A DNA stretch of 64,000 nucleotides from Polynucleobacter sp. MWH-Braz-FAM2G (lineage in GTDB: Bacteria > Pseudomonadota > Gammaproteobacteria > Burkholderiales > Burkholderiaceae), in the NCBI RefSeq assembly GCF_018687635.1, contig NZ_CP061300.1:434001-498000 (forward strand), given 5' to 3'. The position numbers were made by a program, and so were the translations under genes. Numbering within the stretch: the first letter of the stretch is position 1; every line of letters begins with the position of its first letter. The notes beneath the pieces are model-generated. The model saw nothing but the letters and a program-made list of their open reading frames with translations. It made no database searches and was not told the origin of the DNA. This document shows positions 1 through 64,000 of this stretch, one piece after another.

Positions 1-333
1 TGCACTGCTAGCAAGCGACTTGCTCAGGACGTTGCCACTTTAGCGAGATCCTTGGGGGGGTTCTGTTCAATCGCTAATAAACAAACTAGCTATACCTACC
101 TAGGTGAAAAAAAACAGGGTCGCTTATCGTTTGTTTTGAATATGAGTTTTGGTGCTGGCTTTCAAGCATTTAGCTTGCCCGAAAAGAAGGAAAGATTAAG
201 AGCGAGTTGGGATCGTCAGCGTCGCCTAACTTTCAAGAGTATTGAGCCATCAAGAGTGACTCAAGCGCAGTGTATTTCTGTAAGCCATCCTCAGAGAACT
301 TACATTACTGATGATTATGTTGTTACGCACAAC
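1..333 (+). mobile_element. C-terminal portion of a DnaB intein (Hint and probable endonuclease remnant)
   Basis: The reading frame upstream of the helicase core does not resemble DnaB. It ends in YITDDYVVTHN followed by Thr, the typical C-terminal splice block: hydrophobic strand, penultimate His, terminal Asn at 331-333, and a Thr nucleophile as first C-extein residue. The preceding stretch (ASKRLAQDVATLARSLGG) looks like the end of a LAGLIDADG/DOD endonuclease domain, so this is probably a full-size rather than a mini-intein, but its first part lies outside the window. The inferred insertion point is between Lys and Thr of Walker A, a site used by several known DnaB inteins. Confidence 0.88.
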
Positions 334-1059
334 ACCGCATTTGCGCTCAATATCGCTGAAAACGTTGCCCTAGCCGAAGGTTTGCCGGTTGTTGTTTTCT
401 CGATGGAGATGTCGGGTGAGCAGTTGGCAGCGCGTCTACTTGGATCTGTTGGGCGTGTTGATCAAGGTCGTATGCGTACAGGTAAGCTCCAAGATGATGA
501 GTGGCCACGCGTAACCGATGCGATTGCTCGTTTAAGTAATACGCAAATTTTGATTGATGAAACTGGTTCACTATCAAGTCTAGAGTTACGTGCGCGTGCT
601 CGTCGTATAGCTAGAAACTTCGGTGGCACCCTTGGTTTGGTAGTGATAGATTACCTGCAACTGATGAGTGGTTCTGGTTCTGAAAACCGTGCAACAGAAA
701 TTTCTGAAATCTCTCGTTCACTCAAATCACTCGCAAAAGAACTGCAGTGTCCAGTTGTGGCGCTATCTCAGTTAAATCGTGGTCTTGAACAGCGTCCCAA
801 TAAACGTCCAATCATGTCTGACTTGCGTGAATCTGGTGCTATTGAACAAGATGCGGACTTGATTATGTTTATTTATCGTGATGAGGTATATCACCCAGAT
901 ACCACTACCGATAAAGGCGTAGCCGAGATCATAATCGGTAAGCAGCGTAATGGTCCAATTGGTACCGTGCGTTTAAGCTGGCAAGGCCCTTATACGAAGT
1001 TTGATAATTTAGCGCTGGGTTCTATTGGTTATTCTTCGGGTGGATACGAGCCGTTCTAA
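1..1059 (+). CDS. dnaB: Replicative DNA helicase DnaB, C-terminal part, interrupted by an intein (5' end outside window)
   Basis: The frame is open from base 1, so the gene is cut by the window edge; the TTG at 52 is not a real start. Residues after position 334 match the RecA-like ATPase domain of the hexameric replication-fork helicase: the Walker B strand VVIDYLQLMSG, the ALSQLNRGLEQR segment, DLRESGAIEQDADL and the IIIGKQRNGPIGTV arginine-finger region, ending 20 residues after the family core. The first extein residue seen is Thr (334-336) in TAFALNIAEN, which in other DnaBs directly follows Gly-Lys of the Walker A motif. Helicase activity therefore depends on protein splicing. A Rho-independent terminator follows. 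The N-terminal domain and N-extein are not visible. Confidence 0.95.
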   Translation, partial: CTASKRLAQDVATLARSLGGFCSIANKQTSYTYLGEKKQGRLSFVLNMSFGAGFQAFSLPEKKERLRASWDRQRRLTFKSIEPSRVTQAQCISVSHPQRTYITDDYVVTHNTAFALNIAENVALAEGLPVVVFSMEMSGEQLAARLLGSVGRVDQGRMRTGKLQDDEWPRVTDAIARLSNTQILIDETGSLSSLELRARARRIARNFGGTLGLVVIDYLQLMSGSGSENRATEISEISRSLKSLAKELQCPVVALSQLNRGLEQRPNKRPIMSDLRESGAIEQDADLIMFIYRDEVYHPDTTTDKGVAEIIIGKQRNGPIGTVRLSWQGPYTKFDNLALGSIGYSSGGYEPF

Positions 1060-1096
1060 AAGAAAAACTTATTCAATAACTTAGAGATAAAAGAAA

Positions 1097-1121
1097 AAGC
1101 CTCGCATTGCGAGGCTTTTTT
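1097..1121 (+). terminator. Rho-independent terminator of dnaB
   Basis: Stem GCCTCGC (1099-1105), loop ATT, stem GCGAGGC (1109-1115), then a run of T to 1121. Flanking A bases pair with the T run, so it could also work for the convergent small gene on the minus strand. Confidence 0.9.
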
Positions 1122-1151
1122 CATATTGCAGAGAAGATTCTCCAAGTATCC

Positions 1152-1418
1152 TTATTTGGCACCTTCACACTTTTTAATAGAGGCAGCCTTAGCAGCGCCA
1201 TATAGTGGCTTACCATCTTTGCTAACCGCCTTGGCTTCACAATCATTTGGTTTAGCATCGCCCATACATTTTTTAATAGAAGCATCTTTAGCAGCGCCAT
1301 ACAACGGCTTACCATCTTTACTTACTGCCTTGGCTTCACAAGCTGCCTGATCGGCAAATGCGTAAGTCGGAAGTGCAAAACTGAGTGCAATACTTAAAGC
1401 GGTAATGATTTTTTTCAT
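1152..1418 (-). CDS. Small secreted protein with two Cys-containing tandem repeats
   Basis: An 88-residue protein with a clear Sec signal peptide: MKK, a hydrophobic core, and a cleavage site near AFA-DQ. The mature part is almost wholly two copies of a unit starting CEAKAVSKDGKPLYGAAK and ending IKKC (residues 27-59 and 60-88). Each carries two Cys, suggesting one or two disulfides in the periplasm. I chose the ATG at 1418, not the in-frame ATG at 1424, because the AAGGAG ribosome site lies 7 bases before 1418 and only 1 base before 1424. It loosely resembles short periplasmic PsiF-repeat proteins (Cys-Lys-Ala rich). Function is unknown. Confidence 0.8.
   Translation of the reverse strand: MKKIITALSIALSFALPTYAFADQAACEAKAVSKDGKPLYGAAKDASIKKCMGDAKPNDCEAKAVSKDGKPLYGAAKAASIKKCEGAK
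1155..1340 (-). repeat. Two 99-base-class tandem coding repeats
   Basis: The minus strand from 1340 to 1242 and from 1241 to 1155 encodes two near-identical units of 33 and 29 residues, differing at one residue (D/A) within the shared 24-25 residue core. The bases are also highly similar, so the duplication looks recent or is under gene conversion. Confidence 0.8.
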
Positions 1419-1489
1419 GCTCATTCTCCTTAATAGTTGGATGTACTTCTGCTGCAGATAGACACTACGATTGATTCTAATCTTAAATA

Positions 1490-2311
1490 CTAGTTCTGTT
1501 TCACAATCATATTCTGAGATGCCACTGGAGTTGGGAATCCGGCTGCAGCAAGCGCTTCACTCATGACTCGGTTGCTATCAAAATATACCTGCCAATAATG
1601 ATCATTGTTGCAATATGGGCGAACGGACAAGACCGGGCCTACTAGATTGAACTCTAAAATATTTACCTCAACAGCTGGCTCCTGAAGAACATTAGGAATT
1701 GCTGCAATCTTTTCGCGCAGTAAAGACATTGCAGCATTTTGATCGGCGGCACCCGAGAGTTGGCACTTAAGATCAACGCGACGATAAGGGCTGTTACTAA
1801 AATTTTGGATAGTGTCACCCAAAATCTTGGTATTGCCAATCATGGTGGCAATATTGTCTGGTGTATAGATAGTTGAGGAGAACAAACCAATCTCTTTGAC
1901 GGTACCAGTAACTCCGCCTGCAGTAATAAAGTCCCCCACTTTAAATGGACGCAACACAATTACAAATACCCCTGCTGCAAAGTTAGAGAGTAAACCTGCC
2001 CATGCCGCTCCAATGGCTACACCTGCTGTAGCAATTAAAGCGGCAAAGCTGGTGGTTTGAATTCCAAAATATCCAAGAATTCCGACAACAAGCAGGATAT
2101 TCAAAGTTACCGAAACGACCGAGCCAACATAACGCAGAATGGTAGGGTCTAACTTTTGTGCTTCCAATCCTCGGCGAATAATATTTAGGGCTAGACCAAT
2201 TAACCAACGACCAATTACCCAAAAGGCAATCGCCGCCAAGATCTTCAGTCCAATATCAGTAGCAGTTGTTACTAATATTTCTTGTATACGGTTTAAATCC
2301 ATTTCTTTCAT
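1490..2311 (-). CDS. mscS: Small-conductance mechanosensitive channel, MscS family
   Basis: Inner-membrane channel that opens under membrane tension to release solutes on hypo-osmotic shock. At about 273 residues it has the short E. coli MscS length. Three N-terminal membrane helices are visible. The third carries the Gly/Ala-rich pore sequence ALIATAGVAIGAAWAG, followed by SNFAAGVFVIVLRPFKVGDFI, the standard lead-in to the cytoplasmic beta domain (VTGTVKEIGLFSST). Starts at GTG 2317, ATG 2311 and ATG 2302 are all possible; ATG 2311 is preferred because a GGA lies 8 bases upstream. It stands alone between the small secreted gene and the NlpC gene, all on the minus strand. Confidence 0.93.
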   Translation of the reverse strand: MKEMDLNRIQEILVTTATDIGLKILAAIAFWVIGRWLIGLALNIIRRGLEAQKLDPTILRYVGSVVSVTLNILLVVGILGYFGIQTTSFAALIATAGVAIGAAWAGLLSNFAAGVFVIVLRPFKVGDFITAGGVTGTVKEIGLFSSTIYTPDNIATMIGNTKILGDTIQNFSNSPYRRVDLKCQLSGAADQNAAMSLLREKIAAIPNVLQEPAVEVNILEFNLVGPVLSVRPYCNNDHYWQVYFDSNRVMSEALAAAGFPTPVASQNMIVKQN

Positions 2312-2395
2312 TGCCACTTTCCAATCTCGTTACGATAAAAATACTTCAAATCTAGAAAATATTATTTCCTAGTGGGGTGATATTGGGCGTTAGTC

Positions 2396-2926
2396 CTAAG
2401 GCGCTATACGTCGCGCCTCTGTAAATTTAGCTGCCCAATATGGCGTGGTGATGTAGTCCAAGCGCACCGTACCTCCAGCGCTGGGGGCGTGCACAAATCT
2501 TCCTTGCCCAACATAGATGCCGGCATGTGAATACTTTTCTCCAGTGGTATTAAAAAATACTAAGTCACCTGGCGCAGGCGGCTCATTCTCGACACTACGT
2601 CCCTTGCTACTCATCTGCTGAATGGTTCTTGGTAGCTTAATACCGGCTGCTTTGTTGTAAACATAAACAATGAGACCGCTACAGTCAAAACCACCTTTGG
2701 GTGTATTGCCACCAAAGCGATAGGGAACATCCACTAAACCTACTGCTGCAATAGAAATATCTTCAGTACCAACACTCGTATCTTGCTTAAATTGAGCAAT
2801 TTTGGGATTGGGTGATTTATTGTTGGTGGTGCTACACCCGTTAAGTGCGATAAGAGCACAAATAAAAATGCCGCACCCAATTAGAGTGCGGCATGAGGTG
2901 TATTTTTTAAAGCGCGTCAGCTGCAT
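2396..2926 (-). CDS. NlpC/P60 (C40) cell-wall endopeptidase, lipoprotein
   Basis: A likely murein hydrolase of about 176 residues. The N-terminus is a lipoprotein signal peptide with lipobox LNGC (Cys31 as lipidation site). The peptidase core shows the catalytic Cys in GGFDCSGLIVYVY, then LPRTIQQM, PGDLVFFN, the catalytic His in SHAGIYVGQGRFVHAPS, and a second His. The length suits a single-domain Spr/MepS-like enzyme. ATG 2926 is chosen over GTG 2950 because it starts directly before the basic n-region; it overlaps the 3' end of phoH by 20 bases, so the two genes are probably co-transcribed. Confidence 0.9.
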   Translation of the reverse strand: MQLTRFKKYTSCRTLIGCGIFICALIALNGCSTTNNKSPNPKIAQFKQDTSVGTEDISIAAVGLVDVPYRFGGNTPKGGFDCSGLIVYVYNKAAGIKLPRTIQQMSSKGRSVENEPPAPGDLVFFNTTGEKYSHAGIYVGQGRFVHAPSAGGTVRLDYITTPYWAAKFTEARRIAP

Positions 2927-4559
2927 GATCCGCAAGACGTGAACGCTCACCGCGAGCTAAGGTCACATGACCACCATGACGCCAGCCTTTGAAGCGATCA
3001 ACTACGTAGGTTAAACCTGAAGAGCCTTCGGTTAAGTAAGGTGTATCAATCTGAGCAATATTGCCTAGGCAAATAATCTTGGTTCCTGGTCCAGCGCGGG
3101 TAACTAAGGTCTTCATTTGTTTTGGAGTTAAGTTTTGTGCTTCATCAATGATGACAAACTTGCTAACAAACGTTCTACCACGCATAAAGTTCATACTCTT
3201 TACTTTAATACGCGACCGGATCAGTTCTTGCGTAGCTGCGCGACCCCATTCTCCAGCGCCACCATCATCATTGCGTTGCAATACTTCTAAGTTGTCGTCA
3301 AATGCACCCATCCATGGCTGCATTTTTTCTTCTTCAGTACCAGGTAAGAATCCAATATCTTCGCCTACTGGCACTGTTGCGCGCGTGATGATAATCTCGT
3401 TGTAGCGTTTGCTATCAAGCACTTGTTCTAAGCCTGCTGCTAATGCCAACAAAGTTTTACCAGTACCAGCTTGGCCAAGAAGCGTCACAAAATCAACGTC
3501 AGGGTTCATCAAGAGATTCATGGCAAAGTTTTGCTCACGGTTGCGGGCGGTTACACCCCAAACATTATTCTTTTGGTGAGAGAAATCTCTTAGGGTTTGA
3601 AGTAGAGCGGTCTTACCGTTGATTTCTTTTACTTGTGCATAGAAGGGTGTTGAGCCATCTGGGTTTTCTTGGTAAACAAACTGATTCACCAACATATTCA
3701 TGACTGATGGACCAGTAACACGATAGAACATCGTGCCAGATTTAGAGTCTGCCCAACTCTCCATGTCCTTGCCGTGCTTTGGCCAAAAATCGGCAGGCAA
3801 TGTCATTACACCCGCATACATCAAATCACGATCTTCTAGCACTTGATCATTGAAGTAATCTTCTGCTGGCAAACCTAATGCACGCGCTTTAATGCGCATA
3901 TTGATATCTTTTGATACCAATACCACCTCTTGGCCTTTGCGAGTTTTTTGTAGTTCACTTACAACCGCCAAAATGAGATTATCGCCTTTTCCTTCAGGAA
4001 GTCCTTCGGGTAATGGTTGGGTTGAGAGTTTGGTTTGAAAAAATAGACGACCAGTCACATCTTGGTTGCCAAGCTTATTCAGTGGAATGCCATCATCTAG
4101 AGTGCCGCTTGTACCAGCAATTAACTGATCCAGGGAGCGACTGACTGTACGGGCATTGCGGGCCACTTCAGTCATTCCTTTTTTGTGGTTATCCAACTCC
4201 TCAAGAGTAGTCATAGGCAGGTAAAGATCATGTTCCGAGAAACGGAACAATGAACTTGGATCATGCATTAATACGTTCGTATCTAATACGAACAAGCTTG
4301 GAGGGCCTGTACGAACAACGCGTTTTGGTTTGGAAGGCACAGGTGCTTTATTCTCATTGCGAAGTGGACTGCGATCTGCTTTGATTTTTTCAAGAGCTAC
4401 TTCTGCCGCTGATAAATCTTCTTCTGCATCGTTGGCCCAATCTGAAGTTTCCACTACCACTGGTTTTGCTTGAGCAGGACGTTTTTTTAAGTCAGGAGTA
4501 TCCTTGCGACTGAGTTTCACTTGATCAGCAATTTGAGTGGGGATTGGGGGCAGTGGCAT
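2907..4559 (-). CDS. PhoH-family ATPase with N-terminal PIN domain
   Basis: A 550-residue PIN-PhoH fusion (YlaK/PhoH2 type). The PIN RNase domain starts near residue 88 (FVLDTNVLMHDP, acidic residue D93) and runs to about 230. The PhoH ATPase has Walker A GQAGTGKT at 362-369 and Walker B FVIIDEAQNLTP. Members of this family couple an ATPase/helicase to an RNA nuclease, often as a toxin-antitoxin derived module. The start at 4559 is supported by AGGAG 5 bases upstream; an ATG 39 bases earlier would read through the leader terminator and is rejected. A strong terminator sits immediately before the ribosome site, so expression could be controlled by attenuation. Confidence 0.92.
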   Translation of the reverse strand: MPLPPIPTQIADQVKLSRKDTPDLKKRPAQAKPVVVETSDWANDAEEDLSAAEVALEKIKADRSPLRNENKAPVPSKPKRVVRTGPPSLFVLDTNVLMHDPSSLFRFSEHDLYLPMTTLEELDNHKKGMTEVARNARTVSRSLDQLIAGTSGTLDDGIPLNKLGNQDVTGRLFFQTKLSTQPLPEGLPEGKGDNLILAVVSELQKTRKGQEVVLVSKDINMRIKARALGLPAEDYFNDQVLEDRDLMYAGVMTLPADFWPKHGKDMESWADSKSGTMFYRVTGPSVMNMLVNQFVYQENPDGSTPFYAQVKEINGKTALLQTLRDFSHQKNNVWGVTARNREQNFAMNLLMNPDVDFVTLLGQAGTGKTLLALAAGLEQVLDSKRYNEIIITRATVPVGEDIGFLPGTEEEKMQPWMGAFDDNLEVLQRNDDGGAGEWGRAATQELIRSRIKVKSMNFMRGRTFVSKFVIIDEAQNLTPKQMKTLVTRAGPGTKIICLGNIAQIDTPYLTEGSSGLTYVVDRFKGWRHGGHVTLARGERSRLADHAADAL

Positions 4560-4570
4560 GGACTCTCCTA

Positions 4571-4607
4571 AAAGAAAAAACCGCCAAGCGGAGTGCATTG
4601 ACGGTTT
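4571..4607 (-). terminator. Strong Rho-independent terminator just upstream of phoH
   Basis: Read on the minus strand: a 10-bp stem AAACCGTCAA / TTGGCGGTTT (one G-T pair; plus-strand 4598-4607 and 4578-4587) with a 10-base loop, then T6-C-T3. It ends only a few bases before the phoH ribosome site. Confidence 0.85.
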
Positions 4608-4791
4608 ATTGCGAAATGGGTTGCGGCGAGATTAGAAAAGTGGAGGGGGTTACTCCCCGCACCTGATCTCAGATATTCAGGCTTACGATTCAAACGGATT
4701 GTCAGACTTTCCCGTCGTTTACGGTGCATATGAATCACTTTACCCCAAAATTTGGGGTTTGCAAGCACCCTACCAAAAATTGTTGTAAAAA
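4608..4791 (-). other. Gap between bcp and phoH: possible structured RNA or leader
   Basis: About 180 bases without a convincing gene. Read on the minus strand it holds a short CCCCAAA/TTTGGGG hairpin (4744-4758) and a second hairpin around GTGCGGGG...CCCCTCCAC (near 4641-4663), and it ends in the terminator at 4571-4607. A 53-codon reading frame (ATG at 4729 to a stop at 4568) runs through the terminator. It may be a small RNA, an attenuator leader for phoH, or simply a long 3' region of bcp. I could not match it to 6S RNA, SRP RNA or a riboswitch. Confidence 0.3.
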
Positions 4792-5259
4792 TTACTTGGT
4801 GGCTTGGGCGGCTTGCAATACCTCTGTCACATGGCCGGGAACTTTAAGACCGCGCCATTCTTTAACTAAGTTGCCAGACGAGTCAAAAAGAAAGGTGCTG
4901 CGCTCTACACCACGAACCTGTTTGCCATACATATTCTTCATTTTCATGACGCCAAAGAGTTGGCAAAGAACTTCTTCGGTGTCTGCAACTAGTTCAAATG
5001 GGAGCTCTAATTTGCTACGGAAGTTGTCATGCGATTTGAGGCTATCTCGGGAAACCCCTACGATTAATGTGTTGGCTTTAGTGAAGGCATCAATATTGTC
5101 TCTAAATTCACCTGACTCAGCGGTGCAGCCTGGAGTCATATCTTTAGGGTAAAAATATAAAACCAATTTTTTGCCTTTGGCAGAGGCGGGGGTAAACGTT
5201 AATCCAGATGTTGCTGGAATCGCACATTCAGGTATAGGTTGACCAATAGCTACTGTCAT
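4792..5259 (-). CDS. bcp: Peroxiredoxin, BCP/PrxQ family, without the usual resolving Cys
   Basis: Thiol peroxidase of 155 residues that reduces peroxides. The active-site motif is YFYPKDMTPGCTAESGEF. The peroxidatic Cys is present, but the position five residues later, which holds the resolving Cys in many PrxQ proteins, is not Cys. The only other Cys is in VLCQLFGV, where E. coli Bcp also has one. It may therefore work as a 1-Cys or atypical enzyme. GAGGA six bases before ATG supports the start. It lies downstream of arnD on the same strand, 32 bases away. Confidence 0.92.
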   Translation of the reverse strand: MTVAIGQPIPECAIPATSGLTFTPASAKGKKLVLYFYPKDMTPGCTAESGEFRDNIDAFTKANTLIVGVSRDSLKSHDNFRSKLELPFELVADTEEVLCQLFGVMKMKNMYGKQVRGVERSTFLFDSSGNLVKEWRGLKVPGHVTEVLQAAQATK

Positions 5260-5291
5260 GATGATTCCTCTAAGGTTGGTTGTCTCAAATT

Positions 5292-6209
5292 CTAATTATT
5301 TTGAATGATTAGTTCGCCGCTACGATTGGGTATTTCACCCCAGGTTAACGGGAGTACGGCTATTTTATCCAACTGTTTAGTGGCTTCCCAAGATTTATGC
5401 AGTTCGCCCATGGTTACTAAATCGTGACCTTGATTTAGCCACCCGACCAATAACTGCTCAAATGCGGGCAAAAGCTTCTGCCCTTCAAGTTCAGCGTGAA
5501 GCGTAAATACCTGGTCATTTGGGTTGCTTTGGGTAATTTCTAAGAGTTTTTTGACTGCGCCAAATTCATCGGCGCCATCAATGCCAATGAGTTCGTCAAA
5601 GGTGGGAAGTGTGGTTGGGTATTGGACGTGTTTGGCTTTGCCAGAGGGTAGATCAATACGATAAGGCATTAAGTTGGGTTCTGCTCTACCATCTGAGGAG
5701 TAAGCAATACCCCATTGATCTAATTGCTCAAAAGCGGTTGCATTCATTTGCCAGCCAGCAGCGCCATAAGTCACAGGAGCATGACCAAAAATTTCAACAA
5801 AGCGATCCCAACTTTTTTGCATCATAGCTTTAGTCCAAGATGCATCTTGATTTCGAACGGCATCCTGCCAAGCAACATGATCCCAAGTGTGAATGCCAGT
5901 TTCATGGCCTGCTTGGTCAATGGCGCGCATTTCTGCGGCAGCCTTCTTGCCAATGTCAGGTCCTGGTATTAGGACGCCGTATAGCAATGTTTTGATGCCG
6001 TAGTGTTCCACTACAGAAGTGCGACTAACTTTTTTTAGAAATCCTGGACGAAAGATACGTTTTAGAGCCCAGCCAGTGTGATCAGGTCCAAGACTAAAAA
6101 GAAAAGTTGCTTTTAAGCCAAAGCGCTCTAGAGTGCGAGCAAGATTCGGAACGCCCTCTTTGGTGCCGCGTAAGGTATCAACATCTACCTTGAGAGCAAT
6201 CTTAGCCAT
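5292..6209 (-). CDS. arnD: ArnD, undecaprenyl-phosphate 4-deoxy-4-formamido-L-arabinose deformylase
   Basis: NodB-type polysaccharide deacetylase, 305 residues, that removes the formyl group from undecaprenyl-phosphate-L-Ara4FN on the cytoplasmic face. Visible family motifs: the metal-binding Asp region LKVDVDTLRGTKEG at the start, HETGIHTWDHVAWQ in the middle, and TYGAAGWQMNATAF. The C-terminal VFTLHAELEGQKLLPAFEQLL also matches ArnD. It is the last gene of the arn run, 20 bases after the decarboxylase gene. The context makes ArnD much more likely than a generic deacetylase. Confidence 0.93.
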   Translation of the reverse strand: MAKIALKVDVDTLRGTKEGVPNLARTLERFGLKATFLFSLGPDHTGWALKRIFRPGFLKKVSRTSVVEHYGIKTLLYGVLIPGPDIGKKAAAEMRAIDQAGHETGIHTWDHVAWQDAVRNQDASWTKAMMQKSWDRFVEIFGHAPVTYGAAGWQMNATAFEQLDQWGIAYSSDGRAEPNLMPYRIDLPSGKAKHVQYPTTLPTFDELIGIDGADEFGAVKKLLEITQSNPNDQVFTLHAELEGQKLLPAFEQLLVGWLNQGHDLVTMGELHKSWEATKQLDKIAVLPLTWGEIPNRSGELIIQNN

Positions 6210-6229
6210 GAACCTTTTATTTAATTTAC

Positions 6230-7276
6230 TTATTCTTTATCAACTAAAGTGCGTGCCTTTTCTACATCCTCGCGATAGGCTTCAAAGATATTCTTTAGTG
6301 CATCAGACATAGTAGTAGTCGGCTTCCAGCCCAGTTCATTCATGGTGTTATCAATTGCTGGCACGCGATTTTGCACATCCTGATAGCCTTCGCCGTAATA
6401 TGCGCCAGAAGTAGTTTCTACAATCTTCACTTCATTCGCAGTCTTTGCATACTCAGGAATGCTGCGTGCAATTTCTAGCATTTGATTGGCTAGTTCACGA
6501 ATTGAGTGATTGTTCTTTGGATTACCAATGTTGTAGATCTTGCCATTAGCTACCCCATCTTTGTTGTCAATGATGCGCATTAATGCATCGATACCGTCGT
6601 CAACATAGGTAAAGGCTCGTTTTTGCGCACCACCATCCACGAGATTAATGGATTCACCACGAACAATGTGTCCGAGGAATTGAGTGACAACACGAGAGGA
6701 GCCTTCTTTTGGTGTGTAGATGCTATCTAAGCCAGGCCCAATCCAGTTAAATGGGCGGAAAAGGGTAAACCGCAAGCCTTCCATGCCATAACCCCAAATC
6801 ACGCGATCCATTAGTTGTTTGGAGCATGCATAAATCCAACGAGGTTTATTAATCGGGCCGTAAATCAGATTTGATTTGGCAGGATCAAATTCACTGTCAT
6901 CGCACATTCCATAGACTTCGGATGTGGATGGAAATACTAAATGTTTTTTGTATTTGACTGCTGAACGCACGATCGGTAAATTGGCTTCGAAGTCGAGCTC
7001 AAATACTTTTAATGGCTGCTGTACATAAGTTGCTGGAGTGGCAATGGCAACTAGAGGTAGGATCACATCGCATTTACGAATGTGATACTCAACCCATTCT
7101 TTATTGATGGTGATGTCACCTTCAAAAAAGTGCATACGAGGATGGTTAATTAAATCCCCTAAGCGATCATTTTGCATATCCATGCCATAGACATCCCAAT
7201 CGGTTGTCTCCAGAATGCGCTTGGAAAGGTGGTGACCAATAAAGCCGTTAACACCAAGAATGAGTACTTTTTTCAT
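6230..7276 (-). CDS. arnA: UDP-glucuronate decarboxylase (C-terminal half of ArnA as a separate gene)
   Basis: Extended short-chain dehydrogenase of 348 residues. It oxidises and decarboxylates UDP-glucuronate to UDP-4-keto-pentose with NAD. It matches the C-terminal domain of E. coli ArnA closely: LILGVNGFIGHHL for NAD binding, CDVILPLVAIATPATYV, the catalytic PSTSEVYGMC, NKPRWIYACSKQLMDRVIW with the Tyr/Lys pair, and FRPFNWIGPGLD. In enterobacteria this domain is fused to the formyltransferase; here it is its own gene, 37 bases downstream of the formyltransferase gene. A GAGG ribosome site lies 8 bases before ATG. Confidence 0.95.
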   Translation of the reverse strand: MKKVLILGVNGFIGHHLSKRILETTDWDVYGMDMQNDRLGDLINHPRMHFFEGDITINKEWVEYHIRKCDVILPLVAIATPATYVQQPLKVFELDFEANLPIVRSAVKYKKHLVFPSTSEVYGMCDDSEFDPAKSNLIYGPINKPRWIYACSKQLMDRVIWGYGMEGLRFTLFRPFNWIGPGLDSIYTPKEGSSRVVTQFLGHIVRGESINLVDGGAQKRAFTYVDDGIDALMRIIDNKDGVANGKIYNIGNPKNNHSIRELANQMLEIARSIPEYAKTANEVKIVETTSGAYYGEGYQDVQNRVPAIDNTMNELGWKPTTTMSDALKNIFEAYREDVEKARTLVDKE

Positions 7277-7313
7277 CTCTACTGCCTCGTTTTAATCTAA
7301 TTTGCGTTGCTTT

Positions 7314-8183
7314 TTATTTGTCTACTGGAAACCATTCCAAAACTTCAACTATTTGGCGGTCTCCACAAATGCCGAATACTCGATTATCAACCACTTGGAT
7401 GCCGCAAAGCCCAAGATCAAGATTGGCTGGAAATGGCCCTTTTAGGCTGGTGCGGGCCACAATCATGGTCTTTCCCTCATAGTCTGTAAAGGCGCCCGGA
7501 TATGGGGGTGCAACCGCTCTCACCAGGTCGTGGACCTGTTTGGCGGCCTGATTCCAATGAATTTGCCCATCAGATGGCTTTCTGCCGCCAAAATAACTGC
7601 CTTTTTGCAGCTCATTTGGCTTGCGGGGGACAATACCCTTTATCAAGCTAGGCAATGCTTGGTTGATAACATTTACAGCGGCTTTACTTACTTTGCTAAA
7701 GACATCGGTAGCAGTTTCATCTGGACCAATATCCACGGTAGCCTGTCCGACGATATCTCCAGCATCTGGTTTTGCTTCCATGATATGCAAAGTGGCGCCA
7801 GTTTGAGTTTCACCATGCAGAATCGCCCAATTGACTGGCGCACGTCCACGATATTTGGGTAGTAGTGAGCCATGCATATTGAGTGCCGCGATTTTTGCGC
7901 ACGCCAAAATCTGCTCGGGAATCATGTAGCGATAGTAGAAAGAGAAAATGTAATCTGGCGCTAAAGATTGAAGTTTTGGAACTAACTTCAGTAGCTCACT
8001 TGAGTTGGGTGTGATGTACGAAATGTTTCTTTCGACACACAGTTTCGCAACACTTCCAAACCAAACATTTTCATTGGGATCATCATGATGTGTAATTACT
8101 AGATCAATTTGAATGCCTGCATTAAGAAGTGCTTTGAGGCAGTTGACACCAACATCGTGATAAGCGAAGACGACTGCGTGCAA
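7314..8183 (-). CDS. arnA: UDP-L-Ara4N formyltransferase (N-terminal half of ArnA as a separate gene)
   Basis: A 10-formyl-tetrahydrofolate-dependent formyltransferase of 289 residues. It matches the ArnA N-terminal domain from its first residues (AVVFAYHDVG against the E. coli start). The catalytic site is visible as FSFYYRYMIP, LNMHGSLLPKYRGRAPVNW with the Asn and His, and the Asp in KPDAGDIVG. The start codon is TTG, directly after the arnC stop (TAATTG). The match of residue 1 onward to ArnA makes this start firm. No decarboxylase domain follows in this frame. Confidence 0.94.
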   Translation of the reverse strand: MHAVVFAYHDVGVNCLKALLNAGIQIDLVITHHDDPNENVWFGSVAKLCVERNISYITPNSSELLKLVPKLQSLAPDYIFSFYYRYMIPEQILACAKIAALNMHGSLLPKYRGRAPVNWAILHGETQTGATLHIMEAKPDAGDIVGQATVDIGPDETATDVFSKVSKAAVNVINQALPSLIKGIVPRKPNELQKGSYFGGRKPSDGQIHWNQAAKQVHDLVRAVAPPYPGAFTDYEGKTMIVARTSLKGPFPANLDLGLCGIQVVDNRVFGICGDRQIVEVLEWFPVDK

Positions 8184-9146
8184 TTATTTTTTCTCTAGAA
8201 CAGTTTGCACAACGTAGCGTGGACGCTTGCGAATTTGCTGATAAATGCGGCCAATATATTCACCCAAGAGACCTAGTCCAAATAGCATCACGCCAATGAG
8301 GAAAAAGGTGAGTGCAAAGAGGGTGAAGACGCCCTCAACCTCAGCGCCCAGAACAAAGCGACGCACGAGTAGGTAAGCGAATAAGCTGCCTGCTGCTAGG
8401 GATAGAAGCATGCCAAGAATCGAAAAGATCTGCAGTGGCATGATAGAGAAGCCAGTGACTAAATCGAAGTTCAAACGAATCAGTTGATACAAAGTATATT
8501 TAGATTCCCCGGCAAAACGTTCTTCATGTTTCACTGTGATTTCTACTGGATTAGCAGAAAAAGTGTAAGCCAATGCCGGAATAAATGTGTTGCTTTCATC
8601 ACATTGACGAACTAGGTCAACGATGCGACGGCTATAGCCGCGCAACATGCATCCCTGATCGGTCATTGTGATGCGTGTAATGTTTTCACGTAGGCGATTC
8701 ATGGCGCGTGAAGCAAATTTTCTAAAGAAGCTATCCTGACGATCAGCGCGAATAGTGCCAACATAATCGTGGCCTTTTAGTAGCTGTTCAGTAAGCGCAT
8801 CAATTTCTTCAGGTGGATTTTGTAGATCAGCATCTAATGTAATGATGTATTCACCCTGAGCATATTCAAACCCAGCCATGATCGCCATGTGTTGACCAAA
8901 ATTACTATGGAATAAAACAGCACGGGTGACATCGGGACGTAACTCCACCTGTTTAGAAAGAATGCCGGCAGAGCGGTCTTTACTACCATCATTTACAAAT
9001 ACGATTTCGTAAGTGATATTCCGCTTAGCGGCCAAAGAATCAAGTGCTGGATAAAGTCGATCAAACAGAGCCTGAAGTCCATCTTCCTCGTTATATACGG
9101 GGATAACAATGCTCAGTGTTGGGTTGGCGGCTAAGTTTGCAGTCAT
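8184..9146 (-). CDS. arnC: ArnC, undecaprenyl-phosphate L-Ara4FN transferase
   Basis: Family 2 glycosyltransferase of about 320 residues that puts L-Ara4-formyl-N onto undecaprenyl phosphate. Visible: LSIVIPVYNEEDGLQ near the N-terminus, the metal/nucleotide DxD in TLDADLQNPPEEI, DQGCMLRGYSRRIV, and two C-terminal membrane helices (SILGMLLSLAAGSLFAYLL and TLFALTFFLIGVMLFGLGLL) before a basic tail. I start at ATG 9146; a start 105 bases earlier would overlap arnB and add residues absent from the family. There is no clear ribosome site at 9146. Confidence 0.93.
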   Translation of the reverse strand: MTANLAANPTLSIVIPVYNEEDGLQALFDRLYPALDSLAAKRNITYEIVFVNDGSKDRSAGILSKQVELRPDVTRAVLFHSNFGQHMAIMAGFEYAQGEYIITLDADLQNPPEEIDALTEQLLKGHDYVGTIRADRQDSFFRKFASRAMNRLRENITRITMTDQGCMLRGYSRRIVDLVRQCDESNTFIPALAYTFSANPVEITVKHEERFAGESKYTLYQLIRLNFDLVTGFSIMPLQIFSILGMLLSLAAGSLFAYLLVRRFVLGAEVEGVFTLFALTFFLIGVMLFGLGLLGEYIGRIYQQIRKRPRYVVQTVLEKK

Positions 9147-9186
9147 GCCGCAATTTTGCCTGATTCTGTGGGTTAACCCAAGAACA

Positions 9187-10353
9187 CTAGTTTTTGCGGT
9201 GTTTCTGCAAAATTCCGACAAACCCCTTGGTAATTCGGTCCACATCTTCATCAGACATTGCTGGAAATAAAGGGAGGGTCAAAATAGAGCGCCCAATACG
9301 TTCCGCAATTGGGGTGTCTGTAGGTTTATAACCTTGATTTTTGTAGAGCGTGAAGCCGGTGATGGCTGGGTAATGAACTCCAGTGCCAATACCCAACTCT
9401 TTTAAGTCGGTCATGATTTGCGCTCGATCGGCATTCAATTGCGCCAGTGGTAATACGACCTGGAACATATGCCAATTGCTATCAGTAAAGTTCTCTGCAG
9501 GAAGTTCTAATTTCAAGTCTTCTAGTCCAGCAGCTTTTAATTCCCTGCGCATAACTTCGAAATATCGACGGGCTAATGCGGTGCGTCGCGCTTGATAGGT
9601 AGGAAGTTGTTTTAATTGCTCCAGACCAATAGCCGCATTTACATCAGTCAAGTTATCTTTTCCACCTAGGACATCAACATCCATTCCATCCATACCTTGG
9701 CGAGTTAAGCCTTGGAGACGGAATTTCTCAGCGAGTTTGGCTTCATCTGTGTTGTTTAAAACCAGGCATCCACCTTCAATGGTGGTGAGATTTTTATTGG
9801 CCTGAAAACTGAAGCTGACTAAGTCACCAAAGCTGCCGATCTTTTTACCTTTCCATTGCGATCCAAAAGCTTGAGCAGCATCTTCAATGACGCGAAGCTT
9901 GTGTTCTTTTGCCAGTGTGTAAAGCTGATCCATATTAACTGGTAGGCCCGCCAAATAGACCGGCATGATTGCGCGGGTCTTGGGTGTGATTGCGGCAGAT
10001 ACTTTATTTAGGTCAATATTTCGGGTGATTGGATCGATATCAACGAATACGGGCTTTGCACCAACACTCAGAATGACATTAGAAGTGGCGACCCAAGATA
10101 TTGGGGTCGTAATCACTTCGTCCCCAGCACCAATGCCGGCAACTTGTAATGCAATCTTCATGGTGGCAGTGCCATTAGCAAAGCAACGCACAGGACGATC
10201 GCCAAAGTATTTGCTTAGGGTAGATTCAAATTCTGCAAGTTTAGGTCCGGAAGTCACCCATCCAGAACGCAATACCTCAGAAACAGCATCAATCGTCTCT
10301 TGATTAAAGCTGGGGCGCGTAAACGGAATAAATTCAGGGGTGGAGTTTGACAT
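9187..10353 (-). CDS. arnB: ArnB, UDP-L-Ara4O C-4'' transaminase
   Basis: PLP aminotransferase of the DegT/DnrJ/EryC1 family, 388 residues, converting UDP-4-keto-pentose to UDP-L-Ara4N. Motifs: FANGTATMKIALQVAGI, VFVDIDPITRNID, the Asp that holds the pyridine nitrogen in VIEDAAQAFGS, and the Schiff-base Lys in SFQANKNLTTIEGGCL. The length and the position between arnT and arnC fit ArnB, although other sugar aminotransferases share the fold. Confidence 0.93.
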   Translation of the reverse strand: MSNSTPEFIPFTRPSFNQETIDAVSEVLRSGWVTSGPKLAEFESTLSKYFGDRPVRCFANGTATMKIALQVAGIGAGDEVITTPISWVATSNVILSVGAKPVFVDIDPITRNIDLNKVSAAITPKTRAIMPVYLAGLPVNMDQLYTLAKEHKLRVIEDAAQAFGSQWKGKKIGSFGDLVSFSFQANKNLTTIEGGCLVLNNTDEAKLAEKFRLQGLTRQGMDGMDVDVLGGKDNLTDVNAAIGLEQLKQLPTYQARRTALARRYFEVMRRELKAAGLEDLKLELPAENFTDSNWHMFQVVLPLAQLNADRAQIMTDLKELGIGTGVHYPAITGFTLYKNQGYKPTDTPIAERIGRSILTLPLFPAMSDEDVDRITKGFVGILQKHRKN

Positions 10354-10377
10354 GATGACTTATCTTACTTTAATGCC

Positions 10378-12060
10378 TTACTGCGAAGCTTCGGGATGTT
10401 TGACGATTACTCTGCGTGAGTCGCGATCAACCTCAACCATTGGAAAGCTTTGGGCTTGAAGCGCATCAAATTGCTCGGGAACCATGAGAGCGTATGCGGT
10501 TTGATCTTCTTTCCAGCGAGCAATAAAAGCATCAAGAGTCGGCATCCAGAGTTCGGGCTCTTGATTGACGCCAAACTCGAGCTCGTCGGGGGATTCCACC
10601 ATGATCATTGTTCTGCCTAAATAAAATGGAACGGTATGATCCAAAAGTCGAACTGAATAAAAGTTTACTTTTTCAGGAATGGAAGCTTTCACCCGCTCTA
10701 CGAGATCGATTCCAGAGACCGCACGACCCAAGGTCTCGTGTCCTGTACCAGCAATGATGGCGCATAGAAAAAACCCGCTAGCAAAACTTACAATGCTTTG
10801 AGTGCCATTGCGTTTGCTTTGCCATGCGGCATAGGCGCTAAAACTGGCAAGTGCGGTTAATGCAGCAATTACCCAATAGGTGTATTGCGCATACGCTTCT
10901 ATTTCATCTGGTCGAGCTTGCTTACCGATAGTATCGAGAAAGAAAAAGCCAACACACCCAAGAACTGAAAATGCAAGTGTTTGTAGTTTCCATGGAGTGC
11001 CCATGCTGTTAGTGTGTCCAAGCATGCGATCTAAGCGGTTGCCAATTAATAAGGCAAGCGCCGGAAAAACAGGAATGATGTATCCCGGAAGCTTTGAGCG
11101 GGACACACTAAAGAAAGCAAAGATCACCACAAACCAGCATGCTAATAACCAGCCAGCAGAAAACTCGCGACGACGCTCGCTCCAAGCCTGAGCAAGGCTG
11201 CCGGGGAGCTGAAAGACCCAAGGGAGTATGCCAATTAGGAGTAGGGGCACAAAATAATAAATAGGACCAGTTCTGCTGTGGGCGTCCTGTGTAAACCGTT
11301 GCAAGTGCTCATGGATAAAAAAGAACTCTAAAAATTCCGGATTACGCTGAGCAATTAATACAAACCAAGGAGCTGTGATTGCTAGATAAAAAACACTACC
11401 GCTAAATAGACGCAAACGAGTCCAAATTTTCCAATCCCAGGTGCTAATGGAATAAGCTACGAACACCATTGCTGGAATGGCTGCACCAATGACGCCCTTG
11501 GATAAGGTGGCCAGTGCCATAAATATCCAACAAAGCCACATCCAATTGCGACAGCTATTTTTATTGTGCGAACTTTGTGCGAGCAACAAGCTGCAAAGTG
11601 CGGCGACCAAAAAAGAGGATAGACCCATGTCCAACGAATTGAAATGACCGCTGATGACCCACATCGGACTGGATGCTAATACAACGGCCGCCAACCATCC
11701 TGCTCTGGCGTTATAAATTTTGCTACCAGTAAAGCCAATGAAAAGAATAGTTAGAAAGCCTGTTAATGCAGTCCATAGACGTGCTTGCCATTCACCAATG
11801 CCAAAAGCCTGAAATGCTGCAGCAGTTGCCCAGGCTTGAAGAGGAGGCTTTTCAAAATATTTATATCCGTTGTAACGAGGCGTAATCCAATCGCCAGTCA
11901 CCAACATCTCCCGAGCGATTTCGGCATATCGTCCTTCGTCCGAAGGGATGAGGTGGCGGTAGTTCAGGGTGCCAAACCACAGTAGGGCATAAATAATGGC
12001 CAGCAACAAAATCTCGCCCGGATGTAGGGCTGATGATTGTCGAATCTGGCCAAATTGCAT
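10378..12060 (-). CDS. arnT: ArnT, L-Ara4N lipid A transferase
   Basis: Polytopic inner-membrane glycosyltransferase (GT83), 560 residues. It moves L-Ara4N from undecaprenyl phosphate to lipid A on the periplasmic side, lowering negative charge and polymyxin binding. The family signature PSDEGRYAEIAREML sits in the first periplasmic loop, followed by DWITPRYNGYKYFEKPPL, and about a dozen membrane helices follow (for example ILLLAIIYALLWFGTL). Its ATG overlaps the stop of the upstream gene by one base (TAATG), which suggests coupled translation. It is placed before arnB, unlike its position after arnD in enterobacteria. Confidence 0.93.
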   Translation of the reverse strand: MQFGQIRQSSALHPGEILLLAIIYALLWFGTLNYRHLIPSDEGRYAEIAREMLVTGDWITPRYNGYKYFEKPPLQAWATAAAFQAFGIGEWQARLWTALTGFLTILFIGFTGSKIYNARAGWLAAVVLASSPMWVISGHFNSLDMGLSSFLVAALCSLLLAQSSHNKNSCRNWMWLCWIFMALATLSKGVIGAAIPAMVFVAYSISTWDWKIWTRLRLFSGSVFYLAITAPWFVLIAQRNPEFLEFFFIHEHLQRFTQDAHSRTGPIYYFVPLLLIGILPWVFQLPGSLAQAWSERRREFSAGWLLACWFVVIFAFFSVSRSKLPGYIIPVFPALALLIGNRLDRMLGHTNSMGTPWKLQTLAFSVLGCVGFFFLDTIGKQARPDEIEAYAQYTYWVIAALTALASFSAYAAWQSKRNGTQSIVSFASGFFLCAIIAGTGHETLGRAVSGIDLVERVKASIPEKVNFYSVRLLDHTVPFYLGRTMIMVESPDELEFGVNQEPELWMPTLDAFIARWKEDQTAYALMVPEQFDALQAQSFPMVEVDRDSRRVIVKHPEASQ

Positions 12061-12437
12061 TAAGTGGGCTCCACAATTAGGGCTAACAGGACTTGGCGGC
12101 CTTCACCAACTAAGATGTTGTAAGTGCGACATGCGGCCTGGGAGTCCATGATCTCGAAGCCAATTTTTGCTTGAATCAAGGATTTTAGAAGTTCAGGTTT
12201 GGGAAAGCGCTGTCGATTACCCGTTCCTATCAGAATTAATTCTGGTTTTAAATCAACCATTTGCAGAAAATGACTGGGCTTTAAGTCATCAAATGCTTGA
12301 ACTGACCACTCCGAGATGGCGCCATCTGAGCTCAAAAGCACAGCATGGGCATAGGGAGTCTTATTGATCTCTACGTAGCCATCACCGTAGCCAGTGATCG
12401 TATTCGCTCCGGAATGGGGGTCAGATTGAAGCTTCAA
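12060..12437 (-). CDS. Mth938-like domain protein (DUF498-type), function unknown
   Basis: A 125-residue soluble protein of the small Mth938/Xcc1710 family: ITGYGDGYVEINKTPYAHAV, WSVQAFDDLKPSHF, ELILIGTGNRQRFP, and a C-terminal SQAACRTYNILVGEGRQVLLAL. The biochemical role is not known; relatives include the mitochondrial complex I factor NDUFAF3. In this class it commonly sits next to unrelated membrane genes. It is the first gene of the arn run and overlaps arnT by one base, so it is co-expressed with LPS modification, but a link in function is only inferred. Confidence 0.85.
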   Translation of the reverse strand: MKLQSDPHSGANTITGYGDGYVEINKTPYAHAVLLSSDGAISEWSVQAFDDLKPSHFLQMVDLKPELILIGTGNRQRFPKPELLKSLIQAKIGFEIMDSQAACRTYNILVGEGRQVLLALIVEPT

Positions 12438-12516
12438 GTGGACTCTCTGTCATAATTATGTGGATTATAGCTAGCTGTTTTTTCTCATATTTCAAGAACT
12501 TACCCTTAAATTTATT

Positions 12517-13773
12517 GTGAAACCGATCCTAAAGTCCCAAAAGCTCGATAACGTCTGTTATGACATACGTGGGCCGGTGCTCGAGCTTGCGCAGCGCATG
12601 GAGGAAGAGGGTCACAAAATCATCAAATTAAACATCGGAAATGTAGGGGTTTTCGGTTTTGATCCACCTGAAGAAATTCAGTTGGACATGATTCGCAATT
12701 TAAGTAATGCCTCTGCGTATTCTGACTCCAAAGGAATCTTTGCCGCTCGCAAAGCCATCATGCAGTATTGCCAGGAAAAAGGCATTCAAGGCGTGGCCTT
12801 GGATGATGTCTATACTGGTAATGGCGTCTCTGAACTCATCGTGCTTTCGATGAATGCGCTTCTCAATGATGGTGATGAGGTGCTGGTGCCAACACCAGAT
12901 TACCCACTTTGGACTGCTGCGGTGAGTTTATCGGGTGGAACACCTGTGCACTATCTTTGCGATGAATCCAAAGATTGGGCTCCGGACTTAAATGATCTGC
13001 GTAAGAAAATTACTCCGCGTACCAAAGCGATTGTGGTGATTAATCCTAACAATCCTACTGGTGCTATTTATTCCAAAGAGGTATTGCTAGAGTTAACGCA
13101 AATTGCCCGCGAACACGGGTTGATTTTGTTTGCCGATGAAATTTACGACAAGATGTTGTATGACGGTGAAAAGCATCTTTCATTGGCATCTTTGTCTACC
13201 GATGTAGTTGTCATTACCTTTAACGGTTTATCCAAGAATTACCGCTCATGCGGCTACCGCGCTGGCTGGATGGTGGTATCAGGGGATAAAGAAATGGTGC
13301 GTGACTACATTGAAGGTCTTAATATGTTGGCCTCAATGCGTCTATGTGCAAATGTGCCTGGTCAGTATGCGATTCAAACTGCACTCGGTGGCTATCAAAG
13401 CATTAATGATTTGGTGGGCGAAGGTGGTCGTCTTGCAAAGCAGCGCGATCTTGCATGGAAACTCATCACGGATATTCCAGGTGTGACTTGCGTGAAGCCA
13501 AAGTCAGCCCTGTATTTATTTCCAAGGTTAGACCCTGAGGTGTACCCCATTGAGGATGATCAACAATTTGTTGCTGATCTCCTGAAAGAAGAAAAAGTAT
13601 TGTTAGTGCAGGGCTCTGGTTTTAATTGGGGCAAGCCCGATCACTTTCGAGTAGTGTTCTTGCCTCACGAAGATGTGCTGAAGGAGGCCATTGGCCGCCT
13701 TGCACGTTTTCTGGAGCGTTATCGTAATAAACAGGGCCGCAAGGCTTCTTCAACTGTAGCAAAGGCATCATGA
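12517..13773 (+). CDS. alaA: AlaA-type PLP aminotransferase (alanine/pyruvate)
   Basis: Class I aminotransferase of 418 residues. Motifs: INPNNPTGAIYS, FADEIYDKMLYDG with the cofactor-binding Asp and Tyr, and the Schiff-base Lys in FNGLSKNYRSCGYRAGW. The overall sequence resembles E. coli AlaA (pyruvate plus glutamate to alanine). The start is GTG at 12517. It overlaps hom by ATGA and heads a unit with hom and thrC, so it belongs to an aspartate-family/alanine amino acid operon. The precise amino donor cannot be read from sequence. Confidence 0.88.
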   Translation: MKPILKSQKLDNVCYDIRGPVLELAQRMEEEGHKIIKLNIGNVGVFGFDPPEEIQLDMIRNLSNASAYSDSKGIFAARKAIMQYCQEKGIQGVALDDVYTGNGVSELIVLSMNALLNDGDEVLVPTPDYPLWTAAVSLSGGTPVHYLCDESKDWAPDLNDLRKKITPRTKAIVVINPNNPTGAIYSKEVLLELTQIAREHGLILFADEIYDKMLYDGEKHLSLASLSTDVVVITFNGLSKNYRSCGYRAGWMVVSGDKEMVRDYIEGLNMLASMRLCANVPGQYAIQTALGGYQSINDLVGEGGRLAKQRDLAWKLITDIPGVTCVKPKSALYLFPRLDPEVYPIEDDQQFVADLLKEEKVLLVQGSGFNWGKPDHFRVVFLPHEDVLKEAIGRLARFLERYRNKQGRKASSTVAKAS

Positions 13774-15080
13774 AACCGATTCAAGTAGGTCTATTAGGTA
13801 TTGGCACTGTTGGTGGTGGCGTATTCACTGTTCTCGAACGCAACCAAGATGAGATTACTCGTCGTGCTGGGCGCGGTATTCGTATCAATACTGTTGCTGA
13901 TTTAAATGTCGAGCGCGCAAAAGAACTGGTGAAAGACCGCGCACAAGTAGTAAGTGATGCTCGTGCCGTTATTAATAACCCTGAGATTGATATCGTTGTG
14001 GAGTTAATCGGTGGGTACGGCATTGCTAAGGACTTAGTACTTGAAGCTATTGCAGCTGGTAAGCATGTGGTTACGGCAAATAAAGCCTTGATTGCTGTTC
14101 ATGGTAACGAGATCTTCAAGGCTGCCCATGCTAAGGGTGTCATGGTCGCTTTCGAGGCTGCTGTTGCTGGTGGTATTCCAATTATTAAAGCTTTGCGTGA
14201 AGGCTTAACTGCAAATCGTATTGAATGGATTGCGGGCATTATTAATGGCACAACAAACTTTATCTTGTCAGAGATGCGTGACAAAGGTTTAGATTTTGAG
14301 ACTGTGCTTAAAGAAGCACAGCGCTTGGGTTACGCTGAAGCGGATCCTACATTTGATATTGAAGGAGTGGATGCGGCTCATAAAGCAACCATCATGAGTG
14401 CGATTGCGTTTGGTATTCCAATGCAGTTTGAAAAAGCACACGTTGAGGGTATTACTAAGCTTGCAGCGATTGATATTCGTTACGCTGAACAATTAGGCTA
14501 TCGCATTAAGTTACTTGGTATTGCCAAGAAAACACCTACTGGCGTTGAGTTGCGTGTACATCCAACATTGATTCCTTCTAAACGTTTGATTGCAAACGTT
14601 GAAGGTGCTATGAATGCAGTGCAAGTATTTGGTGATGCTGTTGGTACTACCCTCTATTACGGTAAGGGCGCTGGTTCAGAGCCAACTGCTTCTGCAGTGA
14701 TTGCTGACTTGGTAGATATCACTCGCTTACTCAGTGCCGATGCCGAGCATCGTGTGCCTTACTTGGCTTTCCAGCCTGATGCTGTTCATGACACTCCTGT
14801 TTTGCCGATTGGTGAGATTACTACGAGCTACTACTTGCGTATGCGTGTTGCCGATCAGGCTGGCGTATTAGCTGACATCACTAAGATTTTGGCTTCACAT
14901 GGTGTTTCAATTGATGCGCTCTTGCAAAAAGAGGCTGACGAGGGTGAAAGCCAAACTGATTTGGTGGCATTAACACATGAAACCAAAGAAAAGAATATGC
15001 TTGCTGCGATTAAAGAGATTCAGAATCTCAAGACTGTTGCTGGCGAAGTGGTGAAGATCCGTTTAGAAAATCTGTCTTAA
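13770..15080 (+). CDS. hom: Homoserine dehydrogenase
   Basis: Reduces aspartate semialdehyde to homoserine, the branch point to threonine and methionine. At 436 residues it is the monofunctional form with a regulatory tail: GLLGIGTVGGGVF for NAD(P) binding, HVVTANKALIAVHG, the catalytic core IIKALREGLTANRIEWIAGI with GTTNFILSEM, and a C-terminal ACT domain (YYLRMRVADQAGVLADITKI, from about residue 350), probably for threonine feedback. No aspartokinase domain is fused. It lies between alaA and thrC, with 19 bases to thrC. Confidence 0.97.
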   Translation: MKPIQVGLLGIGTVGGGVFTVLERNQDEITRRAGRGIRINTVADLNVERAKELVKDRAQVVSDARAVINNPEIDIVVELIGGYGIAKDLVLEAIAAGKHVVTANKALIAVHGNEIFKAAHAKGVMVAFEAAVAGGIPIIKALREGLTANRIEWIAGIINGTTNFILSEMRDKGLDFETVLKEAQRLGYAEADPTFDIEGVDAAHKATIMSAIAFGIPMQFEKAHVEGITKLAAIDIRYAEQLGYRIKLLGIAKKTPTGVELRVHPTLIPSKRLIANVEGAMNAVQVFGDAVGTTLYYGKGAGSEPTASAVIADLVDITRLLSADAEHRVPYLAFQPDAVHDTPVLPIGEITTSYYLRMRVADQAGVLADITKILASHGVSIDALLQKEADEGESQTDLVALTHETKEKNMLAAIKEIQNLKTVAGEVVKIRLENLS

Positions 15081-15099
15081 GTAAAATTCGGCTAATTAC

Positions 15100-16542
15100 A
15101 TGCGTTACCAATCTACTCGTGGAAATAGTCCACAACAATCTTTCTTAGAAATTTTATTGGGTGGATTGGCGCCTGACGGTGGCTTGTATTTGCCAGTTCA
15201 ATATCCAAAAGTGACTGCAGAGCAGTTGGATTCTTGGCGTGGTTTGTCATACGCTGATTTGGCATATGAAGTACTCAGTTTGTATTGCGACGATATACCC
15301 GAGTCTGATTTGCGTGCTCTTTTGCGTAAAACATATACTGAACAAGTTTATTGCAACGGCCGTCCACAAGATAATGCTAAAGACATCACTCCTTTGCATT
15401 GGTTAGGCGAAGAGCATGGCACTCGTATTGGTCTTCTAAGTCTTTCAAATGGACCAACCTTAGCGTTTAAGGATATGGCCATGCAATTGCTAGGCAATCT
15501 TTTTGAATATGCACTTAAGAAAAAAGGTCAGCAGCTCAATATCTTGGGCGCTACCTCTGGTGATACTGGTAGTGCTGCTGAATATGCAATGCGTGGCAAA
15601 GAGGGCGTAAAGGTATTCATGCTTTCACCACGAGGCAAGATGAGTGCCTTTCAGTCTGCCCAAATGTATTCCTTACAAGACTCTAATATTTTTAATTTGG
15701 CAGTAGCTGGTGTGTTTGATGATTGCCAGGATATTGTGAAGGCGGTAAGTAACGATCACGCCTTTAAAGCGAAGAACCAAATTGGTACAGTGAATTCTAT
15801 AAACTGGGGTCGCGTCGTTGCCCAGGTGGTTTACTATTTCCAGGGTTATCTCTTAGCAACGAAGTCAAGTAATGAAAAAGTGTCATTCACAGTTCCTTCT
15901 GGCAATTTTGGGAATGTATGTGCTGGCCATATTGCTCGCATGATGGGATTGCCGATTGAACATCTAGTTGTGGCAACAAATGAAAATGATGTGTTGGATG
16001 AGTTCTTCCGCACTGGCGTATATCGTGCGCGTAAATCTGCTGAAACGCTGCATACATCAAGTCCCTCTATGGATATCTCCAAGGCGAGTAACTTCGAACG
16101 TTTTGTCTTTGACTTTATGGGACAAGATGGCAAAGCGACTGCTGATATGTTTAAGCAGGTTGATGAGATTGGTGGCTTTGATATTTCTAAGGATGCAGTT
16201 TTTAAAGATATTTCTAAGTATGGCTTCCAATCAGGTCGCAGCACCCATGAGAATCGCTTAGAAACCATTCGTGATATTTATCAGCATTATGGTGTCATGA
16301 TTGATACACACACTGCCGATGGCGTAAAAGTTGCTAGAGAGCATTTGCAAGCTGGAATCCCAATGATTGTTCTTGAAACAGCTTTGCCAATTAAGTTTGA
16401 AGAGACTATTGAATTGGCTTTGGGTCGCCCAGCAGAGTGTCCACCAGCTTTTAAAGATATTAAATCTAAGCCCCAGCGCGTGGAAAATATTGATGCCGAT
16501 GTTAATCAGGTGAAAGATTTCATCGCTGCGCATCTTGGTTAA
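15100..16542 (+). CDS. thrC: Threonine synthase
   Basis: PLP enzyme of 480 residues that converts O-phosphohomoserine to threonine. Motifs: the N-terminal YQSTRGNSPQQSF, the cofactor Lys in GPTLAFKDMAMQLLGN, GATSGDTGSAAEYAM, and TVPSGNFGNVCAGHIARMMG. The length is that of the longer fungal/beta-gamma-proteobacterial type with an extended C-terminal part. It closes the alaA-hom-thrC unit. Confidence 0.97.
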   Translation: MRYQSTRGNSPQQSFLEILLGGLAPDGGLYLPVQYPKVTAEQLDSWRGLSYADLAYEVLSLYCDDIPESDLRALLRKTYTEQVYCNGRPQDNAKDITPLHWLGEEHGTRIGLLSLSNGPTLAFKDMAMQLLGNLFEYALKKKGQQLNILGATSGDTGSAAEYAMRGKEGVKVFMLSPRGKMSAFQSAQMYSLQDSNIFNLAVAGVFDDCQDIVKAVSNDHAFKAKNQIGTVNSINWGRVVAQVVYYFQGYLLATKSSNEKVSFTVPSGNFGNVCAGHIARMMGLPIEHLVVATNENDVLDEFFRTGVYRARKSAETLHTSSPSMDISKASNFERFVFDFMGQDGKATADMFKQVDEIGGFDISKDAVFKDISKYGFQSGRSTHENRLETIRDIYQHYGVMIDTHTADGVKVAREHLQAGIPMIVLETALPIKFEETIELALGRPAECPPAFKDIKSKPQRVENIDADVNQVKDFIAAHLG

Positions 16543-16578
16543 TTTCTTTAGCCAAACTTTCTAGGCACTATTGATCCT

Positions 16579-17817
16579 ATGACTAAGCCACCAATGTTGA
16601 CTGCGCAGCAGGCCCTTGATCATTTGCTCTCGCATGCAGTTCCTGTAAGTGAGAGTGAAAAAGTACCGATGCAAGCTGCATTAGGCCGTGTACTTGCTGA
16701 GAATGTTAATAGCCTCGTTGATGTTCCCCCGCTGGATAACACCTCAATGGATGGTTATGCTGTTCGCTGTGTAGATACGGCTACACCTGGCAAGACCTTA
16801 AGAATTGCACAGCGTATACCGGCGGGATCGATGGGTACTGAATTAGAACCTGGTACAGCTGCCAGAATTTTTACTGGTGCTCCCGTGCCACCTGGGGCTG
16901 ATGCAGTGGTGATGCAAGAGGATTGCACTCTAGAGAGCCAAGCTGATCATGTGACGATTAATATTGCCCCGTCTTTGGGTCAGTGGATTCGTAGAAGAGG
17001 TGAGGATCTCTCTGCAGGCAGAACAGCTCTTATTGCAGGTACATTTTTGCGTCCACAAGAGTTAGGGGTGGCTGCATCTGCTGGTTTAACGCATCTCAAT
17101 GTAAAACGTCGAGTCAAGGTGGCTGCGTTTTTTACTGGTGATGAATTGGCTCTTCCAGGGGAGCCATTAAAACCAGGCGGCATTTACAACTCTAATCGCG
17201 ATACTTTATTGGCTTGCCTCAAATCTTTGGGATGTGATGCGACTGATTTGGGTATTGTCCCTGATCGTTTGGATGCCACTCGTGAAGCCTTGCGTAAAGC
17301 TAGCAAAGATCATGATTTGATTATTACCTCAGGCGGTGTATCAGTTGGTGAAGAGGACCATATAAAACCTGCTGTTACTGCCGAAGGTAGATTGGATTTA
17401 TGGCAGATTGCAATTAAGCCTGGTAAACCCCTTGCATTTGGCGCAGTGCGCAAATCATCGGAGGCAAAAGATGGAGAGGCTTGGTTTATTGGTTTGCCTG
17501 GTAATCCCGTATCTAGCTTTGTGACTTTCTTATTGTTTGTTCGCCCTTTTATTTTGAAATTGCAAGGGCGCGATGTTAAACCTGTGCCAACGTATTTAAT
17601 GCGTGCTGACTTTGATTGGTTAAAGGCTGATCGACGGAATGAATTCTTGCGGGTTAAGATCAATGATCAGGGAGGGTTGGACTTATTCCCTAATCAAAGT
17701 TCAGGCGTACTTACAAGCGCCTCTTGGGGCGATGGTTTGGTCGATTGCCCTCCAAATCAGCCAATTAAAGCGGGGGATATTGTGAAATATATTCCCTTTA
17801 ATGCCTTACTCAAATAA
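16579..17817 (+). CDS. moeA: Molybdopterin molybdenumtransferase MoeA
   Basis: Inserts molybdenum into adenylated molybdopterin. A 412-residue protein with the full MoeA domain order: the N-terminal segment with DVPPLDNTSMDGYAVR and RIPAGSMG, the domain with ARIFTGAPVPPGADAVVMQED, the MogA-like core VAAFFTGDEL with IYNSNRDTLLACL and ITSGGVSVGEEDHIKP, then GLPGNPVSSFVTF and a small C-terminal domain. It sits 37 bases after thrC and 18 before moaD. Cofactor made here would serve molybdoenzymes such as the SoeA-like protein at the right edge. Confidence 0.96.
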   Translation: MTKPPMLTAQQALDHLLSHAVPVSESEKVPMQAALGRVLAENVNSLVDVPPLDNTSMDGYAVRCVDTATPGKTLRIAQRIPAGSMGTELEPGTAARIFTGAPVPPGADAVVMQEDCTLESQADHVTINIAPSLGQWIRRRGEDLSAGRTALIAGTFLRPQELGVAASAGLTHLNVKRRVKVAAFFTGDELALPGEPLKPGGIYNSNRDTLLACLKSLGCDATDLGIVPDRLDATREALRKASKDHDLIITSGGVSVGEEDHIKPAVTAEGRLDLWQIAIKPGKPLAFGAVRKSSEAKDGEAWFIGLPGNPVSSFVTFLLFVRPFILKLQGRDVKPVPTYLMRADFDWLKADRRNEFLRVKINDQGGLDLFPNQSSGVLTSASWGDGLVDCPPNQPIKAGDIVKYIPFNALLK

Positions 17818-17835
17818 TCGGTTTACGATTAGCTC

Positions 17836-18093
17836 ATGAAACTCGAATTACGCTTCTTTGCCTCCTTGCGTGAATCTCTTGGTATTGCCCAAGAAGAGAT
17901 TGTGATTCCTGAGGCTGTAAAAACAATAGCGGACTTGAGAAGTCATCTTGCTGAACGCGGCGCACCTTGGTCGGATGTTTTGGCTAGCGGAAAAGTATTA
18001 CGCTGTGCCCTAAATCATCAAATGGTGGATGCAAATACTGCCTTAAAAGAAGGCGCGGAAGTGGCTTTCTTTCCACCAGTCACTGGAGGCTAA
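17836..18093 (+). CDS. moaD: Molybdopterin synthase sulfur-carrier subunit MoaD
   Basis: Ubiquitin-like sulfur carrier of 85 residues with FFASLRESLGIAQEE at the start and the required C-terminal VTGG, whose last Gly is thiocarboxylated to deliver sulfur to precursor Z. One base separates its stop from moaE, the partner subunit. Confidence 0.95.
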   Translation: MKLELRFFASLRESLGIAQEEIVIPEAVKTIADLRSHLAERGAPWSDVLASGKVLRCALNHQMVDANTALKEGAEVAFFPPVTGG

Positions 18094-18094
18094 A

Positions 18095-18550
18095 GTGTCA
18101 ATCCGAATACAAACGGATGATTTTGACCTTAGTGCTGAAATTGCAGCGCTCAGAAAAGGTGATCCTCGAGTAGGTGCAGTTGTTTCTTTCTTGGGTACTG
18201 TTCGTGACATGAATGACGGGAGTCAAGTCAAAGGCATGACGCTTGAGCATTACCCAGTCATGACAGAAAAGGCTCTAGAGGAAATTCTGTCTCAAGCTAA
18301 ATCACGTTGGGATATCTACCAAGTATCAGTGATTCATCGAATTGGCCCTTTACTTCCAGAGGATCAGATTGTTCTTGTTGCAGTTGCCAGCGCCCATCGT
18401 GGCGAAGCATTTGCTGCGTGTGAGTTCATCATGGATTACCTCAAAACTGCAGCCCCATTTTGGAAGAAAGAAGAAACACCTGATGGTGCTCGTTGGGTAG
18501 ATGCGCGCGTTACTGACGATGCTGCTATGGCTCGTTGGAATCAAAAGTAG
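18095..18550 (+). CDS. moaE: Molybdopterin synthase catalytic subunit MoaE
   Basis: With MoaD converts cyclic pyranopterin monophosphate to molybdopterin. A 151-residue protein with GAVVSFLGTVRDMN, MTLEHYPVMTEKAL, IHRIGPLLPEDQIVLVAVAS, AHRGEAFAACEFIMDYLK and the catalytic Lys region FWKKEETPDGARW. Its last 26 bases overlap the 3' end of the convergent MFS gene. The start is GTG, as little room exists after moaD. Confidence 0.96.
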   Translation: MSIRIQTDDFDLSAEIAALRKGDPRVGAVVSFLGTVRDMNDGSQVKGMTLEHYPVMTEKALEEILSQAKSRWDIYQVSVIHRIGPLLPEDQIVLVAVASAHRGEAFAACEFIMDYLKTAAPFWKKEETPDGARWVDARVTDDAAMARWNQK

Positions 18551-19781
18551 TTATTACTTCTAGTGGTTTTTGAGTAACAGCCACGATTGCGCCCACTGCG
18601 AGTACGCAACTGGATAGCAAGAACCCCGTTGTTAGGCTTGCAAATCGATCCGATATCCAACCCGTTAATGTTGGACCAATTACTTGGCCAATTGCAAAGA
18701 CTGTTGTGAAAACGGTAATACCAGAGACCCATTGTTGTTGCGGAAGATTGTGCTTAACAAATGCCGTTGTTGAGGCTACAGCTGAGAGAAAACAACCACC
18801 AAAAATCATTCCTGAAAGATAGATTGCGCAGATACTGAATGAGCTCAAGGATTCATCGGACTGTAAATTTAAGGCAATCACTGCTGGGATAAAACTGGCG
18901 AATGCCAGTAAGGCGTTTAGTATCGCAAGAGAAGTTCCCCCTTTGTAGATATCCAAAGTCTTAGCCCATACTTTTGATGAGACCATGACACATATACCCA
19001 ATACTACATAGAAAAGGTGGATAGAAGTGCTGCTCATCCCTAATTGTTTTAGGAGGGCAACGACAAATGTCATGTAGCCTATATAGCCCATCCCAAAACA
19101 GCAGTAACCTAAAACAATTTTTCTATAACTAGATATGGCGGTTGGTTGGCTAGTATTTTGTGTTGATGGCGATAGTGCAATGAATAGACTGGGCTTCATT
19201 AATGCTATAGAAAAAAGACAGCCTATCAATGCAAGTGCCCACCATCCCAATTGCCATGTATGTACCCATTGTTGACTGGCTGCCCAGTCAACAGTATTGG
19301 GAATAATGAAGCTCGAAAGCACAATGCCAATTCCGGTGCCTCCGTAATAGATGCCGAGAATCAATCCTGATTTTGTCGGATGAATGCTACCGAGTTGGGC
19401 GGATAAGATACCCCCGCCAACAAATACAAAAGCGCTACAAATTCCAGCCAGCAGTCTTAAAAGAAATAATTCATAGGTACCTGATACTGCCCCTGAGAAT
19501 CCGAGTAAAGCAGAAGTTAAAAAAGCAGAAATAACAAATATTTTGGAGGGTGATGCCCATTTAAAGAGCCAAGGACACATCAGCGCCCCTAAGAAATAAC
19601 CTCCGGCATTTGCTGTGTTCATAATTCCAGCAGTGAGGTATGACCAATCTAAATCTTCACGCATAACGGGTAAAAACAGTGCGTAAGAAAATCTAGCTAA
19701 GCCAAGAGAAATTGCTGCACCTAAGGCTAATGCAAAAGCAGTCGCTATGGGCTTGTTTTGCGAGAAGTGAGTATTGTGCAA
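18525..19781 (-). CDS. MFS transporter, YbfB/YjiJ family
   Basis: A 418-residue protein with 12 predicted membrane helices. The first contains LGLARFSYALFLPVMRE, the hallmark of the YbfB/YjiJ group of the major facilitator superfamily; loop sequence GLILGIYYGGTGIGIVLSS also fits. The substrate is unknown. The start is TTG, immediately after the stop of the GIY-YIG gene in the same frame (TAATTG). The first ATG is at about residue 38, after the first helix has begun, so TTG is the only sensible start. Its 3' end overlaps moaE. Confidence 0.85.
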   Translation of the reverse strand: MHNTHFSQNKPIATAFALALGAAISLGLARFSYALFLPVMREDLDWSYLTAGIMNTANAGGYFLGALMCPWLFKWASPSKIFVISAFLTSALLGFSGAVSGTYELFLLRLLAGICSAFVFVGGGILSAQLGSIHPTKSGLILGIYYGGTGIGIVLSSFIIPNTVDWAASQQWVHTWQLGWWALALIGCLFSIALMKPSLFIALSPSTQNTSQPTAISSYRKIVLGYCCFGMGYIGYMTFVVALLKQLGMSSTSIHLFYVVLGICVMVSSKVWAKTLDIYKGGTSLAILNALLAFASFIPAVIALNLQSDESLSSFSICAIYLSGMIFGGCFLSAVASTTAFVKHNLPQQQWVSGITVFTTVFAIGQVIGPTLTGWISDRFASLTTGFLLSSCVLAVGAIVAVTQKPLEVITTFDSNEP

Positions 19782-20027
19782 TTAAGGCTGCTTAAAGAAA
19801 TTTAACTTTTGGTTTCTGGGTAGCTGTTTTAATCTTGCCTCTGCTTTAGATGCCTCGGATCGATCTGGATGTGCCTGGGTGGCCAAAAGAATCACTGGCC
19901 GACGAGATCTCGTATAGCGAGCGCCTTGCCCTGAATTATGGGCCTCTAAGCGATGCTCTAGGCGGTTAGTAATGCCAGCATAAAAGCTGCCATCAGAGCA
20001 TTCAAGAAGGTAAACAAGCCAAGTCAA
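19782..20027 (-). CDS. GIY-YIG domain protein, YhbQ-like
   Basis: An 81-residue single GIY-YIG endonuclease-fold protein: WLVYLLECSDGSFYAGITN with the GIY-like and YIG-like (YAG) elements, RLEAHNSGQGARYTRSRRP, and a Glu in SEASKAEARLKQLPR that fits the catalytic position. Small proteins of this type are common in bacteria; a role in DNA repair or structure-specific cleavage has been proposed but is poorly tested. It is followed without a gap by the MFS gene. Confidence 0.9.
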   Translation of the reverse strand: MTWLVYLLECSDGSFYAGITNRLEHRLEAHNSGQGARYTRSRRPVILLATQAHPDRSEASKAEARLKQLPRNQKLNFFKQP

Positions 20028-20064
20028 AATGGGTCAAATAAAGGTTAAAAAGGGCTTTAAATCC

Positions 20065-20092
20065 CTTGAAATTAGCAAGATTGCCCTTATAT
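20065..20092 (+). promoter_or_regulatory. Heat-shock (sigma-32) promoter of clpB
   Basis: CTTGAAA (20065-20071), a 12-base spacer, then CCCTTATAT (20084-20092), a good match to the sigma-32 pattern CTTGAAA-N11-16-CCCCATnT. It lies 40 bases before the clpB start. I see no CIRCE element for HrcA. Confidence 0.8.
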
Positions 20093-20131
20093 TCTATAGA
20101 TAGATATATATGGAGTTGATGGGATATAAAA

Positions 20132-22735
20132 ATGAGAATAGATAAATTAACAACCAAATTTCAAGAGGCTTTAAGCGAGGCCCAAAGCATCGCTTTAGCT
20201 AAAGATAATCAATATATTGAACCTGCCCATGTCTTGTTGGCAATGTTGCGCGATTCAGATGGCGGTGCAAAGAGTTTATTAACTCGTGCGGGTGTCAATG
20301 TCGCAGGCCTGGAAAAAGGCGTAGAGAAGATCATTAGTAATTTTCCTGAAGTTCAGGGAACTAGTGGTGAGGTTCAAGTTGGTCGTGATTTAAGTAACTG
20401 GCTGAATTTGTGTGAAAAAGAGGCCAATAAGCGTAATGATCAATTTATTGCTGGCGAGCTGTTTTTGCTGGTAGTGGCTGATGACAAAGGCGAGCTTGGC
20501 AAGATTGCTCGTGAGAATGGATTAAATCGTAAATCATTAGAGGCGGCTATTGACTTGGTCCGCGGAGGAGAATCGGTGAATAGTGCAGATGCTGAAGGTC
20601 AACGCGAGGCCTTAAAGAAATATACCGTCGACTTAACGGAGCGCGCACGTGCTGGTAAGTTGGACCCAGTAATTGGTCGTGATGATGAAATTCGTCGGAC
20701 CATTCAAATCTTGCAACGTCGAGGTAAGAATAATCCCGTACTCATTGGTGAGCCTGGTGTTGGTAAGACCGCCATTGTTGAAGGTTTGGCGCAGCGTATC
20801 GTCAATGGCGAAGTGCCTGAGACTCTTAAAAATAAGCGCGTGTTGGTACTGGATATGGCTCTGTTATTAGCCGGCGCTAAATATCGTGGTGAGTTTGAAG
20901 AGCGTTTAAAAGCGGTATTGAGTGATGTCGCTAAGGATGAAGGTCAAACTATTATCTTTATTGATGAGATTCACACTATGGTGGGCGCAGGTAAAGGCGA
21001 TGGCGCTATGGACGCCGGCAACATGCTCAAGCCTGCATTGGCTCGTGGCGAATTGCATTGCATCGGAGCTACTACGCTTGATGAATACCGCAAGTACATT
21101 GAAAAAGATCCAGCGCTAGAGCGTCGTTTCCAAAAAGTCATGGTGGAAGAGCCCAGTGTAGAGGCAACTATTGCCATCTTGCGCGGTTTACAAGAGCGCT
21201 ATGAGCTACACCATGGTATTGAAATTACTGACCCAGCGATTGTTGCGGCCGCAGAACTATCGCATCGCTATATTACCGATCGTTTTTTGCCTGATAAGGC
21301 GATTGACCTGATTGATGAGGCTGGTTCACGTATTCGGATGGAGATTGACTCTAAGCCAGAGGTGATGGATAAACTTGATCGCCGTCTTATTCAGTTGAAG
21401 ATTGAGCGTGAAGCAGTCAAGAAAGAGAAAGACGAGGCTTCCCAAAAACGTCTTGCATTGATCGAAGATGAAATCAAAAACTTGGGCGCTGAATATGCTG
21501 ATCTAGAGGAAATCTGGAAGGCAGAGAAAGGCGCTGTACTTGGCGCTGCCAACCTTAAAGAGGAAATCGAGAAAGTTCGTGCAGAGATTGCCAAGTTACA
21601 ACGTGAAGGCAAGCTTGAAAAAGTGGCTGAGTTGCAATACGGCAAATTACCTGAGCTTGAGGCAAAGCTGAAATCAGCCGCTGCTGCTGAGGCTAAAGGT
21701 GATAAAGATGGTGTCGTCAAAAATAAACTATTGCGCACACAGGTTGGTGCAGAAGAAATTGCCGAAGTAGTTTCTCGTGCAACGGGTATTCCAGTATCTA
21801 AGATGATGCAAGGTGAGCGTGATAAGTTGCTCAAGATGGAGGAGTTGCTACACAAACGAGTGGTTGGCCAAGAAGAGGCGATACGCGCCGTGTCTGACGC
21901 TATCCGCCGTTCCCGTGCTGGATTGGCTGAAGAGAATCGCCCCTATGGCTCATTCTTATTCCTTGGACCAACTGGTGTTGGTAAAACTGAGTTGTGTAAA
22001 GCATTGGCTGGTTTCTTGTTTGATAGTGAAGATCATCTCATTCGAATTGATATGAGTGAGTTTATGGAAAAGCATAGTGTTGCTCGTTTAATCGGCGCGC
22101 CTCCAGGTTATGTTGGTTACGAAGAGGGCGGCTATCTAACTGAGCAAGTTCGTCGTCATCCATATAGCGTGATCCTGTTTGATGAGATCGAAAAAGCGCA
22201 TCCAGATGTATTTAATGTGCTCTTACAGGTGCTTGACGATGGTCGCTTAACTGATGGTCAGGGCCGTACAGTGGACTTCAAAAATACCGTTATCGTTATG
22301 ACCAGTAACATCGGTTCGCACTTGATTCAATCAATGGCCGATAAGAAACAGGCTGAGATTAAAGAAGCGGTGTTTGATGAGCTCAAAAATCATTTCCGCC
22401 CTGAATTCTTGAATCGCATTGACGAGATCGTCGTATTCCATGGTTTGGATAAGAGCAATATTGCTAATATTGCAAAAATTTTGCTCAAAAACTTGTCAGA
22501 CCGCTTGGCCAAAGTCGATATGCAACTCGAAGTTAGCGATGCAGCCTTGAATAAGATTGCTGAAGTAGGTTTTGATCCAGTCTTTGGAGCTAGGCCGCTT
22601 AAGAGAGCTATTCAGCAGCATATCGAGAATCCCGTTTCCAAGATGATTTTGGAGGGTAAATTTGGACCTAAAGATGTGGTACCTGTTGACGTAGATAAAA
22701 AAGGTGACTTTAGCTTTACTCGTCAGGTGCACTAA
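20132..22735 (+). CDS. clpB: ClpB, heat-shock disaggregase
   Basis: An 867-residue Hsp100 ATPase that, with DnaK, pulls proteins out of aggregates. The N domain (residues 1-145) is followed by AAA1 with Walker A GEPGVGKT near 205 and the D-E box [14 protein letters not shown]. The middle coiled coil (about 410-530) is rich in Lys, Glu and Ala, and AAA2 has GPTGVGKT near 610. The middle domain tells ClpB from ClpA and ClpC. The ATG start is close behind the heat-shock promoter. No terminator is evident before the next gene. Confidence 0.98.
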
Positions 22736-22787
22736 GCAGTTTCAAAGCAGTTCAGCAAGAATATTTTTGCCCAAGTAAACTCGGAAC

Positions 22788-24023
22788 ATGACTGTTGCGC
22801 TTAGTAGGCGTGCCAGTGATGTCCGGGTTATTGGTCTCATTAGCCTAGCTCACGGCAGCTCCCATTTCTTTCATTTAATTCTTCCTCCCATGTTCCCATG
22901 GTTGAAGAATGCTTTTGCCTTGAGTTATGCCGAACTTGGATTGCTCATGTCAGTTTTTTTTGTGATCTCATGCATTGCACAAGCTTCATCCGGTTTTTTA
23001 GTGGATCGTATTGGGGCAAGACCCGTGTTGTTTGGTGGCATTGGCATGTTAATTCTTGCGGCCCTGATTTATTCGCAAAGTAGCGGTTATGTCACGCTGA
23101 TACTAGGTGCTGTAGTTGCTGGTTGCGGTAATGGGATTTTTCATCCAGTCGATTACACCTTAATTAATCACAAGGTATCACCTCCTAATCTTCCATACGC
23201 TTATTCAATGCATGGCGTGACTGGATATTTAGGTTGGGCTGCTGCACCAGCCTTCATGGTTGCTATTGCTCAATTAGCCGATTGGCGTGTCGCATTCTTG
23301 TCAGCCGCTTTACTAGAATCTTGCATTCTTGTAATTCTTTGGCTTAATAAAAAATACCTTCTAGATAATGTCAGGGAGCGTCATGAGCAAACGCATACTA
23401 GCTTACAAGCTTCTGATCCTGAAATAACTTCTGAAAGTGCATTTGCATTTTTGAAATTACCTGCTGTTTGGTTGTGCTGGATATTCTTTTTCTTCAGTAT
23501 GGCCTCTACCTCAAGCCTACAGTCATTCGCTCCTAGTGCACTATTTAGTATCTATCAGGTAGCAATGAACTTGGGAAGTTATTACATTACATTATTGGCT
23601 CTCGGTAGCGCTGCTGGTGTTTTGTTTGGTGGTTTTCTTGCTGCAAAATTGCGGGCGCCAGAACGCATTGTGTCTTCCTGCTTGACCATCACTATTTTGA
23701 TGTGCTTATTACTGGGAACTGGTTTTATACCCGTTAGTTTTATCCCAGTTTTGTTCATGGGCCTAGGTTTCGGTTATGGTGTTGTCGCACCTTCTCGCGA
23801 TCTTTTGGTGAAAAGAGTAACACCCAAAGGTGTTGCTGGGCGTGTCTATGGAATTGTTTACTCTGGCATTGATTTGGGAGCAGCAGTAGGCCCGTTCATA
23901 TTTGGTTTCTTTATGGATGCAGGTCTTCCCAAGGCGCTATTTTTTGGAATTGCCCTGTTCCAACTCATGATTATTCCAACAGTCTTTAATGTTTCGGCTA
24001 GTACCCCTCTCAAGACTGCCTAG
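22788..24023 (+). CDS. MFS transporter, similar to the fosmidomycin-resistance (Fsr) group
   Basis: A 411-residue protein with 12 likely membrane helices. Features: LAHGSSHFFHLILPPMFPWL in helix 1, FLVDRIGARPVLFGG as the MFS loop 2-3 motif, and GNGIFHPVDYTLINHKV in helix 4, as in Fsr-like exporters. The substrate is unknown. It sits between clpB and aceA, on the same strand but with a long gap to aceA, so it is probably its own unit. Confidence 0.8.
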   Translation: MTVALSRRASDVRVIGLISLAHGSSHFFHLILPPMFPWLKNAFALSYAELGLLMSVFFVISCIAQASSGFLVDRIGARPVLFGGIGMLILAALIYSQSSGYVTLILGAVVAGCGNGIFHPVDYTLINHKVSPPNLPYAYSMHGVTGYLGWAAAPAFMVAIAQLADWRVAFLSAALLESCILVILWLNKKYLLDNVRERHEQTHTSLQASDPEITSESAFAFLKLPAVWLCWIFFFFSMASTSSLQSFAPSALFSIYQVAMNLGSYYITLLALGSAAGVLFGGFLAAKLRAPERIVSSCLTITILMCLLLGTGFIPVSFIPVLFMGLGFGYGVVAPSRDLLVKRVTPKGVAGRVYGIVYSGIDLGAAVGPFIFGFFMDAGLPKALFFGIALFQLMIIPTVFNVSASTPLKTA

Positions 24024-24303
24024 CAGGTATCAAAATTTTCACAATATGAAATGTCATTACACTGCGTAAAATGCAGTGCAATATGAGCTCATGACTTTTA
24101 TTCCAAAAAGTGAATAACAATTTCATATTACAAAAATTATTATCTAAGTTATTGAATTTAAATAACTAAATATTGTTAAAAATTTCTCAGATTCTGCTTG
24201 CTTGATTTTTTGAACTGTCTAAACTCTTATATAAGACATAAGACTTAAATAGTCTAAAAGGTCCTCAAATTTTGAAGTACTTGTTTAACTTAGGGAGAAA
24301 AAC
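24024..24303 (+). promoter_or_regulatory. AT-rich upstream region of aceA
   Basis: About 280 bases with no gene. It holds an inverted repeat at 24056-24082 (CACTGC / GCAGTG core, flanks ATT/AAT, one mismatch, 7-base loop), without a T run, then a very AT-rich stretch (24110-24200). TATATAAG (24229-24236) may be part of a -10 element, with TTGAAC upstream at poor spacing. GGGAG at 24292-24296 is the aceA ribosome site. Confidence 0.4.
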
Positions 24304-25602
24304 ATGGCAGATCGCAAAGCAGAAATTGCAGCAATTCAAAAAGACTGGGATACCAATCCACGTTGGAAAGGTATTAAGCGTGGTTACACGGCCGAGGACG
24401 TTGTACGTCTTCGTGGCTCACTCAAGATTGAGCATACCTTGGCAAAGCATGGCGCTGAAAAATTATGGGATCTCGTAAATAACGAAGCCTATGTAAATTG
24501 CTTAGGTGCATTAACAGGTGGCCAAGCAATGCAACAGGTTAAAGCTGGTATTCAAGCAATCTACTTGTCTGGTTGGCAAGTTGCTGCTGACGGCAACTCT
24601 TATGCGGCGATGTACCCAGATCAATCTTTGTATCCAGTAGATTCTGTTCCAAAGATGGTTGAGCGTATTAATAACTCATTCCAACGCGCAGATGAAATTC
24701 AAACCGAAAAAGGTATCAATCCTGGCGATGCGGGTTATATCGACTACTATGCCCCAATCGTTGCTGATGCTGAAGCAGGATTTGGTGGTGTATTGAACGC
24801 ATTTGAACTGGCTAAAGCACTTATTAAGCAGGGCGCTGCCGGTGTTCACTTTGAAGACCAACTCTCTTCTGTTAAGAAGTGTGGTCACTTGGGTGGCAAG
24901 GTATTGTTGCCTACAACTGAGTCAGTGCAGAAGTTGATCGCAGCTCGTTTGGCTGCTGACGTAATGGGCGTGCCAACGATTATTTTGGCTCGTACCGACG
25001 CTGAAGCCGCTGACTTGTTGACATCTGACTATGATGCAAACGACAAGCCATTCTTGACTGGTGAGCGCACCGCAGAAGGTTTCTACAAGACTCGCAAAGG
25101 TTTGGATCAAGCGATTTCACGTGGTTTGGCTTACGCTGAATACGCTGATATGGTTTGGTGTGAAACAGGTACACCTGATCTTGAGTTTGCCCGTCAATTC
25201 GCTGAAGCAATTCGTGCGAAGTTCCCAGGCAAGATGTTGGCATACAACTGCTCACCTTCTTTCAACTGGAAGAAGAATTTAGATGATGCAACGATTGCTA
25301 AATTCCAACGCGAGTTGGGCGCAATGGGTTACAAGTATCAATTTATTACCCTCGCTGGTATTCACTCCATGTGGTACAACATGTACGACTTGGCACAAGA
25401 TTACTCGCAGCGCGGTATGACTGCTTATGTAGAAAAAGTACAAGAGCCAGAGTTTGCTGCCCGTGATCGTGGATACACATTCGTTTCACATCAGCAAGAA
25501 GTTGGTACTGGTTACTTCGACGATGTCACTACTGTTATCCAAGGTGGTAAGTCATCAGTAACAGCATTGACTGGATCTACTGAGGAAGAGCAGTTCCATT
25601 AA
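24304..25602 (+). CDS. aceA: Isocitrate lyase
   Basis: First enzyme of the glyoxylate shunt, splitting isocitrate into succinate and glyoxylate. A 432-residue protein of the short bacterial type with the catalytic loop [11 protein letters not shown], the metal-binding [16 protein letters not shown], and substrate residues in [11 protein letters not shown]. Malate synthase is not next to it. It is preceded by a long regulatory gap and followed by a clear terminator, so it is a single-gene unit. It allows growth on acetate and other C2 units, including acetyl groups from the xsc pathway or from polyhydroxybutyrate. Confidence 0.97.
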
Positions 25603-25647
25603 GAATCCCTAAGTAGCACGTAGTAAGCAGTAGCACCAATACTGCCG

Positions 25648-25690
25648 CGGCACCTAAATTACCCCACAAGGGTGACTTAGGTGCCGTTTT
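25648..25690 (+). terminator. Terminator of aceA
   Basis: Stem CGGCACCTAA (25648-25657) with TTAGGTGCCG (25677-25686), an inner ACCC/GGGT pairing in the loop, then TTTT. Confidence 0.88.
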
Positions 25691-25706
25691 CGTTTACATT
25701 CTTTCC

Positions 25707-26147
25707 ATGACAAATTGCCTACTTTGTAAAGAAGAGCTCGCCCCTGAAGAAGGTCAAATCATTTGGCGTGGTGATGATTGTCGGGTCATCCACGTTAACG
25801 ATCCTGACTTACCTGGGTATTGCCGTGTTATCTGGAATCGTCACATAGCGGAAATGACTGATCTCACCTATGGCGAGCGTGAACATTTAATGGCACTAGT
25901 ATTTGCTGTTGAAGAGGCTATGCGGCATGTAATGCACCCAGATAAGATCAATGTTGCTTCTTTGGGCAACATGGTTCCGCACATCCATTGGCATGTCATT
26001 CCAAGATTTAAGGATGATGCTTTCTTTCCTGCATCTATTTGGTCCGCTAGAAGTCAGCAAACCCCTGCATCAGTTTTGAGTCAGAGGCAAAAAAGAGCGC
26101 AAGACCTTCCGCGCGCTATCCGCGAACAAATTTCTCAGTTATATTAG
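25707..26147 (+). CDS. HIT-family nucleotide hydrolase
   Basis: Histidine-triad protein of 146 residues with the signature HIHWHVIPRF, in which the last His of the triad is the nucleophile that attacks the alpha-phosphate of nucleotide substrates. A CLLC pair near the N-terminus may bind zinc. Other fold marks: YCRVIWNRHIAEMTDL and NVASLGNMVP. The natural substrate is not known. It is a monocistronic gene between aceA and the TRAP operon. Confidence 0.92.
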   Translation: MTNCLLCKEELAPEEGQIIWRGDDCRVIHVNDPDLPGYCRVIWNRHIAEMTDLTYGEREHLMALVFAVEEAMRHVMHPDKINVASLGNMVPHIHWHVIPRFKDDAFFPASIWSARSQQTPASVLSQRQKRAQDLPRAIREQISQLY

Positions 26148-26210
26148 TAATAATAAAAACAGAAGCAACTAGTTTCATCAGTTTCTCAAAATTCTCACTA
26201 GGAGACATAA

Positions 26211-27194
26211 ATGAGTCGTTGGATATTGAATAAGTCCAAGTTTTGGATCGTTGCCCTATTGGGTTTTTCCTCAATTGCTGTAAATGCTCAGACTAAATGG
26301 GATTTGGCGAGCGCATATCCCGTAAGTAATTTTCATACTGAAAATCTTCAACAATTAGCTGCGGATGTTGAAAAAGCTACCGGTGGTAAGTTGAAGATTG
26401 TGGTTCATCCAAATGGTTCATTATTTCCAGCAAATGGTATTAAGCGTGGTGTTCAAACAGGGCAGGCGCAAATGGGGGAAGTGTTAATTTCTGTATTGGC
26501 AAATGAAAACCCTATTTTTGGAGTTGATTCAATTCCTTTTTTAGCAACCAGCTATAAGGATTCTGAAAAGCTGTGGAAGCTTTCCAAAAACGCTACGGAA
26601 GCAGCTTTGCAAAAGCAAGGCTTGAAAGTGGTTTATGCGGTACCTTGGCCACCACAGGGTCTTTATTCCAAGAATCCTATTAATTCAGGCGCCGATATGA
26701 AGGGTTTGAAATGGAGAGCTTATAACCCAGCTACATCCAAAATTGCTGAGTTAGTGGGTGCGCAGCCAGTGACAGTTCAGGTTGCTGATTTAGCTCAGGC
26801 TATGGCTACAGGCACGATTAATTCCATGATGACTTCTGGGGCAACTGGTGTAGATATCAAGGCTTGGGAAAGCTTGAGGTATTACTACGAAGTGGATGCA
26901 TGGCTACCTAAAAATATTTTGATGGTGAATCAGAAAGCATTTGATGCATTGGATAAGCCAACGCAAACAGCGTTACTAAAAGCCTGTGCTGAAGCTGAAA
27001 AGCGTGGGACAAAAGTATCCGAAGAAAAAACCAAGCAATATAACGAGACTTTGGCGAAGAATGGTATGGTTGTTCAAAAACCATCTCCTCAGTTGAAGAA
27101 TGACTTGGATAGAGTTGGGCGCATCATGGTTGCTGAATGGATCCGCAGTGCCGGTGATGAAGGACAAAAAATCATCGAAGAATTTAAAAAATAA
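26211..27194 (+). CDS. dctP: TRAP transporter solute-binding protein (DctP family), probably for 5-oxoproline
   Basis: Periplasmic binding protein of 327 residues with a Sec signal peptide ending near VNA-QT. Family marks: TENLQQLAADVEKATGGKLKI, and the carboxylate-binding Arg in DMKGLKWRAYNPAT. It captures an organic acid and passes it to the DctQM membrane pair that follows. The genes behind it encode 5-oxoprolinase, so pyroglutamate is the most likely ligand; this is inferred from context. AGGAG seven bases before ATG supports the start. Confidence 0.9.
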   Translation: MSRWILNKSKFWIVALLGFSSIAVNAQTKWDLASAYPVSNFHTENLQQLAADVEKATGGKLKIVVHPNGSLFPANGIKRGVQTGQAQMGEVLISVLANENPIFGVDSIPFLATSYKDSEKLWKLSKNATEAALQKQGLKVVYAVPWPPQGLYSKNPINSGADMKGLKWRAYNPATSKIAELVGAQPVTVQVADLAQAMATGTINSMMTSGATGVDIKAWESLRYYYEVDAWLPKNILMVNQKAFDALDKPTQTALLKACAEAEKRGTKVSEEKTKQYNETLAKNGMVVQKPSPQLKNDLDRVGRIMVAEWIRSAGDEGQKIIEEFKK

Positions 27195-27199
27195 GATTT

Positions 27200-27754
27200 A
27201 TGCACGCACCACGAAGTTTATACGGTCGTCTTTTAGATGGCCTGATTCAAGGGGCCGCCGCTTTGGCGGCCTTATGTATTCTCGGTATCTGTATTTTGAT
27301 GGTTTCCATGTCGCTTTCTCGGGAGTTTGGCATCAACCTACGCGGAGCTGATGACCTAATTGCTTGGTTATGCGCGGCTTCAGCCTTCTTAATACTTGGT
27401 CAAACATTTCAACATGGAGGCATTGTCCGCGTTGAAATTTTCTTAAGCACATTGAATGATGTATGGAAAAAGCGCTTGGAGATCGCTGGCCTAGCTGTGA
27501 TGTCTGTTTTTTGTTTTTACGCCTTAGCTGCTTTTTCATTATTTGTGTATCAAAGTTGGGAATTTAATGATGTTTCACAGGGCCAAATTATTGTACCGCT
27601 TTGGATTCCGCAAATTTTTACGGCATTTGGTTGCCTTATCTTTCTCTTAGCGGTGATTGATGAATTAATTCGTGTGATTAAAGGCGGTAAACCTCGTTAT
27701 CAACAAATGGCAGAAGAGCGCTTATCTGCGGGTGATTTTGGGGAGACCTTGTGA
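27200..27754 (+). CDS. dctQ: TRAP transporter small membrane subunit (DctQ)
   Basis: A 184-residue protein with four membrane helices (for example AALAALCILGICILMVSMSL and AFGCLIFLLAVIDELIRV), the DctQ topology. It ends in a charged cytoplasmic tail. It forms the small subunit with DctM and overlaps its gene by GTGA. Confidence 0.92.
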   Translation: MHAPRSLYGRLLDGLIQGAAALAALCILGICILMVSMSLSREFGINLRGADDLIAWLCAASAFLILGQTFQHGGIVRVEIFLSTLNDVWKKRLEIAGLAVMSVFCFYALAAFSLFVYQSWEFNDVSQGQIIVPLWIPQIFTAFGCLIFLLAVIDELIRVIKGGKPRYQQMAEERLSAGDFGETL

Positions 27755-29061
27755 GCATTACGTTAATCGCTCTTATCTTATTGGTCTTGATGTCATTCCT
27801 GCTCTTGATGGGTATTTGGATCCCAGCTGGGGTGGCAATTACCGCGTGGTTTGGCTTAGCTTTCTTCTCCGATAAAGATACGATGATGAATTTAGCCAAT
27901 GTTTGGTGGAATTCCAGCTCATCCTATACCTTAGCTTCTTTGCCATTATTTGTTTGGATGGGCGAGATCTTGTTCAGAACTAAATTATCAGAACAAATGT
28001 TTACCGGTTTGTCTCCATGGCTCAATTGGCTACCTGGACGATTAATGCATGTGAATATTTTGGGTTGCGGCATTTTTGGCTCTGTCTCTGGTTCATCCGC
28101 GGCTACTTGTGCCACTATTGCGAAATCTGCTTTGCCAGAGCTCACAAAGCGTGGCTACGATGAAAAAATCACCCTCGGCTCTTTGTCATGTGCTGGCACC
28201 TTGGGGATATTGATTCCACCTTCAATCACCATGGTGGTGTACGCTGTAGCGGCCGATCAATCCATCATTCGAATCTTCTTGGCGGGATTTATCCCTGGCG
28301 CAATTTTGATGGGCTTATTTTCTGGCTACATTATTGTTTGGGCTTTGTTAAATCCCAATAAAACACCTCCAGCAGAAAAGTATTCTTGGCATCAGCGTCT
28401 TCATTCCATTGGACAATTGATGCCGTGTACAGCATTAATTATTTTTATTGCCTGGTTGATGTTGGCTGGATACTCTACTGCGACAGAGGCAGCTGCTTAT
28501 GGGGTTGTGGGTTCTCTGATATTGGCAGCGGTAGGGCGTAATCTTTCCTGGTCTAACTTTTGGCAGAGTTTGCTTTCAGCTACTCGTTTAACAGCCATGA
28601 TTATGTTTGTCTTAGGAGCAACCTCATTTCTATCGATTGTGATGAGCTATACCGGCATTCCAAGAGGGCTGGCAGAGTGGGTGCAAAGTATGCATCTTTC
28701 GCCATGGGCACTCATTTTTGTATTAACCATTATTTATATTTTGTTGGGTACTGCCCTAGATGGTATTTCGATGATCGCCTTAACTACGGTGACGGTGTTA
28801 CCTATGGTGCAGCAAGCTGGTTTTGATTTAGTGTGGTTTGGAATTTTCATTGTGCTATTGGTAGAGATTGCAGAAGTGACGCCACCCGTTGGATTTAATC
28901 TATTTGTCTTGCAGAGCATGACTGGTAAAGATAGTAACTACATTGCCAAAGTTTCTTTACCCTTCTTTGCCATGATGGTTGTGGCAGTTGCGATGATTAC
29001 CATATGGCCTGAATTGGTCACATGGCTGCCAGATCAATTTTTGCAAAAAGAAATTAAGTAG
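27751..29061 (+). CDS. dctM: TRAP transporter large membrane subunit (DctM)
   Basis: A sodium- or proton-driven permease of 436 residues with about 12 helices. DctM signatures: GCGIFGSVSGSSAATCATIAK, LGILIPPSITMVVYAVAADQSI, FLAGFIPGAILMGLF and VEIAEVTPPVGFNLFVLQ. The start is GTG at 27751, inside the end of dctQ. It is followed 5 bases later by the fused 5-oxoprolinase gene. Confidence 0.95.
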   Translation: MSITLIALILLVLMSFLLLMGIWIPAGVAITAWFGLAFFSDKDTMMNLANVWWNSSSSYTLASLPLFVWMGEILFRTKLSEQMFTGLSPWLNWLPGRLMHVNILGCGIFGSVSGSSAATCATIAKSALPELTKRGYDEKITLGSLSCAGTLGILIPPSITMVVYAVAADQSIIRIFLAGFIPGAILMGLFSGYIIVWALLNPNKTPPAEKYSWHQRLHSIGQLMPCTALIIFIAWLMLAGYSTATEAAAYGVVGSLILAAVGRNLSWSNFWQSLLSATRLTAMIMFVLGATSFLSIVMSYTGIPRGLAEWVQSMHLSPWALIFVLTIIYILLGTALDGISMIALTTVTVLPMVQQAGFDLVWFGIFIVLLVEIAEVTPPVGFNLFVLQSMTGKDSNYIAKVSLPFFAMMVVAVAMITIWPELVTWLPDQFLQKEIK

Positions 29062-29066
29062 CCTCA

Positions 29067-30830
29067 ATGCAGTTGAAAAGATCTAGGAAAGTCGCTGGCA
29101 AGGTTGACATCCTTGATTTGGGTGATGCTGCTTTATTTGTTGATTTCCGGAGCTATCCAGAGCCTTTAAGCAAGATTCACGAATTATCCGATCTCATATT
29201 TTCGTTCTCACCAGAATGGCTTTTAGATTTAATCCCTGGCATTGATAGTCTTTTAGTCGCATTAAAATTTTCAGGACCTAGCTATCAAGATACCCGCCTT
29301 ACTGCTAAAGCAGAAATTGAATCGCTAATTAAAAAGTTATTGAGTGAAAAAAAGCGAGAGCTGAATAATGAGGCGGTACATCGCATTCGGGTCTGTTATG
29401 ACCCAGAGCTGGCTCCGGATTTATTAGCAAGTGCAGAGAAATGTAGGTTGACGGTAAGAGAATTTATTAATCGTCATAAAAACTCGGAAATTCGTGTAGA
29501 TATTTTGGGTTTTATGCCGGGATTTTCATACTGCAGCGGTTTGGATTCTAGCTTAAGGCTGCCCCGCTTAGAATCGCCACGAACTGCTGTGCCTGCAGGG
29601 TCTGTGGCTATCGCAGAATTGCAGACTGCGATTTATCCTCAGGCTACTCCAGGGGGCTGGAATATTATCGGCCGCAGCCCCGATGTGTTGTTCGATCCCC
29701 ATAAGTCTGATCCGAGCTTACTGAGGGCTGGCGATCGTGTTGAGTTTATCGAAATTGATTTAGCCGAATTTAGAAAAATTGAAGCGCAAAACTTGACGAA
29801 AGTGGCGCAAAAGACATCAACAGAAAATGTAAGCAATCATGCTGTTGAGGTCATATCTCCGGGTTTGCAAACCACGATTCAAAGCTTGCCTCGATACGGT
29901 TTTGCACACTTAGCATTGAGCGCTGGCGGTCCAATGGATCTTGAGGGTGCGCGAATGGCAAACACTTTATTGGGGAATTCAGATGATGCAACAGGGCTCG
30001 AAATAACAGGCTCAGGTACAAAATTACTATTTCATGAGGATGTGTGGGTTGCCTGGGTTGGGGCTCAGTGCATAGTTCAAGTGAATGGCAATGTTGTTCC
30101 AGGAAATCGACCTGTGCATATGCGTAAAGGTGAAACTTTGAGTTTTGGAACAATGCAGTTAGGGTGCAGAATATTTCTAGCGTTAAGTGGTGGCATTGAA
30201 AGTGAGTTTATTTTGGGCGGTCAGGGCTCTCATCTCAGTGCTGGAATTGGTGGCGGTGCCTTGCAAAAGGGGGATGCCTTGTATTTGCCTCGTGCACAAG
30301 ATATTTATCAAAAACCATTCTTTAGAAAAATGAGGGATGCAGAAATACGTTTTCCAAAATGGTCAATTGCTTCGCCAGCTTTGCCGGGAAGAAAGCTAGA
30401 AATTATTAAAGTACTACCTAGTATTCATTTGGGGGTATTGAGTGCAGATGAACAAGATGCTTTATGGAAGACCGTGTGGACTGTATCTTCGCAAAGCAAT
30501 CGTATGGGAATGCGTTTAGAAAGTGATTTCAAAATATCAAGTTCGATAACAGGAATCCCTTCTCAGGGAATCTGGTTTGGAACAGTTCAGCTGCCCCCAT
30601 CTGGTCAACCTATTTTGATGATGGCTGAGCACCAAACTACGGGCGGATACCCGAGATTAATGGAAACGCTGAGTTCTGAGCGATCTAAGTTAGGTCAATT
30701 AAGGGCGGGCGACAAAATACAGTTTTTGCCGATTACACTAGATGAGGCTGATCAAATTAATGCATCATTTTTTAGTGAGCAGAGAAAAACATTTGATAAT
30801 GTACGAGCAACTCTTTTGGCGACATCATGA
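29067..30830 (+). CDS. pxpBC: 5-Oxoprolinase subunits B and C fused (PxpB-PxpC)
   Basis: A 587-residue fusion. Residues 1 to about 235 are PxpB (KipI/Ahs1): IRVCYDPELAPDL, FINRHKNSEIRVDILGFMPG, RTAVPAGSVAIAELQTAIYP and GGWNIIGRSP. Residues from about 255 are PxpC (KipA/Ahs2): VISPGLQTTIQSLPRYG, LSAGGPMDLEGARMANTLLG, FLALSGGIESEFILGGQGSH and GIPSQGIWFGTVQLPPSGQP. With PxpA it hydrolyses 5-oxoproline to glutamate using ATP. In E. coli the two are separate genes. A linker rich in Lys, Ser and Thr joins the halves. Spacing and overlap place it in one operon with the TRAP genes and pxpA. Confidence 0.94.
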   Translation: MQLKRSRKVAGKVDILDLGDAALFVDFRSYPEPLSKIHELSDLIFSFSPEWLLDLIPGIDSLLVALKFSGPSYQDTRLTAKAEIESLIKKLLSEKKRELNNEAVHRIRVCYDPELAPDLLASAEKCRLTVREFINRHKNSEIRVDILGFMPGFSYCSGLDSSLRLPRLESPRTAVPAGSVAIAELQTAIYPQATPGGWNIIGRSPDVLFDPHKSDPSLLRAGDRVEFIEIDLAEFRKIEAQNLTKVAQKTSTENVSNHAVEVISPGLQTTIQSLPRYGFAHLALSAGGPMDLEGARMANTLLGNSDDATGLEITGSGTKLLFHEDVWVAWVGAQCIVQVNGNVVPGNRPVHMRKGETLSFGTMQLGCRIFLALSGGIESEFILGGQGSHLSAGIGGGALQKGDALYLPRAQDIYQKPFFRKMRDAEIRFPKWSIASPALPGRKLEIIKVLPSIHLGVLSADEQDALWKTVWTVSSQSNRMGMRLESDFKISSSITGIPSQGIWFGTVQLPPSGQPILMMAEHQTTGGYPRLMETLSSERSKLGQLRAGDKIQFLPITLDEADQINASFFSEQRKTFDNVRATLLATS

Positions 30831-31555
30831 AACAAAAAATTGACCTCAATTGTGATATGGGAGAGGGCTTCGGCGTTTGGGAGATGGGCAATGATCTTGC
30901 CCTATTGGACTGTATTGACTCTACCAATATAGCCTGTGGGTGGCATGCGGGCGATCCCGAGCGGATGAAAAAATTAGTATCTGCTGCTTTACAAAAGCAG
31001 ATACTGATAGGCGCTCATCCCAGTTTGCCAGATCTAGTTGGCTTTGGCAGGAGAGAGATGTCAATTACTCCTAATGATGCATACAACTTTGTTTTGTACC
31101 AGGCAGGAGCGCTACAAGCATTTGTTCATGCTCAGGGTGGCAAGCTTCACCATGTCAAACCACACGGTGCTTTTTATAATCAAGCAGCAAGAGATTTGAA
31201 TCTGGCTCGCGCTATTGCACAAGCCGTCAAGGATCTAGGAAGTGACATTATTTTGTACGGCCTTGCAGGTAGCTGTTTTGTTGAAGCTGCAAACCAGATT
31301 GGAATTCCCCTTTGGCAAGAGGTATTTGCAGACCGGCGTTACACATCAGAAGGGTATTTAGTTCCTCGCACTCAGGCTGGAGCTTTAATTGAGAGTGAAG
31401 ATGAGGCGGCTGCTCAGGCTATACGCATGGCTCAAAAAGGTGAAGTGGTCGCCCTAGATGGAAGTATTGTCAAAGTGAAGGCTGATACCCTATGTATTCA
31501 TGGGGATAGTCCAACTGCTCTTGATTTTGCGAAAAAGATTAAAGCTTCACTGTAA
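30827..31555 (+). CDS. pxpA: 5-Oxoprolinase subunit A (PxpA, LamB/YcsF family)
   Basis: A 242-residue protein with the YcsF signatures IDLNCDMGEGFGVWEMGND, STNIACGWHAGDPERM, IGAHPSLPDLVGFGRREM, HHVKPHGAFYNQAARD and EVFADRRYTSEGYLVPR. It binds and phosphorylates 5-oxoproline in the PxpABC enzyme that returns pyroglutamate, a spontaneous product of glutamine and of protein N-termini, to glutamate. ATGA overlap with pxpBC. Confidence 0.96.
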   Translation: MKQKIDLNCDMGEGFGVWEMGNDLALLDCIDSTNIACGWHAGDPERMKKLVSAALQKQILIGAHPSLPDLVGFGRREMSITPNDAYNFVLYQAGALQAFVHAQGGKLHHVKPHGAFYNQAARDLNLARAIAQAVKDLGSDIILYGLAGSCFVEAANQIGIPLWQEVFADRRYTSEGYLVPRTQAGALIESEDEAAAQAIRMAQKGEVVALDGSIVKVKADTLCIHGDSPTALDFAKKIKASL

Positions 31556-31681
31556 TTATTCTTAACTGAAGATATCAAAATAAGATTGAGCGAACTTAAA
31601 AGAGTTGCTCTAAAACCGGTGTTGCCGAGTTTGCCTTGGTAAGTAGAATTAAAAACACATTCCAAACGAGGGAAGAAAAAA

Positions 31682-32653
31682 ATGAACAATACGAGACTCA
31701 CTTTCAAGGTAATGATTGTTCTTGGACTATGCTTGATATTTGGCCGAGTATATGCCGCAGATCCTTGGCCTGACCATCCCATTAAGTTCGTTGTGGGCTT
31801 TGGCCCTGGGGGTGCGAACGATACTGTTGCCAGGGTAGTCGCTGAAGCTGCATCAAAACAATTGGGGCAGCCTATTATTGTTGAGAATAAGCCTGGGGCT
31901 GGCTCCGTGTTGGGTGCAGATTTTGTAGCCAAGAGTGCGCCCGATGGTTACACATTCTTTGTTAGCGCTGGCGGAATTATCACCAATCCGATGATCAAGA
32001 CATCGATGCCTTATAAGGAGGGCGACTTAGTTCCAGTGGGTTTATTGACTATTAGTCCATCAATTATTGTTGTTTCAGCGGATTCAAAAATTAATAATTT
32101 GAAGGATCTACTGGTGCTAGCTAAAGAGCCTAAAGGGCTTAACTTTTCTACTGCTGGTACAGGCAGTACCCCGCATTTCGTAGCAGAGATGTTAAAAGTT
32201 AAAGCAGGCGGCAAGTATGAAATCATTCCTTATAAGAGTGGTTCAGAAGGAATGGTGGCAGTAATTTCTAATCAAGTCGATGCTACATCTGAGGCAAGTG
32301 TTGTGGTCATACCTCAGATTCAAGGAGGAAAATTAAAACCCATCGCCTCAACTTGGAATAAACGGATTAGTGCGTTACCAAATGTGCCAACCACTAAAGA
32401 ACAGGGTTACCCAGAGGTTTTGATTGGTCACTGGGCGGGGGTATTTGCACCTAAGGGCACGCCGGATGCAATCTTGGAAAAAATGAACCAAGCGATTAAT
32501 GCAGGGTTAAAGACGCCAGCCGTTCAGGCTCGCCTTACTCCTCAAGGTATTGAGCCATCCCCGGGAACTCGCGCAACATTTAGTAAGTTCTTGGCTGATG
32601 AAAAGGCAAGGCTCGAGCCTATCGTCAAACGCGCTAATATGAAAGAGGATTAA
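31682..32653 (+). CDS. Bug/TctC-family periplasmic solute-binding protein
   Basis: A 323-residue receptor with signal peptide (cleavage near VYA-AD) and the family motifs DHPIKFVVGFGPGGANDTVA, GQPIIVENKPGAGSVLGADF, KSAPDGYTFFVSAGGII and GKLKPIAST. It binds small organic acids in the periplasm. No TctA/TctB membrane genes are near it. It is 126 bases after pxpA with its own GAGG ribosome site, so a role with 5-oxoproline is possible but unproven. Its TAA stop overlaps the stop of the convergent DUF1841 gene in a shared TTAA. Confidence 0.93.
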   Translation: MNNTRLTFKVMIVLGLCLIFGRVYAADPWPDHPIKFVVGFGPGGANDTVARVVAEAASKQLGQPIIVENKPGAGSVLGADFVAKSAPDGYTFFVSAGGIITNPMIKTSMPYKEGDLVPVGLLTISPSIIVVSADSKINNLKDLLVLAKEPKGLNFSTAGTGSTPHFVAEMLKVKAGGKYEIIPYKSGSEGMVAVISNQVDATSEASVVVIPQIQGGKLKPIASTWNKRISALPNVPTTKEQGYPEVLIGHWAGVFAPKGTPDAILEKMNQAINAGLKTPAVQARLTPQGIEPSPGTRATFSKFLADEKARLEPIVKRANMKED

Positions 32654-33081
32654 ACCAATCTCTTTAAGGCTTCCAGATACTTCTCTGGGTTCAGTGGCTG
32701 ACCTGCACGCTGTGCTTCCCACATGACTTGGCCAAGACATTCCATCATGAGGTGTTGGGCCTCATGCATGGACCCTAATTTTTGAGATAGCTTGTCGGCT
32801 ATTTCCTTAATGCCAGGTGGTTGATTAATCGATATTTGCTCACTGATGGATAAATGCATCGATAGATGTAGAAATGGATTGGTTTCTCCGCGTTCAGGGG
32901 TGTAGTCTTGTTCTAGGGCGCCTTCTGGATTGGTGAGCAGGGAATGGTATTCGGGGTGTTCAACTATCCAATCACTTGCAAGTGTTTCCATGGGGTCGAG
33001 AATGTGATTTTCGGTTTTCTTTTTCCAGGTATCACAGAAAAAGCGACGCACTTCTTCACGAGTTGGGTTAAATATCGCCAC
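32650..33081 (-). CDS. DUF1841 family protein
   Basis: A protein of about 143 residues opening with IFNPTREEVRRFFCDTWKKK and ending in an alpha-helical C-terminal part (LGQVMWEAQRAGQPLNPEKY), as in DUF1841, a betaproteobacterial and gammaproteobacterial family of unknown role. The start is GTG at 33081: AAAGGAAAA lies 6 bases upstream, and family members begin at this point. An ATG 99 bases further upstream would read antisense-free but non-family sequence inside nth and is rejected. It overlaps nth by 14 bases, so it belongs to the rsxB-nth run. Confidence 0.88.
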   Translation of the reverse strand: MAIFNPTREEVRRFFCDTWKKKTENHILDPMETLASDWIVEHPEYHSLLTNPEGALEQDYTPERGETNPFLHLSMHLSISEQISINQPPGIKEIADKLSQKLGSMHEAQHLMMECLGQVMWEAQRAGQPLNPEKYLEALKRLV

Positions 33082-33727
33082 GAACTTTTCCTTTAGCAGT
33101 TTTTTGTTTAAAGCCACATAGAGGCTCAACAATGCATAGCCCGCATTCGGGGTTGCGTGCTTTACAAGTATATCGACCATGCAAAATAAGCCAGTGATGG
33201 GCGTCTAATAAGTATTCCTTAGGAACACGCTTTAGTAATTGTTCTTCAACTTTAAGAACATCTTTGCCAGGAGCCAGTCCAGTTCGATTGGAAACTCGAA
33301 AGATATGTGTATCAACTGCAATAGTGGGTTGACCAAAAGCAGTATTAAGAATGACGTTGGCAGTTTTTCTACCAACGCCTGGAAGGGCTTCTAATTCTTC
33401 GCGAGTTTGGGGAACTTCACCACCATGTTTTTCCAAGAGTAATCGACATGTCTCTTGAATATGCTTGCCTTTGGAGTTAAATAAACCGATGTGTTGAATA
33501 AAGGGCCTGACACCCTCTTCGCCCAAATCCAATAAGGCTTGCGGGGTGTTGGCAATCTTAAATAATTTACGTGTCCCTTTGTTGACAGACACATCAGTAG
33601 CTTGGGCTGAAAGCAATACTGCGATCAATAACTCAAAAGGCGAGTTGTATTCCAATTCGGTTTTGGGCTTTGGATTATTAGCCTTGAGTTGCTCAAAAAA
33701 AGCGCGACGCTTTTCTAGGTTCATCAT
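33068..33727 (-). CDS. nth: Endonuclease III
   Basis: Base-excision repair glycosylase/AP lyase for oxidised pyrimidines, 219 residues. Helix-hairpin-helix LPGVGRKTANVIL holds the catalytic Lys; the catalytic Asp is in VDTHIFRVSNRTGLA; and the C-terminal Cys set C-X6-C-X2-C-X5-C (CKARNPECGLCIVEPLC) holds a [4Fe-4S] cluster. The start overlaps the rsxB stop. The rsxB-nth order is common in this lineage. Confidence 0.97.
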   Translation of the reverse strand: MMNLEKRRAFFEQLKANNPKPKTELEYNSPFELLIAVLLSAQATDVSVNKGTRKLFKIANTPQALLDLGEEGVRPFIQHIGLFNSKGKHIQETCRLLLEKHGGEVPQTREELEALPGVGRKTANVILNTAFGQPTIAVDTHIFRVSNRTGLAPGKDVLKVEEQLLKRVPKEYLLDAHHWLILHGRYTCKARNPECGLCIVEPLCGFKQKTAKGKVRGDI

Positions 33728-34410
33728 TTCTTTTGTTGAGCTCGCGCAATTGCAGCTGCAATGATGGCGCGTTTGCGTTCTTGTTCTTTTAGTTCTTCTT
33801 CGGAGTGAGGTGTTTCACTATTTACTGCCTTGAGTTTTGCCGCTGCTTTTCTAGCCAAACGTTCATCATTATCTTTTTGCTCTCTATCAAGACGCTGCTT
33901 ACGATCGTGATATCGCTTACGCGAAATGTTGGCCAGATCCGATGACCAAGCATCCCAACCAGTTTGGTTGCCAGTAACATCAATCATGCTGATGCAATCA
34001 ACTGGGCACGGCGGAATACAGAGATCACAACCGGTGCACCAGTCAGTTAAAACCACATGCATTTGTTTTGAAGCGCCAACAATGGCATCTACTGGACAGG
34101 CCTGTATGCATAAAGTGCAGCCAATGCATTTCTGGGGGTCGATGAATGCAACTGGTCGTGGTCGCTCCACGCCGCACTCGGGATCGATAGTTGGGTGGAG
34201 ATCAAAGGCATCTTGTGGATAGATGGGTATCAGAGCCTTGCTAAGGCGTTTAATGCCCTCAACGCCCCCTGGAGGACAACGATTGGGTAATGCATCGCCA
34301 GCGGCCATCGCTTCTGCGTAACCCCGACAATCGGGGTAGCCACATTTGGTGCATTGGGTTTGAGGGAGGATATCCTCAAGTTGATCAATGAGTTTGTCTT
34401 TGCGGCTCAT
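33724..34410 (-). CDS. rsxB: RnfB/RsxB-like ferredoxin
   Basis: A 228-residue iron-sulfur protein. The N-terminal cluster site TQCTKCGYPDCRGYAEAM is the Fe4_21-type [4Fe-4S] domain of RnfB. Two ferredoxin motifs follow (CIGCTLCIQACPVD and CTGCDLCIPPCPVD), then a charged coiled-coil tail rich in Lys, Arg and Glu. The membrane anchor of true RnfB is missing and no other rnf genes are present, so this is the stand-alone form seen next to nth in betaproteobacteria. The electron partner is unknown. Confidence 0.88.
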   Translation of the reverse strand: MSRKDKLIDQLEDILPQTQCTKCGYPDCRGYAEAMAAGDALPNRCPPGGVEGIKRLSKALIPIYPQDAFDLHPTIDPECGVERPRPVAFIDPQKCIGCTLCIQACPVDAIVGASKQMHVVLTDWCTGCDLCIPPCPVDCISMIDVTGNQTGWDAWSSDLANISRKRYHDRKQRLDREQKDNDERLARKAAAKLKAVNSETPHSEEELKEQERKRAIIAAAIARAQQKK

Positions 34411-34436
34411 GAAATTGCTTTATGGGTATCCTGTCA

Positions 34437-34466
34437 AAATTAAAGGCTCCGAAGAGCCCTTAATTT
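34437..34466 (-). terminator. Terminator overlapping the phaZ stop codon
   Basis: A 13-bp stem (34437-34449 with 34454-34466) with a TTCG tetraloop on the minus strand, and T bases in the lower stem. The phaZ TAA lies in its first arm, so the stem begins inside the gene. Confidence 0.85.
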
Positions 34467-35745
34467 ACGATGACTTTGAAGTTCTTGTTGCGGTTTTTTT
34501 CGTGTTCTGATGCTCACGTATAAAGGTTTTGATTTTTGGATAAACCTTCTCGCGCCAACGGCGGCCAGAAAAGATGCCATAGTGACCAGCCCCAGCAACC
34601 TCATAATGATCTTTATTTGCTTTAGGGATACCTGCACATAAACCATGTGCTGATTGAGTTTGACCACTTCCGGAGATGTCGTCAAGCTCGCCTTCAACAG
34701 TCAGAAGCGCAGTTTTCTTAATATCTTGCGGCTTCACTAATTTGCCAGCGACTTTCCAGGTGCCGTTCGGTAATGCATAGTCTTGGAAAACCGTTTTGAT
34801 GGTATCTAAGTAGAACTTGGAATCCAAGTCCAATACTGCGTTGTACTCATCGTAGAAGCGAATATGCGCTTCAGCATCTCCTTCGTCGCCACGAACTAAG
34901 TTAGTGAAATAGTCCCAGTGCGATTGCAAATGGTTCTGTGGGTTCATGGCAATAAAGCCGGTGTGTTGCAAGAAGCCTGGGTAAACTTTGCGACCAGCGC
35001 CAGGGTAGTTCGGTGGAACGTTATAAATCACGTGACTCTCAAACCACTCATAAGATTTTTGATCTGCTAAGTTGTTTACGGCAGTAGGTGATTTGCGTGC
35101 ATCAATGGGGCCGCCCATCATAATCATGGATGCAGGAGTTGCCTCACCCGCAGAGGCAAGTAATGAAATCGCGCCTAAGGTTGGCACTGTCGGTTGGCAA
35201 ACAGAAATTACATGTAAGTCTTTTGCGCCAATGGTGCGTATGAATTCTTGAACATAGTGAACATAATCATCTAAGCCAAACTCACCATCTTCAATAGGAA
35301 CTAAACGTGCATCGATCCAATCGGTAATGTAAACCTTATGGTCTTGCAGAAGAGTGCGAACAGTGTCACGCAATAATGTGGAGTGGTGTCCAGATAGAGG
35401 CGCAACAACCAAAACAACTGGATCATCTTTTAGTTTTTTAATGACATTAACATCGTCGGAGAATCGTTTGAATCGAACTAAATTGCAAAAAGGTTTTGCA
35501 ACGATTGTTCTTTCGTGGATAGCAACTTCGCGACCATGGGCCTGTACAGCGCGAATACCAAATTCAGGTTTCTTATAGTTCTTGCCCAATCGGTATAAGA
35601 GTTCATAGCTTGCCGCTAAACGCTCTGATCCCGGGACCATTGACGCAGGATTAGAAGCGTTAATAAATGCTTCTGATGCAGCGCGTGCCCAAGAACTAAC
35701 TGGTTGAAGTAAGGCTTTTTGAAACTCGTGTAACTGATATAGCAT
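34465..35745 (-). CDS. phaZ: Intracellular polyhydroxyalkanoate depolymerase
   Basis: A 426-residue enzyme that mobilises stored poly-3-hydroxybutyrate. It has the PhaZ N-terminal region MLYQLHEFQKALLQP, the alpha/beta-hydrolase core VVAPLSGHHSTLLRDTVRTL, the Cys nucleophile in VISVCQPTVPTLG (Cys replaces the usual Ser), TVEGELDDISGSGQT, and the catalytic His in AGAGHYGIFSGRRWRE, ending in a basic tail. It matches the PhaZ1-type intracellular enzyme of Cupriavidus and Ralstonia. Single gene with its own terminator. It implies storage polymer turnover, although no synthase is in the window. Confidence 0.94.
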   Translation of the reverse strand: MLYQLHEFQKALLQPVSSWARAASEAFINASNPASMVPGSERLAASYELLYRLGKNYKKPEFGIRAVQAHGREVAIHERTIVAKPFCNLVRFKRFSDDVNVIKKLKDDPVVLVVAPLSGHHSTLLRDTVRTLLQDHKVYITDWIDARLVPIEDGEFGLDDYVHYVQEFIRTIGAKDLHVISVCQPTVPTLGAISLLASAGEATPASMIMMGGPIDARKSPTAVNNLADQKSYEWFESHVIYNVPPNYPGAGRKVYPGFLQHTGFIAMNPQNHLQSHWDYFTNLVRGDEGDAEAHIRFYDEYNAVLDLDSKFYLDTIKTVFQDYALPNGTWKVAGKLVKPQDIKKTALLTVEGELDDISGSGQTQSAHGLCAGIPKANKDHYEVAGAGHYGIFSGRRWREKVYPKIKTFIREHQNTKKTATRTSKSS

Positions 35746-35786
35746 GGTACCTCCGGTAATTCCGACTATCCGTTTATTGTGCTTTG

Positions 35787-36986
35787 TTAAGCCAATACGC
35801 GGGCGATTGCTTTAGCCACTTTGTCAATATTTTTGGTATTGAGGGCTGCCACACAAATGCGTCCAGTGGAGAGGGCATAAATGCCATCTTCTTTCTGTAA
35901 GCGCTCAACTTGCTCAGCTGTTAGGCCAGAGTAAGAAAACATTCCACGTTGCTTCTCAATAAAAGCAAAATCTTGCTTTACACCAGCAGCAGCGAGTTTT
36001 TCGACGAGACCATGACGCATTGCTTTAATGCGATCACGCATTTCTGCCAACTCATCTTCCCAGAGCTTGCGCAATTCTGGGGAATTTAAAACAGCGGCAG
36101 CGATTGCTGCACCATGAGTTGGTGGATTGGAATAATTGGTGCGAATCACACGCTTCAACTGCGAAAGCACGCGAGTAGATTCATCTTTGCTTTGCGTGAC
36201 GATAGAGAGTGCGCCAACACGCTCACCATAAAGTGAGAATGATTTGGAGAAGGAGCTAGAAACAAAGAAAGACATGCCCGATTCAGCGAAGAGGCGCACT
36301 GCAATACCGTCTTGCTCAATCCCAGCTGCAAAGCCTTGGTAAGCCATATCCAAGAATGGAATAAGACCCTTGTTCTTGCAGATCTCAATCACCTGACGCC
36401 ATTGTGCTTCAGTAATGTCCGCGCCAGTTGGGTTGTGGCAACAAGCGTGCAACAACACAGTGGTGTTCTTTGGGAAAGACTCTAATGATTTCACCATGCC
36501 GTCAAAATCAACACCGCGCGTTTTGCCGTCAAAGTAGGTGTACTCAACAACATCAAATCCAGCGGATTCAAAAATGCCGCGATGGTTTTCCCAAGTAGGG
36601 TTGCTGATGGCGCAAGGTGCATTGAGGTTTAAGCGCTTAATAAAGTCGGCGCCAACACGTAAGGCACCAGTACCACCAAGACATTCAGCGGTAACAACAC
36701 GACCATCCTTAATTAAGGCGGAATCGTCGCCAAACAGTAAGTTTTGCACTGCACTGTTGTAAGGGTTTGGTCCTTCGATAGGGATATAGCTGCGTGGTGA
36801 GTGCTTTGCAACAATTGCTTCTTCTGCTTTGATTACCGCTTTTAAAAGCGGGACCTTGCCTTCATCCGTGTAGTACACGCCAACACCCAAATTCACTTTA
36901 TCAGCGCGTTGGTCAGCAACGTAGGCTTCTGTGAGGCCAAAAATAGGATCTTTAGGGGCTAATTGGACTGAGGCAAACAGGGTCAT
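35787..36986 (-). CDS. tyrB: Aromatic amino acid / aspartate aminotransferase
   Basis: Class I PLP aminotransferase of 399 residues, subgroup I-alpha as in E. coli TyrB/AspC. Motifs: VNLGVGVYYTDEGKVPLL, HACCHNPTGADIT, FLDMAYQGFAAG, the Schiff-base Lys in SSSFSKSFSLYGERVGAL, and the substrate-binding Arg in RICVAALN. It could serve tyrosine, phenylalanine, aspartate or several. It is divergent from uvrB across a 159-base promoter gap. Confidence 0.92.
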   Translation of the reverse strand: MTLFASVQLAPKDPIFGLTEAYVADQRADKVNLGVGVYYTDEGKVPLLKAVIKAEEAIVAKHSPRSYIPIEGPNPYNSAVQNLLFGDDSALIKDGRVVTAECLGGTGALRVGADFIKRLNLNAPCAISNPTWENHRGIFESAGFDVVEYTYFDGKTRGVDFDGMVKSLESFPKNTTVLLHACCHNPTGADITEAQWRQVIEICKNKGLIPFLDMAYQGFAAGIEQDGIAVRLFAESGMSFFVSSSFSKSFSLYGERVGALSIVTQSKDESTRVLSQLKRVIRTNYSNPPTHGAAIAAAVLNSPELRKLWEDELAEMRDRIKAMRHGLVEKLAAAGVKQDFAFIEKQRGMFSYSGLTAEQVERLQKEDGIYALSTGRICVAALNTKNIDKVAKAIARVLA

Positions 36987-37121
36987 TTGAGGTCGAAAGT
37001 GGTGGTTTTAGGGTGGTTTTGTTCTTAATTAACGCTAAATTCAGTTTAATTGTCGGTTTTTAAGGTCAGAATCAACTATTTCCAAAGAAAAACGGCAAAA
37101 TCATTGTTTGTACAAAATTCG

Positions 37122-37140
37122 CTGTGAATAAATCTCACAG
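37122..37140. promoter_or_regulatory. Inverted repeat next to the uvrB start
   Basis: CTGTGA-N7-TCACAG, a perfect 6-bp inverted repeat that ends 5 bases before the first possible uvrB ATG and overlaps a likely -10 region. Its spacing differs from LexA boxes (CTGT-N8-ACAG) and from Crp sites (TGTGA-N6-TCACA). Confidence 0.4.
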
Positions 37141-37145
37141 GTGAA

Positions 37146-39302
37146 ATGATAGCCGAGATGCTCCCTAAGTTACCTAAAACTGGATCAAATTCTGAAGTAA
37201 ATGCTGTGAATAAAACCCCAGCGGCTGATCCCTTGGGCGAGGCTGGTCATGACCTTGATCCAGCAAAATTTGTCACCTTCCCAGACTCCCCTTATCAGCT
37301 CTATCAACCTTTTCCGCCGGCTGGAGACCAACCTCAGGCCATTGATGCCCTTGTAGAGGGTATCGAAGATGGTCTGACCTTTCAGACCTTACTGGGGGTT
37401 ACTGGGTCCGGAAAGACCTACACAATGGCCAATGTCATCGCTAGAACAGGTCGTCCAGCCATTATTTTTGCCCCAAATAAGACTCTAGCTGCCCAGCTTT
37501 ATAGCGAATTTAGGGAGTTTTTCCCAAAAAATGCTGTTGAATACTTCGTTAGTTATTACGACTATTACCAGCCGGAAGCGTACGTCCCCCAGCGTGACCT
37601 CTTTATTGAAAAAGATTCCTCCATAAATGAGCACATCGAGCAGATGCGTTTATCCGCAACCAAGAGTCTATTGGAGCGTCGTGACGTAGTGATTGTTGCA
37701 ACCGTGTCAGCCATTTACGGTATTGGTAATCCTGGCGACTATCACAGCATGGTGATGACATTACGTCCTGGCGACAAAATGAGTCAACGCGATATTTTGA
37801 TGCGGCTCATTGCCATGCAATACGACCGCAATGAAACTGATTTCAAACGCGGTGTATTTCGTGTGCGTGGGGACACGATTGATATTTTCCCTGCCGAACA
37901 TAACGAGTTAGCGGTAAGAGTGGAGTTGTTTGATGATGTCGTAGAGAGTTTGCAATTCTTTGATCCGCTTACTGGAAAAATTCGACAAAAGATTCCACGT
38001 TTCACTGTGTATCCAAGTTCGCATTACGTCACGCCACGAGATACCGTTTTAAAAGCAATTGAAACCATCAAAACAGAACTGCGTACCCGCTTAGATGAGT
38101 TTGTTAAAGATGGTAAGTTGGTAGAGGCACAAAGACTTGAGCAGCGTACTCGTTTTGATTTAGAGATGCTCAATGAATTAGGCTTCTGTAAAGGGATTGA
38201 AAACTACTCTCGCCACCTTTCAGGTGCGGCACCAGGCGAAGCCCCGCCTACGCTGGTGGACTATTTGCCCAACGATGCCTTGATGTTTCTAGATGAGAGT
38301 CACGTCTTAATTGGTCAGCTTAATGCGATGTATAACGGAGATAAATCTCGTAAACATACCTTGGTGGAATTTGGTTTTCGTCTACCTTCGGCGATGGATA
38401 ATCGCCCGCTTAAATTCGCTGAGTTTGAAACCAAAATGCGTCAAACCATTTTTGTTTCCGCTACACCGGCTGATTATGAGAGCGCCCATCAAGGTCAAGT
38501 TGTAGAGCAAGTCGCTAGGCCAACTGGATTGGTTGATCCAGAAATTGAAGTCTTACCAGCAAGCACACAGGTTGATGATTTATTAGATCAAATTCATGCG
38601 CGCGTCAAAGTTGGAGAGCGTGTATTAGTAACCGTCTTGACTAAGCGCATGGCTGAACAACTCACCGATTATCTTTCTGACAATGGTGTGAAGGTTCGCT
38701 ATGTTCACTCAGATATCGATACTGTTGAACGTGTCGAGATCTTGCGTGACTTACGTTTGGGTGTCTTCGATGTATTAGTTGGTATTAATTTGTTGCGGGA
38801 GGGTTTGGATATTCCAGAGGTTTCTCTGGTAGCAATTTTGGATGCTGATAAAGAAGGTTTCTTGCGTTCCGAAAGAAGTTTGATACAGACGATTGGACGT
38901 GCCGCCCGTAACGTGAGGGGTAAGGCCATTCTTTACGCGGACAAGATTACAGACTCTATGCGCAGAGCCATGGGGGAGACTGAAAGACGTCGCACTAAAC
39001 AAATTACTTTCAATAAATTGCATGGCATTGAGCCTAAAGGGGTCCAAAAACGTATTAAGGACATCATTGATGGTGTTTATGACGTCAAAGAGAAGCGTCA
39101 AGAGATGCAGGTGGAGCAGGAGAGGGCGCGCTATGAGGATATGAGCGAGAAGGACCTAGCAGCTGAAATCAAGCGCCTAGAGAAGCAAATGAACGCCGAA
39201 GCCAAGAATTTGGAGTTTGAAAAGGCTGCTAGCACCCGCGATAGGCTTACCAAAGTCAAAGAAATGGCGTTTGGAGCCAGGTCTAGAGACTCAATCGGCT
39301 AG
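37146..39302 (+). CDS. uvrB: Excinuclease ABC subunit B
   Basis: Damage-verification helicase of nucleotide excision repair, about 718 residues. Walker A GVTGSGKT is near residue 84; the beta-hairpin [21 protein letters not shown] that probes the damaged strand, the DExH-type [10 protein letters not shown], the C-terminal helicase motif [13 protein letters not shown] and the UvrC-binding coiled coil at the very end ([19 protein letters not shown]) are all present. The N-terminus is about 40 residues longer than usual; ATG 37146, ATG 37158 or GTG 37207 are possible, none with a clear ribosome site. Confidence 0.97.
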
Positions 39303-39334
39303 TTTCCTCGCAGTCCTTGGGGATTTTTGGGATA

Positions 39335-39389
39335 ATTCCCGAGCAGATTGCTAGGGATTATGTTAAAGTTGAGCGGAATGGTCGGGTAT
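39335..39389 (+). promoter_or_regulatory. Two possible IscR type 1 sites before iscR
   Basis: 39365-39389 aligns to the E. coli type 1 IscR pattern: the right half TGGTCGGGTAT matches 10 of 11 and the left half AAAGTTGAGCG 8 of 11. A weaker copy, good only in its left half (ATTCCCGAGCA, 8 of 11), starts at 39335, exactly 30 bases earlier. They lie 50-105 bases before the iscR start. The consensus was recalled, not searched. Confidence 0.5.
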
Positions 39390-39439
39390 TACCCGCCCGA
39401 CTGTTAGCTGTCCATAACAATCCATTACCAAGGTGACAT

Positions 39440-40009
39440 ATGAGACTTACAACCAAAGGTCGTTTTGCAGTAACCGCAATGATTGATTTAGCCCTGCGTG
39501 AGGCGCATGGCCCAGTGACTTTGGCTGGAATTAGCCAAAGACAAAAGATTTCCCTTTCTTACCTCGAGCAATTATTCGGTAAATTGCGCCGCTTCAACAT
39601 TGTGGAGAGTACGCGTGGTCCTGGCGGTGGTTATACCCTAGCGCGCCCCTCATCCGAAGTGAGTGTTGCCGACATTATTGTTGCCGTCGATGAACCCCTT
39701 GATGCAACCCAGTGTGGTGGCAAAGGAAACTGTCATACCGATGATGAGAATCATGGACGCTGTATGACCCATGATCTATGGAGCAATCTCAATTCCAAAA
39801 TGGTTGAGTACCTCAGCTCTGTGAGTTTGAAAGATTTGGTTCAACAGCAAGAAGGACGTGGCATTGTCATTCAGGACATGCGCCAGAAGAAAGTCAAAGT
39901 AGAAAGTGTTAAAGCAGATAAACCCGCTCCTGTGCTTTCGGCCAAAAAAGAAATTGCCCCTAAGGTGCCTTTAGTGAATTCCGTATTCAATTTAGCGCGA
40001 CAAAGTTAA
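39440..40009 (+). CDS. iscR: IscR, Fe-S cluster-sensing regulator (Rrf2 family)
   Basis: A 189-residue winged-helix repressor that represses the isc operon when it holds a [2Fe-2S] cluster. The DNA-binding N-terminus is MRLTTKGRFAVTAMIDLAL with the recognition helix SLSYLEQLFGKLRR and GPGGGYTLARP. The cluster ligands are three Cys in ATQCGGKGNCHTDDENHGRC plus the following His. The C-terminal tail after about residue 150 is longer and more basic than in E. coli. It is first in the operon, with 29 bases to iscS. Confidence 0.96.
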   Translation: MRLTTKGRFAVTAMIDLALREAHGPVTLAGISQRQKISLSYLEQLFGKLRRFNIVESTRGPGGGYTLARPSSEVSVADIIVAVDEPLDATQCGGKGNCHTDDENHGRCMTHDLWSNLNSKMVEYLSSVSLKDLVQQQEGRGIVIQDMRQKKVKVESVKADKPAPVLSAKKEIAPKVPLVNSVFNLARQS

Positions 40010-40038
40010 TAACAGCATCATCAACTAGTAAATAAACC

Positions 40039-41298
40039 ATGAACGCCCCACAAGATCTTCCACAACAACCGGTACCCATGTTTAGTCCGAAGCACTTTCC
40101 TGTGTATATGGACTACTCAGCTACTACGCCGATTGATCCTCGCGTGGTGGACAAAATGTTGCCTTATTTGCGTGAGCAGTTTGGTAACGCCGCTTCACGT
40201 AGCCATGCATATGGCTGGGCTGCAGAAGAAGCTGTAGAGTGGGCGCGTTCAGAGGTTGCTCAGCTAGTTCATGCTGATCCAAGAGAAATCATCTTCACCA
40301 GTGGCGCTACAGAGAGTATTAATTTGGCATTAAAGGGTGCTGCACATTTTTATAAGGATCGTGGCAATCACATCATCACAGTAAAGACTGAGCACAAGGC
40401 AACTCTAGACACTTGTCGTGAGTTGGAGCGCGAAGGCTATGAAGTGACATATCTAGACGTTCTGCCAAACGGTCTGATTGATTTTGCGCAATTAGAAGCC
40501 GCCATGAAGCCAGGCACGATTTTAGCTTCGGTAATGTATGTCAATAATGAAATCGGTGTTGTACAAGATATCCCAGCAATTGGTGATTTGTGTCGTTCAC
40601 GTGGTGTTATTTTTCATGTGGACGCTGCGCAGGCTACAGGTAAAGTAGAAATTGACTTAGAAAAAATCAAAGTGGATTTGATGAGTTTCTCTGCGCATAA
40701 GACTTATGGGCCTAAGGGTATTGGCGCTTTGTTTGTGCGTCGTAAACCTCGTATCCGTATTGAGGCACAAATACATGGCGGTGGTCATGAGCGGGGCATG
40801 CGTTCTGGAACTTTAGCTGTGCATCAAATTGTTGGTATGGGCGAAGCATTTCGAATTGCACGTATCGATATGGCTGAAGAAAATAAGCGTATCCGTGCTT
40901 TGCGTGATCGTTTGTTGAATGGCTTAAAAGATGTTGAAGAGGTTTATGTGAATGGCGACATGGATAAGCGTGTCCCACACAACCTTAATATCAGTTTTAA
41001 CTATGTTGAAGGCGAATCCATGTTGATGGCTCTGAAGGATTTGGCAATCTCATCTGGATCCGCCTGCACTTCAGCTTCTCTAGAGCCATCCTATGTGTTG
41101 CGGGCCCTAGGTCGTAATGACGAGTTGGCGCATAGTTCGATTCGCTTTACCTTGGGTCGCTTTACAACCGAGGAAGAAGTGGATTTCACTATCAAACTAG
41201 TAAAAGAAAAAATTGCTAAGTTGCGTGAGTTATCGCCACTCTGGGAAATGTATAAAGATGGAATCGATCTGAGTACGATTCAATGGGCTGCACATTAA
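40039..41298 (+). CDS. iscS: IscS, cysteine desulfurase
   Basis: PLP enzyme that takes sulfur from cysteine for Fe-S clusters and thiolated tRNA. The 419 residues include a 15-20 residue N-terminal extension before the usual [16 protein letters not shown]. The Schiff-base Lys is in [16 protein letters not shown]; the mobile persulfide Cys is in [20 protein letters not shown]. Confidence 0.97.
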
Positions 41299-41336
41299 AG
41301 AAACATTAAGACATAAAGAAATAAAGAGGAAATACC

Positions 41337-41723
41337 ATGGCATATAGCGAGAAAGTCATAGACCACTACGAAAATCCCCGTAACGTTGGCTCATTTGAAA
41401 AGGGTGATGATAGCGTTGGTACAGGTATGGTTGGTGCTCCAGCCTGTGGTGATGTTATGAAATTGCAAATTCGTGTGAATGACCAAGGTGTGATCGAGGA
41501 TGCTAAGTTCAAAACTTATGGTTGTGGTTCTGCGATTGCTTCCTCCTCCCTGGTAACTGAATGGGTTAAAGGTAAGACTTTGGATCAAGCGCTTGAGATT
41601 AAAAACTCACTTATCGCTGAAGAATTGGCTTTGCCTCCAGTAAAGATCCATTGCTCTATTTTGGCCGAGGATGCGATAAAAGCCGCTGTCGCGGATTACA
41701 AAGAAAAGCACCCAGCGAAATAA
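41337..41723 (+). CDS. iscU: IscU, Fe-S scaffold
   Basis: A 128-residue scaffold with the three cluster Cys in GAPACGDVMKLQI, YGCGSAIASSSL and HCSILAEDAI, and the LPPVK motif that HscA recognises. AAAGAGG lies 9 bases before the ATG. It sits 38 bases after iscS. Confidence 0.97.
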   Translation: MAYSEKVIDHYENPRNVGSFEKGDDSVGTGMVGAPACGDVMKLQIRVNDQGVIEDAKFKTYGCGSAIASSSLVTEWVKGKTLDQALEIKNSLIAEELALPPVKIHCSILAEDAIKAAVADYKEKHPAK

Positions 41724-41753
41724 AAAACGAAGTAAATAAGAAGATTTAAAACT

Positions 41754-42077
41754 ATGGCAATTACCTTAACTGATAAAGCAGCAGCGCACGTGAATCGCAA
41801 CTTAGAGAAGCGTGGCAAGGGATGTGGCTTGCGCTTGGGTGTGCGTACAACAGGATGTTCCGGTTTGGCATATCAACTGGAGTATGTAGATGAGCCAGCT
41901 GCCGAAGATCAAGTGTTCGAGTCTAATGGCGTTAAGGTGTTTGTGGATCCAAAGAGTTTGGCTTATTTAGATGGGACTGAACTGGACTTTGTACGCGAGG
42001 GTTTGAATGAAGGATTTAAATTCCAGAATCCAAACGTAAAAGATGAGTGTGGTTGTGGTGAATCCTTCCGCGTCTGA
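41754..42077 (+). CDS. iscA: IscA, A-type Fe-S carrier
   Basis: A 107-residue A-type carrier. Cys residues in TTGCSGLAY and the C-terminal CGCG motif hold the cluster. It overlaps the next gene, hscB, by about 20-35 bases depending on the hscB start. Confidence 0.96.
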
Positions 42078-42582
42078 CGATTACTTTCGCTTCTTTGGTT
42101 TAAATCAGCAATTCAAAATCGACTTGCCTGCTCTTGACCAGGCATATCTAGCAATTCAGAAGGAAGTGCATCCAGATCGCCATGCTCGCGGTAGCGATAC
42201 AGAGCAACGTTTGGCAATGCAAATGGCTACCTTAGCAAATACTGCTTTTCAAACACTTAGGAATCCAGTGCAGCGTGGGCTCTATATTTGCCAGCTGCAT
42301 GGTGTTGATGCCAAGTTGGAAACCAATACTGCAATGCCTGCTGCTTTTCTCATGAAGCAAATGGAGTGGCGTGAGAATTTAGACGAGCAAGCAGAAGATT
42401 TGCAGGCACTAGAGAATTTAATGGCCGAAGTAGAGCAATCAAAACAAGATACCCTAGCGGAGATTACGCAGGCGATTGATGGCGCTAAAAATTACACGCG
42501 TGCCGCTGAATTACTGCGTGGATTACTCTTTATTGATAAGTTTGCTGTAGAGCTAGATGATGCTATTTCTGCTTTGGTATAG
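42043..42582 (+). CDS. hscB: HscB, J-domain co-chaperone
   Basis: A 179-residue J-protein that brings IscU to HscA. The J domain opens with DDYFRFFGL and contains the essential HPD in [11 protein letters not shown]; the C-terminal three-helix part ([18 protein letters not shown]) binds IscU. The start could be ATG 42043 or GTG 42058 (directly before the J domain); neither has a clear ribosome site, so translation may be coupled to iscA. Confidence 0.95.
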
Positions 42583-42608
42583 CTCATTTAAATTACACTC
42601 AATTATTT

Positions 42609-44474
42609 ATGGCTCTACTACAAATCTCTGAACCTGGTAAATCATTAGCGCCACATCAGCGCAGAATTGCTGTTGGTATAGATTTGGGTACTACCAATTC
42701 TTTGGTGGCCATTGTGCGCGATGCTTTACCTAAGGTCTTGCCAGATGCGCAAGGGCGCGAGTTGTTGCCTTCCGTCATTCGTTATTTGCCTAATGGACGA
42801 ACCCAAGCTGGTTTTGAGGCGTTAGAAAGCGTGGTTATTGATCCAAAGAATACGATTGTTTCTGTGAAGCGTTTCATGGGTCGCGGATTGCTCGATGTCG
42901 AGCATATTGAAAGTGCTCCATACGATTTCGTAGATCAACCTGGAATGCTTAAGCTCAGAACAGTCGCTGGCGATAAGAGCCCGATCGAAGTTTCTGCAGA
43001 AATCTTGGCACGTTTACGTCAGTTAGCGGAAGACTCTGTCTCTGAAGAAATTGTGGGCGCAGTGATTACAGTGCCAGCATATTTTGATGATGCACAACGT
43101 CAGGCAACCAAAGATGCTGCAAAGTTGGCCGGCATTGAAGTGTTGCGTTTATTAAATGAACCTACTGCCGCAGCGATTGCTTATGGCTTAGATAATGCAT
43201 CTGAAGGCGTTTATGCCGTTTATGACTTAGGCGGTGGCACCTTTGATATCTCAATCTTGCGAATGAGTAGAGGTGTTTTTGAAGTACTCTCAACTGGTGG
43301 TGACTCCGCTTTAGGTGGGGATGATTTTGATCATCGTTTGTATTGTTGGGTGATTGAGCAAGCCAAACTTCCGCCGTTGTCCATTCATGATCATCGCACT
43401 CTCTTACAAGCCTGCAAGCATGTTAAAGAGCAGCTTAGTCATAACCCTTTAGCGCGGGTGCATGAGGCGCTTGCAGACGGTACAGTAGTAAACGTAGGTA
43501 TAAGCCAAGCCCAGTTTTTTGAAATTACCCAAAACCTAGTTAGCAAAACTATAGTTGCTTGTAAAAAAGCATTGCGTGATGCCGGACTTAAGGCTGAAGA
43601 CGTTAAGGGTGTTGTAATGGTTGGCGGATCTACTCGGATGCCTAATGTACAACGAGCTGTTGGCGAATTGTTTGGCACTCAACCATTAAATAATCTCAAT
43701 CCTGATCAGGTGGTTGCATTGGGTGCGGCAATGCAGGCTGATTTATTAGCGGGTAATCAAAGCAAAGATGATGAGTGGCTTTTATTGGATGTGATTCCAT
43801 TGTCATTGGGCATTGAAACAATGGGTGGCTTGGTAGAAAAAATCATTCCACGCAATACCCCTATTCCTGTTGCTAGGGCACAGGATTTCACAACCTTCAA
43901 GGATGGCCAAACTGCTTTAGCTATTCATGTTGTTCAGGGTGAGCGAGAGTTGGCGCAAGACTGTCGTTCATTAGGTAAATTTGAATTGCGTGGCATTCCG
44001 GCGATGGCAGCGGGAGCGGCTCGCATAAGAGTGACTTTCCAAGTCGATGCCGATGGTCTGTTATCAGTAAGTGCTATTGAGCAAGGTTCTGGTGTCAAAG
44101 CATCTATTGATATTAAGCCTTCATATGGTTTAACAGATTCTGAAATTGCTCGCATGCTACAAGATGGTTTTGCCTCCGCTAAAGAAGATTTGCTTTCTAG
44201 GTCTCTACGTGAAGAACAGGTTAATGCTCAGCGTTTGTTAGATGCTGTGCAGACAGCTTTAGCAAGTGATCGCAGTCTTCTTAATGATGAAGAGCAGGCT
44301 GCTATTGATCATGAGATGGCAGTTTTGCAGAAGATTCTGAATGAAGAAAAAGACAGCGATATTGTGCGTAAAGCCGTAGATCACGCAGCTAAAGCTACCG
44401 ATGAGTTTGCACAAAAACGCATGAACGCTAGTATTCAAAAGGCTTTATCTGGCAAGAATGTTGCTGAGATCTAA
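42609..44474 (+). CDS. hscA: HscA, Hsp70 chaperone for Fe-S transfer
   Basis: A 621-residue Hsp70 specialised for IscU. The ATPase domain shows [43 protein letters not shown] and [12 protein letters not shown]; the substrate domain starts near residue 395 ([14 protein letters not shown]). The arrangement after hscB and before fdx is standard. Confidence 0.97.
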
Positions 44475-44502
44475 GCGAGCTCAATTTAAATAGAAAAGAA
44501 TC

Positions 44503-44841
44503 ATGACTCAAATTGTTGTCCTGCCACATAGTGAATATTGTCCTGAAGGTGCAGTGGTTGAGGTCGCTCCAGGTACCTCAATTTGTGAGGCGCTCCTAGA
44601 AAATGACATTCCAATTGAGCATGCATGCGATATGGTGTGCGCTTGCACCACTTGTCATGTCATCGTGAAAGAAGGCTATCAAAGCCTAAATCCACCTGAT
44701 GAAAATGAAGAAGACATGTTGGATCGTGCATGGGGTTTAAATCCCCAATCTCGTCTTTCATGTCAGGCTATTATTGCCAAAGAAGATTTAGTAATTGAGA
44801 TACCAAAATACTCAATCAATCACGCCAAAGAAAATCACTAA
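44503..44841 (+). CDS. fdx: Isc [2Fe-2S] ferredoxin
   Basis: A 112-residue adrenodoxin-type ferredoxin. Ligands: ACDMVCACTTCH gives Cys-X5-Cys-X2-Cys, and the fourth Cys is in SRLSCQAI. It supplies electrons for cluster assembly. It ends the classical isc genes; no iscX follows. The next gene starts 9 bases later. Confidence 0.96.
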   Translation: MTQIVVLPHSEYCPEGAVVEVAPGTSICEALLENDIPIEHACDMVCACTTCHVIVKEGYQSLNPPDENEEDMLDRAWGLNPQSRLSCQAIIAKEDLVIEIPKYSINHAKENH

Positions 44842-44850
44842 GCATTCATC

Positions 44851-45285
44851 ATGAAGTCAGCGATTGTTATTCGCCTCTTTGCTTCTTTAGTAATCACTTA
44901 TTCAATTACATCTTATGCAGATGAGCATCCAAGCGTTACAACTGACTTGATTATTAGAAGTAGTAATGATTGGACTGGCAGCTCCTTGCCGTCCTATTTA
45001 TCGGATACTCCTGAGATTGCGGTAATGCGCTATGTCATTCCGCCACAAACTGCTTTGCCAGTTCACAAGCATCCTGCAATTAATGCAGCATATGTGGTTG
45101 ATGGAGAAATCACCGTGGTTCAAGAGGGTGGCATCCAACGCAACTTTAAGAAGGGTGAAGTCATTATTGAGATGGTAGACAAATGGCATTACGGCGTAAA
45201 TCAAGGCGTAAAGCCAGTTGAGCTGGTTGTTTTCTATGCGACCACCAAAGAATTGCCTCTAGCGATTAAGAAGCCTGTCCCCTGA
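44851..45285 (+). CDS. Secreted cupin-domain protein
   Basis: A 144-residue protein with a Sec signal peptide (cleavage near SYA-DE) and a single cupin: PPQTALPVHKHPAINAAYVV with two metal-type His, then GEITVVQEGG and FKKGEVIIEMVDKWHYGVNQ. The substrate is unknown. It follows fdx after 9 bases without a clear ribosome site, so it may be the last gene of the isc transcript, ended by the terminator at 45418. Confidence 0.85.
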   Translation: MKSAIVIRLFASLVITYSITSYADEHPSVTTDLIIRSSNDWTGSSLPSYLSDTPEIAVMRYVIPPQTALPVHKHPAINAAYVVDGEITVVQEGGIQRNFKKGEVIIEMVDKWHYGVNQGVKPVELVVFYATTKELPLAIKKPVP

Positions 45286-45417
45286 ATTCGAGCAATTAAT
45301 GCACCAAAATAAAGCATTTAGGTCTAAAGTCATGCATTTGCCCTAGAACTCCGTCCAAGATGCTATTAATATGAAACTGTAGTTCATTCTTTAGGCAGTA
45401 CCTCCAAAAAATCTTTT
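45286..45417. other. Gap after the cupin gene
   Basis: About 130 bases with no recognised gene. It could be a 3' region ending in the terminator at 45418-45445, or the body of a small RNA; I see no clear promoter for the latter. Confidence 0.3.
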
Positions 45418-45445
45418 AAGCCATCCTTCGGGGTGGCTTTTTCTT
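45418..45445 (+). terminator. Terminator upstream of the ArsR-family gene
   Basis: Stem GCCATCC, loop TTCG, stem GGGTGGC, then TTTTTCTTTT. It isolates the isc/cupin transcript from the next unit. Confidence 0.88.
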
Positions 45446-45494
45446 TTGACAATTTCATAAATAATATGTTAAATTACATAATGTAAATATACAT
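45446..45494 (+). promoter_or_regulatory. Promoter and palindromic operator of the ArsR-family gene
   Basis: TTGACA (45446-45451) with a 17-base spacer to TTAAAT (45469-45474). Overlapping and downstream lies TTACAT-A-ATGTAA (45474-45486), a perfect palindrome, and then ATGTA-AATA-TACAT (45481-45494), sharing one arm. This fits self-repression by the gene that starts at 45502. Confidence 0.65.
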
Positions 45495-45501
45495 AATAAA
45501 T

Positions 45502-45819
45502 ATGGCCAGTAAAGAACAAAAAATTGATTTGAAGAAGATGAGAAATTCAGCAGAGGCAGCTTGCCGTCTGATGAAGGCCTTGAATCATCGCGATCGCTTA
45601 ATGCTCTTATGTGAAATCAGTCAGGGCGAAAAGTGTGTCGGGGAATTGGAGGAAATATTGGATATTCATCAACCCATGTTGTCACAGCATTTGACTGGGC
45701 TAAGAACAGCAAAATTGGTGAAAACACGCAGAGAGGGTAAGCAGATTTATTACTCACTAGGAAGCGAATCAGCACTTGCTGTTATCGAAGTACTTTATCA
45801 ACAGTTTTGTCAGAAGTAA
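45502..45819 (+). CDS. ArsR-family regulator, SqrR/BigR-like persulfide sensor
   Basis: A 105-residue winged-helix repressor: HRDRLMLLCEISQGEKCVGEL, the recognition helix HQPMLSQHLTGLRTAKLVKTR, and the wing EGKQIYYSLGSE. Cys in LLCEI and Cys near the C-terminus (YQQFCQK) occupy the places of the two Cys that form a tetrasulfide link in SqrR and BigR; typical arsenic-sensing Cys are missing. It probably responds to sulfide or persulfide. The short leader has no ribosome site, and the operator sits at the promoter. It heads a unit with the two genes below. Confidence 0.8.
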   Translation: MASKEQKIDLKKMRNSAEAACRLMKALNHRDRLMLLCEISQGEKCVGELEEILDIHQPMLSQHLTGLRTAKLVKTRREGKQIYYSLGSESALAVIEVLYQQFCQK

Positions 45820-45835
45820 CTTAAAGGAGAATCAC

Positions 45836-46054
45836 ATGAAATGTAACGTTGGCGGAATCGATCGTGTTCTACGTATTGCAGTAGGCCTTCTTTTAATTGG
45901 ATTAGCAGCAAGTAATGTAGTTGGCTTATGGGGATGGATTGGTATTGTGCCTTTGGCAACCGGTTTATTCAGGTTCTGTCCTTTGTATCCAGTATTAGGA
46001 ATTAACTCTTGCGGTACTGGTGCGGACTGTAAGGGTGGCCGTTGTTGTAAGTAA
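45836..46054 (+). CDS. Small DUF2892 (YgaP-like) membrane protein with Cys-rich tail
   Basis: A 72-residue protein starting MKCNVGGIDRVLRIAVGLLL, the DUF2892 fold known as the membrane part of the rhodanese YgaP. Two helices (residues 10-30 and 32-48) are followed by a tail with Cys in RFCPLYPVLGINSCG, ADCKGG and RCCK. The rhodanese domain is missing. The start at 45836 has AAGGAG upstream; an in-frame ATG 60 bases earlier falls inside the regulator gene. Its place after a persulfide-type regulator suggests sulfur handling. Confidence 0.85.
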   Translation: MKCNVGGIDRVLRIAVGLLLIGLAASNVVGLWGWIGIVPLATGLFRFCPLYPVLGINSCGTGADCKGGRCCK

Positions 46055-46081
46055 GAATTAGATATTTAAGGAGTTTAAAAA

Positions 46082-46423
46082 ATGTCAAAGGACTATAAGC
46101 AAATTACTAAAGATATTTCTAGTTCTCTTGCTAAGTTAAGGGCGGATGCGCCTGAAATGATGAAGGGCTTTAGTGATTTAGCAGCAGCTGCTACGAAGGA
46201 TGGCGTATTAGATAAGAAGACCAAAGAGCTTATTGCATTAGCTTTAGGTGTGGCCGCTAGATGTGATGGTTGTTTGGGGTTTCATACACAAGCATTAGTA
46301 AGACTTGGGGCGACAAAGCAGGAAGTAGTTGAAACCTTGGGGATGGCTACCTATATGGGTGGCGGACCATCTTTAATGTATGCGGCAGATGCTTTAAGTG
46401 CTTTTGAGCAAGCGCAAGCCTGA
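46082..46423 (+). CDS. Carboxymuconolactone decarboxylase / AhpD-like protein
   Basis: A 113-residue alkylhydroperoxidase-like protein with the redox/proton-relay motif ARCDGCLGFHTQALVRLGAT (Cys-X2-Cys-X3-His) and the MATYMGGGPSLMYA segment. Such proteins act as peroxidases or disulfide reductases. AAGGAG lies 8 bases before ATG, and it is the third gene of the ArsR-led unit, followed by a terminator. Confidence 0.9.
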   Translation: MSKDYKQITKDISSSLAKLRADAPEMMKGFSDLAAAATKDGVLDKKTKELIALALGVAARCDGCLGFHTQALVRLGATKQEVVETLGMATYMGGGPSLMYAADALSAFEQAQA

Positions 46424-46447
46424 TAGACTGTCATGTAGTTAGTAATC

Positions 46448-46474
46448 AAAAGGCCTCGCAATGCGAGGCCTTTT
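46448..46474. terminator. Bidirectional terminator between the AhpD-like gene and cysN
   Basis: AAAAGGCCTCGC-AAT-GCGAGGCCTTTT: the stem ends in A on one side and T on the other, so it works for both convergent genes. Its GCCTCGC/GCGAGGC arms equal those of the dnaB terminator at 1099-1115. Confidence 0.88.
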
Positions 46475-46499
46475 GCAATCTAATCTACGCTGTGACTGT

Positions 46500-47843
46500 C
46501 TATGCAATTGCTTCTCGAATCATCCCCGCAGCTACTGTGTGATTAGTGGCTTCATCAATTAAGATAAAGGCGCCCGTACGCTGGGATTGATCAAACAAGT
46601 CGGTGGCGATAGGTTTTTGTAACACAAAATCAACAGTGCCGATTTCATTGGTTGATAGCGCATGTATGTCACTAGCGTGCGACAGGGTTTGAACATCCAG
46701 CACTCGCCTTATTACCTTTACTTTTGCAGCAACCATGTTGGTTGTATGGCGTAATGCATATTTACGGCTTAATGAGAGGGGCTCTTCATCTAACCAACAT
46801 AAGTCAGCAGAAATTTGTTTGCTGAGTACAGGTGGATTTAAGTCTTCAGCGTTGATAAAAATAGATCCACGAGAGACATCAATATCCTCACTTAGCTCAA
46901 TAGCTACTGCCTGACCAGTTTCAGCTAAGTCGGCAACATTGCTGCCGCTACGTTCTTGGCTGACAGAGACATTGCCAAGATAAATTTCTGATACTGTTGC
47001 TTCCGATCCGCCTGGAAGAACTTTTATTTTTTGACCTTTGTGAATCTTGCCAGATTCAACTTCGCCAAGATAGCCACGAAAATCATCCGAGGCACTGCCA
47101 TCCTGCCGAGCAACATATTGAATTGGCAGGCGCAAGGCTAGTTTTTCTGACTCTGGGCTAGTGTCGAGATCTTCTAGCCATTCTAGAAGGGTGGGGCCTT
47201 TATACCAAGAGGTATATTTACTTGGATTAACCACATTTGCCCCTAATAGCGCAGAGATCGGAATTAAAGTCGGTTTTGCTAAACCAATTTTTTCGGTGAG
47301 ATCTTCAATTGATTCTTTGATGGTGTTGAAGATGTTTTCATCGAATTCATAGAGGTCCATCTTATTAATGGCAAAGACAACATGTTTCAGACCTAATAAA
47401 TGTACGATTGCCGCGTGACGTTTAGTCTGGGCTAGTAATGTAGCTGGGCTAGTTTTGAGGTCCACCCGAGTAGCATCTACCAATATTACGGCCACATCGG
47501 ACTGAGATGCGCCTGTTACGAGATTGCGTGTGTATTGCTCATGTCCAGGAGCATCGGCCACAATAAATTTACGTTTAGGGGTAGAGAAGTAGCGATAAGC
47601 AACGTCAATTGTGATGCCTTGTTCACGTTCAGCCTCTAAGCCATCTGTGAGGAGTGCTAAGTCAACTCCGGCATCTGAGGAGGTAACGCGCGCATGCTTT
47701 GTCTTCGATAGTGACTCTAATTGATCTACTAAGATAGATTTAGTGTCGTAGAGCAGGCGTCCAATTAAGGTGCTTTTTCCATCATCAACGCTACCAGCCG
47801 TGATAAATCGCACTACATTTTGATGTTTTTGATTTGTAGTCAT
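46500..47843 (-). CDS. cysN: Sulfate adenylyltransferase subunit 1 (CysN)
   Basis: GTPase subunit of ATP sulfurylase, 447 residues, which drives APS formation from sulfate and ATP. G motifs: FITAGSVDDGKSTLIGRLLY, DAPGHEQYTRNLVTGA and NKMDLYEF. The length equals CysN alone; no CysC (APS kinase) domain follows. That suits an APS-reducing pathway. The start overlaps the cysD stop by one base. Confidence 0.97.
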   Translation of the reverse strand: MTTNQKHQNVVRFITAGSVDDGKSTLIGRLLYDTKSILVDQLESLSKTKHARVTSSDAGVDLALLTDGLEAEREQGITIDVAYRYFSTPKRKFIVADAPGHEQYTRNLVTGASQSDVAVILVDATRVDLKTSPATLLAQTKRHAAIVHLLGLKHVVFAINKMDLYEFDENIFNTIKESIEDLTEKIGLAKPTLIPISALLGANVVNPSKYTSWYKGPTLLEWLEDLDTSPESEKLALRLPIQYVARQDGSASDDFRGYLGEVESGKIHKGQKIKVLPGGSEATVSEIYLGNVSVSQERSGSNVADLAETGQAVAIELSEDIDVSRGSIFINAEDLNPPVLSKQISADLCWLDEEPLSLSRKYALRHTTNMVAAKVKVIRRVLDVQTLSHASDIHALSTNEIGTVDFVLQKPIATDLFDQSQRTGAFILIDEATNHTVAAGMIREAIA

Positions 47844-48766
47844 TAGAAATAACCTTCTTTCTTACGGCGCTCCATAGAGGCCTCATTGGTTTGATCATCC
47901 ATGCGGGTAGCCCCACGTTCAGTAATTTCAGTAATGGCAGTTTCCGCAATAATTTCCAGCGGGGTTGATGCAGTGCTTAATACAGGGCAGGTGCAGCTAA
48001 TGTCACCAACTGTTCTAAAGCGAACACTCAGTATTTCGCTAATGTCACCGGGTACTTTTGGTGTGACATTGGTAACTGGCACTAATAAATTGTTCTTCAC
48101 CACTACTTCGCGCTGATGCGTGTAATAAATACTTGGAAGTTCTAAGTTTTCACGTGCAATGTATTGCCAGATATCCAATTCTGTCCAATTGGATATTGGA
48201 AACACGCGCATATTTTCACCTTTGGCAATAAGGGCGTTGTAGAGATTCCATAACTCAGGACGCTGGGCTTTGGGATCCCATTGACCAAATTCATCGCGGA
48301 AGGAGAAGATGCGTTCCTTAGCTCGAGCCTTCTCTTCATCGCGGCGAGCTCCTCCCATCAGGGCATCGAATTCATGTTCTGCGATCGCCTCAAGCAAGGT
48401 AACTGCTTGAGCAGCATTGCGCGAATCAGTTTCTTTACGCAATCGAACGGTACCCTTTTTGATTGAATCTTCAACATGACCCACTATCAATTTCACGCCA
48501 GTTTTTTTAACCACAGCGTCACGATATGCAATTACTTCTGGGTAGTTGTGACCAGTATCAATATGCAAAATAGGGAAAGGAAGCTTCACGGGGCGATCGC
48601 CAAACTGAAATGCTTTTCGAGCCAGATGGAACATGACGATAGAGTCTTTGCCCCCTGAAAAGAGCATTGCTGGATTAGCGCATTGAGCCACTACTTCGCG
48701 GATGATGTAAATCGACTCAGCCTCAAGCCAGTCTAAGTGATCATTTAATAATGTTTGTTCTTGCAT
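47843..48766 (-). CDS. cysD: Sulfate adenylyltransferase subunit 2 (CysD)
   Basis: Catalytic subunit of ATP sulfurylase, about 307 residues. The PP-loop LFSGGKDSIVMFHLA, LPFPILHIDTGHNYPE, MGGARRDEEKARAKER and SNWTELDIWQYI are all present. The start at ATG 48766 begins MQEQTLLNDHL; the ATG 51 bases upstream would run into cysH and add a non-family segment. Confidence 0.97.
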   Translation of the reverse strand: MQEQTLLNDHLDWLEAESIYIIREVVAQCANPAMLFSGGKDSIVMFHLARKAFQFGDRPVKLPFPILHIDTGHNYPEVIAYRDAVVKKTGVKLIVGHVEDSIKKGTVRLRKETDSRNAAQAVTLLEAIAEHEFDALMGGARRDEEKARAKERIFSFRDEFGQWDPKAQRPELWNLYNALIAKGENMRVFPISNWTELDIWQYIARENLELPSIYYTHQREVVVKNNLLVPVTNVTPKVPGDISEILSVRFRTVGDISCTCPVLSTASTPLEIIAETAITEITERGATRMDDQTNEASMERRKKEGYF

Positions 48767-48792
48767 GCTGTACTTCGTTCTATAGAGGTTAA

Positions 48793-49521
48793 TTATTGAT
48801 TGACGTGTAAGCCACATTCTTTGCTATCGCTCTGCAGCCACCACCAGCGACCTGCGCGAATGTCTTCTCCTTTTTTCACCTGTCGAGTACAGGGCTCGCA
48901 ACCAATGCTGGGATAGCCCTTAAGGTGCAGTGGATGAATCGGCACATTTTCTTTTTGAATATAGGCCCAGATATCTGCTTCGGACCAATCAAATAAAGGA
49001 TTAAATTTAGCGATACCTCTGGCATCGTCATGCTCTTCTAAATTGAGTTCAGTGCGGGTGGTAGATTGCTCACGTCTCTGACCTGATATCCAAGCATCAG
49101 CCCCCAACAAGGCTGCGTTAAGCGGCTTGATCTTACGGGCGCCACAGCATGCTTTTTTGGGCTCCTCCCCATCGTAGAAGCCATTCATTCCATATTGATC
49201 AACAAATGCCTGCACATCGCTTTCTTGTGGATAAACTCTTTCAATAGCAATTTGGTATTTGTTTTCGGTGGCTTTGATCATATCAATGGTTTCTTGATGT
49301 AATCGTCCAGTTGCAAGGGTAAAGAGTTGAATCTTTGCGCCTGATTTACAAATGGCATCTGTTAGTGCCATATCTTCAGCGGCAAGGCTGGTTGCAAAAC
49401 GCACATCTGAAAAGCGATTTGAAATATTAGTCAAACGCTCCTGGAGTAGAGCAAATTTCTTATTAAGCTCTGCAGACGTTAGATGACGTGGTGGGATAGA
49501 CCAAAATTCTGGGGAAATCAT
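48793..49521 (-). CDS. cysH: APS/PAPS reductase (CysH), Fe-S type
   Basis: A 242-residue assimilatory reductase that makes sulfite. The PP-loop domain is RFATSLAAEDMALTD. Two Cys pairs, KKACCGARKIKP and GCEPCTRQVKKGEDIR, are the four [4Fe-4S] ligands that mark the APS-reducing form; the catalytic Cys is in the C-terminal KECGLH. With no APS kinase nearby, direct APS reduction is likely. ATGA overlap with the TauE-like gene. Confidence 0.93.
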   Translation of the reverse strand: MISPEFWSIPPRHLTSAELNKKFALLQERLTNISNRFSDVRFATSLAAEDMALTDAICKSGAKIQLFTLATGRLHQETIDMIKATENKYQIAIERVYPQESDVQAFVDQYGMNGFYDGEEPKKACCGARKIKPLNAALLGADAWISGQRREQSTTRTELNLEEHDDARGIAKFNPLFDWSEADIWAYIQKENVPIHPLHLKGYPSIGCEPCTRQVKKGEDIRAGRWWWLQSDSKECGLHVNQ

Positions 49522-50312
49522 GACGTAACTAATTTGATACCAACTAAAAATAATGTTGCCGCAAGAGTGGTTCTTGTTGTTCTTTCAGATAGAGCGCTGG
49601 AGAGCTTGGCTCCTAACCAAATCGCGGGTACAGAGCCCAACAAGAGGCCGAATAGTAAATCGAAGTGCACATTACCTAACCACCAATGACCCGCACCAGC
49701 TAACGCTGTGAGTGGGACGGCATAAGCTATATCAGTGCCTGCAACTTGTGCGGGTTTAAGGTGTGGATAAAGAACCAGAATGAGAGTTGCTCCAATCGCA
49801 CCTGCTCCAATTGAAGAAACTGTTACTAATACGCCGATTACAGCGCCAACAGTAACTGTTGCAATCCTTAATTTATTTCCACTCGGTAAGAAATTAGGAT
49901 TGTTTTGAACCCACTTTAGAATTTTTGCCCGATATAAAAGTGATCCAGCGGTAAGCAATACAGAGATGCCAATTGAAATGCTAATTAAATGATTGAAATT
50001 CTTAGAAACGGGGCCTACATATTTGAGGGTTAATATTGAAATTACTGCAGTAGTAAGACTCCCAACGCATAGGAGGCGAACAATATCCCATCGTATGTTT
50101 CCATGCAATCTATGTGCCGCGGTTCCAAAGCTCTTGGTAATTGCAGCAAAGGCTAAATCTGTTCCTACCGCTGTTGTCGGCGCTACTCCAAATATGATAG
50201 TTAGCAAAGGTGTCATGAGTGAGCCGCCACCGACACCTGTCATACCAACTAGTAAGCCAACAAGTGCTCCAGATACTATGAATTGAGAGGAGTCTAAAAA
50301 AAATTGAATCAT
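49518..50312 (-). CDS. TauE/SafE-family membrane protein, possible sulfite exporter
   Basis: A 264-residue protein with about eight helices. N-terminal GALVGLLVGMTGVGGGSLMT and the repeated GVLVTVSSIGAGAIGAT are the two family repeats; LKPAQVAGTDIAYAVPLTAL is also typical. The family moves sulfite, sulfoacetate or other anions. Located between a small ORF and cysH, a role in sulfur oxyanion transport is very likely; uptake for assimilation cannot be excluded. Confidence 0.88.
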   Translation of the reverse strand: MIQFFLDSSQFIVSGALVGLLVGMTGVGGGSLMTPLLTIIFGVAPTTAVGTDLAFAAITKSFGTAAHRLHGNIRWDIVRLLCVGSLTTAVISILTLKYVGPVSKNFNHLISISIGISVLLTAGSLLYRAKILKWVQNNPNFLPSGNKLRIATVTVGAVIGVLVTVSSIGAGAIGATLILVLYPHLKPAQVAGTDIAYAVPLTALAGAGHWWLGNVHFDLLFGLLLGSVPAIWLGAKLSSALSERTTRTTLAATLFLVGIKLVTS

Positions 50313-50330
50313 GTTTTATGTTTCCCTTGC

Positions 50331-50495
50331 TCAGGCAAATGATTGCTCGAACTCTTCGAGTTTGATGGCATTCATGAGAAACAAAATTTGACGTTGAAAA
50401 CTTTTGCGTTCCTCAATTTGGTCATGAGGCAAGCGATCATGCTTGAGTAATAAATTCCTAATAACTGGGTTTAGGTGGTTTCTAACGTCTGACAT
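50331..50495 (-). CDS. Small 54-residue hypothetical protein heading the cys operon
   Basis: Starts at ATG 50495 with AAGGA 7-8 bases upstream (a longer in-frame ATG at 50537 lacks this). Sequence marks: MSDVRNHLNPVIRNLLLKHD, a likely helical, charged protein with KSFQRQILFLMNAIKLEEFE near the end. No Cys, no membrane helix. I do not recognise the family. It stands 18 bases before the TauE-like gene and is the first gene of the sulfate assimilation run. Confidence 0.6.
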   Translation of the reverse strand: MSDVRNHLNPVIRNLLLKHDRLPHDQIEERKSFQRQILFLMNAIKLEEFEQSFA

Positions 50496-50806
50496 TGCAA
50501 ATCCTTGGTAAATAACTCGTTGAGTAGAATTTACCAATGGGTTCTATATATCCACAAGGAATAAAAAGATATTACTAAATAACTATTAGTAATATAAAGC
50601 GATAAGCAGGACCGGTTTAGTGAACTAAAACAGCGCTTATCTCTGTCGGTGGAGCATATTTCTTTAGGCTTAACTCATTGCCTGATGGAATGTTATTAGC
50701 CCCATGATGATTTCATTTTTAATGAATCGAAATCACTGATCTAAATCCATCAGCATTGAAAATCGGACAGAAAATTTGCATTTTTACTTAGGTAATTTTT
50801 AAGCAT
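50496..50806 (-). promoter_or_regulatory. 311-base control region of the cys operon with two inverted repeats
   Basis: The gap between the Bug gene and the small ORF. ATATTACTA-N9-TAGTAATAT (50569-50595) is a perfect 9-bp inverted repeat lying about 19 bases upstream of TATATA (50545-50550, -10 on the minus strand) with no good -35, as expected for an activator such as CysB. A second, nested structure spans 50601-50641: GATAAGC/GCTTATC outer arms with a TTTAGT-GA-ACTAAA inner hairpin. A third (TGATTTC/GAAATCA) lies near 50709-50737. No terminator for the Bug gene is evident. Confidence 0.5.
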
Positions 50807-51799
50807 TTATTGCGTTGGAATATTTCTTGCCTTAATCACTTTTTCCCAATTAGCTGACTCTACTTGTATTTTGGAATCAACGTCTTTGCTCTTCATCATC
50901 ATTGGCGTGAGTCCGTTGGTTTCTAGATTGGCTAATAGAGATGGGGCTTTGAATGATTTTTCAGTCGCTACATAAATTTTGTCGATGATCGATTGTGGTG
51001 TGCCTGCTGGAACTGCGAGCGCATACCAGCCTGTGTTTTCAAATCCAGGAATAGCTGCTTCAGATACGGTGGGAACATTTGGAAGTTGCTTCAATCTTTT
51101 ACTGCTAGTAACAGCTAACGCTTTGACTTGACCCGCTTTTGCAAATCCACCGGTAGCAGGAAAGTTTCCAGCCATAAAATCAATTTGTCCGGCAATGAGA
51201 TCATTTAAAGCGGGGTTCTCTCCCTTATACGGCACATGAGTCGCATGAATACCAGCGGAATAAATAAAATTCTCATTCGCCATGTGAATCTGGCTACCAA
51301 TACCTGCTGAACCAAAATTTAATTCTTTAGTTTTGGCTAGAGCTATTAATTCTGAAAGAGTATTCACGGGGAGTTTAGGGCTTACCGCAATCACCATCGG
51401 TACTGTCGCAATGGTGGTGATGTAAGTTAAATCTTTCACATAGTTGATGGATGACTTTTTGTATATAAATGGGTTGACAGTCATCATGCTTCCAGAGGCT
51501 AACAAAATGGTATAGCCATCAGCGGGAGATTTGGCAACCAGTTCTGCTCCAATATTTCCGCCTGCACCACCGCGATTTTCAACAATCACATTCTGACCAA
51601 GATTCTTGCTTAGTTCCTGTGAAAGTATTCTGCCTAAAATATCTGCACTACCACCCGCAGCAAATGGCACGATCATCTTGATCGGCTTATCAGGCCAAGT
51701 TTGCGCAGCGAGATTGGTAGATCCTAATATGCCTAGTGATATACAAAGCATTACTAGAGATTTGCCGAATTGAATGCGGGCGCTATTAAATATTTGCAT
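50807..51799 (-). CDS. Bug/TctC-family periplasmic solute-binding protein
   Basis: A 330-residue receptor. Signal peptide with cleavage near LAA-QT; motifs PIKMIVPFAAGGSADILG, IVENRGGAGGNIGAELVAKS, ADGYTILLASGSM and ATHVPYKGENPALNDLI. The ligand is unknown. ATG 51799 is chosen because GGAG lies 9 bases upstream; a TTG further upstream is rejected. It follows the CobT-like gene by about 23 bases, possibly in the same transcript. Confidence 0.92.
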   Translation of the reverse strand: MQIFNSARIQFGKSLVMLCISLGILGSTNLAAQTWPDKPIKMIVPFAAGGSADILGRILSQELSKNLGQNVIVENRGGAGGNIGAELVAKSPADGYTILLASGSMMTVNPFIYKKSSINYVKDLTYITTIATVPMVIAVSPKLPVNTLSELIALAKTKELNFGSAGIGSQIHMANENFIYSAGIHATHVPYKGENPALNDLIAGQIDFMAGNFPATGGFAKAGQVKALAVTSSKRLKQLPNVPTVSEAAIPGFENTGWYALAVPAGTPQSIIDKIYVATEKSFKAPSLLANLETNGLTPMMMKSKDVDSKIQVESANWEKVIKARNIPTQ

Positions 51800-51822
51800 A
51801 TTATTTTTCTCCAACTACTTCG

Positions 51823-53571
51823 TTAAGAATGTTTTTCGTTAATCAAAGATGCTGTCTTAAATTCATTGGCCCAATTTTTTAGCGTAATCGCAATATTATT
51901 GGGCTCTTCATCCCAGCTTAGGCGATGCTTAAAAGCAGGGCATAGTTCGCTGCCGATGCCGCAACCCCACAATTGAAAGTTTGGCTGTTGTTCGCACCAA
52001 GCAATTGCCTGTAGTAAATGATTCTTTAGAAACTCTTCTTCGTTTGCTTCTATAGTGGCTCGATCCATCGGGCAGCCATCAGAAAATAGAATTAATGTTT
52101 TATGAGTTTGCTTATTGTTATCGTTTCTTTGCAAACGTTCTGTTGCCCAAATGAGCGCTTCTCCATCAATACTTTCAGCATATATCTCGGGTCGTAATAA
52201 GGCGGCTATTCCTGCTCTAGATTTGCGCCAACTAGTATCAAAATCTTTAAAAATCCAATGCGCTCGTTCATTTAAGCGTCCAGGATTGGGGGGTTGGCCA
52301 TTTTTTCGCCACTCTTTGAATGGCCTGCCGCCTTGCCAGCTGCTGGTGCTATATCCAAGCACCTCTGTTTTGATACCCGCCTGCTCCAGTATTTTGGTTA
52401 AAGCGTCAGCGCAAGTAGCAATTTTGACGCGCTGTTCTTTCATGGATCCTGAGCAATCAATCAAGAGGGTTACTCTAGTATTTACCTTGCTACTCAGTGC
52501 TAGTTGCTTGTAGAGCGCAGGTTGAAGTGGTGAAGTGGCTGCTCGTGTAAGGTAGCGACGATCTAGTAATTCTTCTGTCTCAGTAGTTTGCCAGCGCATG
52601 GGCGAGCGACTTGAAAACAATTGTTGGTAAATGCGTGTAAGTTTTGCCCAAGGAATATTTTGGTTGGCAATCTCTATGTTTAGTTGTTCTTGGTAGATCG
52701 CTAACTGTGCTGTCCGGATCTTTTTTTTGGCCTCAGACTCAGTGTCATAGCTCGAGTTGTAAACATGATATTTGCTGAGTGAGTTTTTGAGTTGTCGAAG
52801 TTTCTCGCTGGGAGAACTTGCTGGACTCTTAAAATCAACCGCGACTTTTCCTGCGTGGGGAGGTATCCATTCAATTTTTAGATGAGTTGAATTTTGTTGT
52901 TTACGTTTAGTGCGGATACTAGGATTATTGCGATATTCTTCAGCGATTAAATTGGACACTAGGCTAATAATTTCTAGTGAGGTCTGCGCATAGTCTTCTT
53001 GGCGGTAGCGATTGGATTTAAGTTTTACTAGAAGAGGACCCATGTTTTCAGCAATACCAGCCCGGGTCGCTTCGATAATATCTTGCATGAGTTGTGGAGG
53101 CGGGCGGCCATTGAGTTTCATCCAAACTGTCGCAAAGATAGTTATCAATAGAAGACCAATGCTGCCTTCAACGCCGCCTGTGGCAATAAATTGCTGCATC
53201 CAAGCAATAAATTGTGTTTGTACGTTTTGCTCGCTACCTTTGAGTTCTTCAGGGCAGTTACTTTCTACGCGAATTTGTTCCAAGACTTCAAATATCAAAG
53301 ACTCGATCATCCCTTCGGGAATGAGGGAGGCATGTAAGGTGGAGTTGGAATATCGCAAACGCAATGCAATACCATCTAATACGCCACGGGGATAAGCCCA
53401 TGATGATTTTAAGTTTTCCAGATTTAAGTGTGGGGCAATTGCATCAAGGGGTAGTGACTGGTGAAAGAGTTGCCAGTCACGAATCTGCGCACTCGCCTCC
53501 CCAGAGAGCGACCGAATCATCGCACCATATTGCTGCTGCTGTTCGAAATCTAGATGGGTTTGGGTTTGCAA
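51823..53571 (-). CDS. cobT: CobT-like VWA-domain protein
   Basis: A 582-residue protein with a C-terminal von Willebrand A domain. The MIDAS motif is in VTLLIDCSGSMKEQRVKIA; downstream LILFSDGCPMDRATIE also matches the CobT cobaltochelatase subunit. It lacks the very acidic central stretch of some CobT proteins. With CobS it normally forms the ATP-driven part of cobaltochelatase, but no CobN or other cobalamin genes are near. The start is TTG at 53571; ATG 53520 (MIRSL) is possible. Confidence 0.8.
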   Translation of the reverse strand: MQTQTHLDFEQQQQYGAMIRSLSGEASAQIRDWQLFHQSLPLDAIAPHLNLENLKSSWAYPRGVLDGIALRLRYSNSTLHASLIPEGMIESLIFEVLEQIRVESNCPEELKGSEQNVQTQFIAWMQQFIATGGVEGSIGLLLITIFATVWMKLNGRPPPQLMQDIIEATRAGIAENMGPLLVKLKSNRYRQEDYAQTSLEIISLVSNLIAEEYRNNPSIRTKRKQQNSTHLKIEWIPPHAGKVAVDFKSPASSPSEKLRQLKNSLSKYHVYNSSYDTESEAKKKIRTAQLAIYQEQLNIEIANQNIPWAKLTRIYQQLFSSRSPMRWQTTETEELLDRRYLTRAATSPLQPALYKQLALSSKVNTRVTLLIDCSGSMKEQRVKIATCADALTKILEQAGIKTEVLGYSTSSWQGGRPFKEWRKNGQPPNPGRLNERAHWIFKDFDTSWRKSRAGIAALLRPEIYAESIDGEALIWATERLQRNDNNKQTHKTLILFSDGCPMDRATIEANEEEFLKNHLLQAIAWCEQQPNFQLWGCGIGSELCPAFKHRLSWDEEPNNIAITLKNWANEFKTASLINEKHS

Positions 53572-53592
53572 GATACTTTTAAGAATCTAGTT

Positions 53593-54570
53593 TTAGTTTT
53601 TATTTATTTCGAGTTCACTAGCAAAGCAGCGTTGGTAATATTCAGCCACCAAGGCTTTCTCCTCTGACTCGCATTTATTTAGAAACGCTAAAGCAAATGC
53701 CAGTTGTAAATCTTTAAAGATGCGCCAGTTTTCGCCCCAGGTAATTAATGTTCTGGTGGACATTAGGGTGGAGATGTCGCCTGACGCAAAACCATTTCTT
53801 GTTAAATTGGCAAGACCAATCATGGCTTTAGCTTGCGCATCAGAAAGCTCTGGAACTTTGGCTTGCAAAATCTTTTGCTCTTCGGCTGGCTCTAGATAAT
53901 TTAAGGCGGCGACGATGTCCCAGCGATCCATCTGACCATGATTTAGAAGTTGTGTGCCTTGATACAGTCCATTCCAATTGCCTAGTCCAACCGTATTGCT
54001 GGTGGCAAAGATTCGGAAGGCGGGATTAGGATTAATAACTCTATTTTGATCAAGTAAAGTCAGGCAACCTTCGCGTTCCAACATTCTTTGAATCACAAAC
54101 ATCACATCTGGCTGACCTGCATCATATTCATCCAGGATGAGTGCGACTGGTCGTTGCAAACTCCAAGGAATGAGGCCTTCTTGAAAGTGTGTAATTTGTT
54201 TGCCATCCTCAAGACTAATTACATCCTTGCCAATCAGATCCATGCGAGTAATTTGGCCATCAAGATTGATGCGTAAGCATGGCCAATTTAATCGCGCAGC
54301 AACTTGCTCTATATGGGTTGATTTACCGGTCCCATGCATACCCTGCAACATCACTCTGCGATTAAAGGCAAATCCAGCCAAGATCGCTAAGGTGGCTTCG
54401 GGATTGAGTTGGTAACTTGGGTCAATGGCAGGCACCAGCTCGCTTGGGCTTTTAAATGCAGGAATTTGAAAATCGGCAAATCCTTGGCATTCTGGAAAGG
54501 CGGTGTGTAGGGAAACCGTCTTATCAGGCTGTAAACCCATTAAATCAATCGAAGAAGTGCTTTCAGCCAT
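53593..54570 (-). CDS. cobS: CobS-like AAA+ ATPase
   Basis: A 325-residue AAA+ protein with high similarity to CobS: TLAILAGFAFNRRVMLQGMH, Walker A HGTGKSTHIEQVAARLNWPC, Walker B LILDEYDAGQPDVMFVIQRM, LLDQNRVINPNPAFRIFATS and DISTLMSTRTLITW. It would drive a metal-chelatase or other remodelling machine with the VWA partner that follows. AAAGG lies 7 bases before ATG. It is divergent from xsc. Confidence 0.88.
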   Translation of the reverse strand: MAESTSSIDLMGLQPDKTVSLHTAFPECQGFADFQIPAFKSPSELVPAIDPSYQLNPEATLAILAGFAFNRRVMLQGMHGTGKSTHIEQVAARLNWPCLRINLDGQITRMDLIGKDVISLEDGKQITHFQEGLIPWSLQRPVALILDEYDAGQPDVMFVIQRMLEREGCLTLLDQNRVINPNPAFRIFATSNTVGLGNWNGLYQGTQLLNHGQMDRWDIVAALNYLEPAEEQKILQAKVPELSDAQAKAMIGLANLTRNGFASGDISTLMSTRTLITWGENWRIFKDLQLAFALAFLNKCESEEKALVAEYYQRCFASELEINKN

Positions 54571-54631
54571 TTCCTTGCCTTTATAAGTCTTAATATGTTG
54601 TCAAATATATTCCAGATTGGGGTTTATATGC

Positions 54632-54684
54632 TTGACTTTCCTAAAAATACGCTATTATTATTCATATTGTAGAACAAAATGTTC
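54632..54684 (+). promoter_or_regulatory. Promoter and palindromic operator of xsc
   Basis: TTGACT (54632-54637), 18-base spacer, TATTAT (54656-54661). Ten bases after lies GAACA-AAA-TGTTC (54672-54684), an exact inverted repeat over the expected start of transcription, as expected for a repressor of the IclR or GntR kind. The AGGAG ribosome site is at 54702-54706. Confidence 0.7.
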
Positions 54685-54712
54685 CGTTTAATTGAATACC
54701 TAGGAGAGCTTT

Positions 54713-56521
54713 ATGTCTAAGTCCGGCACTAATTTACCTACTGGCCCACAAAAAATGACGCCATCCGAAGCTTTTGTGGAGACGATGGTTGCCAATAAGG
54801 TGAAAGATATATTTGGAATTATGGGATCTGCCTTTATGGATGCGATGGATATTTTTGCTCCAGCAGGTATTCGCTTGATTCCTGTAGTGCATGAACAAGG
54901 TGCTGCTCACATGGCCGATGGTTATGCTCGCGTGAGCGGTAATCACGGTGTGGTAATTGGACAAAATGGCCCTGGTATTAGTAACTGCGTTACAGCAATT
55001 GCAGCAGCTTACTGGGCGCATAGTCCTGTAGTGATCATTACTCCTGAAACTGGCACGATGGGCATGGGCTTGGGTGGATTCCAAGAGGCAAATCAGCTCC
55101 CTATGTTTGAAGAGTTCACAAAGTATCAAGGTCACGTTAACAATCCAAAGCGAATGGCTGAATTTACTGGCCGCTGTTTTGATCGTGCGTTGTCTGAGAT
55201 GGGTCCGACTCAGCTCAATATCCCACGTGATTACTTCTATGGTGAGATCGAAGTAGAAATTCCACAACCAAATCGTCTTGATCGCGGACCTGGCGGTGAA
55301 AAAAGTTTGGATGAAGCAGCAGAGCTCTTAGCCAATGCAAAATTCCCAGTAATTATTTCTGGTGGTGGTGTCGTGATGGGCGATGCGGTTGAGGAGTGCA
55401 AAGCATTTGCAGAGCGCCTGGGTGCACCAGTAGTAAATAGTTACTTACATAATGATTCATTCCCTGCAAGCCACCCATTGTGGTGCGGACCTTTAGGTTA
55501 TCAAGGCTCTAAGGCAGCAATGAAGTTGATTTCTCAGGCGGACGTAGTGGTCGCTTTGGGTTCTCGCTTAGGGCCTTTCGGTACATTGCCACAGCATGGC
55601 ATGGACTACTGGCCTAAAAATGCAAAGATCATTCAGATTGATGCCGATAACAAAATGCTGGGCTTAGTAAAGAAAATTTCAGTCGGTATTTGTGGTGACG
55701 CCAAGGCTGCAGCAGTTGCATTAACTAAGCGTTTAGAAGGCAAGACATTGGCTTGCGATGCCACTAAAGCAGAACGCGCAAAAACGATTGCAGCAGAAAA
55801 AGCAGCTTGGGAAAAAGAACTTGATGAGTGGACTCATGAAAAAGACCCATTTAGCTTGGACATGATTGAAGAGCAGAAGAAGGAAGTGACTCCAACAGGT
55901 GGTCATTACTTGCATCCACGTCAAGTATTGCGCGAGCTCGAAAAAGCAATGCCTGCTGATGTCATGGTGTCTACTGATATTGGCAACATCAACTCAGTTG
56001 CAAATAGCTACCTACGTTTTGAAAAGCCACGTAGCTTCTTCGCTCCAATGAGTTTTGGTAACTGTGGATATGCCTTACCAACCATTATTGGTGCTAAAGC
56101 TGCGGCTCCTAACCGTCCGGCGATTGCTTATGCGGGTGATGGTGCTTGGGCCATGAGTATGGTCGAGATTCTGACTGCAGTTCGTCACGATATTCCTGTT
56201 ACTGCTGTGGTGTTCCATAACCGTCAGTGGGGCGCAGAGAAGAAGAATCAGGTTGACTTCTATAACCGTCGCTTTGTGGCTGGTGAGCTAGAAAGCCCAA
56301 GCTTTGCAGGAATTGCGCAATCTATGGGTGCAGAAGGTATTGTGGTTGACCAGTTGGATCAGGTTGGTCCAGCACTCAAGAAAGCCATTGATATGCAGAT
56401 GAAGGAAGGTAAGACTTGTGTGATCGAGATTATGTGCACTCGAGAACTTGGTGATCCGTTCCGTCGCGATGCCTTATCTAAACCGGTACGTTTCTTGGAT
56501 AAATATAAAGATTACGTATAA
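54713..56521 (+). CDS. xsc: Sulfoacetaldehyde acetyltransferase
   Basis: Thiamine-diphosphate enzyme of 602 residues that converts sulfoacetaldehyde plus phosphate to acetyl phosphate and sulfite, the key C-S bond breaking step in degradation of taurine and related sulfonates. Motifs: the ThDP-activating Glu in IPVVHEQGAAHMADGYAR, and the ThDP/Mg motif GDGAWAMSMVEILTAVRHD ending in the Asn of FHNRQWGAEKKNQVDFYN. The opening TPSEAFVETMVANKVKDIFG and the IMCTRELGDPFRRDAL end match Xsc. No phosphotransacetylase is near. Own promoter and terminator. Confidence 0.94.
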   Translation: MSKSGTNLPTGPQKMTPSEAFVETMVANKVKDIFGIMGSAFMDAMDIFAPAGIRLIPVVHEQGAAHMADGYARVSGNHGVVIGQNGPGISNCVTAIAAAYWAHSPVVIITPETGTMGMGLGGFQEANQLPMFEEFTKYQGHVNNPKRMAEFTGRCFDRALSEMGPTQLNIPRDYFYGEIEVEIPQPNRLDRGPGGEKSLDEAAELLANAKFPVIISGGGVVMGDAVEECKAFAERLGAPVVNSYLHNDSFPASHPLWCGPLGYQGSKAAMKLISQADVVVALGSRLGPFGTLPQHGMDYWPKNAKIIQIDADNKMLGLVKKISVGICGDAKAAAVALTKRLEGKTLACDATKAERAKTIAAEKAAWEKELDEWTHEKDPFSLDMIEEQKKEVTPTGGHYLHPRQVLRELEKAMPADVMVSTDIGNINSVANSYLRFEKPRSFFAPMSFGNCGYALPTIIGAKAAAPNRPAIAYAGDGAWAMSMVEILTAVRHDIPVTAVVFHNRQWGAEKKNQVDFYNRRFVAGELESPSFAGIAQSMGAEGIVVDQLDQVGPALKKAIDMQMKEGKTCVIEIMCTRELGDPFRRDALSKPVRFLDKYKDYV

Positions 56522-56535
56522 GTAAGTGGGGGCAT

Positions 56536-56574
56536 AAAGAAAGAGTCCGGTTAAGCTGGACTCTTTCTTTTTCG
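56536..56574 (+). terminator. Terminator of xsc
   Basis: Stem AAAGAAAGAGTCC (56536-56548) with GGACTCTTTCTTT (56558-56570), 9-base loop, then TT. The Bug and AcnX genes beyond may therefore need their own promoter or read-through. Confidence 0.88.
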
Positions 56575-56613
56575 CTAGACTCATTCCATCCATCCTTTGT
56601 TGAGGTTTGAAAT

Positions 56614-57597
56614 ATGAGCGATCTAGTTAGTAAGATTTTTAAGTATTTGTTGGTTTGCCTTGGCCTCTCTCTGCCATTTGTTAATGCAATTGCAGACACC
56701 TATCCAAGCAAGCCAATACGCTTAATTGTTCCCTTCCCTCCAGGGGGACCTACGGATATTGTTGCAAGACCTTTGGCAGTTCTTTTGGGTGACCGACTTA
56801 AAGAGCAGGTCATTATCGAAAACAAAGGTGGCGCAGGCGGATCCATTGGTGCAGATCTAGTGGCTAAATCAGCTCCCGATGGTTATACCTTGTTCATGGG
56901 TACCGTGGGTACCAATGCGATTAACGGTAGTTTGTACAAACAGTTGTCTTATGACATGACGAGGGATTTCACGCCAATTGCATTAGTTGCTACAGCACCT
57001 GTAGTGATTGTGGTTAATTCCAATGATCGCATTAAGACGCTTTCCGAATTAATCACAGAAGCGCGAGCAAAGCCTGACACGATTGCGTACGGAACAGCTG
57101 GCAATGGAACACCGGGACATTTAACTGCAGCCTTATTTGAGTCAACTGCTCAAGTGAAGTTCAAGCACATTCCATACAAAGGAAGTGCGCCTGCAGTAAC
57201 AGATTTGATTGGTGGTCAGATTCCTTTGGTATTTGATCCGATTCAATCAGTTCTTCCACACATTACCTCTGGGAAGCTACGGGCCTTAGCCGTCACTAGT
57301 AAAACGCGTTCACCGTTATTGCCTAATGTACCCACAGTTGCCGAACTTGGTTATCCCCAGTTTGAGTCTACAGCCTGGTGGGCATTATTTGGTCCAGCAA
57401 AATTGCCCGAGCCCATTACTAAAAAGTTGAGACTCGATACAGAAAAAGTAGCTCAATCTGCTGCCTTTAAAGAGCGTTTGGGAAATTTGGGAGTACAGCC
57501 TAATGTGGATTTCAAAGAAAGTTTGGCTAATTTTCAAACTAGTGAAATTGCGAAATGGGCTAGGGTAGTTCGCGACTCTGGTGCCACTGTAGATTAA
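56614..57597 (+). CDS. Bug/TctC-family periplasmic solute-binding protein
   Basis: A 327-residue receptor with signal peptide (cleavage near AIA-DT) and PIRLIVPFPPGGPTDIVARP, QVIIENKGGAGGSIGADLVA, KSAPDGYTLFMGTVGTNAIN and FKHIPYKGSAPAVTDLIGGQ. The ligand is unknown; it lies between xsc and the aconitase X genes, only 18 bases before the latter, so its cargo probably feeds that enzyme. Confidence 0.93.
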   Translation: MSDLVSKIFKYLLVCLGLSLPFVNAIADTYPSKPIRLIVPFPPGGPTDIVARPLAVLLGDRLKEQVIIENKGGAGGSIGADLVAKSAPDGYTLFMGTVGTNAINGSLYKQLSYDMTRDFTPIALVATAPVVIVVNSNDRIKTLSELITEARAKPDTIAYGTAGNGTPGHLTAALFESTAQVKFKHIPYKGSAPAVTDLIGGQIPLVFDPIQSVLPHITSGKLRALAVTSKTRSPLLPNVPTVAELGYPQFESTAWWALFGPAKLPEPITKKLRLDTEKVAQSAAFKERLGNLGVQPNVDFKESLANFQTSEIAKWARVVRDSGATVD

Positions 57598-57615
57598 TAG
57601 TAGAGAAGAGAAAAA

Positions 57616-58848
57616 ATGAAGCTTAATGCAGAAGAAAAGGCAATGCTAGCTGGGGAGTTTGGTCCAGTCAGACAAACCGCTATCCAGCATCAAATCAAGG
57701 TAGGTGAATTTTTTGGTGCCGAAGATTTAGTTCCCGTATCTCAGGCTCATATCATGGCTGACACCGAGAGTCTTGGCGAGGCTGGGGTTGAATGGTTGGA
57801 AGGATTAGCAAAAAATTCACCGCAAGATCGTATGGTTCGCATACCAACTATTACCGATCCACGCGGTACGGATTTCACTAAGGCAAAACAGTTAGGTCAA
57901 ACTGAAAAAATGCTCGAGCTTGAAAGACGAGCAATCGATGCGTTTGTGAAGATGGGTGTATCGATGACAGATACCTGCATTAACTATCAAACTATCATGG
58001 CTCCTGTATACGGCGAGCATTTAGCATTCGGTGATACGGGGGTGGTGATTTATTCGAATAGTGTTTGTGGCGCTCGCTCGAATTTCGAAGGTGGACCTTC
58101 GGCCTTAGCGGCAGGGTTAACTGGCAGAACCCCACGCTATGGATATCACTTGGATGAGCACCGAAAACCAACTCATCGTTTTAGGACATCGTGGACCCCC
58201 CAGACTCTGAATGAGTGGGGCGCATTGGGTGGATTGATCGGAAAAAAATCAGGAAATTATTGGTCGGTTCCAGTTCTAGATGGCATTGAGGGTCATCCTG
58301 GGTCTGATGCGATGAAGCATTTCGGGGCGGCGATGGCGAGCTTTGGCTCCACTGCTTTATTTCATGTGCTTGGCATTACACCTGAAGCGCTTCATGCCAG
58401 AGATTTGGAGTATTTGCATTTACCTGAAATCCTTATTAGCAAAGAAGAGGTTATGGGATTGCAAAACTCCTATCGAATTGCCGAAGAAATTGATGTGGTG
58501 GTATTTTCTGCTCCGCAATTAAGTCTTATGGAGATGAAAAGTATTGCGGAGTTATGTAATGGTAAGAAATTTATTAAGCCTCTATTGGCTATGACAAGTC
58601 CACAAGTGAAGCCAGATTCAGATCGAATGGGTTATACCGAAATGATTGAAAGTGCTGGAGGAACGGTGTTTTCTGGAATGTGCTTTTATCAGTCTTATGC
58701 CAGAGAAATAGCCGAGACCAATGGATGGAAAGTATTGGCTACCAATAGCGCAAAGATTGTGAATATTTTAGGTGGTTATGGTTATACGCCAATGCTGGCT
58801 TCTATGGAAGACTGCGTTCAAGCTGCGGTAACGGGGAGACTAAAGTGA
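57616..58848 (+). CDS. Aconitase X large (catalytic) subunit
   Basis: A 410-residue Fe-S dehydratase of the AcnX family (DUF521). Three candidate cluster Cys are seen: DTCINYQTIMAPVYGEHLAF, SNSVCGARSNFEGGPSAL and FSGMCFYQSYA. Also typical: RIPTITDPRGTDF and GLTGRTPRYGYHLDEHRKP. Known members dehydrate cis-3-hydroxy-L-proline or, in archaea, mevalonate 5-phosphate; this one has no proline genes near, so its substrate is open. GTGA overlap with the small subunit gene. Confidence 0.92.
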   Translation: MKLNAEEKAMLAGEFGPVRQTAIQHQIKVGEFFGAEDLVPVSQAHIMADTESLGEAGVEWLEGLAKNSPQDRMVRIPTITDPRGTDFTKAKQLGQTEKMLELERRAIDAFVKMGVSMTDTCINYQTIMAPVYGEHLAFGDTGVVIYSNSVCGARSNFEGGPSALAAGLTGRTPRYGYHLDEHRKPTHRFRTSWTPQTLNEWGALGGLIGKKSGNYWSVPVLDGIEGHPGSDAMKHFGAAMASFGSTALFHVLGITPEALHARDLEYLHLPEILISKEEVMGLQNSYRIAEEIDVVVFSAPQLSLMEMKSIAELCNGKKFIKPLLAMTSPQVKPDSDRMGYTEMIESAGGTVFSGMCFYQSYAREIAETNGWKVLATNSAKIVNILGGYGYTPMLASMEDCVQAAVTGRLK

Positions 58849-59252
58849 GTACAAAAATTTTTAAGGCAAAACATGCTCAAGGCGAGAGTATCGAGGGCGA
58901 ATGTCTCAGCGCATCAGATGGGTTTTCAGCTCGCTACGATTTGGATCGTCTGAAGGGTGTGTTCTCACGTCCAGCCCATAAGTTATTCGGGCAATCTTAT
59001 AAGGATAAGATTTTAGTGTTAGATGCCGCTAAAGGTGGTGTTGCTAGCGCCTGGATGCTGTACGAAATGAAATCCAGAAATCTTTGCCCATCCGCCATTA
59101 TTTTTAATGCGGTCAACCCAATCTTGGCTCAAGGTGCAGCTCATGCTGGTATACCGATGTTGAGTGGATTTGACTGTGATATTACTCAGGCGATTGCTAC
59201 TGGTTCTCGTTTGCGGATTGACACTAAAAATCAAACGGTGGAAGTGCTTTAG
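58845..59252 (+). CDS. Aconitase X small (swivel) subunit
   Basis: A 135-residue DUF126 protein. Family marks: FSRPAHKLFGQSYKDKILVL and CPSAIIFNAVNPILAQGAAH, then AGIPMLSGF. The loop that in characterised AcnX enzymes has a Gly-Ser-rich sequence (GxGSxxGS-like) reads AAKGGVASAW here, with a single Ser. This suggests a subgroup with a different substrate. The start is GTG inside the end of the large subunit gene. Confidence 0.88.
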   Translation: MSTKIFKAKHAQGESIEGECLSASDGFSARYDLDRLKGVFSRPAHKLFGQSYKDKILVLDAAKGGVASAWMLYEMKSRNLCPSAIIFNAVNPILAQGAAHAGIPMLSGFDCDITQAIATGSRLRIDTKNQTVEVL

Positions 59253-59259
59253 CTATCAC

Positions 59260-59829
59260 TTAAAAAATTGAGTGATACTCAGATAAGCTCGGGCGAATGC
59301 GTCCGGGCTTATTTTTTTGTACGGTACCAATCGTTATAAAACAAATCGGCTCTTCATCTTTTGTAAATCTAAATAGCGTTCGGATGCGATCGCTCTGAAG
59401 CGCTCTACCACTGGATAGTCCTGAGCCAAATCCATAAGCATATGCGCTCAGGAGGATATTTTGGATGGCGCATCCAAGTGAAATCAACTTTTCTTGTTTG
59501 CTGATATCGTCATTTGGATCTTGGTAGTTCGCTACGGCCAATAAAAGCAAGGGACCACGAAAAGCCTTCTCATAAGCTTCTTGCTGTTGTGCTGCTGTCG
59601 CATTCGGGTCTCGATCTAATAATGACAGTTTGAATACTTCTCCTAAGTTTGCACGACTACTGTTTTGTATCTCAATAAAGCGCCATGGAAGCATTCTGCC
59701 GTGATCGGGCGCTGCATTGGCAGCCAAGAGTATGGTTTCCTTTTGCGCTTCGGTAGGCCCTGGATCCCCCAGTCTTTTGGGTGAAATATGAGTTCTACCG
59801 TGAATCAGTTGTTCGGCAAATTGATCCAT
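59260..59829 (-). CDS. Nitroreductase-family flavoprotein
   Basis: A 189-residue FMN protein. Motifs: ILLAANAAPDHGRMLPWRFI for FMN phosphate contacts, SLGCAIQNILLSAYAYGFGS and ICFITIGTVQKNKPGR. The closest known group is the YdjA-like single-domain type. It is the fourth gene of the soe run, 15 bases after soeC. The substrate is unknown; a role in maturation or quinone reduction for the complex is possible but not shown. Confidence 0.87.
   Translation of the reverse strand: MDQFAEQLIHGRTHISPKRLGDPGPTEAQKETILLAANAAPDHGRMLPWRFIEIQNSSRANLGEVFKLSLLDRDPNATAAQQQEAYEKAFRGPLLLLAVANYQDPNDDISKQEKLISLGCAIQNILLSAYAYGFGSGLSSGRALQSDRIRTLFRFTKDEEPICFITIGTVQKNKPGRIRPSLSEYHSIF
59284..59318 (+). terminator. 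Terminator of the AcnX unit, inside the nitroreductase gene
   Basis: Ten-bp stem TAAGCTCGGG (59284-59293) with TCCGGGCTTA (59302-59311, two G-T pairs), then T7. It lies within the last codons of the convergent gene. A second inverted repeat TATCACT/AGTGATA (59254-59277) lies just before it. Confidence 0.85.
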
Positions 59830-59844
59830 GGTTATGCGATGGAT

Positions 59845-60780
59845 TTAAGAGACTCTTTGGTAATACAAATTTTGTGGATGATTTGCCTCAGCAAAGAACA
59901 TCCATCTTTCGGCTAACAACCCCAAGTAATTAATAAATAAGGCTAAGCCAATCAGCAATACATTTGGAGAGGTAATCGTATATGCCATTAGTACCATTGG
60001 AATGACGTAAGCGCAAAGCAAAATAATCTTGCGGATGTTAGCGATGACTCGATCAGTTTGATGATGAAAGAACTCGCGTGTATTAAAACTTCCACCCATT
60101 AAACCCATTGAGGTTTGACGAATATTTGAACCTTTAATACCAGTTGCTGAAGAGAGATTGGACTTTGGCTTCAAGTGACGGTTACGTCGCCACATCCAAA
60201 GTTTGAGATTAAAGGACAGAAATAACAGAATGAATGCAACGATAGATAAGGGGGCGTCAATCATTTGGAAGGCATCATCGCCCCATAAGGCGATGAGTAG
60301 CTCAAGCAATAGCCAGCCTGAAGTCATACCCAAGAGAATAAAGTTCGACAGTGTAGAGGGGTGTGACCATTCCTGAATAAAACGAATGCACTGATAAATT
60401 TTTGCAGTACAAATCCAGAGAGCGAATGTGGTGACAAGAAGTGCTAGCCACAGCCATTGCGGAACTTGGCTAGTAGCCGCATAAAAATAAGTGACTAATG
60501 TGGCACCCATGAGCGCTGGTAATGCGATGACTTCCCTAGAGAGCCAAGATGTTCTCCACATCATGGCAGCCCGCCAGGCTCTCTCTGGATGACCTAAGTG
60601 AAAGAACGATGCCACTAAACCTAAGGCTAATAGTGCAAAAGCTACTGGTAGAGCGAGATGGGTAAGAAAAGCATTTGGGGTTGCTTGGCTATAAAGATTG
60701 GATAGGGCTATAAAAAATAGTAGACCTTGTGCCATACCAGCTAAAGTAGTGAAGAAAATAATTGAAAATTGTGGACGCAT
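59845..60780 (-). CDS. soeC: Membrane anchor subunit, DmsC/SoeC-like
   Basis: A 311-residue protein with eight to nine helices. N-terminal FSIIFFTTLAGMAQGLLFFI and FHLGHPERAWRAAMMWRTSW are DmsC/NrfD-type anchor signatures with a quinone-site His. FAEANHPQNLYYQ ends it. It anchors the Mo and Fe-S subunits and exchanges electrons with quinone. TAATG overlap with soeB. Confidence 0.88.
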   Translation of the reverse strand: MRPQFSIIFFTTLAGMAQGLLFFIALSNLYSQATPNAFLTHLALPVAFALLALGLVASFFHLGHPERAWRAAMMWRTSWLSREVIALPALMGATLVTYFYAATSQVPQWLWLALLVTTFALWICTAKIYQCIRFIQEWSHPSTLSNFILLGMTSGWLLLELLIALWGDDAFQMIDAPLSIVAFILLFLSFNLKLWMWRRNRHLKPKSNLSSATGIKGSNIRQTSMGLMGGSFNTREFFHHQTDRVIANIRKIILLCAYVIPMVLMAYTITSPNVLLIGLALFINYLGLLAERWMFFAEANHPQNLYYQRVS

Positions 60781-61439
60781 TATTTGTCATTCCTTGCAGC
60801 ATCAATAGTTTCCATGATGGAGCGCGGTAAATAGTGATTGGCAGGTTGAGTTTCCCATTCGGGCATGAGTGCATAGCCTGAGCGCTCCTCGATTGCTTTG
60901 CTAGCTGCCGATTCAGGATCATGAACATCGCCAAAAATACGTGCGCTTGTAGGGCAGGCGAGAACACATGCTGGTTTTTTCTCGGCTTCGGGCAAAGTCT
61001 TGCTGTAGATGCGATCTACGCAAAGCGTGCATTTGGTCATGACTTGACGTTCTTGGTCTAGCTCGCGCGCACCATAAGGACAAGCCCAAGAACAATAACT
61101 GCAACCGATACATTTGTCATAATCGACTAAAACAATACCATCTTCTTTGCGCTTATAGCTTGCGCCTGTTGGGCAAACGGGAACACACGGAGGTTCTTCG
61201 CAATGTAAGCATGATTTTGGAAAGTGTACGGTTTGGGTATTCGGAAATGTCCCAGCTTCATAAGTTTGGACGCGATTAAAAAAAGTCCCACTTGGATTTG
61301 CGCCATAAGCATTGAGATCTGTAAGAGGGCCAGCTGATCCAGAGGTATTCCACTCTTTGCAGGATGTTACACATGCATGACATCCAACACAGACATTTAA
61401 ATCAATTACGAGAGCGAGTTGTTTATTTTTTTTGCTCAC
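60780..61439 (-). CDS. soeB: Four-cluster ferredoxin subunit, SoeB-like
   Basis: A 219-residue electron-transfer subunit with 16 Cys in four groups: CVGCHACVTSCKEWN, CLHCEEPPCVPVCPTGA, CIGCSYCSWACPYGAR and CTLCVDRI with CVLACPTSARIFGD. The FFNRVQTYEAG insertion is typical of SoeB. It lacks a signal peptide, so the complex faces the cytoplasm. The start is GTG at 61439, overlapping the soeA stop. Confidence 0.9.
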   Translation of the reverse strand: MSKKNKQLALVIDLNVCVGCHACVTSCKEWNTSGSAGPLTDLNAYGANPSGTFFNRVQTYEAGTFPNTQTVHFPKSCLHCEEPPCVPVCPTGASYKRKEDGIVLVDYDKCIGCSYCSWACPYGARELDQERQVMTKCTLCVDRIYSKTLPEAEKKPACVLACPTSARIFGDVHDPESAASKAIEERSGYALMPEWETQPANHYLPRSIMETIDAARNDK

Positions 61440-64000
61440 TTTGTCACCCCCGTTTTCTTTAGGGTCATTCCTGGCACTTCAAATGCTTTCACTTGTGGCC
61501 ACGTTTCTTTTGGCTCGTTTTCATCAGCAGGCGCTAGTCTAACTCTGACGTCATACCATCCAGCTTGTCCAGTGATCGGATCTGAATTACTCACAGTAAA
61601 GCCTCCCAACGGAAGCTCTTCTGAGATGAGGTGGTTTAGTAAAAATCCTTTTTTAGATTCATCTGCATCGCTGGTTAAGCTCCATGCGGATTCTGCTTTA
61701 CCAATCGCATTCCATGTCCAAACTGTGCCTGGGTCAACCGCTTCAGAATGTCTTGCCATGCATCTGACTTTGCCCCATTGAGATTCAATCCACATCCAAG
61801 CACCATCAGCAATACCGTTTTTAAGAGCAGTAGCAGTATTGACGTAGAGATAATTGTGGCTATGTATTTGTCTCAACCAGGCATTTTGGGAGTCCCAAGA
61901 GTGATACATCGCCATAGGACGTTGAGTGATAGCGTTTAAAGTAAATTTAGTGAGATCAGTAGCCTCATCTTCGAGAGGTGGATACCAGAAAGGCAGCGGA
62001 TCAAAATATTTATAAATGCGCGCTTTTAAATGCTCTGGGGGTTGCGCGCCAGGGCGCTTACCAGTGGATGCCAGTCTGAAACGTTGCAATACATCGGAGT
62101 AAATGGCGATCATGATGGGATCACTCTTTTGCCGCAGGGCATTCTCTTTGGAGAACTCTAAATATCCCTTATTCCAGTTACGCATATATTGATGCTCGGG
62201 AGGCATGTGATATTGATGTACGCAATTGTTCTCAGCGTATTTTTGCCATTGATTGGGGTTGGGCTCTCCACGCAAAGGCTTATCACCATCTTTGCCACGC
62301 CATCCTGTTAGGAAGCCAATCCCAGAATCGGGAGCTGTCTGAAAACGTGTAATGAAGTCGGGGTAATCCTTAAACTTGCGCTCTCCCTCAGGAGTGGTGA
62401 ACGCTGGGAACTTTAAGCGAGAAGCGAGTTCAATCAAGACCTCTTGAAAAGGTTTGCATTCTCCAAGTGGCTCAAGAACTGGTATACGAACAGAATCGAC
62501 TGGACCATCAAATTCGGAAATAGGTCTATCGAGCATACTCATTACATCGTGGCGCTCAAGATAAGTAGTGTCTGGAAGTACTAGGTCAGCAAAGTCAACC
62601 ATCTCGGATTGGAACGCATCGCAAACAACAAGAAATGGGATCTTGAATTCGCCATCTTCATTTTTAGCATTGAGGTGTTCGCGTACTTCCATGGTATTCA
62701 TGGTGGAGTTCCATGACATATTGGCCATGAAGATCATGAGTGTATCGATGGAGTAGGGGTCTCCCTTCACAGCATTCGTAATCACGTTATGCATTAAGCC
62801 ATGGGCCGCTAATGGATGTTCCCATGAATACGCTTTATCAATGCGCAGTGGCTTGCCGTCAGAATCGAGCGCTAAATCTTCTGGCTGAGTTGGCCATCCC
62901 AATGGAGGTTTTGCCAAAGGGGTGTTGGGCTTAATGTCGTTTTCTGAAGAAGGCGGTTTTGCGTTTGGAGGAACTTGTCTTGGGTAAGGGGGCTTATGTC
63001 TAAAGCCTCCTGGGCGATCGATGGTTCCCAGTAATGACATTAATACTGCTAAGCCACGAGTTGTTTGGAATCCGTTCGAGTGTGCGGATAATCCACGCAT
63101 CGCATGAAAAGCGACAGGCCTACCCGTTACGGATTGATGTGTTTCACCCCAAGTATCAGTCCACTGAATGGGTAATTCAAACTCTTGCCCAAATGCCGTG
63201 TCTGCCATTTCTAATGCAAGTTTGCGAATGCGATCAGCTGGAATGCTTGTAATAGCAGCAGCCCATTCAGGTGTAGTTTCACTGACTTGGCGCTTGAGTA
63301 ATTCAAATGCTGGAACCACTTTTTTACCTTGATGTGGTCCTGATCCCATGATGTATTCACCTGATAGGGCAGGCGATGTGCCTTGAGCAAAACACGGTTT
63401 CGCAGTTTGAGATTTTTCATCCCAAATGTATTTGTTGTGCGGTAAATCTAAATTGAGCGGATCAGAATCGGGGTCATATAAGAATAAGCCTTCCTCTAGA
63501 CCGGAATCCATACAGACTAGTTGTGCTGAATTACTAAAGCGCTTTAAGAAAGGGGCGTCATATTTTTCTTGGCGAATGAGTTCATGCATCAAGGCCATGA
63601 AAAGCGCTCCATCAGTTCCTGGCTTGATAGGTATCCATTCATCAGCAATTGCAGAATATCCAGTTCTTACTGGATTGATGGAGATGAAACGACCGCCTGC
63701 GCGCTTAAATTTAGATAGCGCAATCTTCATTGGGTTGCTGTGATGATCTTCAGCTGTACCAATCATGACAAATAATTTGGCTTGATCTAAGTCTGGTCCG
63801 CCGAATTCCCAGAAGCTTCCGCCGATTGTGTAAATCATTCCAGCAGCCATATTGACTGAGCAGAAACCTCCGTGGGCGGCATAGTTGGGAGTTCCAAATT
63901 GCCGTGCAAACAATCCTGTCAGAGCTTGCATCTGGTCACGACCAGTAAAGAGTGCAAATTTCTTTGGATCAGTAGCCCGTATTTTGGCGAGGCGCTCACT
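61436..64000 (-). CDS. soeA: Molybdopterin oxidoreductase, probable sulfite dehydrogenase SoeA (N-terminus outside window)
   Basis: The frame is open to the right edge (the codons beyond 63931 read LAKIRATDPKKFALFTGRDQ), so the gene is partial. DMSO-reductase family: AHGGFCSVNMAAGMIYTIGG with a Cys as candidate Mo ligand, KRAGGRFISINPVRTGYSAI, DEWIPIKPGTDGALFMALMH, LVVCDAFQSEMVDFADLVLP and a C-terminal molybdopterin-binding part. Sequence and gene order fit SoeABC, the quinone-linked cytoplasmic sulfite dehydrogenase of Allochromatium and Ruegeria. Tetrathionate or thiosulfate reductases are less likely alternatives. Xsc is next door, making sulfite the natural substrate. Confidence 0.75.
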   Translation of the reverse strand, partial: SERLAKIRATDPKKFALFTGRDQMQALTGLFARQFGTPNYAAHGGFCSVNMAAGMIYTIGGSFWEFGGPDLDQAKLFVMIGTAEDHHSNPMKIALSKFKRAGGRFISINPVRTGYSAIADEWIPIKPGTDGALFMALMHELIRQEKYDAPFLKRFSNSAQLVCMDSGLEEGLFLYDPDSDPLNLDLPHNKYIWDEKSQTAKPCFAQGTSPALSGEYIMGSGPHQGKKVVPAFELLKRQVSETTPEWAAAITSIPADRIRKLALEMADTAFGQEFELPIQWTDTWGETHQSVTGRPVAFHAMRGLSAHSNGFQTTRGLAVLMSLLGTIDRPGGFRHKPPYPRQVPPNAKPPSSENDIKPNTPLAKPPLGWPTQPEDLALDSDGKPLRIDKAYSWEHPLAAHGLMHNVITNAVKGDPYSIDTLMIFMANMSWNSTMNTMEVREHLNAKNEDGEFKIPFLVVCDAFQSEMVDFADLVLPDTTYLERHDVMSMLDRPISEFDGPVDSVRIPVLEPLGECKPFQEVLIELASRLKFPAFTTPEGERKFKDYPDFITRFQTAPDSGIGFLTGWRGKDGDKPLRGEPNPNQWQKYAENNCVHQYHMPPEHQYMRNWNKGYLEFSKENALRQKSDPIMIAIYSDVLQRFRLASTGKRPGAQPPEHLKARIYKYFDPLPFWYPPLEDEATDLTKFTLNAITQRPMAMYHSWDSQNAWLRQIHSHNYLYVNTATALKNGIADGAWMWIESQWGKVRCMARHSEAVDPGTVWTWNAIGKAESAWSLTSDADESKKGFLLNHLISEELPLGGFTVSNSDPITGQAGWYDVRVRLAPADENEPKETWPQVKAFEVPGMTLKKTGVTK

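Follow-up and report, generated by a model that had tools for sequence, protein, structure and literature searches.

Xsc carries out a main desulfonation step for the carbon of taurine, isethionate and sulfoacetate in aerobic bacteria. In the 64,000-nucleotide stretch of Polynucleobacter sp. MWH-Braz-FAM2G that we analysed (hereafter the window), the xsc gene is followed by a gene for a Bug binding protein and by genes for both AcnX subunits, identities given in an earlier note on this DNA and confirmed by the profile scores (Table 1). The question raised by this locus is whether these genes form a joint route, as that note proposed, or are simply adjacent. Our analysis indicates that three neighbours probably meet here: a sulfoacetate island, a separate Bug-AcnX cassette, and a CobS/CobT-like pair that is tied to one Xsc clade and may act on Xsc.

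Table 1. Features of the xsc region, in window numbering
Feature	Position	Strand	Basis or remark
TauE/SafE-family sulfite exporter candidate	49518..50312	-	PF01925 140 bits
Bug receptor	50807..51814	-	PF03401; relatives elsewhere in genus flank sulfolactate-type module
CobT-like VWA protein, 582 aa	51823..53571	-	TIGR01651 220 bits (cut-off 759), PF11775, PF06213
CobS-like AAA+ ATPase, 325 aa	53593..54570	-	TIGR01650 438 bits (cut-off 559)
xsc, sulfoacetaldehyde acetyltransferase, 602 aa	54713..56521	+	TIGR03457 1071 bits (cut-off 676)
Probable intrinsic terminator in xsc/Bug gap, strong hairpin ending U-rich	56536..56570	+	Fold energy
Bug/TctC solute receptor of AcnX cassette, 327 aa	56614..57597	+	PF03401 230 bits
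AcnX large (catalytic) subunit, 410 aa	57616..58848	+	PF04412 385 bits, over cut-off
AcnX small (swivel) subunit, 135 aa	58845..59252	+	PF01989 86 bits, over cut-off
Nitroreductase-family gene closing soe block	59260..59829	-	PF00881; same position in many genus loci
Terminator-like hairpin 3' of AcnX unit	59281..59314	+	15-pair stem, then T run
SoeC-like DmsC-family membrane anchor	59845..60780	-	PF04976
SoeB-like 4Fe-4S subunit	60780..61439	-	PF13247
SoeA-like molybdopterin subunit, 962 aa	61436..64324	-	PF00384, PF01568; crosses window end (64000)
PTA_PTB (phosphotransacetylase-family) gene	64336-65244		Beyond right edge (L080)
IclR regulator	65284-66084		Beyond window edge
Bug receptor beside sauS	66269-67261		Beyond window edge
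SauS	67304-68713		Beyond window edge; NF047625 738 bits (cut-off 600)
AMP-binding CoA ligase (SauT candidate)	68721-70256		Beyond window edge; directly after sauS
GMC dehydrogenase	71082-72692		Beyond window edge

The window edge cuts a probable sulfoacetate island

The earlier note held that taurine, isethionate and sulfoacetate genes as well as pta are missing from this locus. The apparent absence is an artefact, because the island is cut by the window edge: the run of PTA_PTB, IclR, Bug, SauS and CoA ligase genes starts 336 bases past it. The SoeABC-like operon (59845-64324) and the TauE-family gene were likewise absent from that note. Relatives of the Bug receptor next to the CobT-like gene flank sulfolactate-type modules in other members of the genus; no SuyB-like protein was matched in the host genome (G000).

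Xsc and SauS passed their curated family cut-offs, that of Xsc being an equivalog cut-off, and we infer the SauT, Pta, SoeABC and transport roles from position and family; no matching equivalog model scored over its cut-off for the SauT, Pta and SoeABC candidates at the locus. The phosphotransacetylase-family gene matched PF01515 (138 bits) and passed NF006045 (311 bits, cut-off 282) but stayed below the cut-offs of NF008852 and TIGR00651. For the CoA ligase, which belongs to the AMP-binding family, the 25 best of the 107 listed families include no SauT model. The products of the SoeABC-like genes are a molybdopterin subunit, an Fe-S subunit and a DmsC anchor, all three of the DMSO reductase family; no SoeA model was among the families listed for the SoeA-like subunit, and its matches to solved structures were DMSO-reductase relatives only, all distant, with thiosulfate reductase as the best.

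The xsc/sauS/soe region is probably a sulfoacetate dissimilation island and looks like a known pathway. The Bug receptor, as part of a tripartite transporter, would bind sulfoacetate, which the candidate SauT and SauS would convert to sulfoacetaldehyde; Xsc would then split this into acetyl phosphate, from which the phosphotransacetylase-family enzyme would form acetyl-CoA, and sulfite, which the SoeABC-like complex would oxidise. Of 121 genomes of the genus, 26 carry both xsc and sauS, one carries xsc only, one sauS only and 93 neither. These counts comprise 25 xsc matches over the cut-off plus the partial matches in G092 and G050, other sub-cut-off matches being scored as absent, and 22 sauS matches over the cut-off plus five partial ones (G092, G100, G036, G066 and G050). 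A comparable arrangement is the sauST cluster of Cupriavidus necator H16, which contains a sauR/IclR gene. A sauST cluster together with a tripartite transporter is already described in PMC12625764. The H16 cluster with its tripartite-transporter hybrid resembles the island in SauS, the adjoining CoA ligase, the Bug/TctC receptor and the IclR regulator. The island differs from the H16 cluster in that the receptor is Bug (as in the hybrid) and not SauU, in that xsc and the SoeABC-like genes share the island, and in the additional presence of the CobST-like pair and the AcnX cassette.

A CobS/CobT-like pair travels with one Xsc clade

The CobS-like gene is divergent from xsc, with 142 bases between the coding regions. 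In 299 genomes of the family, a CobT-like protein was found in 116 and xsc in 119, with both in 114; some CobT match is present in 146 genomes, of which the CobT-like count takes in the 116 with a score over 200 bits. The two genes lie on the same contig in 113 of the 114, at most 5 kb apart in 96 and at most 25 kb apart in 112; the spacing was wider (13-28 kb) in 17, and one pair was on different contigs. The association is also evident in a sample of 244 genomes of the phylum, where all six genomes with a CobT-like match over 300 bits carry xsc, with the six best Xsc scores, and none of the remaining 15 xsc genomes has a CobT-like match over 200 bits. CobT matches at 1e-20 were obtained for 96 of these 244 genomes, those outside the six all being below 200 bits and mostly covering the VWA part alone; in L239 and L240, tblastn CobT alignments span most of the length at 29%. 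Within the genus, xsc is present in 24 of 24 CobT-like genomes, and of eight independent pairs on average 7.9 went the same way (median p 0.008).

On the Xsc tree the pair accompanies 49 of the 50 rows of one clade and none of the 21 rows outside it. The tree has 71 rows, near-identical loci having been thinned and matches of less than 480 residues dropped, and the cobST labels were assigned per genome or per locus. One ORF (L132, 27.6% over a 354-aa piece) entered the Xsc cluster at a looser clustering threshold and was not counted as Xsc. Two exceptions were seen: G256 has an Xsc of the pair-bearing clade and no CobT-like match over 200 bits, and an 88% identical Xsc is found on three Rhodococcus plasmid records. 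The CobT search gave no match on the Rhodococcus plasmids, and the two plasmid loci examined contain pta; their flanks (12 and 8 kb) gave no CobST match.

The motifs of both proteins are intact: GMHGTGKS (Walker A) and LILDE (Walker B) in the CobS-like protein, and the MIDAS (DCSGS, residue 372) in the CobT-like protein. This division of motifs between two proteins encoded side by side is the make-up of a MoxR-type AAA+/VWA pair. CbbQ/CbbO serves Rubisco and NorQ/NorD serves nitric oxide reductase as activase or maturation pairs, and the likeness lies in an AAA+ ATPase and a VWA partner encoded near a single client enzyme; the pair studied here is nearer to CobS/CobT in sequence, and its client and action are putative. 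Our best inference, drawn from the linkage, is that the pair may be an ATP-driven motor dedicated to Xsc, with an activase or maturation role like that of CbbQ/CbbO for Rubisco and of NorQ/NorD for nitric oxide reductase. The fuller proposal, that an ATP-driven motor for one Xsc clade was recruited from cobaltochelatase and has since accompanied xsc in Burkholderiaceae, in other families of the phylum and in Vibrionaceae, is plausible but tentative. A literature search found nothing that links a CobS/CobT-like pair with Xsc, nor any such helper for Xsc, a thiamine-diphosphate enzyme.

The pair could instead serve another enzyme of the island, with SoeABC, the phosphotransacetylase and the GMC dehydrogenase as candidates. 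MoxR/VWA pairs often serve metal enzymes, of which SoeABC is one; soe genes lie near the pair in the window, L244 and L256, and pta is likewise a near-constant neighbour. We regard this as unlikely, since G067 and G256 have SoeABC-like genes and lack the pair, pta or GMC genes are also found beside pair-less Xsc loci (L257-L261), and the pair tracks one Xsc clade.

Less probable again is that the pair is the cobaltochelatase motor of B12 synthesis, placed beside xsc for historical reasons. The best solved-structure matches of the two proteins are indeed cobaltochelatase CobS (9ujv, with CbbQ and NorQ as weaker sequence matches) and CobT, and the CobS/CobT domains with intact Walker A/B and MIDAS motifs are those of CobNST. 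However, both proteins missed the curated NCBIfam cobaltochelatase cut-offs (CobS 437.7 vs 558.55 bits, CobT 220.3 vs 759.05 bits), and CobN (PF02514) had no match in the host genome, in a search that was positive in 5 of 14 control genomes. The linkage to xsc, itself a difference from CobNST, also speaks against this reading; it is seen in the family of the window, in two more families sampled from the phylum and in Photobacterium. So does the lack of a CobT match over 200 bits in each of the remaining 15 xsc genomes of that phylum sample.

Bug-AcnX looks like a cassette of its own

The caveat of the earlier note, that the terminator after xsc could make the two mere neighbours, is the better reading, with hairpins on both sides of the Bug-AcnX unit, whose two AcnX genes overlap by 4 bases. 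The 70 bases that follow xsc (56521-56590) fold with -29.4 kcal/mol (z -5.2), and none of 200 shuffles folded as well; the hairpin within them was absent from the list of a simple consensus terminator scan. The hairpin downstream of AcnX is weak evidence alone, as the scan listed 4 sites of this kind where shuffled sequence would give 6.1. In seven genomes (G059, G117, G096, G065, G009, G044 and G055) the block of cobT-cobS, xsc and nitroreductase-soe occurs without AcnX. A LysR gene stands opposite Bug in G079, G012 and G039 and in cassette copies unlinked to xsc, and Xsc is missing from the examined flanks (some of them short) of 69 of 80 AcnX loci. Since it is hairpin-bounded and LysR-bearing in relatives, and since many of its copies sit away from xsc, Bug-AcnX looks like a separate cassette, placed between xsc and soe by an insertion in this lineage. 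The 11 xsc-adjacent AcnX loci and the window all fall within one 16-row AcnX clade (SH-aLRT 100), where a single insertion next to xsc appears likely, though not proved; parsimony gave four changes of xsc adjacency on the AcnX tree, with two contig-cut loci scored as non-adjacent.

The best solved-structure match of the cassette's Bug is Bug27 (2qpq). The cassette may serve the uptake and dehydration of some hydroxy acid, the product of which would require no further dedicated enzyme. Other AcnX neighbourhoods, considered with regard to the substrate, had no single constant partner gene. They contain TRAP genes, a MatC/CitMHS carrier, a SulP transporter, EamA proteins and a TauD-family dioxygenase.

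It is also evident that acnX and xsc co-occur beyond this strain, which the earlier note had named as a check: xsc is present in 19 of the 24 acnX genomes of the genus, in 12 of which the two were not seen adjacent (Fisher 9e-12, no kinship correction), and in 51 of 86 acnX genomes of the family (odds ratio 3.1, no kinship correction). Of twelve independent pairs within the genus, on average 6.7 went the same way and none the opposite way (median p 0.016). The genus-wide co-occurrence counts against a purely accidental neighbourhood, but significance was lost without the linked genomes (G000, G006, G012, G037, G039 and G079, together with G088, which has a nitroreductase gene beside acnX and no xsc over the cut-off): of seven independent pairs, on average 2.7 then went the same way and none the opposite way, few events being left (median p 0.25). 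The IlvB tree covers 80 of the 121 genus genomes and has long branches for G024 and G014; an IlvB match was not listed for G021, G066 and G092, and a further 38 genomes were omitted. Three of the acnX genomes lacking xsc (G021, G053 and G088) are incomplete assemblies.

These association figures, and the fact that the Bug of the cassette is nearest to the sauS-side Bug of three others compared (43% identity, against 40 and 34%), are what speaks for AcnX dehydrating a hydroxylated sulfonate that Bug would bind, and thereby supplying Xsc. We consider this very unlikely in view of the median p of 0.25, the hairpin separating xsc from Bug, the flanks of the 69 loci and the complete genome G062, where two cassettes are present but no xsc match reaches the cut-off. 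Moreover, dehydration of isethionate, sulfolactate or dihydroxypropanesulfonate is not known to yield sulfoacetaldehyde. A joint sulfonate role of AcnX was not upheld by synteny, co-occurrence or independent pairs. The new organosulfur route envisaged in the earlier note is unsupported, because xsc already has an adjoining sulfoacetate feed; the hairpin-bounded cassette and the co-occurrence without linked genomes count against it as well.

Landmark residues of the two known activities are missing from AcnX

Returning to the Bug-AcnX cassette, its large subunit matches TkAcnX (7cnr) and AtAcnX (7cnp), and its small subunit matches 7cnr_B. Two of the cluster cysteines, Cys121 and Cys356, and the lysine Lys380 are kept in 82 of 82 AcnX large subunits. 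Where AtAcnX has Ser70 as its general base, and the small subunit of TkAcnX has Ser62, all 81 small subunits have Gly65, and in the alignment the positions of Tyr534 and Glu292 are Ile384 and Asp140, respectively, in all 82 large subunits. The third cluster cysteine (Cys283 of TkAcnX), expected of a phosphomevalonate dehydratase (AcnX IIb), is Ala299 in 80 and Ser in two of the 82. On sequence grounds, these residues speak against either of the known AcnX activities. That AcnX is a cis-3-hydroxy-L-proline dehydratase is the least credible alternative: the family, the conserved Cys121, Cys356 and Lys380 and the seemingly only two cluster cysteines of type IIa (PMC8184944) would agree with it, whereas NF051439 scored far below its cut-off (182 vs 700 bits), Gly65, Ile384 and Asp140 differ from the IIa substrate sites, which PMC8184944 gives as fully conserved, and no hydroxyproline gene was present among the neighbours scanned. 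The identity as C3LHyp dehydratase was rejected because of the residues.

With its missing landmark residues, AcnX fits the uncharacterised bacterial subclasses IIc-IIf of PMC8184944 and PMC10040528; the likeness, taken from the descriptions there, consists of two subunits, the AcnX family and the missing landmarks of both known activities. The undescribed hydroxy-acid route suggested in the earlier note thus survives as a candidate, whereas its organosulfur half found no support.

Implications

The AcnX result narrows an open question, in that a bacterial AcnX group that often has Bug nearby is without the landmark residues of both known activities. If one branch of Xsc depends on a chelatase-derived motor, Xsc assays performed without this motor may miss activity, and the annotation of CobS/CobT in such genomes would falsely imply vitamin B12 synthesis.

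The xsc locus and its surroundings

The window takes in positions 434001-498000 of a contig of 2,172,647 bases. Gene calls and profile searches bore out the places and families of the four genes from which the earlier note had proposed a candidate new organosulfur or hydroxy-acid route, namely xsc, a Bug receptor gene and both aconitase X (AcnX) subunits (see table). Its accompanying statement, that sulfonate and pta genes are missing nearby, held within the window and failed past the right edge. There the soe operon runs on into L080 (L, fetched locus; G, sampled genome), followed by a phosphotransacetylase-family gene, an IclR regulator, Bug, SauS, an AMP-binding CoA ligase and a GMC dehydrogenase, in that order. 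In the genus sample of 121 genomes, with partial matches scored as present, xsc and sauS occurred together in 26, each alone in one, and neither in 93. Since sauS and its companions lie near xsc and the two genes occur together in the genus, the local xsc has a known feed, sulfoacetate. The GMC dehydrogenase, with a putative IseJ-like role, is a candidate for possibly feeding isethionate into the xsc route, and the SoeABC-like operon would oxidise the sulfite from the xsc reaction. The Bug gene adjoining sauS fits the sauST clusters described in PMC12625764, in which a tripartite transporter replaces SauU.

Features of the xsc region (window numbering)
Feature	Position	Strand	Remark
TRAP transporter genes, then CT_A_B/CT_C_D and LamB_YcsF genes	26211-31555		latter set taken by us to be 5-oxoprolinase-type
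cysN, cysD, cysH (sulfate assimilation), then TauE/SafE-family exporter	46500-50312	-	left of island
CobT-like VWA gene	51823-53571	-	
CobS-like AAA+ gene	53593-54570	-	
xsc	54713-56521	+	
Bug	56614-57597	+	
AcnX large subunit	57616-58848	+	
AcnX small subunit	58845-59252	+	
Nitroreductase-family gene	59260-59829		closes soe operon in many genus loci
SoeABC-like operon	59845-64324		
Phosphotransacetylase-family gene	64336-65244		in L080
SauS	67304-68713		in L080; 738 bits, cut-off 600

Many genus xsc loci carry GntR, SuyB-like (GD_AH_C), Ldh_2 and 2-hydroxyacid dehydrogenase genes left of cobT (L047:14143-18344), by family a putative sulfolactate-type module. In the genome of origin, G000, a search gave no SuyB-like match, and a Bug gene at 50807 comes directly after cobT, without this module.

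Distribution of the CobST-like pair

Left of xsc lie a CobS-like gene whose ATPase motifs are intact and a CobT-like gene that keeps its MIDAS motif; both score under the curated cobaltochelatase cut-offs, and a search of G000 found no CobN. Every one of the 24 genus genomes that have the CobT-like gene also carries xsc. Genus genomes with xsc but no CobT-like gene are G067 and G100, whose Xsc is divergent (66-67%), and G050, where xsc is a partial match. In the family sample (299 genomes), xsc is present in 114 of the 116 genomes with a CobT-like match above 200 bits. The two genes share a contig in 113 of these 114, within 5 kb in 96 and at 13-28 kb in 17; in the two genomes with the CobT-like gene and no xsc (G183, G349), the contig starts about 2 kb away from that gene. 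Five family genomes carry xsc without the CobT-like gene: G136, G164, G184 and G344, in which Xsc is divergent (71-73% identical), and G256, in which it is 83% identical. A CobS-like gene adjoined the CobT-like one in 14/14 pair-bearing family loci read (L242-L250, L252-L256). Two family genomes (L250, L256) have the pair flanked by two xsc copies.

Among 244 phylum genomes, the six with a CobT-like match above 300 bits are those with the six top Xsc scores, the genes being 1.2 to 2.1 kb apart in five and 28 kb apart in G122; the other 15 xsc genomes of this sample gave no CobT-like match above 200 bits. On the Xsc tree 49 of the 50 rows in a single clade have the pair, against 0 of the 21 rows elsewhere, with two changes overall.

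In the plasmid collection, seven records had a CobT-like match covering 80% or more of its length. All seven belong to the ten with Xsc at 80-90% identity, and the two genes are 1.3 to 4 kb apart. They include Photobacterium and a Caballeronia plasmid in which genes close to xsc-pta are annotated 'AAA family ATPase' and 'cobalt chelatase'. The remaining three Xsc records are from Rhodococcus, and the flanks of the two examined (L357, L358) gave no CobST match. On these plasmids (L357:11962-14881, L358) an Xsc 88% identical to that of the window stands with a phosphotransacetylase gene, likely a transfer between phyla.

The Bug-AcnX cassette

Between xsc and Bug lies a hairpin of 16 pairs that ends in a U-rich stretch, and a terminator-like hairpin follows 3' of the AcnX unit, from a scan yielding no more sites than in shuffles. 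The cobT-cobS/xsc/nitroreductase-soe block is unbroken, with no AcnX between xsc and nitroreductase, in G059, G117, G096, G065, G009, G044 and G055, and in G066 the same AcnX-free block extends as far as the contig end beside xsc. A LysR gene, assigned from a scan of one cluster member, stands opposite Bug within the insertion in G079, G012 and G039, and LysR-Bug-AcnX occurs without adjoining xsc in loci of G009, G044, G053, G062, G063, G082 and G100. Of the AcnX loci examined in public genomes, 11/80 have Xsc in the flank. As these 11 and the window all fall within one fully supported 16-row clade of the AcnX tree, a single insertion beside xsc followed by losses would fit; parsimony gives four changes of xsc adjacency, two contig-cut loci being scored as not adjacent. 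At most two genes upstream or three downstream of AcnX, Bug was found in 38 and a LysR-cluster gene in 18 of the 79 loci with recognised AcnX. The complete, xsc-free G062 has two LysR-Bug-AcnX copies about 14 kb apart (L053, L054); other genes close to each copy form a duplicated set. A few gammaproteobacterial loci have an aldo/keto reductase before AcnX and a TauD-family dioxygenase after it (L150:9666-10673, L153:2871-3902; one member per cluster scanned), possibly a hint at the AcnX substrate in those hosts.

Residue positions were mapped from alignments to the solved AtAcnX and TkAcnX. Two cluster cysteines and the lysine of the active site are kept in position, as Cys121, Cys356 and Lys380. 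Neither known type's third cluster cysteine is present (Tyr358 in 82/82; Ala299 in 80/82, Ser in two), the general-base serine site is Gly65 in 81/81 small subunits, and the Tyr534 and Glu292 sites are Ile384 and Asp140, each in 82/82. According to PMC8184944, type IIa shows full conservation of the hydroxyproline sites, and the landmark residues of both activities are absent from types IIc-IIf; PMC10040528 calls the functions of IIc-IIf unknown. Like these types, the window AcnX is without the landmark residues of both known activities, and as judged from its residues it fits this unassigned group. No other enzyme is encoded in the cassette, which makes a common metabolite its probable product.

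A lack of co-occurrence of acnX with xsc outside this strain would, by the earlier note, have refuted its proposal; co-occurrence is present. Uncorrected for kinship, xsc occurs in 19 of the 24 genus genomes with acnX, and in the family in 51/86 with acnX versus 68/213 without. Seven of the 19 have the genes side by side, three (G009, G044, G049) have them apart on one contig, and nine have them on separate contigs. Independent pairs drawn from an 80-genome IlvB tree went the same way in on average 6.7 of 12 and the opposite way in none (median p 0.016). Much of this signal is physical linkage, since dropping the six linked genomes and G088 raised the median p to 0.25 (same way on average 2.7 of 7, opposite none). 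The signal beyond linkage rests on too few events to judge by, and co-occurrence does not establish a joint acnX-xsc pathway.

Proposed role of the CobST-like pair

In one paper collection we found no paper linking sulfoacetaldehyde acetyltransferase to cobaltochelatase or to a von Willebrand protein, nor any on Polynucleobacter with xsc; none among the matches listed holds xsc together with MoxR, CobS or CobT. For Polynucleobacter sulfonate and AcnX since 2018, titles and abstract openings among the matches listed do not name the pairing. AAA+/VWA pairs built like the CobST-like one work as ATP-driven motors opening or refitting a partner, among them those of the chelatases, CbbQ/CbbO and NorQ/NorD. 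SoeABC-like, pta and GMC genes are also found at Xsc loci or in genomes without the CobST-like pair. Because the pair, unlike these genes, tracks one Xsc clade, the simplest reading of the gene distribution is that its partner is Xsc, which this putative CobST-like motor would free or mature.
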